Of a stretch of 36,291 nt of DNA, positions 1-36,291 are shown in pieces. Numbering within the stretch: the first letter of the stretch is position 1; every line of letters starts with the position of its first letter. The stretch lies in the NCBI GenBank assembly GCA_946482375.1, contig CAMLRH010000002.1, positions 1 to 36,291 of the forward strand, read 5' to 3'. The notes under the pieces are model-generated. The model worked only from the letters and a program-made list of their open reading frames with translations. It was not told the origin of the DNA and searched no databases. Made by a program: the position numbers and the translations under genes. The stretch comes from an uncultured Caulobacteraceae bacterium (GTDB lineage: Bacteria; Pseudomonadota; Alphaproteobacteria; Caulobacterales; Caulobacteraceae).

Positions 1-389
1 CACGTGCCGTAGGTCTTGGCCCCGTCGCCCGTCAGGTTGCCGCGGGTGTCGTAGGTTAGGGCCTGCGCCCCCACCGCCGAGACCTGGTTGCGCCCGTTGA
101 TGGTGTAGCTCGTCGAGGCGGCGGCCATCGTCGGCGCATAGGCGCTGTTGCTGCCCGTCCGCGTCAGCACCTGGCCGGCGGCGTTGTGGGTGAAGCTCAG
201 CGCCTGGTCGGCCGAACTCCCCGTCACGTCCAGGCCGTCCAGCCGCGAGGCCGCGTCATAGCCGTAGGCCGTCTCCACCCCGTTGCCCCGCGTCAGGCTC
301 ACCCGCCGGCCAAGGTCGTCGTAGACGTAGGTCGCCAGCACGCCGGCGCCCGAACTCGCCCCGTTCTCGCGGATGGCCGTGCAGAACAT
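1..389 (-). pseudogene. Displaced Rhs core fragment (partial, runs off window)
   Basis: Read on the minus strand from about 389, the frame encodes YD-type Rhs repeats (for example TAIRENGASSG, YVYDDLGRR, LTYDTRGNLTGDGAKTYG). They are homologous to the core of the full Rhs protein at 3433-7644 but clearly diverged from it. Homology starts abruptly near base 380, only about 24 bp after the stop of the membrane-protein gene at 404-727. There is an in-frame ATG at 389, but no N-terminal domain or signal peptide. It is therefore most simply a 5'-truncated (orphan) Rhs cassette whose C-terminal tip lies outside the window. It could be expressed only after recombination with an intact rhs gene; this last point is inference. 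Confidence 0.75.
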
Positions 390-403
390 ACAGGGCGCTA
401 CCG

Positions 404-727
404 CTATCTTGTAGCCGACACTTGCGAGATCACCCATTGGAGCAGTTGCACGCCCATAAGCAGACTCCCTACAGCCATAATTGATAACCCGAGCATTAAA
501 GCTTCTGTCGAGTAAATCCCAAAAGATCCAAGTGCAATTATCGCCACCATATAAAGCACGCCGGCCCGCCAGAGAATTGATGGCAACCTCTTCTTAAATG
601 GCCAAGGACCGGTTGTACGATCTAAACCCAAAAAGGGTGAGAAAAATATGACATGGTTTCTAACAAGCACCGAAATGCCAAAGCATATGGCACCCAACAG
701 TACCGTCATGGCCAATCTACTCAGCAT
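404..727 (-). CDS. Small three-helix membrane protein, candidate immunity protein
   Basis: This gene encodes 107 residues with three hydrophobic segments (about residues 5-25, 54-73 and 76-97) and a short basic loop around residues 38-50 (TGPWPFKKRLP). It is probably an inner-membrane protein. An AAGGGA ribosome site lies about 8 nt before the ATG. I do not recognise a family. It lies 65 bp downstream of an Rhs fragment whose C-terminal tip is Ala/Gly-rich and hydrophobic, and directly before another Rhs fragment. That is the position an immunity gene holds in rhs-CT/immunity cassettes. A membrane immunity protein against a membrane-active toxin fits this, but the role rests only on position and topology. 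Confidence 0.6.
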   Translation of the reverse strand: MLSRLAMTVLLGAICFGISVLVRNHVIFFSPFLGLDRTTGPWPFKKRLPSILWRAGVLYMVAIIALGSFGIYSTEALMLGLSIMAVGSLLMGVQLLQWVISQVSATR

Positions 728-792
728 TGATCAGTCCCTTCGATTGGAGAACACGCATCGTCACCTGCTGTCGTAGAGGCGCAGCTCACTGT

Positions 793-2388
793 CTAGCATG
801 GCGACGGAGCCTCCGGGATATTTCCGAGTACTTTATCGAGCGCATAGTTCACCGCATCGCGCATACCCCCGGCTTTAGGCACGCCTGAAGTCGCCAAAGC
901 TGCAAGCATCGCTTTTCCCGCCTCTCTGGCAGTATGGCCAGACCCAACTGCTTTCAACCCACTCCCGATCGCCGACCAAGTGCCTGCGACCCCAGCCACA
1001 CTGAGACTAGCAGTAGTCGCAGCGCCAGCTACCGTTGCGACAGGGGTGCCAGCGGGGCCAGCGGCCATTGCTCCCAATGCTGTTGCTGCACTGACTGCCC
1101 CAGCTTGAACAGCGGTGTCAGCTGTAGCTCCAGCGGCTTTTGAAATTACATCACCAGCCTGCCAGTACGCACATTGTGCGCCAGGCGACAGTGGGAGAGC
1201 CCAAGGCCCCCCGCCTTCATCGCCTCCTTCAAGGCGACGACCGACCGGCGCTCGTTTAAGGCGCTCTCCCGGAGTGCCTGGGTCGGGTAGCGAGCGTAGG
1301 CCCCCACTTCCTTCCGAACAGGTGCGGTCTGGCGGACAATCTGCGCTACACCACTTCTTGCCGAGATCCGGCCTACCTGGAATATCGATGCATTCAAGCC
1401 CCGTCGGATCAATCAGATTCACCGGATCGTTCCCCACATACGCATACCAGTTGATCCCACCGCCATAGCCGATGGGATCCGTCTGCATGAACCGCCCCAG
1501 CGTCGGTGAGTAGAACCGGGCCTTGTAGTTGTAGAGCTCCACCTCCGGGACCCAGACCTGGCCAGTGTACTGGAAGCGACCCTGGTTCGACACGCCCGGC
1601 AGGCCGTACTCGTCATAGGTGTTGGTGACAGTCGCCGCCCCCGCACCGTCCGTCACCGCGATCACCGAGCCCTTGTCGTCGGCCACCAGCCAGCGGCGGT
1701 CGGTGGTCCCCGCGCCCTCGTACCAGACCAGCGGCTCGTCGGCGGCCGGACCGTGGACATAGCGCCTGAGCACCACGCTCACCGAAGCCTGCTCGGAGAT
1801 CATCGCGGCGCCGTCGTAGAGGTATTTCGTCGCCACCCCGCCGCTCGTCAGCTGCTTCATCCGGCCGTTCGCGTCGTGATAGACGACAGCCCCCGTCACC
1901 GAGGTCATCCGGTTCAGCACGTCGTAGCCGTAGGTCTTGGCCCCATCGCCGGCCAGGTTGCCGCGGCCGTCGTAGGTCAGCGCCGTGGTGTTCGCCGTCG
2001 TCAACTGGTTCAGGCCATTGACGCCATAACTCACCTGAGCGCTCGCCTGCGTCGGCGCGTAGGCCGCATTGCTGTTGGTCCGCGAGGTGATCTGGCCAGC
2101 CTTGTTGTAGCTGAAGCCGAAGGTCGCGTCGGCCGCCGTCCCCGCCAGGTCGTTGGTCAGGCTCGCCAGCCGGCCGGCCGGATCGTAGGTGTAGGTGCTC
2201 GTCACCAGGTTACCCCGCGTCAGCCCCGTGCGCCGGCCAAGGTTGTCGTAGGCGAAGGTCGCCAGCACGCCCACCCCCGACGTCGCCCCGTTCTCCCGGA
2301 TCGCCGTCATCTCGCCGGTCGCCAGGTAGTCGTAGGTCACATAGAAGGCGTCCGGCCAGGTCAGCCGCGTGCGCCGGCCGGCGCTCAA
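793..2388 (-). CDS. 5'-truncated Rhs cassette with unknown C-terminal toxin tip
   Basis: The 531-codon frame contains only the last part of an Rhs shell. It has YD repeats, then the Rhs-associated core hallmark (YNYKARFYSPTLGRFMQTDP, then YAYVGNDP and DPTG near residue 330), then a unique tip of about 200 residues. The tip has a Cys-rich start (CIDIPGRPDLGKKWCSADC) and a long Ala/Gly-rich hydrophobic stretch (about residues 420-500), suggesting membrane insertion. It matches no toxin family I know. The frame opens at a TTG that overlaps the stop of the previous gene, and it lacks a signal peptide and the N-terminal region. I read it as an orphan rhs-CT module rather than a complete gene. Its first 732 bp of Rhs sequence are identical to part of the full rhs. 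Confidence 0.8.
   Translation of the reverse strand: MSAGRRTRLTWPDAFYVTYDYLATGEMTAIRENGATSGVGVLATFAYDNLGRRTGLTRGNLVTSTYTYDPAGRLASLTNDLAGTAADATFGFSYNKAGQITSRTNSNAAYAPTQASAQVSYGVNGLNQLTTANTTALTYDGRGNLAGDGAKTYGYDVLNRMTSVTGAVVYHDANGRMKQLTSGGVATKYLYDGAAMISEQASVSVVLRRYVHGPAADEPLVWYEGAGTTDRRWLVADDKGSVIAVTDGAGAATVTNTYDEYGLPGVSNQGRFQYTGQVWVPEVELYNYKARFYSPTLGRFMQTDPIGYGGGINWYAYVGNDPVNLIDPTGLECIDIPGRPDLGKKWCSADCPPDRTCSEGSGGLRSLPDPGTPGERLKRAPVGRRLEGGDEGGGPWALPLSPGAQCAYWQAGDVISKAAGATADTAVQAGAVSAATALGAMAAGPAGTPVATVAGAATTASLSVAGVAGTWSAIGSGLKAVGSGHTAREAGKAMLAALATSGVPKAGGMRDAVNYALDKVLGNIPEAPSPC
1648..2379. repeat. Direct repeat copy A of Rhs core (732 bp)
   Basis: By eye these bases are identical to 4267-4998, with a constant offset of 2619. 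Divergence begins at both ends: base 1647 and earlier show scattered changes, and base 2380 differs from 4999. Both copies encode the same Rhs core strand. This is a recent duplication or a gene-conversion tract. Confidence 0.85.
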
Positions 2389-2771
2389 AACCTGCCCGTC
2401 TTATCCCATTCGGCCATTGCTCGCTGTGCGGGTTCGTATCCCAAGGCAGCTGACTTGCGCATCAAAGCAAGGGCTTCGACATCATCCGCATTGTCGTGAT
2501 TCACATACAGACTGACTGCTTTGCGGTGCATCGCGTCAGGATCATTTCTGCGGATCAATTCGTCTAACATACGCGCAGAAATTTCGTAATTCTCCTCACA
2601 CATTTCGTAATGAAAGTAGAGTCTCCTCAGGTCGGCTGTGCTTTGCGTTAGATCGTTGGGATTCGGCGACTCAACGCAAAATACTTCTCTTCCAGTTGTG
2701 TAACCTTCCGAGTCCCCACACCCAAACACGGCGAGGGTGGAACAGCCTAGCGCCATCAGCTTAACCATCAT
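2385..2771 (-). CDS. Exported lipoprotein with Sel1-like tail, candidate immunity protein
   Basis: I choose the ATG at 2771 (an adjacent ATG is at 2768). The protein then begins MMVKLMALGCSTLAVFGC, a short signal peptide ending in a lipobox-like VFGC. Upstream in-frame codons are only out-of-frame Rhs tail. The remaining ~110 residues are acidic. They end in a segment resembling one Sel1/TPR repeat (DVEALALMRKSAALGYEPAQ, then RAMAEWDKTG). The gene sits 19 bp after the stop of one Rhs fragment, and its own stop overlaps the first codon of the next, so it is boxed in by Rhs pieces. Position, size and export suggest a periplasmic immunity lipoprotein. Function is not proven by the sequence. Confidence 0.6.
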   Translation of the reverse strand: MMVKLMALGCSTLAVFGCGDSEGYTTGREVFCVESPNPNDLTQSTADLRRLYFHYEMCEENYEISARMLDELIRRNDPDAMHRKAVSLYVNHDNADDVEALALMRKSAALGYEPAQRAMAEWDKTGRF

Positions 2772-2790
2772 TTTTTCTCGGGGCATGTTT

Positions 2791-3102
2791 TTACCCACTG
2801 AACCTTGGCTGCGGGGCCTTGTCAGCGTCTTTTGTGCTCCAGACGCCCGCTGACACGAAATATCCGCTCGTGGGACTATACCAAGTTTTCGCCGACGTTG
2901 AGTATACGTAGCTGCACTGTGTGACGGCTTGGGTAGCGCTGCTGGCAACTACCTCCTCCTTCACCTTGCGGCCTTGCGCATCGTAGGTGATCGACCCCTG
3001 CTCCAGCGGCGAGAAGGCGGTCCAGGCCGTGTCGCTCAGAGAGGTGACGGTCAAGGTCGCATCGCACTTCCCTAGCGCCGAACCTGAGGAGTGGCCGAGC
3101 AA
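2791..3102 (-). pseudogene. Short displaced Rhs fragment with short unique tail
   Basis: Codons from about base 3065 to 2890 match the mid-core of the full Rhs protein (DTAWTAFSPLEQGSITYDAQ versus DTDWNAFSVLEQGSITYNAQ, then GRKVKEE.VASSATQAVTQ). The frame then switches to a unique tail of about 35 residues (STSAKTWYSPTSGYFVSAG). The join occurs in the repeat region, well before the normal DPTG boundary, so the tail is not a standard C-terminal toxin. Homology begins within about 10 bp of the stop of the preceding lipoprotein gene. The only start is a TTG inside non-homologous sequence. It is a recombination remnant and probably not functional by itself. Confidence 0.7.
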
Positions 3103-3464
3103 TCCTCAACGAGCTTAACGGAGAAATTATATCCAATCACATCTCCGATCACCGCGAAATCGGGCGGCCCATCAAAGCACACGGCCAAGGCAGATGAGTC
3201 CCTCCACCTTACGTCTATATCGCCTGATATAGATCGGGCGATTAAGTATCTCTGTCTAGCGTTTTTAGGAGAAACATACAGTTCGACATATGTATAACCA
3301 GCAGCGCCGCCCCCACTCACAACCTTCTTTTGGACCAAAACTTTGCCGTCGCTGCGAGCATAGTTGATAGTGTCCGCCCGTTCACAAGATGAAGCAGTCA
3401 GGCAAAAACTGGCTATTGCCGCGCAGAGCACACTATTCCTTCTTTGGGCAACCTGTTTTTTCAT
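3072..3464 (-). CDS. Lipoprotein, probable immunity protein of the type-44-like Rhs toxin
   Basis: This gene encodes 130 residues, with a basic N-terminus (MKKQVAQRRN), a hydrophobic stretch and a lipobox-like TASSC near residue 27, so it is probably lipidated and periplasm-facing. The mature part is beta-rich with no family I recognise (it includes YVELYVSPKNARQRYLIARS and VRWRDSSALAVCFDGPPDF). The ATG overlaps the last 32 bp of the large rhs gene, implying translational coupling. That is the usual arrangement for a toxin and its cognate immunity gene. An exported immunity protein suggests that the toxin acts in the periplasm; this is inference. Confidence 0.7.
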   Translation of the reverse strand: MKKQVAQRRNSVLCAAIASFCLTASSCERADTINYARSDGKVLVQKKVVSGGGAAGYTYVELYVSPKNARQRYLIARSISGDIDVRWRDSSALAVCFDGPPDFAVIGDVIGYNFSVKLVEDCSATPQVRR

Positions 3465-6400
3465 AGTACTCTATCCCCAACTTAATCATGGTTTGGTCGC
3501 GAGGGTCATCGCCGTACGGGGAGCCACCGAATGGCCCTCCCCATTCAGGTCGCCGCACTGACTGAACAGCTCCAGCTCCTCTCAGAAGCGTTTCCTCACT
3601 AAAACCGAGCGCCCTGCCTGTTGCTCCGTAATGAAAATTGCCAAAATCTTCATAAAGAAGCGGGTCGGATTTCGGAGAATAGCGCTTATAGTCCCAAACT
3701 CCCCCAGGTTTAACCTTGTCAACCCATAGGGCGATGTTGGCCGCAGCCCCCAAGGTGGAGCTTTCCCCCAAAGGATCGCCCTTACCCTCGACAGAACACA
3801 TATTTTTATCGACATCTGCGCTCTTGGGGTGAACGGGTACCGACGGCTTCGACTTCGTACGCCGAGGAGCAGAGTTATTTGTGTTGGGCACCCACGACAT
3901 GTTCGCCATGATGCTGGTGACGGTATTGACTATAACCGCTCCAGTGACCGTCACTCCACTTAGTGCGGTGAAAGACGGATCTTTCGGGATGTTCTTTTTC
4001 TCGGGGTTCGTGACCATCCCCGTCGGATCCGTCGCGTTGATCGGATCATTACCGACGTAGGCATAGAGGTTCAGCCCGTCCCCATACCCGATCGGGTCGG
4101 TCTGCATGAACCGCCCCAGCGTCGGCGAGTAGAACCGGGCCTTGTAGTTGTAGAGCTCCACCTCCGGCACCCAGACCTGGCCAGTGTACTGGAAGCGGCC
4201 CTGGTTCGACGTGCCGGGCATGCCGTACTCGTCGTAAGTGTTGGTGACAGTCGCCGCGCCCGTCGCGTCCGTCACCGCGATCACCGAGCCCTTGTCGTCG
4301 GCCACCAGCCAGCGGCGGTCGGTGGTCCCCGCGCCCTCGTACCAGACCAGCGGCTCGTCGGCGGCCGGACCGTGGACATAGCGCCTGAGCACCACGCTCA
4401 CCGAAGCCTGCTCGGAGATCATCGCGGCGCCGTCGTAGAGGTATTTCGTCGCCACCCCGCCGCTCGTCAGCTGCTTCATCCGGCCGTTCGCGTCGTGATA
4501 GACGACAGCCCCCGTCACCGAGGTCATCCGGTTCAGCACGTCGTAGCCGTAGGTCTTGGCCCCATCGCCGGCCAGGTTGCCGCGGCCGTCGTAGGTCAGC
4601 GCCGTGGTGTTCGCCGTCGTCAACTGGTTCAGGCCATTGACGCCATAACTCACCTGAGCGCTCGCCTGCGTCGGCGCGTAGGCCGCATTGCTGTTGGTCC
4701 GCGAGGTGATCTGGCCAGCCTTGTTGTAGCTGAAGCCGAAGGTCGCGTCGGCCGCCGTCCCCGCCAGGTCGTTGGTCAGGCTCGCCAGCCGGCCGGCCGG
4801 ATCGTAGGTGTAGGTGCTCGTCACCAGGTTACCCCGCGTCAGCCCCGTGCGCCGGCCAAGGTTGTCGTAGGCGAAGGTCGCCAGCACGCCCACCCCCGAC
4901 GTCGCCCCGTTCTCCCGGATCGCCGTCATCTCGCCGGTCGCCAGGTAGTCGTAGGTCACATAGAAGGCGTCCGGCCAGGTCAGCCGCGTGCGCCGGCCCG
5001 CCAGGTCATATTCGGAGCTCACCGTCCCCATCGGCTGCGTATCGGTAAGCTGGCGGTTCAGCGCGTCATAGGTGTAGCTCGTCACCGCCGTGGCCATGGT
5101 GGCCGAGGTCAGCCGGCCCAGGTTGTCGTAGGCGAAACTCGACGTCAGCGGCCCGGTGACCATCCGATTCAAATTGTCGTAAGTGAACGACTGCGCGCCG
5201 CCGCTGCGGGGCGTCCACTGCGTCACGTTCGACGCGGCGTCGTAGACGTACCACTCGTCATCGCTCGTCGAGCTGGTCCCGTCCGTCGTCGGGCTGGGAT
5301 AGCGCACTCGTTTGAGCCGGTTGAAGACATCGTATTCGTACGTAGTCAGATTGCCTTCGCCGTCCGTCACGGTGGCGACAAGCCCGCTCGCGGTATAGGT
5401 CAAGGTTTGGTCGACGCGCGCCTGGGTGGTCGCATAGCCGCTGGTCACGGTCGCGAGTTGACCGAGCGTGTTGTAACCGTTGCGAGTGACCCGGTCGGGC
5501 CCGGCGGAACTCCAGTTGGTCAGGACGCAAGCGTCCGAGGGAAGCGCACCCCAGGAGGCGCTGTTGATCCGAACCACGGTGCACAGCGCCCGACCAGCGT
5601 TGTCGTAGCTGTACTGTGTGACGGCTTGGGTAGCGCTGCTGGCAACTAGCTCCTCCTTCACCTTGCGGCCTTGCGCATTGTAGGTGATCGATCCCTGCTC
5701 CAGGACCGAAAAGGCGTTCCAGTCGGTGTCGCTTTGTGAGGCCACAGTCCCCCGTTCGATCAATGTCGGATCGCCATCGAGATTGTAGGTCACCCGCACC
5801 GCGCGGTTGAGCATAGCGCCCGCGCCGTCGGGGTCAGGACTGACCATACCAACCAGTTGCCGGGTCGCGTCGTAACGATAGCGGGTCGTATCGTTCGCTA
5901 GCGGGCCATCGACTGTGAGCAAGTTGCCGACGGCGTCATAGGTCGCAGAGGTGGTCGCCGTGAGCGCCCCGTCTCCCGAACCGGAGGAGATGGAAGTCGG
6001 CAACAGGTGGTTGGCAACCCCAGAGGTCCCGTAGGTGACGGCGGTCTTTACCTCCTCTGCCGCTCCCGCACAGGCCGCTGAAGTGGTGCAGGTGGAGATT
6101 TCGGTTAGCCTGTAGACTCCATCGGAGTCCTGTACGAGCGTCGAGGAAGTCTTCTTGTACCAGGCGTTGCGGACCGCATAGGCGTAGGAAGTCTTGGGCC
6201 GCACGGCGCCGGTGGTGGGGGCGGGTTGCGTGACCGACAACACGCCTCCGTGCACGGGATCGTAAACGTAGTCGGTCTGGTTGTTGCGTGCGTCCTTTGT
6301 CCAGTTTGGCTTGTTGCACTTCACCGGATTGCCGCAGGTCGCATCGTAGCCAGCGGATGTCACAATAGTCCCTGCGGTGGGACCGCCTTTAGCGACCACG

Positions 6401-7644
6401 GTAGTGGATTCGACGTTGCCTCGTCCGTCGTAGTCGAACTCCGTGTAGTCGCCTTCTGGCCGCGTGACCCGCGTCAGGCGGCCGAAACTGTCGTAGGTGT
6501 AGGACGTCACGTTTCCGTCACCGTCCTCCTCGGACACCTTCTGACCCGCGGAGTTGGTAGTGATGATCTTGGTCACCGAGGTTGGGTCGGTGACCGTCAT
6601 CGCCGAACCACCGGTGACGGTCTGGTAAGAGTAGTTCCAAATACCGGCGCCGTCGCTGATCCAGTCGATCCTCCCGGGGCTCGTACCATCATAGTCTATT
6701 ACGACGTTGTTCGTGCTCGACGATGGCCGTCGGATTGCGACGATACCGCCATCGCCGAGGGTGTATCGCGTCACCCTTCCCGCCTGGTCGGTCACGGTTC
6801 TGGCCCAGGAGTTGTCCGAAGGCGTTGCGTATGTCGCGCTCGGCCAGGAAGACGGTATCCCTGAACAAGAGTCAGCTGCCGGATCGCAGTACACCGACGC
6901 CAGGTCAACACCAATTACCTTGGTTGGGATCAGCCACGGCGCAATGTCGCTTTGAGTGGTAGGTGTATTGATCGCATACTGAAAGCGCAGCTGGTATCCG
7001 AGGTTCGTACCCACCGACTGCAGCCTCACCATCGTTTTGGTGACGCAAGTTCCACCGCCGGCAGGCGGAAGGCAGGGAGTGATCGCCCTGTAGGTGAAGG
7101 TCAACTTCTCTCCCGTCGGCTTGATCAGCGACGTAATTAGTCCTTCGTTAGCCTTGATAAGCGTTGTATTCGCCAGCGACTTGGAAAACACGGCCACTGA
7201 GCCGTCAGGGGCGGTGTAAGTGTATTCCTGAGATGACGAGTTGTAGGTTAGTGTCGAGGCGCGTCCTTGGTCCTGCGTGAAGACGCCGCTGGCAAGCGTG
7301 AAAGTTTCAGACGAGGCCCCGATACCCACATTATAGACTGAACCGCTGCTGTGGATCGTGCCTGTAACGTTGTCTCGCCACCCGCTTCCCAGCCATGTCC
7401 GCTCGTAAGCGAGGCCGCCAGCATCCGGCTGACCGATAACCACATCGGTAGTAGTGAAACTGTAGGTCCCATCGACCGTATTCACACCGCTCTGGATCGT
7501 CCGGTGCGGGGGAACAGGCTCGCCATAGACCTGCGCGCCGGCTGCGCCGACAATCGCTGCCGCCGTGAAGACCCCCGCTGCTAAGCGAAGGGTGCAGCCA
7601 GACAGCCAGCGGCGACATTGCGCAATGCTCATCCCAAGTTGCAT
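3433..7644 (-). CDS. Full-length secreted Rhs/YD-repeat toxin with type-44-like C-terminus
   Basis: The protein has 1403 residues. It has an N-terminal signal peptide (hydrophobic LAAGVFTAAAIVGAAGAQ, about residues 20-38), a beta-rich N-terminal region, and YD repeats from about residue 370. The Rhs-associated core follows (RYVHGPAADEPLVWYEG, YNYKARFYSPTLGRFMQTDP, ending at DPTG near 1208). A variable tip of about 195 residues completes it. The tip contains GGVWDYKRYSP, YEDFGNFHYGATGRALGF and GDDPRDQ, a pattern I associate with polymorphic toxin type 44. The Rhs shell encloses the toxin and delivers it to competitors. The Sec signal peptide, with no VgrG or PAAR nearby, argues against a classical T6SS Rhs. 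GGGGGG lies 5 nt before the ATG. An immunity candidate overlaps the 3' end. Confidence 0.88.
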   Translation of the reverse strand: MQLGMSIAQCRRWLSGCTLRLAAGVFTAAAIVGAAGAQVYGEPVPPHRTIQSGVNTVDGTYSFTTTDVVIGQPDAGGLAYERTWLGSGWRDNVTGTIHSSGSVYNVGIGASSETFTLASGVFTQDQGRASTLTYNSSSQEYTYTAPDGSVAVFSKSLANTTLIKANEGLITSLIKPTGEKLTFTYRAITPCLPPAGGGTCVTKTMVRLQSVGTNLGYQLRFQYAINTPTTQSDIAPWLIPTKVIGVDLASVYCDPAADSCSGIPSSWPSATYATPSDNSWARTVTDQAGRVTRYTLGDGGIVAIRRPSSSTNNVVIDYDGTSPGRIDWISDGAGIWNYSYQTVTGGSAMTVTDPTSVTKIITTNSAGQKVSEEDGDGNVTSYTYDSFGRLTRVTRPEGDYTEFDYDGRGNVESTTVVAKGGPTAGTIVTSAGYDATCGNPVKCNKPNWTKDARNNQTDYVYDPVHGGVLSVTQPAPTTGAVRPKTSYAYAVRNAWYKKTSSTLVQDSDGVYRLTEISTCTTSAACAGAAEEVKTAVTYGTSGVANHLLPTSISSGSGDGALTATTSATYDAVGNLLTVDGPLANDTTRYRYDATRQLVGMVSPDPDGAGAMLNRAVRVTYNLDGDPTLIERGTVASQSDTDWNAFSVLEQGSITYNAQGRKVKEELVASSATQAVTQYSYDNAGRALCTVVRINSASWGALPSDACVLTNWSSAGPDRVTRNGYNTLGQLATVTSGYATTQARVDQTLTYTASGLVATVTDGEGNLTTYEYDVFNRLKRVRYPSPTTDGTSSTSDDEWYVYDAASNVTQWTPRSGGAQSFTYDNLNRMVTGPLTSSFAYDNLGRLTSATMATAVTSYTYDALNRQLTDTQPMGTVSSEYDLAGRRTRLTWPDAFYVTYDYLATGEMTAIRENGATSGVGVLATFAYDNLGRRTGLTRGNLVTSTYTYDPAGRLASLTNDLAGTAADATFGFSYNKAGQITSRTNSNAAYAPTQASAQVSYGVNGLNQLTTANTTALTYDGRGNLAGDGAKTYGYDVLNRMTSVTGAVVYHDANGRMKQLTSGGVATKYLYDGAAMISEQASVSVVLRRYVHGPAADEPLVWYEGAGTTDRRWLVADDKGSVIAVTDATGAATVTNTYDEYGMPGTSNQGRFQYTGQVWVPEVELYNYKARFYSPTLGRFMQTDPIGYGDGLNLYAYVGNDPINATDPTGMVTNPEKKNIPKDPSFTALSGVTVTGAVIVNTVTSIMANMSWVPNTNNSAPRRTKSKPSVPVHPKSADVDKNMCSVEGKGDPLGESSTLGAAANIALWVDKVKPGGVWDYKRYSPKSDPLLYEDFGNFHYGATGRALGFSEETLLRGAGAVQSVRRPEWGGPFGGSPYGDDPRDQTMIKLGIEYYEKTGCPKKE
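4267..4998. repeat. Direct repeat copy B of Rhs core (732 bp)
   Basis: This tract lies inside the full-length rhs gene and matches 1648-2379 base for base by eye. It is a likely recombination substrate that would swap the C-terminal tip and immunity gene of the intact gene with those of the orphan cassette, deleting about 2.6 kb between the copies. Confidence 0.85.
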
Positions 7645-7761
7645 GGATGCCCCCCGTTACCGGAGGGGACGATATGACGTTTCCACATGGTAACACAATC
7701 CTTGATCGACACAGGATTCCGCTCTACCGTTCCTGGGATAAATTGGGTGGGGGGGGAAGTG

Positions 7762-8562
7762 ATGTTCCAGGCTCGCAAGCTGTTGCCCGGCGCATGCGTC
7801 GCCTTAGCGACTTTCGCTCTCTCCGCAGGCGCCGCTAACGCCGAAACGATGAGCTATACCTACGATGTTTTTGGCCAGCTCAAGAGCGCGTCCTCGAGCG
7901 CCGGGACTGCGGTCAGTTACAACTATGATGACGCCGGCAATCGCACCTTGCTTCGCATGGGCGCCGACATTGGCCCTGTTGCAAACGCCGACAGCGTCGG
8001 AGTTTTTGCCAACCAAGGCGGCGTCACATTCGACCCCCGCACGAACGATACAGACCCGGACAGTGACGCGCTCGGGATTTCAGGCGCCACAAGCCCTGCG
8101 CACGGAAGCCTGAGTTGGGCCGAGAACTCGATCACGTATACGCCAACCGTCAACTACGTCGGCTCGGACACGTTCAATTACACCATTGCAGACGGCCGTG
8201 GCCTGAGCGCCACGGGGACGGTTACGGTCAGTATCACCGTTGAACCGCTGACCGCGTCAGTGAGCAGAGTAAACTACTTTCACCGTAAGCTTACTAACGG
8301 CACTTGGACCACGGTTTCGCCTGTGGTTGTCACTCCCGATGGCGGCATGGGAGGCTACACTTACTCGTGGGCGCGTATATCCGGAGACAGCTCAACCACG
8401 ATTAGCAACTCGACCTCTTCCTCGGTCCAGTGGACAAGGCCCGGATTCACCAATGGCGGGTCGTGGACCTCGACCTGGAGATGCACGGTCAAGGATAGCG
8501 CCAACGTGACCGCTCTGACCGCAACCGTTACAGTGACGATTGAAAACGGCGTTCAGCTCTAA
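7762..8562 (+). CDS. Exported YD-repeat / cadherin-like repeat protein
   Basis: The start is taken at the ATG at 7762, preceded by GGGGGGAAG, rather than at an upstream in-frame ATG at 7687. This leaves a clear signal peptide (MFQARKLLPGACVALATFAL, then SAGAANA). The mature ~240 residues begin with two YD-like motifs (MSYTYDVFGQLKSASSSAG, VSYNYDDAGNRTLLRMG). A bacterial cadherin-like/Big_9 type domain follows (VANADSVGVFANQGG, NDTDPDSDAL, YTPTVNYVGSDTFNYTIADG). A second beta-sandwich-like domain ends the protein. It is divergent from the large rhs gene across a ~117-bp shared promoter region. It is probably a secreted or surface protein related to the Rhs locus; its function is unknown. Confidence 0.8.
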   Translation: MFQARKLLPGACVALATFALSAGAANAETMSYTYDVFGQLKSASSSAGTAVSYNYDDAGNRTLLRMGADIGPVANADSVGVFANQGGVTFDPRTNDTDPDSDALGISGATSPAHGSLSWAENSITYTPTVNYVGSDTFNYTIADGRGLSATGTVTVSITVEPLTASVSRVNYFHRKLTNGTWTTVSPVVVTPDGGMGGYTYSWARISGDSSTTISNSTSSSVQWTRPGFTNGGSWTSTWRCTVKDSANVTALTATVTVTIENGVQL

Positions 8563-8586
8563 CGATGATGACGCGGCAATGATCAA

Positions 8587-8605
8587 GCGGAGCCGGAATC
8601 TCCGC
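8587..8605 (+). terminator. Possible hairpin after the cadherin-like gene
   Basis: GCGGAG and CTCCGC (6-bp arms, 7-nt loop) lie 25 bp after the stop codon. No T-run follows, so an intrinsic terminator is only weakly supported. The rest of 8606-8682 shows nothing I can assign. Confidence 0.3.
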
Positions 8606-8682
8606 CGGCGTTCCGCGGAGACAATTTCATCTCTGCCTGCGCACACCGCCACCTAGTCCACACAGCTAGTCTCTGTCCGGCG

Positions 8683-9427
8683 GGTACTGGCAGGTTAACT
8701 TCGTCTAGGCGCAAGAGCCCTCCCCTGCCCCACCGGTCAGGCGGCGGCGGTGGCGGCCGCCCAGGTCTGGTGAGCCTCCCCCCGGAAGCGGCGAAGGGTT
8801 GGTCGGCGGATCAGATGCGGCTGGATGTTGAAGGCGTTGTACGGCGGCGTGGGTGGAAAGGAACCTTTGGGCTGAGCCCTGCGACTTGAACTTCTGCTGC
8901 TTTCGCTCTCGTCGTCGGATCACGAGGTGCGAGTTCTCAGCCCGGTTGTTGTCGCGCAATCGGCCTGGCCGATGGCGCTTCTGGAGGTTCAGCTCGCGCA
9001 TAGCGGCGCGGTAGGAAGCCAGGCCGTCGGTGACGATCGCCTCAGGGTGGACGCTTTGGTTCTTCAGCAGTTTCCTCAACAGCTTCAGAGCCGCCGTCTT
9101 GTTCCGGCGCTGCTGCACCAGGACATCCAGGACCTCGCCCTCATCATCGACTGCGCGCCACAGGAACATGCGCCGGCCGCGGATCTTGACCACCATCTGG
9201 TCCAGGCGCCAGCGGCCGGTGGGCGCTCCGCGCCGCCGTTTCAGGTTGGCCGCGATCAACGGGCCGAACTTCAGCGCCCAGCACCGGATCGTCTCGCGGC
9301 TCACCTCAATGCCGCGCTGGGCAAGGAGATCCTCAACGTCCCGGAAGCTGAGCGTGAACCTGAAATACCCGGCTGAGGCGCCTTAGCCCCTTACCCAGAG
9401 ACCGTTTAGCGTTTGCCTGCCAGCACC
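8683..9427 (-). mobile_element. Degenerate IS6-family insertion sequence
   Basis: Imperfect inverted repeats bound the transposase remnant. GGTACTGGCAGGTTAAC at 8683-8699 pairs with the complement of 9411-9427 (GGTGCTGGCAGGCAAAC), 14 of 17 bases matching. The length (745 bp) is near the lower end for IS6-family elements. I see no 8-bp target duplication next to the repeats, and the transposase inside is broken, so the element is immobile. Confidence 0.6.
8737..9383 (-). pseudogene. IS6-family transposase, truncated and frameshifted
   Basis: The frame shows the IS6-type DDE transposase pattern. It has FRFTLSFRDVEDLLAQRGIE, SRETIRCWALKFGP, the first Asp in WRLDQMVVKI, the second Asp in AIVTDGLASY, and Glu in NNRAENSH followed by RRRERKQQKFKS. 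Two lesions are visible. At the 5' end an in-frame TAA stands about 7 codons before FRFTLS, so the N-terminal zinc-finger/HTH region is missing. Near base 8848 a base is missing: the frame reads AVQRLQHP, while the shifted frame restores the family C-terminus (YNAFNIQPHLIRRPTLRRF, then RGEAHQTW and a TGA at 8737-8739). Confidence 0.85.
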
Positions 9428-9994
9428 GCCACGCATAATGCCGGTTTGGCGGCGAAACCCGGCGCTGCCGGAAAGATCCGTAGTTTCCGGGCTCTAGCTT
9501 AGGCGCAGAGAACGAATTCGTCTTCTCCCGCACCGCGCGCACACTTTTTCGGCGGCATTCGCCGGATCTTCTCTGCACGACGGACGCGCAGTACCCATCT
9601 GCGTTTAACCGCAATCAACGGCTGCTGCTGACTCATCAGAGACATCGGGAAGGTCCGCTACAGTCACATCGGTTGCCGACGCCGAAATAGACCGGGATCG
9701 TGCACATCGGGGAGCTCTTGAGCTTGCCAATGAGAGCGGCGGCAGCTTCCTCTTGGGGGTGGCTAGACGCCGGCGTAGCGACATCTCGGCGCCGAATCGT
9801 ACAGGTCCCAAGTACTGCGAATGGGAGGTCTTCGCGGTCGGCGCCGCCGTCGAGGTCAAAGGTCCGGCCCTTCGGCCAAGGTCGAAGGGCTGACCTAGGA
9901 CGAAAGGTGAAGTCCAGCGCCGGCAGCCGCAGCCTACTAGACGGTGCAACCGACAGCTGAAATTTGGTAGCCTCCCGGCCTGGGGGGACTGGCG
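9384..9994. other. Gene-poor gap between IS remnant and Gabija genes
   Basis: Apart from the right inverted repeat of the IS (9411-9427) I find no convincing gene here. Several frames stay open for 80-115 codons on both strands because of the GC content. None has a good start, ribosome site or recognisable domain. The promoter of the gajA-like gene should lie in the last part; no consensus boxes stand out. Confidence 0.6.
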
Positions 9995-11713
9995 ATGGCG
10001 CGCATCCGGCTTGTGGAAATCGAGAATTTCCGCGGAATCAAAACGCTGAAGTGGCGACCAAAGAACGGGATCAACTGCCTCATCGGGCCTGGCGACAGTT
10101 GCAAGACCACCATCCTGGACGCCATCGACCTATGCATGTCAGCCCGCCGGAACCTGCAGTTTACCGACGCGGACTTCCACGGGCTCGACGTCGAGAGCCC
10201 GGTGTCGATCACCTGCACCGTCGGTGCGCTTGAGGACCGGCTCAAGAGCATGGAGGCCTACGGGCTCTATGTGCGCAGCTTCGACTCGGCCAGCGGGGAG
10301 GTCGAAGATGAGCCGGCCAAGGGGCGTGAGACGGTCCTCACCTTGAACCTGACGATCGCCAGCGATCTGGAACCGGCTTGGTCGCTGGTGTCCAACCGAG
10401 CCGCTGCTCAGGGCCAATCCCGTAATCTTTCCTGGGCCGACCGCCAGCGGATCTCGCCCACACGGATCGGGGCCGGTGCCGATCAGAACCTGGTCTGGCG
10501 ACGGGGTTCGATCCTCAACAAGCTGTCGGACGAAAAGGCCGACGCCTCGGCCGCTTTGGTCAAGGCGGCCCGGGAGGCGAGGACGGCGTTCGGTGACCAG
10601 GCTGGGAAAGAGCTGGGCGCGGCTCTGTCGGCGGTGAAGGAGGCCGCGGCGGATCTCGGCATCCCGGTGGGCGGCGATGTGCGCGCCATGCTCGATGCCC
10701 ACTCCGTCTCATTCAGCGGCGGCACGATCTCGCTCCACAGCGAGAGCGGCGTGCCGCTTCGCGCGCTGGGCGTGGGCTCGACGCGGCTGTTGATTGCGGG
10801 CTTGCAGCGCAAAGCCGCCAAGGAAGCCAGCGTAGTCCTGGTGGACGAGTTGGAGCATGGGCTTGAGCCCCATCGCATCCTGCGCCTCCTCCACTCGCTG
10901 GGGAGCCAGGAGGCCGGAGAGCCGATACAGGGATTTCTGACCACCCATTCGCCCGTCGCCCTGCAGGAGCTCTCGGGGGACCAGCTCTGGGTGGTGCGCC
11001 ACAATGACGGCGGCGTCGATGTTGAGTGCGTCGGAGGTGACGACGACGTCCAGAGCACCATACGCGTGTTTCCCGAGGCCTTCCTGGCCCGCTCCGTGAT
11101 CGTCTGCGAGGGCGCCAGCGAGGTGGGCCTGCTGCGCGGACTCGATCGCTGCAGGATCGCTGATGGCAGGCCCTCGCTGACGGCGCTGGGCGTGGCGCTG
11201 GTGGACGCAGGAGGCGTCGACAATATCTACAAGCGCGCCAATGCGCTGCGGAAGCTCGGCTATCGCTGTCAGGTCCTGCGCGATGACGACGTCCAGCCCG
11301 ACGCGGCCGATGAGAAGGCGTTCATCGACGGGGGCGGCGAACTGACCATGTGGTCGAACGGCCGGAAGCTTGAGCAGGAGGTGTTCGCCTGCCTAGACGA
11401 CGACGCGATCGGCGCGCTGCTGGATTATGCCGAGGAACTGCACGACGCCTCGCTTCTGAACGACCACATCAAATCGGTGAGCGGCGGTGTCGACAACTAT
11501 AACGATCTTCGCTTGGAGATGCTGGTCGGCAGTCTCACGGAACCGCAACGCGGACTGCTCGGCCGTGCGTCCAGCCTCAAGAAGAAGGGCTGGTTCAAGT
11601 CCATCACGTGGATGGAGGACGCGACCGTGCGGGCCATCGGTCCCGGCCTGGCGAAAGCCACGGGCGACCTGCCCGCGACCGTGGAGAAGCTTTTCGCTTG
11701 GGCTGTGATGTGA
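9995..11713 (+). CDS. gajA: GajA-like OLD family ATPase/TOPRIM nuclease (Gabija)
   Basis: The protein has 572 residues, close to known GajA. It begins with the ABC-type N-terminal motif MARIRLVEIENFRGIK, then a P-loop at about residues 31-39 that reads GPGDSCKTT. The usual P-loop glycine is replaced by Cys (codon TGC). Downstream are a signature-like LGVGSTRLL, Walker B VVLVDELEHGLEP and the H-loop FLTTHSP. A C-terminal TOPRIM nuclease domain follows, with Glu in VIVCEGASEVGLL and the acidic VLRDDD motif. In Gabija, GajA forms the sequence-specific nuclease core that cuts phage DNA and is gated by nucleotides. GGGGGGA precedes the ATG, and the stop overlaps the next gene (GTGA). Confidence 0.83.
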   Translation: MARIRLVEIENFRGIKTLKWRPKNGINCLIGPGDSCKTTILDAIDLCMSARRNLQFTDADFHGLDVESPVSITCTVGALEDRLKSMEAYGLYVRSFDSASGEVEDEPAKGRETVLTLNLTIASDLEPAWSLVSNRAAAQGQSRNLSWADRQRISPTRIGAGADQNLVWRRGSILNKLSDEKADASAALVKAAREARTAFGDQAGKELGAALSAVKEAAADLGIPVGGDVRAMLDAHSVSFSGGTISLHSESGVPLRALGVGSTRLLIAGLQRKAAKEASVVLVDELEHGLEPHRILRLLHSLGSQEAGEPIQGFLTTHSPVALQELSGDQLWVVRHNDGGVDVECVGGDDDVQSTIRVFPEAFLARSVIVCEGASEVGLLRGLDRCRIADGRPSLTALGVALVDAGGVDNIYKRANALRKLGYRCQVLRDDDVQPDAADEKAFIDGGGELTMWSNGRKLEQEVFACLDDDAIGALLDYAEELHDASLLNDHIKSVSGGVDNYNDLRLEMLVGSLTEPQRGLLGRASSLKKKGWFKSITWMEDATVRAIGPGLAKATGDLPATVEKLFAWAVM

Positions 11714-13128
11714 GCGAGGAGATCGACCTTCTCGGAATCCGGCGCGGCAGCATCACCGCGCCCGCGGGCTGCGGTAAGACGCATCTGATCGCCTCTAGCC
11801 TGCAGGGCCACACTGGCGCGAAGCCGGTGCTGATCCTGACCCATACTACGGCCGGGGTGGTGGCCCTGCGCCAACGGCTGAACAAGATGGATGTCCCGGC
11901 GAGCGCCTACCGGGTGGCCACAATTGACGGCTGGGCAATGAAGCTAGTCGCGATGTTCCCCGAGCGTAGCGCCATCGACCCGACCGTCCTAGAGCTCCGC
12001 AACAGGCACAAGGACTATGTCGCCATCCAGCGCGCCGCACACGAACTGCTGAAAGCGGGCCACATTGATGACGTGCTCTCCGCGAACTTCTCGCACCAGA
12101 TCGCCGACGAGTACCAGGACTGTTCCCGGGACCAGCATGCGATCGTCTATTACGGCTCGCGCTCGCTACCAACCTGCGTGCTGGGCGACCCGATGCAGGC
12201 AGTCTTTACCTTCAGCGGTCCGCTACCGGACTGGGAGACGAACGTCTGCAAATACTTCCCATCGCACGGGGCGCTCGAAACCCCCTGGCGGTGGAAGAAC
12301 GCCGGGACGGAGCCCTTCGGTCTTTGGCTGCTCGACGTGCGCAAACGTCTGGAAGCCGGCCAGAGCATCGACCTGTCGAAGGCCCCGCACCATGTCCAAT
12401 GGATCGAGCTGGATGGGACCGAGGACCACCTTCGCCGCATCCGGGCGGCGGGGACGAAGGCGCCAGGCGACGGGCGGGTTCTGATCATCGGGGACAGTAA
12501 GAGCCCGCCGAGCCAGCGGCTGATCGCCAGTCAGACTGCAGGTGCCATCACCGTCGAAGCGGTCGACCTACGCGACTTCATCGAGTTCGCCATGCTGTTC
12601 CGCCTCGGCGCGGCGGACGCCCTGACGCGACTGGTGCGGTTCGCCGATGAGGTCCTGACCGGCGTCGGCGCCAATGACTACCTGACCCGGATCGCCACTC
12701 TGAAGGCGGGCCGCAATCGAAACCCGCCGACCGAGGCCGAACAGGCGGGCCTGGACTTCGAGGCCCAGCGATCCTTCGAGGCCGCCGTGAACCTGCTGGT
12801 CGAGCTCAATAAGCAGGGTGGCGTCCGGGCTCACCGGCCCCTGGTCTTCAACGCCTGCATCCGCGCGTTGAACGAGGCCGACCCCGCCGATCCGGATTCT
12901 CTGTATGAGGCGGCCGTCCGCGCGCGCGAGCAGAACCGGCAGATCGGCCGCGACCTGCCGCGCCGCGGCGTCGGCAGCACGCTCACGCTCAAGGGCCTGG
13001 AAGCGGAAGTCGCCGTGATCCTCGACCCCTCGGGCATGGACGCCGCCCACCTCTATGTCGCTATGACGCGCGGCTCGAAGGGTCTGGTGATCTGCTCGTC
13101 AACCCCGGTGATCGCGCCGTCCAACTGA
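11710..13128 (+). CDS. gajB: GajB-like UvrD/Rep helicase (Gabija)
   Basis: I choose the GTG at 11710, which overlaps the gajA stop (GTGA); the upstream open frame lies inside gajA. The 472-residue product has compact SF1A helicase motifs: P-loop TAPAGCGKT, LILTHTTAGVVALRQRL (Ia), ADEYQDCSRDQ (II), VLGDPMQAVF (III), LTLKGLEAEVAVI (V) and LYVAMTRGSKGLV (VI). Known GajB proteins are about 490 residues, so this is full length. In Gabija, GajB is thought to sense DNA ends or unwound DNA and to work with the GajA tetramer. The tight overlap with the OLD nuclease gene is the main support for assigning this as GajB rather than a general UvrD. Confidence 0.82.
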   Translation: MSEEIDLLGIRRGSITAPAGCGKTHLIASSLQGHTGAKPVLILTHTTAGVVALRQRLNKMDVPASAYRVATIDGWAMKLVAMFPERSAIDPTVLELRNRHKDYVAIQRAAHELLKAGHIDDVLSANFSHQIADEYQDCSRDQHAIVYYGSRSLPTCVLGDPMQAVFTFSGPLPDWETNVCKYFPSHGALETPWRWKNAGTEPFGLWLLDVRKRLEAGQSIDLSKAPHHVQWIELDGTEDHLRRIRAAGTKAPGDGRVLIIGDSKSPPSQRLIASQTAGAITVEAVDLRDFIEFAMLFRLGAADALTRLVRFADEVLTGVGANDYLTRIATLKAGRNRNPPTEAEQAGLDFEAQRSFEAAVNLLVELNKQGGVRAHRPLVFNACIRALNEADPADPDSLYEAAVRAREQNRQIGRDLPRRGVGSTLTLKGLEAEVAVILDPSGMDAAHLYVAMTRGSKGLVICSSTPVIAPSN

Positions 13129-13286
13129 CTGGGGCGAGGCTGGAACTTCAGGCGGGAATGGGTCGTAAGCGGCCGCGGCACACTGGCTGATCAGCGGCGG
13201 CAGGGAAGGTCACCTGGTAGGCTGGGTGTGAGCGTCCGCTCCTGGCGCAACACAGTAGTGGATCAATACGACCGCCGTCCGCACGC

Positions 13287-13342
13287 GCGAGAGTGCGCTC
13301 GCCTACCAATGAACGACGTGGGCTCGCGACAGTAGCGAGAGT
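13287..13342. promoter_or_regulatory. Repeated GCGAG/CTCGC arms upstream of the large helicase
   Basis: GCGAG-6nt-CTCGC (13287-13302) and CTCGC-7nt-GCGAG (13323-13339) form two small hairpins. The octamer GCGAGAGT occurs at 13287 and 13335, 48 bp apart. They lie 55-110 bp before the start codon at 13398, in the 269-bp gap after gajB that otherwise has no gene. An operator role is a guess. Confidence 0.3.
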
Positions 13343-13397
13343 CGACATCTACTCGCCGATGGCACAACTTGTTGGGGAGTGACCAGGGGAGGGTGTC

Positions 13398-16300
13398 ATG
13401 CCGGACGGCAATGCGGTCGTTTCGATCCGCGAGCGACTGCTTAAGGAGCGGCATGCGCTTCTCGATCTTTCCACTCGGAACCGGTTGCTCAACACTCCGC
13501 TGCGTACCCGGAACAACCGTGCCGTGGAGATTGTGGACGAGGTGGCGCCAGAGGTTTTCCGCCTTCTGACAGCAGGTAAGGCCCTCAGCTTCGTTCCAGG
13601 CGTCGAACTGACTGAAGAGGAAAAGGCTGAACTCGATCCCGAGGACGACATCACCGGCGGCATACCTCAGCCGGATGAGGACGAGGTCGTCGACGCACGC
13701 GGCGTCGCATCTCGCCATGCCGACACTAGGCTCCAGACCAAACTCACCTCCGAAGGGCTGCAGAAGCGGCTTTTCGACATCTGGTACGATGCCCAGACGC
13801 AGGAGCAGGAGCAGGGCGTCAACATCCTCTATCTGGCGCTAGGTCTCCTGCGCTGGTTCGACGACGACAAATCAGACATCGCCCGCCACGCGCCGCTCGT
13901 CCTCCTCCCGGTAAAGCTGGAGCGCAGCAGCGCCGCCGACCGCTTCAAGCTGAAGTGGCGCGAGGAGCCGCCCTCGCCGAACCTGACGCTGCAGGCCAAG
14001 ATGAAGGTCGAGTTCGGCCTCCCGATCGATGACTTCAAGGATGAGGACGAGGTCGATCTCGCCGCCTACTTCGCGAAGGTGGCCGAAACCGTTTCCAAGC
14101 AAAAGCGGTGGGAGGTGCTGCCCAACGCGATGGTGCTCGGCTTCTTCTCGTTCTCCAAATTCCTGATGTATCGCGATCTGGATCCCGAGAACTGGCCGCA
14201 GGAGGGCGCGATCGACGCCAACGCCCTGGTGTCAGCGCTCCTGCGCGACGGCTTTCCCGAAAGCCCGCCGCTGGTCGACGAGGGCGCTCACATCGACGAG
14301 GCAATTCCGGCGCTCGAATTGCAGCACGTGGTGGATGCCGACAGCTCCCAGACTGTGGTGATCGCCGAGGCCGCCGGCGGCCGCACGCTTGTGGTCAAAG
14401 GTCCGCCCGGCACCGGCAAGTCGCAGACCATCACGAACATCATCGCCGCCGCCGCCGCACGCGGGAAGAAGGTGCTGTTCGTCGCTGAAAAGATGGCCGC
14501 CTTGGAGGTGGTCCACCGCCGCCTGCGTCAGGTCGGACTAGGCCCGCTCGCCCTCGAACTTCACTCGAACAAGGCCAACAAGCGCGCGGTGCTGGAGGAG
14601 CTCAAGCGCACACGCGACGCCAACCTTCGCCAGCCGCGCGGCGATCTCACTGTCGTTCAAAAGCTGGGCGACACGACTGGAGAGCTGAACGCCTTCGCCA
14701 TGCGGCTCCACCGGCCGCTGGCGCCATCAGGTCTCACCCCTCACACGATCCTGGGGCGCCTAGCGCAGGCCCAGACGGTCGAGGCGCCCCGTGACCTCGT
14801 GTTGTCGGGTGCTGAGGGCTGGGACCGGGTGGCCGTCGAAAAGCGGCGCACACTGGCGGCCGAGGTTGCTGAGCGGCTCCAAAACCTGGGCCCTGTGCCG
14901 CAACACCCTTGGCGCGGCGTCGGGTGCGACGCGCTCGATCCCGTGGAGCGGGCGGCCCTTGGCGATCGCATCGCTACGGTCCCACCGGTCCTGGACGTTG
15001 CCGAGCGCGAGGCCTCCGCCGCCGCCGAGGTGCTCGGCGCCCCGCCCGCGGCGACCGTCGGGGATCTGAAGATCGCGCTATCCTTCCTGAGCCTCTCGCC
15101 GCTGCCCGAGGGACTCGATCGGCAGGCGCTGACCTCGCCAGCCTGGCGCTCGCCGGGAGCCGAAGGCCTGCGGCTGCTCGTCCAGCTGGGGCGGGATTAC
15201 CAGAGCGCCTGGAGCGCGATCGCCGGCAAATTCAACGACGCTGGCCGACAGGCCGATCTCGGCGCGATCCGCATCGCCGTCGTCACCAAGGGCGCCAACC
15301 TTCTTCGCTTCCTCGACAGCGGCTACCGCGCCCAGATCGCCCTGCTCAGATCCTACCTGAAGGAGCCGCTGCCTTCGAAGCCCGCTGAGCGGCTGGCCTT
15401 GATCGACGCCATGCTGACGGCGCAGACCGCCAAAACGGCATTCGAGGCCGCGTCGTCCGCGGGAGAGGCGTTCGGCTCGATGTGGAAAGCCGAGCAGTCT
15501 GACTGGGACAAGCTGAGCGCGATCCTTGCCTGGCGCGAGGCCCATCAGGCGCTGCCACCCGTCGCGTGGGATCGGCTCGCCGCCAGCTCCGACCTCGAGC
15601 GTATCGAACAATCGCGCCAATCTCTGGCGGTAGCGCTTCCACAGCTGGAAGAGCGGCTGTCTGCCATCATCGGTGAACTGAAGCTGGACCTGGGCCGCTC
15701 GCTGGGGGCGAGTGACCTTCAATCCATCCCTCTGTGCGCCCTTCGTGAGCGGCTGCGCGGCTGGGCCGACAATCTCGAAGCCATCAGCGGCTTCGTGGCC
15801 TTCGGCGCAAGGACGCGAGAGCTGGGGGCACTCGGCTGCCGCAGCCTTGCCGACGGCGTCCACGATGGCGTCCTGAACCCTCACACCCTCGTCCCGGCGT
15901 TCGACGCCGCCTATTGCGAAGTGCTTCGCCGGACGCTGTTCGACGCCTGGCCTGAGCTTCGCGCTTTCGATGGTGAGAGCCAGAACAACCGTGTCGCCGC
16001 CTTCAGGCAGTTGGACAGGGCTCGTATCTCCCTCGCCCAGGAGCAGATCGTCGCCGCCCATGCCGAAGGCCGCCCTCGGGGGGCCGCGGGGATAGGCCCG
16101 CTCGGTGTGCTGAACGCCGAGATCGCGCGAAAGCGCGGCCACCTGCCGATCCGGCTGTTGCTGGAAAAGGCCGGACCCGCCATCCAGCAGCTCAAGCCGG
16201 TGTTCATGATGAGCCCGTTGTCGGTTGCCCAGTTCCTCAAACCCGGCGGGCTGACGTTCGACATCCTCGTCATGGACGAGGCCAGCCAGATCGAGCCAGT

Positions 16301-18173
16301 CGACGCGCTCGGTGCGATAGCTCGCGTCAATCAGCTCGTCATCGTCGGTGACGAGCGCCAGCTGCCACCGACGGCTTTCTTCAAGAAACTCGCCGGCGAA
16401 GAAGACCCGGACGAGACGGACGACGGCGTGACCATCCAGGCCAAGGACGCGGAAAGCATCCTTGAACTGTGCCTGGCCAAGGGCGTGCCTTACCGCATGC
16501 TCAGCTGGCACTACCGCTCCAAGCACCAGTCGCTGATTGCCGTCTCCAACCGCGAGTTCTACGAGAACAAGCTGTTCATCGTGCCCAGCCCCTATGACGC
16601 CGTGGCCGGCATGGGGCTGAAGTTCAACCTGTTGAAGAATGCGCCGTACGACCGCGGCGGCACGCGCACCAACCCTGCCGAAGCGAAGATCGTTGCCGAG
16701 GCCGTCATCCGGCACGCGCGCGAGCACCCCGAGCAGAGCCTTGGCGTGGCCACCTTCTCGGTCGCCCAGCGTCAGACGGTGCTCAAGGAGCTCGAACTCC
16801 TGCGCCGCGCGAACCCCGACGTGGAAGGCTTCTTCGGCGACACCGGGCCCGAGCCATTCTTCGTCAAGAACTTGGAGAACATCCAAGGCGACGAGCGCGA
16901 CGTCATCTTCATCTCCGTCGGCTACGGAAAGAACGAGCAGGGCTACCTCGCTCACGCCTTTGGCCCGTTGAGCGGTGAGGGCGGCGAGCGCCGTCTCAAC
17001 GTCCTGATTTCCCGGGCGAAGATGCGCTGCGAGGTGTTCTGCAACTTCACCGGCGCGGACATCGATCTGGAGCGCACGCGGGCCCGCGGGGTTGCCGCGC
17101 TGAAGCTGTTCCTGACGTTCGCGGAAACGGGCCATTTTGGCCTTGGTGAGGTCTCTGGAGAGGAGTTCGACAGCGAGTTCGAGCTCCAAGTCTGCGAGCG
17201 GCTCCAGGCTTTGGGCTATGACGTAAAGCGCCAGATCGGCGCCAGCGGCTTCCGAGTCGACCTCGCCGTCTCCGACCCTGAAAAGCCTGGGCGCTTCATC
17301 CTCGGCATCGAGTGCGACGGAGCCCAGTATCACTCGTCTCGCTCGGCCCGCGATCGCGACCGCCTTCGTCAGGAGGTGCTCGAAGCCCACGGCTGGGTCA
17401 TCCACCGCGTCTGGAGCGCTGACTGGTACCTTCGCCCGCAAGAGGAATTGAAGAAGATCGAGGCGGCCATCGCCGAGGCGCGCGGCATCTGGCGTGATCG
17501 CGACGAGGGCGGCTTCAGGCCCGAGCGCGCCGTCCCGCTAAGCTTCGAGGACGAGCGCCAGGACGACACCGACATGGTGACGGCGTACGTCGACGCGGGT
17601 CAGCCGGCCACAACCGAACCAGACCGCACGCCGTACGTGGAAGCCTCCTTCCCCGTCAATCGGCGCTACGAGCCGCATGAAACGCCCGTCGCGGACATGG
17701 CGGCCTACGTCGTTCGGATCGTGGAGACTGAAGGCCCGATCCACATCGATGAGATCGCCGCGCGGATCAGAATGCTCTGGGGATTTGGCCGGGCCGGCTC
17801 ACGCATTCGGGGCGCCGTCGCCAACGCTGCCAGCCTAGCTTTCCGCCGTGGGTTCATCACCGGCGGTCCGTTCTATCAGTTTCCGGATAAGCCCATCCTT
17901 GTGCGGGATCGCTCGCAGGTCACGTCGCCAACCCTGCGAAAGCCGGAGATGCTCCCGCCGGCCGAAATCGACGAAGCGCTGATCCGCATCGTCGACACCA
18001 ACTTCGGCGCGGCGCGCAATGAGCTGGTCATGACAGCGTCCCGCGGCTTCGGCTTTGCCGCCACCAGCGCCCAGCTCCGCAGTACCATCGACGCCGGCAT
18101 CGACCGCCTTCTGGCGACAGGCCTGCTCGTCGAGCGCGATGGCTTCCTCGTGCGTCCGAAGGCCGCCCCATGA
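13398..18173 (+). CDS. DUF4011 helicase with Vsr-like nuclease and DUF3320 (Hhe-like defence protein)
   Basis: The protein has 1591 residues. The DUF4011-type N-terminus (LLDLSTRNRLLNTPLRTRNN near residue 20) is followed by an Upf1-like SF1 helicase. That part has P-loop GPPGTGKSQT (about 335), Walker B FDILVMDEASQ (about 958), GDERQLPPTAF, WHYRSKHQSLI, and a C-terminal NIQGDERDVI and LNVLISRAK. A Vsr/MTES_1575-type nuclease domain follows (about 1260-1345), with SEFELQVCERL, Asp in FRVDLAV, and GIECDGAQYHSS. A DUF3320-like tail ends it (about 1430-1580). This order matches the DUF4011-helicase-Vsr protein reported as an anti-phage system (Hhe). Start ATG has GGGGAGG before it. A partner gene overlaps by ATGA. 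Confidence 0.85.
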   Translation: MPDGNAVVSIRERLLKERHALLDLSTRNRLLNTPLRTRNNRAVEIVDEVAPEVFRLLTAGKALSFVPGVELTEEEKAELDPEDDITGGIPQPDEDEVVDARGVASRHADTRLQTKLTSEGLQKRLFDIWYDAQTQEQEQGVNILYLALGLLRWFDDDKSDIARHAPLVLLPVKLERSSAADRFKLKWREEPPSPNLTLQAKMKVEFGLPIDDFKDEDEVDLAAYFAKVAETVSKQKRWEVLPNAMVLGFFSFSKFLMYRDLDPENWPQEGAIDANALVSALLRDGFPESPPLVDEGAHIDEAIPALELQHVVDADSSQTVVIAEAAGGRTLVVKGPPGTGKSQTITNIIAAAAARGKKVLFVAEKMAALEVVHRRLRQVGLGPLALELHSNKANKRAVLEELKRTRDANLRQPRGDLTVVQKLGDTTGELNAFAMRLHRPLAPSGLTPHTILGRLAQAQTVEAPRDLVLSGAEGWDRVAVEKRRTLAAEVAERLQNLGPVPQHPWRGVGCDALDPVERAALGDRIATVPPVLDVAEREASAAAEVLGAPPAATVGDLKIALSFLSLSPLPEGLDRQALTSPAWRSPGAEGLRLLVQLGRDYQSAWSAIAGKFNDAGRQADLGAIRIAVVTKGANLLRFLDSGYRAQIALLRSYLKEPLPSKPAERLALIDAMLTAQTAKTAFEAASSAGEAFGSMWKAEQSDWDKLSAILAWREAHQALPPVAWDRLAASSDLERIEQSRQSLAVALPQLEERLSAIIGELKLDLGRSLGASDLQSIPLCALRERLRGWADNLEAISGFVAFGARTRELGALGCRSLADGVHDGVLNPHTLVPAFDAAYCEVLRRTLFDAWPELRAFDGESQNNRVAAFRQLDRARISLAQEQIVAAHAEGRPRGAAGIGPLGVLNAEIARKRGHLPIRLLLEKAGPAIQQLKPVFMMSPLSVAQFLKPGGLTFDILVMDEASQIEPVDALGAIARVNQLVIVGDERQLPPTAFFKKLAGEEDPDETDDGVTIQAKDAESILELCLAKGVPYRMLSWHYRSKHQSLIAVSNREFYENKLFIVPSPYDAVAGMGLKFNLLKNAPYDRGGTRTNPAEAKIVAEAVIRHAREHPEQSLGVATFSVAQRQTVLKELELLRRANPDVEGFFGDTGPEPFFVKNLENIQGDERDVIFISVGYGKNEQGYLAHAFGPLSGEGGERRLNVLISRAKMRCEVFCNFTGADIDLERTRARGVAALKLFLTFAETGHFGLGEVSGEEFDSEFELQVCERLQALGYDVKRQIGASGFRVDLAVSDPEKPGRFILGIECDGAQYHSSRSARDRDRLRQEVLEAHGWVIHRVWSADWYLRPQEELKKIEAAIAEARGIWRDRDEGGFRPERAVPLSFEDERQDDTDMVTAYVDAGQPATTEPDRTPYVEASFPVNRRYEPHETPVADMAAYVVRIVETEGPIHIDEIAARIRMLWGFGRAGSRIRGAVANAASLAFRRGFITGGPFYQFPDKPILVRDRSQVTSPTLRKPEMLPPAEIDEALIRIVDTNFGAARNELVMTASRGFGFAATSAQLRSTIDAGIDRLLATGLLVERDGFLVRPKAAP

Positions 18174-18925
18174 TCGGGACCGACCTCGAGCGCTTCGCTG
18201 CCGTCAGGGCCGCCCTGGCTCGCAAGGCTGCCGCCTCCCGTCTCCTCGGTCGCATCTCCATGGCCGAGCAGGATGATTCCGACTCCATGGTAGACGCAGG
18301 CGACATCGCGGACGCGCCCCCACTCCAGTTCCACCTCCTCTACCAGGATGACCGCGGGCGCCGCTCCCAGCGTGTGGTCACGGTGCGGGCAGTGGAAAAG
18401 CGCGGCGCCGAGACGATCCTGCGGTGCTTCTGCCATCTACGGGAGGCCCCGCGTAGTTTCGCTATAGCCCGCATTCTGGAGGTGTTCGACTTAAGCAGCG
18501 GAGAGGTTCACGAGGATCCTTCCAGGTTCTTTCTAGAGCATCCGCTGCTCGGAACCGCGGCCACGGCCGAAGATCAAGCGGTGCAAAGCTGCCAGGACGA
18601 GCTGGTTGTCCTCGTGGTCGTGGCCGCGTGCGATGGCCTGCTTCACTCAGATGAAGAGGATCAGCTCCTCATCCACGTGTTCAACCGCTGTTCAGAACAT
18701 CTACTGGACGAGCAGATAGTGCGGCGGCATGTCGGAGCTATTGTGCCTGATGAGGCATCATTCCGATCTGCGCTAGGCCGATTGTCGAGACGGTCGCCTG
18801 CGGACCTCGGGCCGTTTTCACGCACGCTGCGTCGGCTAGTCGATGCGGACGGGCGACTGCACGCCGATGAAGTGCGCGCCGTGGTCGACATCGAGACACA
18901 CCTGGGATGCCACCTCTCGGGCTGA
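18170..18925 (+). CDS. WYL-domain plus TerB-like protein, likely partner of the helicase-nuclease
   Basis: The ATG overlaps the helicase stop (ATGA), so the two genes are translationally coupled. The first ~45 residues are charged with no clear HTH. A WYL-like domain lies at about 50-115 (FHLLYQDDRGRRSQRVVTVR, ETILRCFCHLREAPRSFAIA, then RI). It is followed by a TerB-like helical region with acidic loops (VVLVVVAACDGLLHSDEEDQ and LVDADGRLHADEV, about 145-245). WYL domains bind nucleic acid or nucleotide ligands and act as sensors in defence loci. Without a DNA-binding domain this copy is more likely an effector-bound regulator than a transcription factor. The pairing and role are inferred from position. 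Confidence 0.72.
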   Translation: MIGTDLERFAAVRAALARKAAASRLLGRISMAEQDDSDSMVDAGDIADAPPLQFHLLYQDDRGRRSQRVVTVRAVEKRGAETILRCFCHLREAPRSFAIARILEVFDLSSGEVHEDPSRFFLEHPLLGTAATAEDQAVQSCQDELVVLVVVAACDGLLHSDEEDQLLIHVFNRCSEHLLDEQIVRRHVGAIVPDEASFRSALGRLSRRSPADLGPFSRTLRRLVDADGRLHADEVRAVVDIETHLGCHLSG

Positions 18926-18941
18926 TGTTTCGTCGAAGGTC

Positions 18942-18984
18942 GGCTCTGCGCAATTCTCTAAATGTCTGCTGCTGGCGCAGAGCC
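18942..18984. terminator. 43-bp inverted repeat between convergent genes
   Basis: Two perfect 10-bp arms, GGCTCTGCGC (18942-18951) and GCGCAGAGCC (18975-18984), flank 23 nt. They lie between the stop of the WYL/TerB gene (18925) and the stop of the serine recombinase (19000), so a bidirectional terminator is the simplest reading. No T-run follows either arm. The repeat lies at the 3' end of the recombinase gene, so a recombination site is an alternative. However, the centre falls on one base rather than the two-base core expected for serine integrase sites. Confidence 0.5.
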
Positions 18985-18999
18985 GCCAACAAGATCCCG

Positions 19000-20544
19000 T
19001 CAGGTGAGAGCAAACACCTGCCGCTGTAGCGACCAGTCCATCGGAAGCTCCGAACCGAGCAGGTCGGTGAGGCCATAGTCGCGCAGACGCCGACCTGAGA
19101 TGATCGATTCGGTAATGTCCGGTGCAAGCCAGGCGAGCTTCAGCACCTTGTCCACGTAGCGGGACTGCAAGCCCTCTCGCGCTGCGATGTCGTCGGCGCC
19201 GGCGCGCTCGCCTGTCACCAACTGCTGTTCCCAGCGCTTGCCGCGGGCGATCGCGCGTTGGAGCGCGACATCGGGGCCCAGGGGTTGGAGCGGCGAGCCA
19301 TTGGAGTCTGTGACCCGCTTTGCGCCGCCGACGGTTCTTAACGCCGCGGCCAGCTCCACCTCGGCTGCTGTGCCATCTGAGCTCTTGAGCAGGAGCTTCA
19401 GCCCCTTCTCCGAGACGACGATGCGCTCGATCTGACTGACGGCGTCTTCCTCACTACCCCCCGACCGTTCGCGCAGCTGCGACAACACCAGCTCCTCGAC
19501 AGCAGCGGCGGGCACACGCCCCAGCGATCCCGCTTGGCCTCGATCGCTCCGCAGCAGCGCCTGGCTGACATAATAGCGATGCGTTCGCCCTCCGCGCTTG
19601 GTCGTTGTCGGGCTCATGGGATGTCCGCGATCGTCGAAGATCTTGCCGGCGAGCAGGCTCCCGGTTCGCGTTGCCGCACCCTTGGCACCGCCTCCGACTT
19701 TCGCCTGCAGCTGGCGCTGAACGGCCTCGAACAACTCCTCGTCTATGATGGCAGGGTGTCGGCCCGCATGGACCTTGCCCTTGTGCACGATGAGGCCGCG
19801 GTAGATGGGATTCTTGAGGACATAGTAGAGCGGCCCCTCCTGCCACGCCCCTCCGCCGATCTCCCGCCCAGCTGCCGAGACCCGCTTCTTTGTGGTCACG
19901 CCCTGAGCCTTCAGCTCCGCTGCCAGCTTTGTGACCGTGCCGAGCTTGAGGTACTCACGAAAGATCATGCGCACCGTCTCCGCCTCGGCCTCATTGACGA
20001 TGAGGACGCGGTTCGTTGGGTCGGTGGGGATGTCGTAGCCGAGCGGCACGTTGCCGCCCATCCACATTCCCTTGGCCTTCGAAGCGGCGATCTTGTCTCG
20101 GATGCGCTCGCCCGTGACCTCCCGCTCGAACTGGGCGAAGGACAGCAGCACGTTCAGCGTGAGGCGGCCCATGCTGGTCGTGGTGTTGAACGCCTGAGTG
20201 ACCGAGACGAAGGAAACGCCGCCCTTGTCGAAGGTCTCTACGATCCGGGCGAAGTCGGTGAGGGAGCGGGTCAGGCGATCCACCTTGTAGACGACCACCA
20301 CATCGATCCCGCCCCGCTCGATGTCGCTCAAGAGCTGCTTGAGGGCGGGACGCTCCATGCTGCCGCCGGAATACCCGCCGTCGTCGTAGATCGTCGGAAG
20401 CGCGGCCCACCCTTCACCCGCTTGAGACAGGACGTAGGCTTCGCACGCCTCCCTCTGGGCGTGCAGGCTGTTGAACCCTTGCTCCAGACCCTCTTCAGAC
20501 GACTTGCGGGTGTAGATCGCGCAGCGAAGCTGCGACGCCGCCAT
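19000..20544 (-). CDS. Large serine recombinase (integrase/resolvase family)
   Basis: The protein has 514 residues from the ATG at 20544, which overlaps the preceding stop (TGATG). The N-terminal resolvase domain has RCAIYTRKSSEEGLEQ (nucleophilic Ser), YDDGGYSGGSMERPALK, VVVVYKVDRLTRS and FAQFEREVTGERIRDK. The recombinase domain follows (IFREYLKLGTVTKLAAEL, ENPIYRGLIVHKG-like VLKNPIYRG). The region near residue 320 has a His-containing RTHRYYVS motif, then a C-terminal helical part. Such enzymes integrate and excise mobile elements without host factors. It is encoded after DUF2924 and DUF3489 genes, a trio common in alphaproteobacterial islands. It is the probable mobiliser of this region. 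Confidence 0.88.
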   Translation of the reverse strand: MAASQLRCAIYTRKSSEEGLEQGFNSLHAQREACEAYVLSQAGEGWAALPTIYDDGGYSGGSMERPALKQLLSDIERGGIDVVVVYKVDRLTRSLTDFARIVETFDKGGVSFVSVTQAFNTTTSMGRLTLNVLLSFAQFEREVTGERIRDKIAASKAKGMWMGGNVPLGYDIPTDPTNRVLIVNEAEAETVRMIFREYLKLGTVTKLAAELKAQGVTTKKRVSAAGREIGGGAWQEGPLYYVLKNPIYRGLIVHKGKVHAGRHPAIIDEELFEAVQRQLQAKVGGGAKGAATRTGSLLAGKIFDDRGHPMSPTTTKRGGRTHRYYVSQALLRSDRGQAGSLGRVPAAAVEELVLSQLRERSGGSEEDAVSQIERIVVSEKGLKLLLKSSDGTAAEVELAAALRTVGGAKRVTDSNGSPLQPLGPDVALQRAIARGKRWEQQLVTGERAGADDIAAREGLQSRYVDKVLKLAWLAPDITESIISGRRLRDYGLTDLLGSELPMDWSLQRQVFALT

Positions 20545-21023
20545 CAAGCCGCCCCCTTCAGCTTGTCGCGCAGGCCGAAAAATAGGGGCCCGTTCCAGCG
20601 CGTGCCGGTGATCGCCCGCGCGACTTCCGAGAGGGAGCCATAGATCACCCCCTGATGCACGAAGCCGGCCGGCGTCACCTCAACCTTGTGCCTCACACCC
20701 TTCCAATCCCGGATCAAGGAGACGCCGGGGCTCAGTCGGATGAGCGGTGCGACCCTAGTTGTCTTGTCGCGGATTCGCTTCGCTTCCAGCTCCTGGAGCT
20801 TTCGCTTTGCTGATCCTGACAGGCCCCCATGCGCGAACTCTTGCAGCCGATAAGCCAGCATCCGCCGCAGGATCTCTCGACTTCCCATAGACGGTGGGTC
20901 TTCCCGCAGGTGCTCGCGCCAGAGCACCCGAAGGTCCGCCAGGCGAGCGACTGAAACCGTGGCCATGACGTCTTCCAATTCCGCACAAAGGCGGCGCCGT
21001 TGAGCGTTGGTTGGGCTGCTCAT
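20544..21023 (-). CDS. DUF2924 domain protein
   Basis: The protein has 159 residues if it starts at the ATG at 21023 (MSSPTNAQRRR). Upstream in-frame codons overlap the neighbouring gene and lack a ribosome site. It contains the DUF2924 pattern: LRVLWREHLREDPPSMGSRE, ILRRMLAYRLQEFAHGGLS, then VSLIRDWKGVRHKVEVTPAG and YGSLSEVARAITGTRWNGP, where the last part resembles a small DNA-binding fold. The family occurs almost always beside serine recombinases of this type in alphaproteobacterial phages and islands. It may help recombination directionality, but this is not established. It overlaps the recombinase start by one base (TGATG) and begins 10 bp after DUF3489. Confidence 0.83.
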   Translation of the reverse strand: MSSPTNAQRRRLCAELEDVMATVSVARLADLRVLWREHLREDPPSMGSREILRRMLAYRLQEFAHGGLSGSAKRKLQELEAKRIRDKTTRVAPLIRLSPGVSLIRDWKGVRHKVEVTPAGFVHQGVIYGSLSEVARAITGTRWNGPLFFGLRDKLKGAA

Positions 21024-21033
21024 CGTTGACCGA

Positions 21034-21282
21034 CTAGTCCGCGAGCAGCCTGTAGACGTGCCGGCCATCCACCTTCTCCGAAGTGATCGGGAGGCCGAGC
21101 TTCTTCTTTACCGTGCCGGACAATGCGCCTCGAACCGAGTGCGGCTGCCAACCAGTGGCCTTGGTCAACTCCTTCAGATCAACGCCCTGCTTCCGGCGGA
21201 GAAGCGCAATGATGGTATCGACTTTGCTGCTCACGACTTTCGCCGCGACTTTGGACGGCTTGCTATTCTTCGCTTTGCTCAT
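21034..21282 (-). CDS. DUF3489 domain protein
   Basis: A small basic protein of 82 residues from the ATG at 21282 (MSKAKNSKPSK), with GGAG 8 nt upstream; a longer in-frame start at 21321 has no such signal. The body is a winged-helix-like DUF3489 unit: DTIIALLRRKQGVDLKELTK, ATGWQPHSVRGALSG, KKKLGLPITSEKVDGRHVYR. It is likely a DNA-binding accessory protein of the recombinase operon (DUF3489, DUF2924, recombinase in order). Whether it represses the operon or acts in excision cannot be told from the sequence. Confidence 0.82.
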   Translation of the reverse strand: MSKAKNSKPSKVAAKVVSSKVDTIIALLRRKQGVDLKELTKATGWQPHSVRGALSGTVKKKLGLPITSEKVDGRHVYRLLAD

Positions 21283-21404
21283 GTTTGTTGCTCCAGCGCC
21301 CCAATGGCGCTGGCCCGACAACGCTTCCCTTCACGAGTAAGTCCAGCCGACAAAACTGCGAATAGACCAGCAGTACCTCACAGAAGCGGGCCGACAGGCG
21401 ACGA

Positions 21405-21854
21405 TCACGTGCGCCTTGTTAACTTGCGGAGCTGGTTTGGGAACGTCCGGCCCCACTCCGTGTTGGCCAAATCAGAGTCGATGGTGAGTTGCCTCTCCAG
21501 ACTTTCAAGCGCCTCGAATTCGCGCTTGTGCACCTCGAAATGTTCCAAGACGGCTTTGCCGTACATGCTCAGGAAGAACCTCATCGAAGGTCCGTGTCCG
21601 GCAATCGCTTTTTGACCAAGCTTGAAGTAGATGGCTTCCGCGATAGTGACGACAATGTCGCCCTCCGGCGTGCGCAAGGTCGTCTGCATTTCCGCGACAC
21701 GGAAGATGTCGCGACGGAGTTGTCGCGCTGTCAGTGATCGCTCTACCTTCGGCGGACGTCCGCGGGGATTGCCGGATTGCCCCTTCTTGAACCGGGTCTC
21801 CACAGGAGGACGTCGGTAGCCGACCTTGTATTCCGGCTCATCGTCGTCGCTCAT
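21405..21854 (-). CDS. DUF5681 domain protein
   Basis: The protein has 149 residues from the ATG at 21854, which overlaps the methyltransferase stop (ATGA). The N-terminal basic motif YKVGYRRPPVETRFKKGQSG, then NPRGRPPK, is the DUF5681 hallmark, an AT-hook-like element. The rest is helical with no catalytic motif (RQLRRDIFRVAEMQTTLRTP, LGQKAIAGHGPSMRFFLSMY). The family accompanies ParB-methyltransferase fusions in alphaproteobacterial prophages and islands. DNA binding is likely from the motif; the biological role is not known. Confidence 0.8.
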   Translation of the reverse strand: MSDDDEPEYKVGYRRPPVETRFKKGQSGNPRGRPPKVERSLTARQLRRDIFRVAEMQTTLRTPEGDIVVTIAEAIYFKLGQKAIAGHGPSMRFFLSMYGKAVLEHFEVHKREFEALESLERQLTIDSDLANTEWGRTFPNQLRKLTRRT

Positions 21855-23191
21855 TGGCCTTGCTCCTGCCGCGCGGTTCTCCAGCTTGAACGGACAGTCC
21901 GAGCGACCTCGAAGGTCTGGCCACTGTCCGCGTGAACGGCAGCCTTTCCAGTCAGCTTTTCCCATCGGCGTACGATTAGATCGCAATAGCTTGGATCGAT
22001 CTCGGCAAGGCGCGCGCAACGACCTGTCTTCTGAGCTGCGATTAGCGTGGTGCCGGAGCCCCCAAAGACATCGAGGACGAGCTCGCCGCGGTGAGTCACA
22101 TCCCGGATCGCGTCGGCGACCAGCGCTACCGGCTTCACGGTTGGATGGGAGGTCAGCTCGTCCATCCGGCCAGCCTTGAAGGTGTTCACGCCAGGATAAC
22201 TCCACACGTTCGTGCGATAGCGTCCCTTGTCTCCAAGGCCGAACGTGTTGGTGTGAGGAGCATTCCCTACCTTCCAGACCAGGACAAGCTCGTGGCGCGA
22301 GCGATAGAAGGCGCCCATCCCACCATTGGTCTTTGCCCACACGCAGACGTTCTTCAGCTCTGAAAACGTCTTGTAGCCCGCCGCCAGAACCTCGCGCAGG
22401 TGGCGCCAATCCATACAGACGTAAGCAATCGCTCCATCGCGACACATGTTTGCCGCTGCGCCCAGCGTTCGCTCAAGAAACTCGATGAACTGGTCCACGG
22501 ACATCTCGCCGGCTGCCTCGGCGAATTCTCGGTGCTGAGTGCGACCAAGGCCTGAGACGTGACCTTGAATGGGTACGTTGTAGGGCGGGTCGGTAAAAAG
22601 CATGTCAGCTCGCTGATCGCCCATCAGCTTCTCAAGCACGACCGGGTCCTTGGCGTCGCCGCAGACCAGCGCATGGCGGCCAAGGATCCAGTGGTCACCA
22701 GGTTGGCTGATCGCCTGGAGCGGATCCCCTAACTCTGGATGCTCGTCCTCCGGCGCCGACGGTTGTGGCGAAGAGTCGGCGTTATCGCAGAGCAACTGGT
22801 CAACTTCGCCGAGGTCGAAGCCTGTCAGGCTTATGTCAAATTCGAGCTCAGCGAGGGCTTCTAGCTCGGTCGAAAGGATTTCCACGTCCCAGCCGGCGTT
22901 CAGCGCCAGCTTGTTGTCCGCAATAACGTAGGCGCGCTTCTCGGCATCCGACATCTGGCTCAGTCGCACGCAGGGAATCTGCGCCATCCCTAATTCGCGT
23001 GCTGCAGCGACGCGACCGTGGCCCGCCAGGATCATGCCGGCATCATCAATCAAAACTGCGTTGGTGAAACCGAAGCGGCGGATTGAGCTAGCGATCTGAG
23101 ATATCTGCTGCTTGGAGTGGGTCCTTGCGTTTCCAGGGGCAGCCTTGAGCTGCTCCAAGGAAATCTGCTCGATCGCGGTCGCGCTGGGCAT
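21851..23191 (-). CDS. ParB-domain / DNA methyltransferase fusion
   Basis: The protein has 446 residues. Residues 1-120 are a ParB/Srx-type domain (LEQLKAAPGNARTHSKQQIS, ILAGHGRVAAARELGM, RAYVIADNKLALNAGW). The rest is an N4/N6-type DNA methyltransferase. It has the catalytic DPPY motif in MLFTDPPYNVPIQGHVSG (about residue 205), and the AdoMet motif LVLDVFGGSGTTLIAAQKTG lies near the C-terminus. DPPY before FGGSGTT gives a beta-class order. No restriction enzyme gene is adjacent, so it is an orphan methylase, as common in phages and islands. It may protect the element's DNA or regulate it. The promoter is probably in the AT-rich stretch upstream. Confidence 0.88.
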   Translation of the reverse strand: MPSATAIEQISLEQLKAAPGNARTHSKQQISQIASSIRRFGFTNAVLIDDAGMILAGHGRVAAARELGMAQIPCVRLSQMSDAEKRAYVIADNKLALNAGWDVEILSTELEALAELEFDISLTGFDLGEVDQLLCDNADSSPQPSAPEDEHPELGDPLQAISQPGDHWILGRHALVCGDAKDPVVLEKLMGDQRADMLFTDPPYNVPIQGHVSGLGRTQHREFAEAAGEMSVDQFIEFLERTLGAAANMCRDGAIAYVCMDWRHLREVLAAGYKTFSELKNVCVWAKTNGGMGAFYRSRHELVLVWKVGNAPHTNTFGLGDKGRYRTNVWSYPGVNTFKAGRMDELTSHPTVKPVALVADAIRDVTHRGELVLDVFGGSGTTLIAAQKTGRCARLAEIDPSYCDLIVRRWEKLTGKAAVHADSGQTFEVARTVRSSWRTARQEQGQ

Positions 23192-23523
23192 AGCTGCGTA
23201 CTTCTTCCTGACGATGGGGCCACGACCAAGAATCAGGTCGCAGCGGCATGATCAGGGTCTCGATGCGAGGAACTAACGTCAATACATATTATAAAAAAAC
23301 CACATCAATACTAACCCGCGACTTTTTCAGTGATAATTGATTATGTGATAACTTCGTTTCAACATTCAAAGTGAACATTGGCTTCCCCGTTGGCCGGTTA
23401 TCGTCGCCCGGAAGCGCCGGCGCACGCCTTGGCGAATAGCCTTCGCCAGCACGCCCGATTGAAGACACACCTTCAGAATGGGCGGCAGTATCGCCGTGCC
23501 TTCGGAAACGACCTTGGCCGGGC
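23192..23523. other. Intergenic region with AT-rich core
   Basis: This 332-bp stretch has no convincing gene. Bases about 23280-23345 are far richer in A+T than the surroundings. It separates the methyltransferase start from the 3' end of the XRE regulator gene, so it should hold the methyltransferase promoter and perhaps a terminator for the regulator. Confidence 0.6.
23288..23293 (-). promoter_or_regulatory. Possible -10 box for the methyltransferase gene
   Basis: A perfect TATAAT reads on the minus strand in the AT-rich stretch, 97 bp before the methyltransferase start codon. The matching -35 is poor (GGTTAG at 17 bp), so the promoter is tentative. Confidence 0.35.
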
Positions 23524-23871
23524 TTAGCGCTTGAAGCCGCCAGCGAGAGCTTCGATCTGTTGAACGGCAATCTTCAACGTCTCGTCGTCCAAACTGCGGA
23601 CAAGTTCCCGCATATAGGCTTCGAGCTGCACGCGCGCTTGGCCACCATCAGGGGAGCCTGCGCCTTCGAAGAACTCGGCCAGCGGAACGTCCAACGCCTT
23701 CGCAAGCGAAGCCAGCGTATCGAGCATCGGCAAATGCCGGCCACGTTCGATATTCGACACGCTCTCCGGTGTCTTACCGATGCGCTCGCCGAGTTCGTCC
23801 TGGCTTAGCCCTGCGCGCTTGCGCGCCGCACGGACCTTTGATCCCAAAGTTCGCTTGAGGTCTTCGAGCAT
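23524..23871 (-). CDS. XRE-family HTH transcriptional regulator
   Basis: The protein has 115 residues. The lambda-Cro/CI-type helix-turn-helix spans about residues 8-65 (LGSKVRAARKRAGLSQDELG, ERIGKTPESVSNIERGRHLP, LDTLASLAKALDVPLAEFFE). An acidic C-terminal helix follows (DDETLKIAVQQIEALAGGF) that could dimerise. It is divergent from the exported protein gene at 23980 across 108 bp containing inverted and direct repeats, a probable operator region. It is likely a repressor of itself and neighbouring island genes. Targets are inferred only. Confidence 0.85.
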   Translation of the reverse strand: MLEDLKRTLGSKVRAARKRAGLSQDELGERIGKTPESVSNIERGRHLPMLDTLASLAKALDVPLAEFFEGAGSPDGGQARVQLEAYMRELVRSLDDETLKIAVQQIEALAGGFKR

Positions 23872-23900
23872 AGCCCGAAGTGTGAATTCGTCTCGCTCTC

Positions 23901-23950
23901 GCTACCATGTAGCTGACTTCGGCTTCCGCCTCGTCTATGAAGCTGACTTC
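23901..23950. promoter_or_regulatory. Operator-like repeats in the divergent region
   Basis: GCTAC-CAT-GTAGC (23901-23913) is a perfect 5-bp-arm palindrome, and AGCTGACTTC occurs twice, at 23911-23920 and 23941-23950, 30 bp apart. They lie 30-80 bp upstream of the XRE gene start and before the opposite gene, where a repressor would act. Binding by the XRE protein is not shown. Confidence 0.4.
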
Positions 23951-23979
23951 ATGGCCAAGCCACAAAGGGGAGATCGACT

Positions 23980-24504
23980 TTGGCAATTAGAACCCATGTA
24001 CGTGCTGTGTGCATCGCGGCCGTTGTCGTTGCCGCGCCAACGGCTGGTGCGAGTCAATCAGCGATTCCGGGCGCCGACATGCACACCTATGGGAATTGGA
24101 CGGTCATCGTCAGAGCCGATCCGATGACCGACAAGCGCATGACCATTGGTATGGCGGTGGGGAAGGGCGGAACGATTGCGCTGCGTTGCATGGAGCCAGG
24201 ACCGAACTCCGTCGAGGTCGTGTTCCTTGCCGACACATTCCTGGGAGCTGTCCCGGACAACGTCGTGCGCCCGCTGACCTATCGCTTTGATGAAGACACG
24301 GCGGTCGGACTTGACTGGTCGTACGACGACAAGTCTGCGCGGTTGCCCGCTCTTCGTGGTGGAGCGGCATTCGTCGAGAGGCTTCAATCGGCCAACCGGC
24401 TCCTGGTGCGGGCTAAGACCTACGACTACACCCCAGTGGACGCCTCTTTCGAGGTCGCTGGCGCCGCCGAGGCGGTGAAAAAGGTGCTGGAGGAGTGTGC
24501 CTAA
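23980..24504 (+). CDS. Exported protein, VasI/TagO-like
   Basis: The start is a TTG at 23980 with GGGGAG 8 nt upstream; an ATG at 23951 is in another frame. The TTG start gives a signal peptide (THVRAVCIAAVVVAAPTAGA, about residues 5-24). The mature ~150 residues have the layout of VasI/TagO-type periplasmic proteins: YGNWTVIVRADPMTDKRMTI, an LRCMEPGPNSVEVVF strand pair, YRFDEDTAVGLDWSYDDKS, and SFEVAGAAEAVKKVLEECA at the end. Two Cys (ALRC and EECA) might form a disulfide. The family was named from T6SS loci, but none is present here, so the role is unknown. It is divergent from the XRE gene. Confidence 0.6.
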   Translation: MAIRTHVRAVCIAAVVVAAPTAGASQSAIPGADMHTYGNWTVIVRADPMTDKRMTIGMAVGKGGTIALRCMEPGPNSVEVVFLADTFLGAVPDNVVRPLTYRFDEDTAVGLDWSYDDKSARLPALRGGAAFVERLQSANRLLVRAKTYDYTPVDASFEVAGAAEAVKKVLEECA

Positions 24505-24525
24505 GCGGCTTCTCCGACAGGCAGG

Positions 24526-25899
24526 TCACGCATCGTCGGGTGCGGGCACCTGCGGCACAGCAATCAACCCGTTGACCTCAGCCCACTCGACTGATGTCAA
24601 CGACGTCGCCTTGCCGGAGTCCTCGTCGACGGACCAAAGCTCAAGCGTCACGCCGCGCGGGTAGTACCAGCTGGGTTCGGCCGCGGCCCGGGCAACCGCA
24701 GCCCCTTCGTCAAAGTCGAGCTTGGCGCTTCGTGCGGAGAGCTCCAGGAACTCAGGGGTGAGCAGGGCATCGATCTCAGCGATCCGCCGGCGTAGCCAAT
24801 CGCCCATGTGCGGCGGCGCCAGCGGCTCGCCAGCACCATTCAGATGCGAAAGCACCGTGGTCAACCTCGCTCGCTCGTCCAGCTTTGCGGCGACCAGATC
24901 GCTGAACTTCTGCCGGCGCTCCTCACGCTGCTGGTAGGCGGCCAGCCGCTGCCGCCGCGCTTCCGCTTCAGCGGCTCGGCGGCGCGATTCCTCGGCGGCG
25001 ATGCGCCGTTCCCTGACCGCGGCAGCATGCGCCGCAAAGCCGACGAGGATCTCGCCGGTCATGCTCTCCAGCGTCTGTGTCCGCCTGTCGCTGTAGGTCT
25101 GCCGAAGCCCAGAGTACTGGCCCTCATCGATGATCAGCGAGAGCTGACCCGACGGGCTGTAGTCGTACTTGGGCCAAGGCTCACGCCGATAGCCCCAGCG
25201 ATCGCGCTCCGCCTTCTCGGCCAGCTCCTTGGCCGTGGGTAAGTGCGGCGTGCGCTCCAGCTTCTCCTCGATATGAAAGCCGATCGCCTCACCATCGATG
25301 GCGACGCGCGCGCCGGTCTCCGTGGCCTCGAGCCGGATACCTTGGGCCTCCCCCGCCCTCAGCAACTGTTCGAGCCAGGCGAGCGCCCGCGACCCCAGCT
25401 CAGGTGAAAGCGTCATCCGCACGACGCCGCGGCCCGACAGGCTGGCCATCTCGCCGGGCTTGGCTTTGGCCTTGGCGATTGCTCTTGCGGTCGCGGTCAG
25501 CTCGCGACGCGGCTCCGGCAAACCCGCCGCAGCTTCGATGGCCCGTGCGGGCTCCGCAGGCTGCGGTTGCCCTTCGCCACCCGGCGGCGGCGAAGACTGC
25601 GGCGCGGCCATCCGCGCTCGGGCTGCCTCCGTGGCTTTCCGCACCGCTTCTGGCACAGGCGGCACGCCGATGATGTGGATGGTCTCAAGCTCCCTGCGGC
25701 TGACTGGCGAGAGCTTCGGCTTGGGGAAGACGCCGCCGGCGGCGACGGCCGCCCAGTAGCCACGGCTGGGCGTTGGAATATTGTGGCGCCGGCAGGTCTT
25801 CTTCAGCGCCGTCGAGGTGACGCCAAGCTCGGCGGCGACCTTCGTCAACGGCCGCTCCCAGGCCATGTCGAACAGCTTCTGGCGGCTAAGGACATGCAT
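24526..25899 (-). CDS. HTH and coiled-coil protein of unknown function
   Basis: The protein has 457 residues and GGGAGGTGA a few bases before the ATG. The N-terminal ~50 residues form a helix-turn-helix-like segment (LSRQKLFDMAWERPLTKVAA, ELGVTSTALKKTCRRHNIPT). A Pro/Ala-rich linker follows (about 85-150), then a mixed domain (RMTLSPELGSRALAWLEQLL, IEEKLERTPHLPTAKELAEK, YDYSPSGQLSLIIDEGQYSG). A long Arg/Glu/Ala coiled coil lies at about residues 295-345. No enzyme motif is seen. Similar proteins occur in alphaproteobacterial mobile regions without known function. It is the last gene before the TonB receptor and may mark the island edge. Confidence 0.7.
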   Translation of the reverse strand: MHVLSRQKLFDMAWERPLTKVAAELGVTSTALKKTCRRHNIPTPSRGYWAAVAAGGVFPKPKLSPVSRRELETIHIIGVPPVPEAVRKATEAARARMAAPQSSPPPGGEGQPQPAEPARAIEAAAGLPEPRRELTATARAIAKAKAKPGEMASLSGRGVVRMTLSPELGSRALAWLEQLLRAGEAQGIRLEATETGARVAIDGEAIGFHIEEKLERTPHLPTAKELAEKAERDRWGYRREPWPKYDYSPSGQLSLIIDEGQYSGLRQTYSDRRTQTLESMTGEILVGFAAHAAAVRERRIAAEESRRRAAEAEARRQRLAAYQQREERRQKFSDLVAAKLDERARLTTVLSHLNGAGEPLAPPHMGDWLRRRIAEIDALLTPEFLELSARSAKLDFDEGAAVARAAAEPSWYYPRGVTLELWSVDEDSGKATSLTSVEWAEVNGLIAVPQVPAPDDA

Positions 25900-26061
25900 G
25901 CAGGCTCACCTCCCGCGGCGAGTCTAGCAGCGCACCACTGGCTCAAGGGAGTCGAACCTTCCGCGTCTAATCGATCTTGTTTGAACAGGCACCCACTAGT
26001 GGGACGGTCTCGAGCCGACGAGTTGGCTGACTGCGCCCTACGCCACCGGCGCGTCTGCTCA

Positions 26062-28059
26062 CTAGTAGCTGCGCCGCAGGGTGACTCCGGCGTAGGCACC
26101 GATGTCGAGGGTGCGGTCTTCACGGTAGTCGAGCGGCGCGAAGGCGCGGGGGCCCTCATAGATGTCGCGCACGCGCTGCTCGGCGCGGCTTGTAAGATTC
26201 CTAGCGTCGAGGCGCAGGCGCCAGGCTCGCGGCAGGGTCCATTCGCTGAAGAGGGAGACCATGGCGCCGGTGCGGGAGATGCGGACCTCGTCGAAGCGGT
26301 ATTCGGGTTTGCGTTCGGCCAGATCGATGTCCGCGCCCCAGCGAAACGCGTGCGCCGGCAGGTCCTGGGTGAAGTGGATTTCGCCTTCGAGCGGGCGCAC
26401 GTCGGAGATTTCGCGATCCTCGCCGGTCGTGGGGTCTTGGACCGAGGAGCGGCGCCAGGTGGCTTCGCCGGTGAGGAGGGCGCCGGGCAGCCAGCGGAGC
26501 GGGAGTGTGAAGGAGAGCTCGAACTCGTCCTGCCTCCCCTCGCCGACGTTGCCGGGCCCGTCGAAGATCTGGCCGCCCCCGGTTAGGGGCGCGCGGTCGA
26601 CGACGTTGTCGATGGCGATGTGGCGAAGGGCGAGGACCACCGCGCCGTCGTGGGAGAGGCGCTGTTCGAATTCAGCCTCCACGACCCACTGGGTCTGGGG
26701 TTCAAGGTCCTCGTTGCCGGCGCTGACGGTGCCGGCGCTGAGCGAGGCGCTGCTGGTGAAGTCCTCGAAATCGAGCTGGCCGACCTCGCGCTCGATGCGC
26801 AGGCGCAGCTGGCGGGCGGCGGTCATGTCCCAGGCGAGGCGGGCGCGGGGCTTGAAATAGGTCAGGCGCTTTTCCAGTTGGGAGTCGCCGCTCTGGCGCA
26901 GCTGGGAGGTCTCGGCGCGGAGACCGGCTTCCAGCGACAGGTTCGGGCGCGCCTGCCAATCGACGGTGGCAAAGGCTTCGCCGCGTAGCTCTTCCACGCG
27001 GACGTTGGCGGCGGGAAGGTCGACCGTCTCGCCGTCCTCCTCCAGCGACACCGCGCCGTCGAGGAAGGTGAAGGCGCCTTCCGCGCCACCCTCCACGCGC
27101 AGGGTGTCGCTCAGCGGCCGCTGGAGTGAGGCGCGCAGGATGCTCTCGCCGGCCTTGGCGCGGCTGGTGAAGAGCTCGATCTCGCCCTCGGTATCGGCGC
27201 GTTCGTCCGCGAGGGTGCGACTGAGGCGCTGGACGGCGGTGACGGTCAGCTTTGCGGCGCCGAAGCTGCGGTCGTAGTTGGCGCCGAGTTCCCCGGCGCG
27301 GAGATCCTCGTGCTCGGTCTGCAGGGTCAGCACGGACGTTGGGAAGGTGCGCTGCTCGCGAAGGTCGGCGAGGTGGTGGTCCTCGTCGAAGGCGCCGTGA
27401 AGGGCGAGCTTGCCGCCGAGGAGACGCTGTTCGTAGGCGCCCTTCAGCGACACGCCGGTTGAGCCGGCCTCCTCGCGGAAGTGGATCTCGCGCAGCAGCG
27501 AGCCGTCCTCGGCAAACCGGCGGCGGGGACCGGCGCCCTTGTCGTCGTCGATTCCGCGGTAGAGGCGCGCCGAGCCTTCGATCAGCCGGTCGCCCTGGCG
27601 CAGGGATTGCTGCACCGAGACGGCCGGCGCGATGCGGCCGTCGCGGTAAGCGAAGGTGGAGACCTCCGCCTGCCCGCTCGCCTGCGCCTTCTTCACGCGC
27701 ACCACGTTGGCGAGGAGCGTCTGGCCCTGCATGTCGACGCCGCCGCGGATGAGCTCGATGCGCTCGACGGAGGCGGCCGGGATGCGGCGCAGGAGATCAC
27801 TGAGCGACTCCTGCTTGGTCGGCGGGCGCTCGCCATCTACCAAGACGTTGCCGGCGGCGCCGGCGAGGCCGCGCACATCGGCGTCGCCCTCCTTCAGCGT
27901 GAAGCCCGGCAGGCGCTGGACCATGTCGAGGGCGGAATAGGGCTGGGCCGGCGCGAAGTAGCTGGCCGGATAGGCGGTGATGTCGCCCGCCGCCTGCGCA
28001 GCCGTACCACATCCCAGCACCACGAGCGCGGCCGCGCCGGCCAAAAGCGTCCTGATCAT
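26062..28059 (-). CDS. TonB-dependent outer-membrane receptor
   Basis: The protein has 665 residues from the ATG at 28059 (a GTG one codon upstream is possible); GGGACGG lies upstream. The signal peptide (IRTLLAGAAALVVLGCGTAA) is followed by a plug domain: SALDMVQRLPGFTLKEGDAD, RGLAGAAGNVLVDGERPPTK, LLRRIPAASVERIELIRGGV. The rest is a beta barrel of alternating strands that ends in an aromatic residue (VTLRRSY), the usual outer-membrane signal. Substrate is not evident; the receptor is shorter than most siderophore receptors. It is divergent from a PepSY/two-component operon, which may control it. Confidence 0.85.
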   Translation of the reverse strand: MIRTLLAGAAALVVLGCGTAAQAAGDITAYPASYFAPAQPYSALDMVQRLPGFTLKEGDADVRGLAGAAGNVLVDGERPPTKQESLSDLLRRIPAASVERIELIRGGVDMQGQTLLANVVRVKKAQASGQAEVSTFAYRDGRIAPAVSVQQSLRQGDRLIEGSARLYRGIDDDKGAGPRRRFAEDGSLLREIHFREEAGSTGVSLKGAYEQRLLGGKLALHGAFDEDHHLADLREQRTFPTSVLTLQTEHEDLRAGELGANYDRSFGAAKLTVTAVQRLSRTLADERADTEGEIELFTSRAKAGESILRASLQRPLSDTLRVEGGAEGAFTFLDGAVSLEEDGETVDLPAANVRVEELRGEAFATVDWQARPNLSLEAGLRAETSQLRQSGDSQLEKRLTYFKPRARLAWDMTAARQLRLRIEREVGQLDFEDFTSSASLSAGTVSAGNEDLEPQTQWVVEAEFEQRLSHDGAVVLALRHIAIDNVVDRAPLTGGGQIFDGPGNVGEGRQDEFELSFTLPLRWLPGALLTGEATWRRSSVQDPTTGEDREISDVRPLEGEIHFTQDLPAHAFRWGADIDLAERKPEYRFDEVRISRTGAMVSLFSEWTLPRAWRLRLDARNLTSRAEQRVRDIYEGPRAFAPLDYREDRTLDIGAYAGVTLRRSY

Positions 28060-28132
28060 CACCCGTCCCAGGCGGCGCCATGCCGCCCGCTACAGCTAGG
28101 CTTTGGCGTCTGACGGCGGCCCTGTGCGAAGC

Positions 28133-28148
28133 GTCAGCGTGGTGTCAG
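28133..28148 (+). promoter_or_regulatory. Tandem GTCAG half-sites, possible response-regulator site
   Basis: GTCAG at 28133-28137 and again at 28144-28148 are 11 bp apart, one helical turn, as for OmpR/PhoB-family dimers. They lie in the region between the TonB receptor and the PepSY gene, about 24 bp before the latter's ATG. Binding is a guess. Confidence 0.35.
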
Positions 28149-28171
28149 GATGGCCGCTTCAAATTGGCGCC

Positions 28172-28480
28172 ATGATCAGACAAGCCACCGCCCTTTCCGC
28201 CCTGCTGTTCGTCCTCGGATCGACGCCGTCCGCGGCGAGCGACCAGACCGAGCAGACCAAGGCCAGAGCCGCCCTGCAGCGCGGCGAGATCCTGCCGCTG
28301 TCGCGCATCCTCGCCATCGCCGAGAAGCGCGCGCCGGGCGACGTCATCAAGGTGAAGCTGGAGCAGGAGGACAACGGCCGCTTCGAGTATGAGCTGAAGG
28401 TGCTCTCGAAGAACGGCCGCATTCTCGAGATCGAGATCGACGCACGCACCGGCGCGGTGCTCGAGATCGAGGAGGATTGA
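28172..28480 (+). CDS. PepSY-domain periplasmic protein
   Basis: The start is taken at the ATG at 28172, which gives a signal peptide (MIRQATALSALLFVLGSTPS, then AAS); the longer in-frame start at 28103 would mask it. The mature ~80 residues form one PepSY-like unit (RGEILPLSRILAIAEKRAPG, DVIKVKLEQEDNGRFEYELK, EIEIDARTGAVLEIEED). Such proteins are often encoded next to PhoP/QseB-type two-component systems and may affect signal sensing or peptidase activity in the periplasm. The stop TGA is followed at once by the response-regulator TTG start. Confidence 0.82.
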   Translation: MIRQATALSALLFVLGSTPSAASDQTEQTKARAALQRGEILPLSRILAIAEKRAPGDVIKVKLEQEDNGRFEYELKVLSKNGRILEIEIDARTGAVLEIEED

Positions 28481-29146
28481 TTGCGGGCGCTGGTCGTCGA
28501 GGACGATCCCGACGTCGCCCAGGACCTGGCGCGGGCGCTGAACGCCGCCGGCTTCGTGACGGAGATCGCCGCCGACGGCGACGCGGCCTGGTTCCAGGGC
28601 GATGTGGAAGACTATGACGTGGCGGTGCTCGACCTTGGCCTGCCGCGGCTCGACGGCCTGTCGGTGCTCAAGCGCTGGCGCAGCGCCGGGCGCAGCTTTC
28701 CGGTGCTGATCCTGTCGGCCCGCAGCCAGTGGATGGAGAAGGTCGAGGGCATCGAGGCCGGCGCCGACGACTACCTCGCCAAGCCGTTCCAGATGGGCGA
28801 GCTGGTGGCGCGCGTGCGCGGGCTGGTGCGGCGCTCGGGCGGGCGCGTGTCATCGCGGATCGAACTTGGCCGGCTGACGCTGGACACCCACCGAATGTCC
28901 GCGAGCCTCGACGGTGCGCCGCTGCGCCTGTCGCCGCTGGAGTTCCGCTTTCTGGACTACCTCGCCCACCAGTCGGGGCGCGCGGTGCCGGCCGGTGAGC
29001 TGGCCGAGCACCTTTACGGGGCCGGTGACAGCGCCGACGCCAACGCCATCGAGGCGCTGGTGGTGCGGCTGCGGCGCAAGGTCGGGCCTTCGCTGATCGA
29101 GACGCGGCGGGGCTTCGGCTACGTCCTCGCCGGCGCGGCGACGTGA
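28481..29146 (+). CDS. OmpR/QseB-family response regulator
   Basis: The protein has 221 residues. It starts at TTG (28481) with a strong GAGGAGG a few bases upstream. The receiver domain has the acidic pocket VVEDDPD, phospho-Asp in VAVLDLGLPRLDGL (about residue 51), Ser in VLILSARSQ, and Lys in DDYLAKPFQMGELVARVRGL. The C-terminal winged helix (LSPLEFRFLDYLAHQSG, NAIEALVVRLRRKVGPSLIE, TRRGFGYVL) binds DNA. It is the partner of the downstream kinase, whose start overlaps this stop (GTGA). Likely targets are the divergent TonB receptor and its own operon; this is inference from layout. Confidence 0.9.
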   Translation: MRALVVEDDPDVAQDLARALNAAGFVTEIAADGDAAWFQGDVEDYDVAVLDLGLPRLDGLSVLKRWRSAGRSFPVLILSARSQWMEKVEGIEAGADDYLAKPFQMGELVARVRGLVRRSGGRVSSRIELGRLTLDTHRMSASLDGAPLRLSPLEFRFLDYLAHQSGRAVPAGELAEHLYGAGDSADANAIEALVVRLRRKVGPSLIETRRGFGYVLAGAAT

Positions 29147-30474
29147 AGGCCGCCTCGCTCCGCCTTCGCCTGCTGCTAGGGGCGATGGTGGCGATCTTCG
29201 CGGCGCTGGCCATCGCTTGGGTGGCCATGACGCTGCTGTTCGAGCGCCATATCGAACGACGAGCGGCCGAGGACCTGATCCGCAATGGACTGGAACTGTC
29301 GGCGGCGCTGAGCCTCGCGCCCGGCGGCGCGCCGCAGGTCTCCGCCGATCCGGGCGACCCGCGCTTCGATGCGCCGGGCGGCGGGCTTTACTGGCAGGTG
29401 AGCTCGCCCGCCGGCGCCATCCGCTCGCGCTCGCTCTGGGACCAGGCGCTGCCGGCGAAGGCCGGTGCGCCGAGCGAAGACTGGCGCACGCGGCGGCAGG
29501 CGGGGCCGCTTGGGCAAGGGCTGCTGGTGGTCGAGCGGATCGTGCGTCCGGACCGCGGCGGTCCACCGGTGCTGATCCAGGTGGCGCAGGACGAAGGCCC
29601 GCTGCAGGACGCGCGCAGCGAGTTCGGGCGCGAGCTGGCGGGGTTCCTGGTGCTGCTGTGGGCGGTGCTGACCGGCGCGGCCTGGCTGCAGGTGCGGCTT
29701 GGGCTGCAGCCGCTGGCGCGGGTGCGGGATGACCTTGCTGCCCTGACGTCGAGCCCCGCCGCACGGCTGGGCGACGGACATCCCCGCGAAATCGAGCCGC
29801 TGGTCAGCGCCATCAACGCCCTGGCCGAGGCGCGGGAGGGGGATTTGCAACGGGCCCGCCGGCGTGCGGCAGATCTCGCTCATGGTTTGAAAACCCCACT
29901 CGCGGCGCTGGCGGCGCAGAGCCGGCGGGCGCGGGAAGCCGGCGCGACGGAGGCTGCCGACGGGCTGGAGCGGGCGCTCGCGGCCGTCGGCTCGGCGGTG
30001 GAGGCAGAGCTGGCCCGCACGCGCATCACCACCATCGGCGCGGGCCTCAGCCCCGTGCGCAAGGTGGCGGAGCGGCTGGTCAGGGTGGTCGAGCACACCG
30101 ATGCGGGGTCGGCTATCGACATGGCGGTGGAGGTGCCTGCCGACCTGCGCGTGCCGCTGGCGGAAGACGATCTGGGCGAAATCCTTGGGCCGCTGCTGGA
30201 GAACGCCGCGCGCTACGCCCGGCGGCAGGTTCGCGTCGGCGGGGCTTCGGACGCGGGCCGCACTTTGATCCTCGTGGAGGATGATGGGCCCGGCATCGCC
30301 GATGAGCTTGCAGCGCAGGCGCTGGCGCGCGGCGGGCGGCTGGACGAGAGCGGCGGCGACGGGCTCGGCCTCGCCATCGCGCGGGATCTGACGGAGGCCA
30401 CCGGCGGCAGCCTTGAACTCAGCCGATCCGAACTCGGCGGCCTGATGGTGCGGCTGGCCTGGCCGGTGGGCTAG
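29143..30474 (+). CDS. Sensor histidine kinase (QseC/PhoQ-like)
   Basis: The protein has 443 residues from a GTG that overlaps the regulator stop. Transmembrane helix 1 is about residues 8-30 (LLLGAMVAIFAALAIAWVAM) and helix 2 about 165-185 (LAGFLVLLWAVLTGAAWLQV). Between them is a periplasmic sensor domain of about 130 residues. A HAMP-like linker (LGLQPLARVRDDLAAL) leads to the phospho-accepting His in DLAHGLKTPLAAL (about 247). The ATPase domain has LLENAARYA (N box), VEDDGPGIADE (G1) and GDGLGLAIARDL (G2). It phosphorylates the co-encoded regulator. The stop shares CTAG with the convergent ppc stop. Confidence 0.9.
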   Translation: MKAASLRLRLLLGAMVAIFAALAIAWVAMTLLFERHIERRAAEDLIRNGLELSAALSLAPGGAPQVSADPGDPRFDAPGGGLYWQVSSPAGAIRSRSLWDQALPAKAGAPSEDWRTRRQAGPLGQGLLVVERIVRPDRGGPPVLIQVAQDEGPLQDARSEFGRELAGFLVLLWAVLTGAAWLQVRLGLQPLARVRDDLAALTSSPAARLGDGHPREIEPLVSAINALAEAREGDLQRARRRAADLAHGLKTPLAALAAQSRRAREAGATEAADGLERALAAVGSAVEAELARTRITTIGAGLSPVRKVAERLVRVVEHTDAGSAIDMAVEVPADLRVPLAEDDLGEILGPLLENAARYARRQVRVGGASDAGRTLILVEDDGPGIADELAAQALARGGRLDESGGDGLGLAIARDLTEATGGSLELSRSELGGLMVRLAWPVG

Positions 30475-33062
30475 CCGGTGTTGCGCAGGCCCGCGGCGAT
30501 GCCGGCAATGGTCAGCTGAAGACCCAGCCGCACCGCCTCGCTGTCGTCGCCTGAACGCCGGCGGGCCAGCAGCTCCAGCTGGAGGTGGTTGAGGGTGTCG
30601 ATGCCCTCGGCCGCCAGTTCGACGGACTCGGCGAGCTCCGGCTGCTGGTCGAGGAGACGCCCGCCGCCGCGGATGGCCAGCACCAGCTCGCAGGTGGCCT
30701 CGTACTCGCGCCGAATGGCTGGCCAGATGCTGTCCTCTCCCGCCAGCGCGGCGTAGCGGGCGGCGATGTCCATGTCAGCCTGCGCCAGGGCCAGCTCCAT
30801 GTTGGAGAGAAGCGAGGCGAAGAACTCGTCGGACTCGGAAAGCTCACGCAGGCGCGCGGCCGTGAGCCCGGCGCGCTCGGCGCCGCTGGCAAAGCCGTAC
30901 CAGCCCGGCAACATGAAGCGCGCCTGCGTCCAGCTGAACACCCAGGGGATGGCGCGCAGGTCCTCGATGCGGCGGGTGGCGGTGCGTGAGGCCGGGCGGC
31001 TGCCGATGTTCAGCTCGGCGATCTCGCGCACCGGTGTCGCCGACCAGAAGAAAGCTTCGAAACCCAGGGTCCCGTAGACCAGTTCGCGATAGGCGGCCTG
31101 CGACCCCTTGGCGAGCCGGCGAAGGTCGAGGCCGGTGGGCCTCGCGCCCCTCACGCTCGCGGAGGCAACAGCGCTGACGAGGCTTTCGAGGTTGCTGCGG
31201 GCGGTGGCGCGGTCGCCGTAGCGGCGGGCGATCATCTCGCCCTGCTCGGTCATGCGGATCTGGCCGCGCACGGTGCCGGAGGGCTGGGCCAGCACGGCCT
31301 CGGCGGCAGGGCCCCCGCCCCGTCCGACCGAGCCGCCGCGACCGTGGAGCAGGCGCAGTCGAACGCCGGCCTGGTCGCAGACGGAGGTCAGCGCCGAGGC
31401 AGCGCGCGACACGGCCGTTCGGGAGGCGACGTAGCCGCCGTCCTTGTTGGAGTCGGAGTAGCCGAGCACGACTTCCTGCAGTTGGCCGGCCGCCCAGCGC
31501 GCAGCGGGCAGCGCCAGCCACTGGCGCAGGATCGTCGGGGCGTGGTCGAGGTCGTCCATGGTCTCGAACAGCGGCGCGACGCGGACGGCGGCCTCGGGTT
31601 CCGGCCGGCATTGAACGAGGCCGGCCTGCTTCATCAGCACCAGCGGCTCGAGGATGTCGCTGACGCTGGCGGCCTTGGAGACGATGTAGGCGCCGATGGC
31701 CGGGCGGCCGAAGTCGCGGACGGCGGCGGCCACGGCGTCGAGGATGGAAAGCTCCCGCTTCGTCTCGTCGGAGTATTCCGAGAAGAGCGAGCGCAGCGGC
31801 CGGTCGTGGTGCAACTCGCCGGTGAGGAAGGCGACACGCGCCTCCTCCGACATGGCGAGGTAGTCGCCCATGCCGGCCTTGCGGGCCAGCTCGGCGATGA
31901 CGCGCTGATGGACATCAGCGTTCTGGCGGATGTCGATGGTGAGCAGGTGGAAGCCGCAGGCCTGCACGAGCGCGATCAGCGCCAGCAGCTTTTTGGGCAC
32001 GAAGGGCTCGCCGATGGAGGCGGTGAGGCCAAGGACCAGCGTGCGCAGGTCGGCGAGGAAGGCGTGGACGGTTGGATAGGCGTCGGCGCTCGTCTGGCCG
32101 GCGGTCAGGCGCGCGCGGGTGGCGGCGAGCCGCTCCATGATCCGCTCGATGGCCCGGCGGTATGGCTCGTCGCGGCGGTGAACCGAAAGCGCCCGGACTT
32201 CCGAGGCCAGGGCGGCGACGTCGGCCGGGACGTCCACCAGCTCGGAGGAGACGGCCAGCTCCGACCACAGGGCCTGCAGCTCGGCGAGGTAATGGTCGAG
32301 GATGACGTGCGCCTGCGCGGTCAGAGCCATGCGCAGGGTGTCCGGACCGACGCCGGGATGGCCGTCGCGGTCGCCGCCGAGCCAGGAGCCGAGCTTCAGC
32401 GGCGCGCCCTCCAGCCCCTCCTCGGCCCATTCGCCATAGAGGTCAGCCACCGCCGGCAGCAACGAGGTACGGACGAGGGCCAGGGCGTTGCGGATTTCGT
32501 CAGCGGGCGTGATGCGCTCGTTGCGGTGCAGCCGCGTCTTCCACAGCAGCGCCACCTCATGCAGCAGCTCGCTGCGCAGGCGCGCTTCCGATCTGGCGCC
32601 AAGGTGATGGCGGCGCATGGCCATGAGGGCCGAGATGCGCGCCTCGCGGTCAACTACGGCCTGGCGGCGAACTTCGGTCGGATGGGCGGTGAGCACCGGC
32701 GAGACGTGCAGGCGGCGGAAGAGCCCCTCCTCGGCCTCGAACCTGACGTCGTCTTCGGCGTGGCGGCGGCGGCCGGCGGCGTCCTCGGCGATGTTGGCGA
32801 GGATGGAGCGGCAGGCGAAGGCGCGGGCCAGGAACAGGGCCTCGTCCCCCCTCAGGCGGCCGAACAGCGCCTCCAGGCCCTCGTCGTCGCCCCGCAGGGC
32901 GCTGGCCCGCGCCTGTTCGACGAGCGCGCGGGCGGGCTCACCGTCGAGCGTCGCGATCGCCTCCAGCAGAATGGAGTCGAGCAGCCGCGCGTTCTGGCGG
33001 ACATAGCGGCCGACCGGCGCCCGAGCGGGCCGCAGCCCTGCCTCGGGTGCGTGGAAGGTCAC
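30471..33062 (-). CDS. ppc: Phosphoenolpyruvate carboxylase
   Basis: The enzyme carboxylates phosphoenolpyruvate to oxaloacetate, feeding the TCA cycle. It has about 863 residues from the GTG at 33062, one base after the phosphatase stop; an in-frame GTG at 33095 inside that gene would add 11 residues. Family motifs are clear: VLTAHPTEVRRQAV (catalytic His), LGSWLGGDRDGHPGV, VVLGYSDSNKDGGYVASRTA, LLHGRGGSVGRGGGPAAEAV, VRGQIRMTEQGEMI, and the C-terminal LTIAGIAAGLRNTG. It is the last gene of a minus-strand run, convergent with the histidine kinase. Linkage to phosphatase genes may be only positional. Confidence 0.93.
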   Translation of the reverse strand: MTFHAPEAGLRPARAPVGRYVRQNARLLDSILLEAIATLDGEPARALVEQARASALRGDDEGLEALFGRLRGDEALFLARAFACRSILANIAEDAAGRRRHAEDDVRFEAEEGLFRRLHVSPVLTAHPTEVRRQAVVDREARISALMAMRRHHLGARSEARLRSELLHEVALLWKTRLHRNERITPADEIRNALALVRTSLLPAVADLYGEWAEEGLEGAPLKLGSWLGGDRDGHPGVGPDTLRMALTAQAHVILDHYLAELQALWSELAVSSELVDVPADVAALASEVRALSVHRRDEPYRRAIERIMERLAATRARLTAGQTSADAYPTVHAFLADLRTLVLGLTASIGEPFVPKKLLALIALVQACGFHLLTIDIRQNADVHQRVIAELARKAGMGDYLAMSEEARVAFLTGELHHDRPLRSLFSEYSDETKRELSILDAVAAAVRDFGRPAIGAYIVSKAASVSDILEPLVLMKQAGLVQCRPEPEAAVRVAPLFETMDDLDHAPTILRQWLALPAARWAAGQLQEVVLGYSDSNKDGGYVASRTAVSRAASALTSVCDQAGVRLRLLHGRGGSVGRGGGPAAEAVLAQPSGTVRGQIRMTEQGEMIARRYGDRATARSNLESLVSAVASASVRGARPTGLDLRRLAKGSQAAYRELVYGTLGFEAFFWSATPVREIAELNIGSRPASRTATRRIEDLRAIPWVFSWTQARFMLPGWYGFASGAERAGLTAARLRELSESDEFFASLLSNMELALAQADMDIAARYAALAGEDSIWPAIRREYEATCELVLAIRGGGRLLDQQPELAESVELAAEGIDTLNHLQLELLARRRSGDDSEAVRLGLQLTIAGIAAGLRNTG

Positions 33063-33063
33063 C

Positions 33064-34485
33064 TCAGATCGGCTCCGGGCTGTAGTAGGCGCCACCGGCC
33101 TTGTAGCGCTCCAGGCGCTTCAGCTCTTTGGGGTCAATCTTCTCGCGCCAAGTGGCAGCGCCGTTCTTCAGGTCGGCGGGCGTGAGCACCAGCGGCTTCC
33201 AGACCGGGCCGCCCATGATGTCATAGAGGTTGTAGGCCAGCGTCGGCGTTGGACCGGCCTTGAATTCCAGCAGGCCGAAGTTGTTGCTCTTGGCGTAGAC
33301 CGGCCGCATGCGAACTTCCGGCACCTGGTCGGGCCACTTGTCGTTGGGCGTCTGCGCCAGCGGCGAGGCAACGAGGTCGTAGATGTCGTAGCCGCCCTGC
33401 TCCGAGCGCGGGATGCAGTTGATCTCGCCGACGTGGGTGTCGCCGGAGATGCAGACGACGCCCTCGATCTTCTCGTCGCGGATGAAGTCGAAGATCTCGT
33501 TGCGCTCGTGCAGGTAGGTCGCCCAGCTGTCGCCCGGCCGCTCGGCCAGGGACCAGCCGCCGCCCGCCGCCAGGATCTTGAAGGGCGCGCGGCTGGCCTT
33601 CAGCGCCCGCTTGAGCCAGGCCTTTTGAGCCGCGCCGATCATGGTCTTGTCCGGGCCGTCCGGCTTGTCGGGCGGATCGCGGTAGTAGCGGCCGTCCAAC
33701 ATGAAGAAGTCGATGCCGGCGAAGCTGTGCTGGAAGAAGACGCCGGGCACGCCCGGCAGGCCGTAGGACGGGTTGGCCCAGTAGGCCTTGAAGACCTTCA
33801 GGGAGCTGTCCTTGAAGGGCGAGCGGCTGTCGGAGTCGTTGTAGCCGAAGTCGTGGTCGTCCCAGATGGCGAGGTTGGGAATGCGGCGCAGTTGGCTCTG
33901 CAGCCGCTCGACATTTCGGCCACGGCGGTAGGTGTCGGCCAGCGCCTCTGGCACGTCGCTGTCGCCGTAGATGTTGTCGCCGAGCCAGAGGAACATGTCC
34001 GGCTCCTGGGCGGCGATGGCGCTGAAGATGCGCTGTTCGGCATCGAGCTGGATGCGCGCGCAGGACCCGAAGGCGACACGCACGTCGGCCAGGCCCGCGG
34101 GCGCGGTGCGGGCGCGGAAGGGGACCGGGGCGAAGCGATCGAGAACGCCGTCGAAACGCAGGCGGTAGTAGTAGTCCGTCGCCGGCTCGAGGCCGTCGAT
34201 GCGGAAGACGGTGACGAGGTCGTTCTCCAGCGTCGCGGGAATGGCGCCGGTGAGCTTGGCGTCGGAGAAGTCGCGCTGGCGCGCGTACTCCACCTGAACC
34301 GGCGCCTGGACGCTGACGCGGGCCCAGATGGTCAGGTGGTTGGGACCCGTGTGCCCGATCATTGGGCCCTGCAGGGCGCGCGGATAACCGAGCACGGCCG
34401 CCACGGCACCAGAGGCCGCCGACCAGAAGGCCGCCATCGCGCCGCCGGCCAGAAGCCCGCGCCTGCCGATCATCAATCTACCCAT
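33064..34485 (-). CDS. PhoD-like alkaline phosphatase, Tat-exported
   Basis: The protein has 473 residues from the ATG at 34485, which overlaps the previous stop; GGGAG is upstream. It has a twin-arginine signal (MIGRRGLLAGGAMAAF), so it is exported folded. An N-terminal beta-sandwich (HLTIWARVSVQAPVQVEYAR, GLEPATDYYYRLRFDG) precedes the PhoD metallophosphatase domain. The metal ligands are in VAFGSCA, LWLGDNIYGDSD, AIWDDHDFGYND and ISGDTHVGE. PhoD enzymes release phosphate from phosphodiesters and monoesters, with Ca/Fe cofactors. It is co-transcribed with an IMPase-type gene and an organophosphate-antiporter-like gene, consistent with phosphate-ester scavenging. Confidence 0.88.
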   Translation of the reverse strand: MGRLMIGRRGLLAGGAMAAFWSAASGAVAAVLGYPRALQGPMIGHTGPNHLTIWARVSVQAPVQVEYARQRDFSDAKLTGAIPATLENDLVTVFRIDGLEPATDYYYRLRFDGVLDRFAPVPFRARTAPAGLADVRVAFGSCARIQLDAEQRIFSAIAAQEPDMFLWLGDNIYGDSDVPEALADTYRRGRNVERLQSQLRRIPNLAIWDDHDFGYNDSDSRSPFKDSSLKVFKAYWANPSYGLPGVPGVFFQHSFAGIDFFMLDGRYYRDPPDKPDGPDKTMIGAAQKAWLKRALKASRAPFKILAAGGGWSLAERPGDSWATYLHERNEIFDFIRDEKIEGVVCISGDTHVGEINCIPRSEQGGYDIYDLVASPLAQTPNDKWPDQVPEVRMRPVYAKSNNFGLLEFKAGPTPTLAYNLYDIMGGPVWKPLVLTPADLKNGAATWREKIDPKELKRLERYKAGGAYYSPEPI

Positions 34486-35296
34486 AGCGAATGGCTCCCT
34501 GGTCGATCGGCGCCAGCGCCGCGACGAGCGGCTGGTGAATCTGCGGCGTGCAGGCAAGGCAGGTGCCGCCCATGAGGTCGAGCGCGCCGCCCTGCGTATC
34601 GGTGACGATACCGCCGGCTTCGGAGACGAGGATGGCGCCGGCGGCCATGTCCCAGGCCTTTACCGCCTGCTCCCAGAAACCGTCGAAGCGGCCGCAGGCG
34701 ACGTAGGCCATGTCCACCGCCCCGGCGCCGAGCCGCCGCATGCCGGCGATCTGCGGCGTCAGCAGGGACATCTCGTGAGCGAATTGGGCGTGGCGCGGCT
34801 TGCCCTCGAACGGGATGCCCACCGACAGCAGCGCCTCACCAAGCGAGGCGCGGCTGGAGACGCGGATCGGCTTGCCGTTCAGGAACGCCCCTCGCCCCTT
34901 CTCAGCCCAGAACATCTCGCCCGCCATCGGCACATAGGTCACGCCGGCGATGACTTCGCCGCGTCGCGCCAGGGCGATGTTCACGGCGAAGATCGGCAGG
35001 CCGACCAGGAAGTTCATGGTGCCGTCGAGCGGGTCAACGATCCAGACGTGGTCGGCGTCGCTGCCCTTCGTCAGGCCGGTCTCTTCGCCCAGGAAGCCGT
35101 AGGTCGGCTGGGCGGCGGAGAGCATGGAGCGCACCGTCTCCTCCGCCCTGGTGTCGGCCTCGGAGAAGGGGTCGCCGAAGTTGCCCTTGATCTCGACCGA
35201 CAGGCTGGGGAGATCGGCGAAGTCGAGCTTCAGCCGGTCGCCGGCCGCGCGGGCGGCATCGATCATGGCGCGCAGGGTTTGAGATACGTCGGTCAC
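34478..35296 (-). CDS. Inositol monophosphatase family protein
   Basis: The protein has 272 residues from a GTG one base after the stop of the transporter gene. The Mg-dependent phosphatase motifs are present: GFLGEETG (metal Glu), VWIVDPLDGTMNFLVGLPIF (DPLDGT), and KAWDMAAGAILVSEAGG (WDxAAG). It probably hydrolyses inositol-1-phosphate or a related sugar or nucleotide phosphate in the cytoplasm. SuhB, CysQ-like and HisN-like members share these motifs, so the exact substrate is open. It overlaps the phoD-like gene by 8 bp, so the two are likely co-translated. Confidence 0.9.
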   Translation of the reverse strand: MTDVSQTLRAMIDAARAAGDRLKLDFADLPSLSVEIKGNFGDPFSEADTRAEETVRSMLSAAQPTYGFLGEETGLTKGSDADHVWIVDPLDGTMNFLVGLPIFAVNIALARRGEVIAGVTYVPMAGEMFWAEKGRGAFLNGKPIRVSSRASLGEALLSVGIPFEGKPRHAQFAHEMSLLTPQIAGMRRLGAGAVDMAYVACGRFDGFWEQAVKAWDMAAGAILVSEAGGIVTDTQGGALDLMGGTCLACTPQIHQPLVAALAPIDQGAIRYG

Positions 35297-35297
35297 G

Positions 35298-36291
35298 TCA
35301 GTCCCGCAGCTTGGTGCGCCAGAGGCTCGAGGCGAGCACGACCGAAAGGACCGAGGCGCCGAGCCAGAACCAGATGGCGGTGCTGAAGTCGTAGGTGCGC
35401 ACGCCGTTCTCCACCGTCATGCCGTTGTCGATCAGGATGCCGGAGACCTGTTCCTGGATCGCGGTGCCCACGTAGCTGAAGATGCCGATCACCCCCATGA
35501 CGGCGCCGGCGACGCGCTTGGGCGCGATGTCCACCGCGAAGAGGCCGCCCAGCGAGGTGACCAGACCCGTCATGCCAAGGCCGAACAGCACCATGCCGAC
35601 GAAGAGCACCGGCAGGTCGCGCGGTCCAAAGAAGATCAGCAGCATGCCGATCACCTCCAGCACCCCGAAGAGGAGGTTGGCGGGCGGACGGCGGGCGTTG
35701 AAATACTTGTCGGAGATCCAGCCGAAGCCGATGGCGCCGGCGATGCCGGCGATGGTGCTGACCATCAGCATCGTGCCGGCCAGCGGCAGCGACAGCCCCC
35801 GCTCTTCCTGCAGGTAGAGGACGCCCCAGGAGTTGATGGCGTAGCGGGTGACGTAGTTGAGCGCCGAGGCCAGCGCGAGCACCCAGATGGCCGGGATGGC
35901 CAGCACGGAAAGCTGCTGGCGGAAGACGCTCGAGGCCGCCGGTTTGGCGGGGCCTTCGTAGTGATCGTTTTTCCATTCGGCGACGGTCGGCAGGCCCAGC
36001 GTACGCGGCCGGTCCTGCACGAGGAGGTAGGTGCCGAGGGCCACGGCGAGACCCAAGATGCCCGGGCCCCAGAAGCCCCAGCGCCAGCCGAGGTAGGCCA
36101 CCAGGCCGCCGACCGCCACGAAGGTCAGGCCCTCGCCAATCGAGTGGGCCGTGCTCCAGATGCCATAAGCGCGGCCGCGCTCCTTGTTGGAATACCAGGC
36201 GGTCATGGCGACGACGCCGCCCGGCGCGCCAAAGCTCTGGAACCAGCCGTTCAGGCCCCAGATCAGCGCCGCGGCCGCGACCGTCGTCGAA
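35298..36291 (-). CDS. MFS transporter, organophosphate:phosphate antiporter-like (partial)
   Basis: 330 codons are visible and the gene continues past the window edge, so the N-terminus (at least helices 1-2) is missing. The edge encodes ALIWGLNGWFQSFGAPGGVV, and MTAWYSNKERGRAYGIWSTA follows with HSIGEGL. This resembles the conserved GWFQ and W..KERG.A..IWNTAH pattern of the OPA family (GlpT/UhpC). Further transmembrane helices run to the C-terminus (VLFVGMVLFGLGMTGLVTSL, FWLGASVLSVVLASSLWRTK). These antiporters exchange phosphate esters for phosphate. The two phosphatase-type genes after it, spaced by 1 bp or overlapping, support a phosphate-ester uptake operon. Confidence 0.82.
   Translation of the reverse strand, partial: STTVAAAALIWGLNGWFQSFGAPGGVVAMTAWYSNKERGRAYGIWSTAHSIGEGLTFVAVGGLVAYLGWRWGFWGPGILGLAVALGTYLLVQDRPRTLGLPTVAEWKNDHYEGPAKPAASSVFRQQLSVLAIPAIWVLALASALNYVTRYAINSWGVLYLQEERGLSLPLAGTMLMVSTIAGIAGAIGFGWISDKYFNARRPPANLLFGVLEVIGMLLIFFGPRDLPVLFVGMVLFGLGMTGLVTSLGGLFAVDIAPKRVAGAVMGVIGIFSYVGTAIQEQVSGILIDNGMTVENGVRTYDFSTAIWFWLGASVLSVVLASSLWRTKLRD

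What the first reader, a model, noticed from the sequence alone, without database searches (positions are those of the whole stretch)
13398..18925. Two-gene unit: DUF4011 helicase-nuclease coupled to a WYL/TerB-like protein
The helicase-nuclease resembles the single-gene Hhe architecture, yet here an ATGA overlap couples it to a gene combining a ligand-sensing WYL domain and TerB-like helices with no visible DNA-binding domain. This suggests a regulated two-component version in which the small protein senses a nucleic-acid or nucleotide signal and controls the large effector. This is my best candidate for an undescribed system.
Basis: partly seen in the sequence, partly recalled or inferred. 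Interest (0 to 1): 0.7.

Follow-up and report, generated by a model that had tools for sequence, protein, structure and literature searches.

The report
Helicase-nuclease with optional WYL-TerB partner
A bacterial gene for a large DNA-unwinding and DNA-cutting protein of a known anti-virus kind is joined, with overlapping genes, to a small probable DNA-sensing protein that most of its examined relatives lack and whose relatives turn up beside another anti-virus system and in viruses.

Summary
A 1591-aa DUF4011/SF1-helicase/MTES_1575-nuclease/DUF3320 gene (13398-18173) overlaps a 251-aa WYL+TerB gene (18170-18925) by ATGA, directly after a Gabija pair. By NCBIfam the large gene is not Hhe (994 bits, cut-off 2000). 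It is PADLOC candidate PDC-S37 (1816 bits) and just passes NCBIfam "anti-phage protein ProA" (1502.6, cut-off 1500). An obligate two-component system is not supported: a full partner lies beside 2 of 19 relatives in genome contigs, and one more locus keeps only its first ~43 codons. Yet the pairing recurs, with the same junction at 73-75% helicase identity; a fourth pair is inferred. WYL-TerB relatives also flank Shango systems in three genomes and occur in six viral contigs without the helicase. Four of five arginines placed on single-stranded DNA in Pif1-WYL are invariant in 15 of 15 close relatives; the fifth is lost in these but kept in some distant ones. Best reading: a self-sufficient helicase-nuclease with a dispensable, fast-evolving accessory that probably binds ssDNA and tunes it.

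The parts
13398..18173 (+). PDC-S37/ProA-type DUF4011 SF1 helicase with a PD-(D/E)XK (MTES_1575, Vsr-like) nuclease and DUF3320; probable ribosome site ggggagg just upstream (by eye)
13458..14003 (+). DUF4011 domain (residues 21-202)
14340..14531 (+). AAA_11, N-terminal helicase part with Walker A GPPGTGKS (residues 335-342)
16452..17045 (+). AAA_12, C-terminal helicase motor domain (residues 1019-1216)
17178..17471 (+). MTES_1575 nuclease domain (residues 1261-1358); D1288 and E1305-C-D1307 invariant in the 117 sequences aligned
17670..17810 (+). DUF3320 domain (residues 1425-1471)
18170..18173 (+). ATGA overlap: stop of the helicase and start of the partner
18170..18925 (+). WYL-TerB accessory protein, 251 aa
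18329..18484 (+). WYL domain (residues 54-105); R68, C88, R91, R95, F97, R101 invariant in 15 close relatives
18605..18907 (+). TerB-like domain (residues 146-246) with two DG-x5-E motifs (D155/E162, D227/E234; acidic residues invariant in 15, G156 is A in one)
9995..11713 (+). GajA (Gabija OLD-type nuclease), neighbouring defence system, not part of the unit
11608..13128 (+). GajB (Gabija UvrD-like helicase); the best model match begins at residue 37, so the true start is probably near 11716
19000..20547 (-). large serine recombinase flanking the defence genes, possibly how the island moved (inference)

Best explanation
The large gene is a self-sufficient anti-phage helicase-nuclease of the PDC-S37/ProA kind that unwinds and cuts invading DNA (inferred from its domains). 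In a lineage in or near Caulobacteraceae it has gained a translationally coupled, dispensable accessory, the WYL-TerB protein. The accessory most likely works in trans like the C-terminal WYL module of Pif1-type SF1 helicases: its basic groove holds single-stranded DNA made during infection or unwinding, and its TerB part docks on the helicase or another partner, raising or gating the nuclease. Shown: the gene pair, the shared overlap, recurrence with at least one loss, intact helicase and nuclease motifs, four of five ssDNA arginines kept, and placement of relatives beside Shango. Inferred: ssDNA as ligand, physical contact, direction of the effect, and defence itself.
For: PADLOC PDC-S37 1816 bits over residues 9-1584 and NCBIfam ProA 1502.6 against 1500. 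Setting with Gabija and a serine recombinase. Motor and nuclease residues invariant. Helicase without a full partner in 17 of 19 loci. ATGA junction with partner sequence in window, L001, L011 and L004. A fourth pair inferred: helicase P0010 and partner P0002 are both listed with a contig of 17338 bases. WYL residues R68, R91, R95, R101 align with R464, R491, R495, R501 of chain 8bnv, taken to be DdPif1, and are invariant in 15 of 15 close relatives. Those arginines are placed on ssDNA in a DdPif1 model (passages of PMC9964779), and PafB arginines that match by position are needed for ssDNA binding (passages of PMC11804915; mapping mine). WYL-TerB relatives sit divergently beside Shango loci in three genomes, and SngA's TerB matches the partner model.
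Against: The fifth ssDNA arginine (DdPif1 R498, PafC R201) is A/I/M/L/S in the 15 close relatives, although 13 of 29 further relatives with the site readable have R there and 9 have all five. The matching PafB residue belongs to a double mutant (R211A/R214A) that abolishes ssDNA binding, so ligand or mode may differ here. Partner and helicase were seen apart far more often than together, so function need not be joint. ATGA at the helicase stop also occurs without a partner (L006, L008, L018). The WYL structure matches are weak (E 0.0074 and 0.042).
Confidence: 0.5

Rival explanations
1. Passenger: the WYL-TerB gene is a phage-derived or independently mobile cargo gene (for example for lysogeny, recombination or superinfection exclusion) that landed behind the helicase and borrows its translation, with no joint function.
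For: Six viral contigs carry relatives without the helicase in the fetched flanks, near ParB_N proteins in L026, L028 and L030, an S24-type protein in L027 and RecT in L029. A clade holding viral L026 is sister to the L001/L011 partners. The partner is lost while the helicase stays (L004).
Against: The junction with the partner is kept where helicases differ by 25-27%, though shared descent alone would do that. Two distant WYL-TerB clades also flank Shango, which chance cargo would not favour.
Confidence: 0.3
2. Restraint: the WYL-TerB protein is an immunity-like brake that keeps a toxic helicase-nuclease quiet until a nucleic-acid signal arrives.
For: Translational coupling would keep the two in proportion. 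The partner is more diverged than every 250-aa helicase window in 5 of 6 pairings, which fits a sensor or brake under pressure.
Against: Most examined relatives carry the helicase with no partner, and one kept an intact helicase after the partner decayed.
Confidence: 0.12
3. Transcriptional regulator: the WYL protein controls expression of the island, as BrxR or CapW do.
For: WYL proteins near defence systems are often regulators (search listing; passages). The Shango-side copies are divergently transcribed.
Against: No HTH at E<=1 in Pfam for 11 members. Here the gene is last in the unit, not divergent.
Confidence: 0.05

Closest known systems
PADLOC PDC-S37 (candidate defence protein)
   Same: Full-length match of the helicase, 1816 bits, residues 9-1584
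   Different: Taken to be a one-gene candidate (my reading of the S in the name, recalled); the window adds a WYL-TerB partner
NCBIfam NF058533 anti-phage protein ProA
   Same: 1502.6 bits, just over the cut-off of 1500
   Different: Model is 1903 positions; the first 355 have no counterpart here. No paper describing it was recognised in the listings
Hhe (DUF4011-helicase-nuclease)
   Same: Matches PADLOC Hhe (715 bits) and NCBIfam Hhe in the helicase-nuclease region
   Different: 994 bits against a cut-off of 2000, so not Hhe by NCBIfam
Shango (SngABC)
   Same: TerB plus helicase; WYL-TerB relatives flank three Shango loci; SngA TerB matches the partner model
   Different: No Sng match to helicase or partner here; the helicase is SF1 with its own nuclease
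Pif1 helicases with C-terminal WYL domain (T. elfii, D. desulfuricans)
   Same: SF1 helicase with a WYL module; four of five ssDNA arginines shared
   Different: Fused in cis; no TerB or nuclease named in the passages read
RspWYL1 of type VI-D CRISPR
   Same: Separate WYL accessory that boosts a defence effector (abstract)
   Different: Has a ribbon-helix-helix domain, binds ssRNA, acts with Cas13d

Membership tests
PDC-S37 / NCBIfam ProA | Full-length profile match; for ProA, score over the curated cut-off | tested here: met
   PDC-S37 1816 bits (no cut-off given); ProA 1502.6 against 1500, with model positions 1-355 unmatched
PDC-S37 / NCBIfam ProA | Anti-phage activity | not testable with these tools
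   Needs phage challenge
Hhe | NCBIfam NF042953 curated cut-off of 2000 bits | tested here: not met
   994.2 bits
Shango | SngA, SngB and SngC together | tested here: not met
   Helicase and partner have no Sng match in the PADLOC scan
WYL domain proteins | Pfam PF13280 above the gathering score; four basic residues and a Cys lining the groove | tested here: met
   22.2 against 21.8 bits; R68, C88, R91, R95, R101 invariant in 15; pattern as described in passages of PMC4012209
TerB proteins | Pfam PF05099 above the gathering score | tested here: inconclusive
   18.5 against 24.4 in the window protein; 11 of 11 family members match at E<=1, best 2.1e-7
WYL transcription factors (BrxR, CapW, PafBC, DriD) | DNA-binding HTH domain | tested here: not met
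   None at E<=1 in 11 members
ssDNA-binding WYL (Pif1-WYL, PafBC) | Five groove arginines | tested here: inconclusive
   Four invariant in 15 close relatives, the fifth replaced by A/I/M/L/S; all five in 9 of 29 further relatives
Obligate two-gene system | Partner beside most homologues | tested here: not met
   2 of 19 loci full, 1 remnant, 16 none

The most novel reading that the evidence does not exclude
WYL-TerB proteins are portable, trans-acting ssDNA sensors that plug into different helicase-based defence systems (the PDC-S37/ProA helicase-nuclease here, Shango elsewhere) and are also carried by phages, with TerB as the docking part and WYL as the signal reader: a shared regulatory module across otherwise unrelated systems.
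Probability: 0.25. Interest if true: 0.65.

Novelty: new variant of a known kind. Interest (0 to 1): 0.42.

Why it matters
If the accessory senses ssDNA and switches a helicase-nuclease, it would help explain how such nucleases spare host DNA, and would give TerB domains, linked to defence without a clear role, a testable job as adaptors between sensor and motor. Because the helicase persists without it in related bacteria, natural with/without pairs exist for direct comparison.

Tried and rejected
Fusion evidence: one search found 7961 matches to the helicase and listed the best 120 (one is the window's own); none of the 120 carries WYL or TerB among its precomputed Pfam domains. The other matches were not seen.

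Plasmids: tblastn of the partner found nothing in 72,556 records, while the helicase matched 441, 13 of them over 80% of its length. Phage records: partner not found in 50,697. Helicase in viral contigs: none by six peptide patterns.

A named partner family: NCBIfam gave only chance-level matches to 15 members (best E 0.035). PHROGs gave phrog_6785, of unknown function, for 7 of 7 proteins.

Tree test of recurrent gain: the coupled helicases (the L004 remnant counted in) need at least 2 changes on the tree, which may be two gains or one gain with losses. L006 keeps ATGAGTTGG, as in L011 and L004, before the sequence departs, which hints at loss; this is a short match and weak. The partner tree has open forks and its phage/coupled split is not settled.

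Co-occurrence of WYL-TerB and Shango in Caulobacteraceae: 2 genomes shared, given 10 of 390 and 8 of 388, P = 0.015. The two genomes are near kin (SngB 98% identical), so this is one event at best; with one shared genome P = 0.19. I do not rest on it. Of the six other SngB genomes none has a WYL-TerB gene in the fetched stretch.

Rows dropped: A2, on which the 15-of-15 counts rest, leaves out L027, L031 and the genome loci fetched later; these are, where conservation is lower (extra rows, of 31: R68 28, R91 19, R95 25, R101 24) and two rows (L091, L097) carry no WYL part because only a fragment was picked up. The partner tree used 5 distant relatives out of those then fetched and left out L031. 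L017 and L019 (partial helicases) were left out of the helicase tree. Of the 120 helicases only the 117 longer than 1550 aa were aligned. In some searches at most 6 or 7 candidates per genome were scored.

Literature: searched. No listed paper was seen to pair a DUF4011 gene with a WYL-TerB gene. The nearest is PMC10250203 (passages): a core DUF4011 gene, next to a small hypothetical gene, flanks a P. aeruginosa hotspot that also holds Shango; whether that small gene is a WYL-TerB was not tested. Most subscription journals and bioRxiv are not held.

Not done: structure and complex prediction (switched off).

Full report
WHAT IS THERE. The two ORFs are real and at the stated coordinates. The first encodes 1591 aa with DUF4011, split SF1 helicase domains (AAA_11, AAA_12), an MTES_1575 PD-(D/E)XK nuclease (Vsr-like) and DUF3320. 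Its Walker A (GPPGTGKS, 335-342), Walker B (DEAS, 960-963) and the nuclease D1288 and E1305-C-D1307 are invariant in 117 aligned sequences, and most other helicase-motif residues checked nearly so (R987 is an exception at 56%). The second encodes 251 aa with a WYL domain (22.2 bits, cut-off 21.8) and a TerB-like domain that is sub-threshold in this protein but seen in all 11 family members scanned. The stop and start overlap as ATGA. Upstream are GajA and GajB of Gabija; downstream a large serine recombinase, DUF2924, and a DNA methylase with a sub-threshold ParB_N match.

WHAT THE LARGE GENE IS. It matches PADLOC PDC-S37 over its whole length (1816 bits) and NCBIfam "anti-phage protein ProA" (1502.6 bits, cut-off 1500, with model positions 1-355 unmatched). 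It does not reach the NCBIfam cut-off for Hhe (994 of 2000). It is therefore a catalogued defence candidate rather than an unknown protein. The term PDC-S37 is in no held paper, and no paper describing ProA was recognised in the listings.

IS THE PARTNER PART OF IT? In genome contigs 19 loci encode a relative of the helicase. A full partner follows directly in L001 (Caulobacter sp. AP07) and L011 (Alphaproteobacterium L41A). L004 (Brevundimonas sp. SH203) has about its first 43 codons and then unrelated sequence, with an intact helicase. The other 16 have none. L003 and L006 end about 520 and 285 bases after the helicase and could not hold a full partner, though neither continues as one. Whole genomes of 18 of the 19 were searched: full partner in 2, remnant in 1. 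A fourth pair is inferred: helicase P0010 (91% identical) and partner P0002 (67%) are both listed with a 17,338-base contig; I did not read that contig. So the pairing recurs but is far from obligatory.

HOW THE PAIR EVOLVES. The junction is the same in window, L001, L011 and L004, with helicases 73-75% identical across the window or P0010, L001 and L011. Against this, ATGA also ends the helicase in L006, L008 and L018, which lack the partner, so the four bases alone prove little. The partner is more diverged than every 250-aa window of the helicase in 5 of 6 pairings (the inferred P0010-P0002 pair included); the exception is L001-L011. On the helicase tree the coupled genes fall in two places ({window, P0010, L001} and {L011, L004}, the latter beside uncoupled Phenylobacterium), needing at least two changes: two gains, or one gain and losses. 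The L004 remnant, and more weakly a nine-base match in L006, speak for losses.

WHERE ELSE THE PARTNER FAMILY LIVES. Six viral contigs (IMG/VR) hold relatives (36-43% identity) with no helicase in the fetched flanks; L031 has no clean ORF over the match. Neighbours there include ParB_N proteins, an S24-type protein and RecT. In an order-wide sample 12 of 398 genomes have a WYL-TerB gene at E<=1e-10 and 27 of 398 a helicase relative at E<=1e-100. G005 (the genome of L011) has the pair; the loci of the other 11 genomes show no helicase in the fetched stretch, one of which is only 3.3 kb. In the family sample 10 of 390 genomes have it, in the class sample 11 of 385, mostly at lower similarity. 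Of the loci fetched from those two samples (7, 11) the only helicase match was a short weak one to a different SF1 helicase in L092 (none in the 11). By eye many of these lie beside ordinary genes.

THE SHANGO LINK. In L091 and L092 the gene lies head-to-head with a Shango system (SngA 246 and 249 bits; in L091 SngB 572 and SngC 787; in L092 SngB and SngC 98% and 95% identical to those). L050, from a distant WYL-TerB clade, has the same arrangement, judged by tblastn (SngA, SngB, SngC at 32, 65 and 44% identity). SngA's own TerB domain matches the TerB half of the partner model (17.6-24.7 bits). Of 8 genomes with SngB among 388, 2 have the WYL-TerB neighbour; the other 6 do not, though L130, L131 and L132 have a different TerB-like ORF of about 200 aa after SngC (weak model hits in L130 and L132, L131 judged by eye). 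The overlap is not statistically firm once kinship is allowed for.

MECHANISM. The best structure matches of the partner profile are the WYL domains of 8bnv (E 0.0074) and PafC 7p5x (E 0.042): weak, but in register. The record of 8bnv says only "AAA family ATPase"; I take it for D. desulfuricans Pif1 from its length (510) and its arginines at the positions named in the paper. R464, R491, R495 and R501 correspond to R68, R91, R95 and R101, invariant in 15 of 15 close relatives; R498 corresponds to position 98, which is A, I, M, L or S. Among 31 further rows conservation is lower (R68 28, R91 19, R95 25, R101 24), yet 13 have R at position 98 and 9 have all five: the full set looks ancestral and the window's clade has dropped one. 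In the passages read, those arginines are placed on ssDNA in the Pif1 model, and the WYL of T. [quoted passage not shown] In PafBC several arginines, equivalent by my mapping, are required for ssDNA binding, including one equivalent to position 98 as part of a double mutant (PMC11804915). I therefore favour an ssDNA-reading accessory that acts on the helicase in trans, but the lost arginine leaves ligand and mode open. RspWYL1 of type VI-D CRISPR is a precedent for a separate WYL accessory that boosts a defence effector (abstract). WYL-TerB fusions themselves were already noted in 2014 (PMC4012209 passages).

VERDICT. Observation right; interpretation half right. It is a rare accessory variant of a known helicase-nuclease, made more interesting by relatives of the same small protein beside Shango and in phages.

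Noticed in passing
window 9995-13128: Full-length Gabija pair (GajA 767 bits, GajB 598 bits) directly upstream.
   Followed up: partly
window 3433-7644 (-), 793-2388 (-): RHS-repeat protein with an Ntox44 toxin domain at its C-terminus, and another RHS-repeat protein: looks like a polymorphic toxin locus beside the defence genes.
   Followed up: no
window 19000-23871 (-): Serine recombinase, DUF2924, DNA methylase (ParB_N match below cut-off) and HTH genes, perhaps the element that brought the island; TonB receptor, two-component system and PEP carboxylase follow.
   Followed up: no
L091 9032-16004, L092 2599-9554, L050 9188-16159: WYL-TerB gene head-to-head with Shango genes in three genomes.
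   Followed up: partly
L092 9710-13099 (-): A different SF1 helicase (1129 aa, PADLOC MkoA 140 bits) on the other side of the WYL-TerB gene, convergent with it.
   Followed up: no
L130 11303-11908, L131 11204-11806, L132 6935-7540: TerB-like ORF of about 200 aa after SngC, possibly another Shango accessory.
   Followed up: no
L026, L028, L030: ParB_N protein with an N-terminal winged-helix-like stretch (some matches below Pfam cut-offs) near the WYL-TerB gene of viral contigs.
   Followed up: no
L006 3258-5906 and L008 10780-14537: SbcCD-like genes (by eye) next to the helicase in Phenylobacterium and Sphingopyxis, where no partner follows.
   Followed up: no
PMC10250203 (passages): P. aeruginosa hotspot cDHS1, which often holds Shango, is flanked by a core DUF4011 gene and a small hypothetical gene; possible echo of this pairing.
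   Followed up: no
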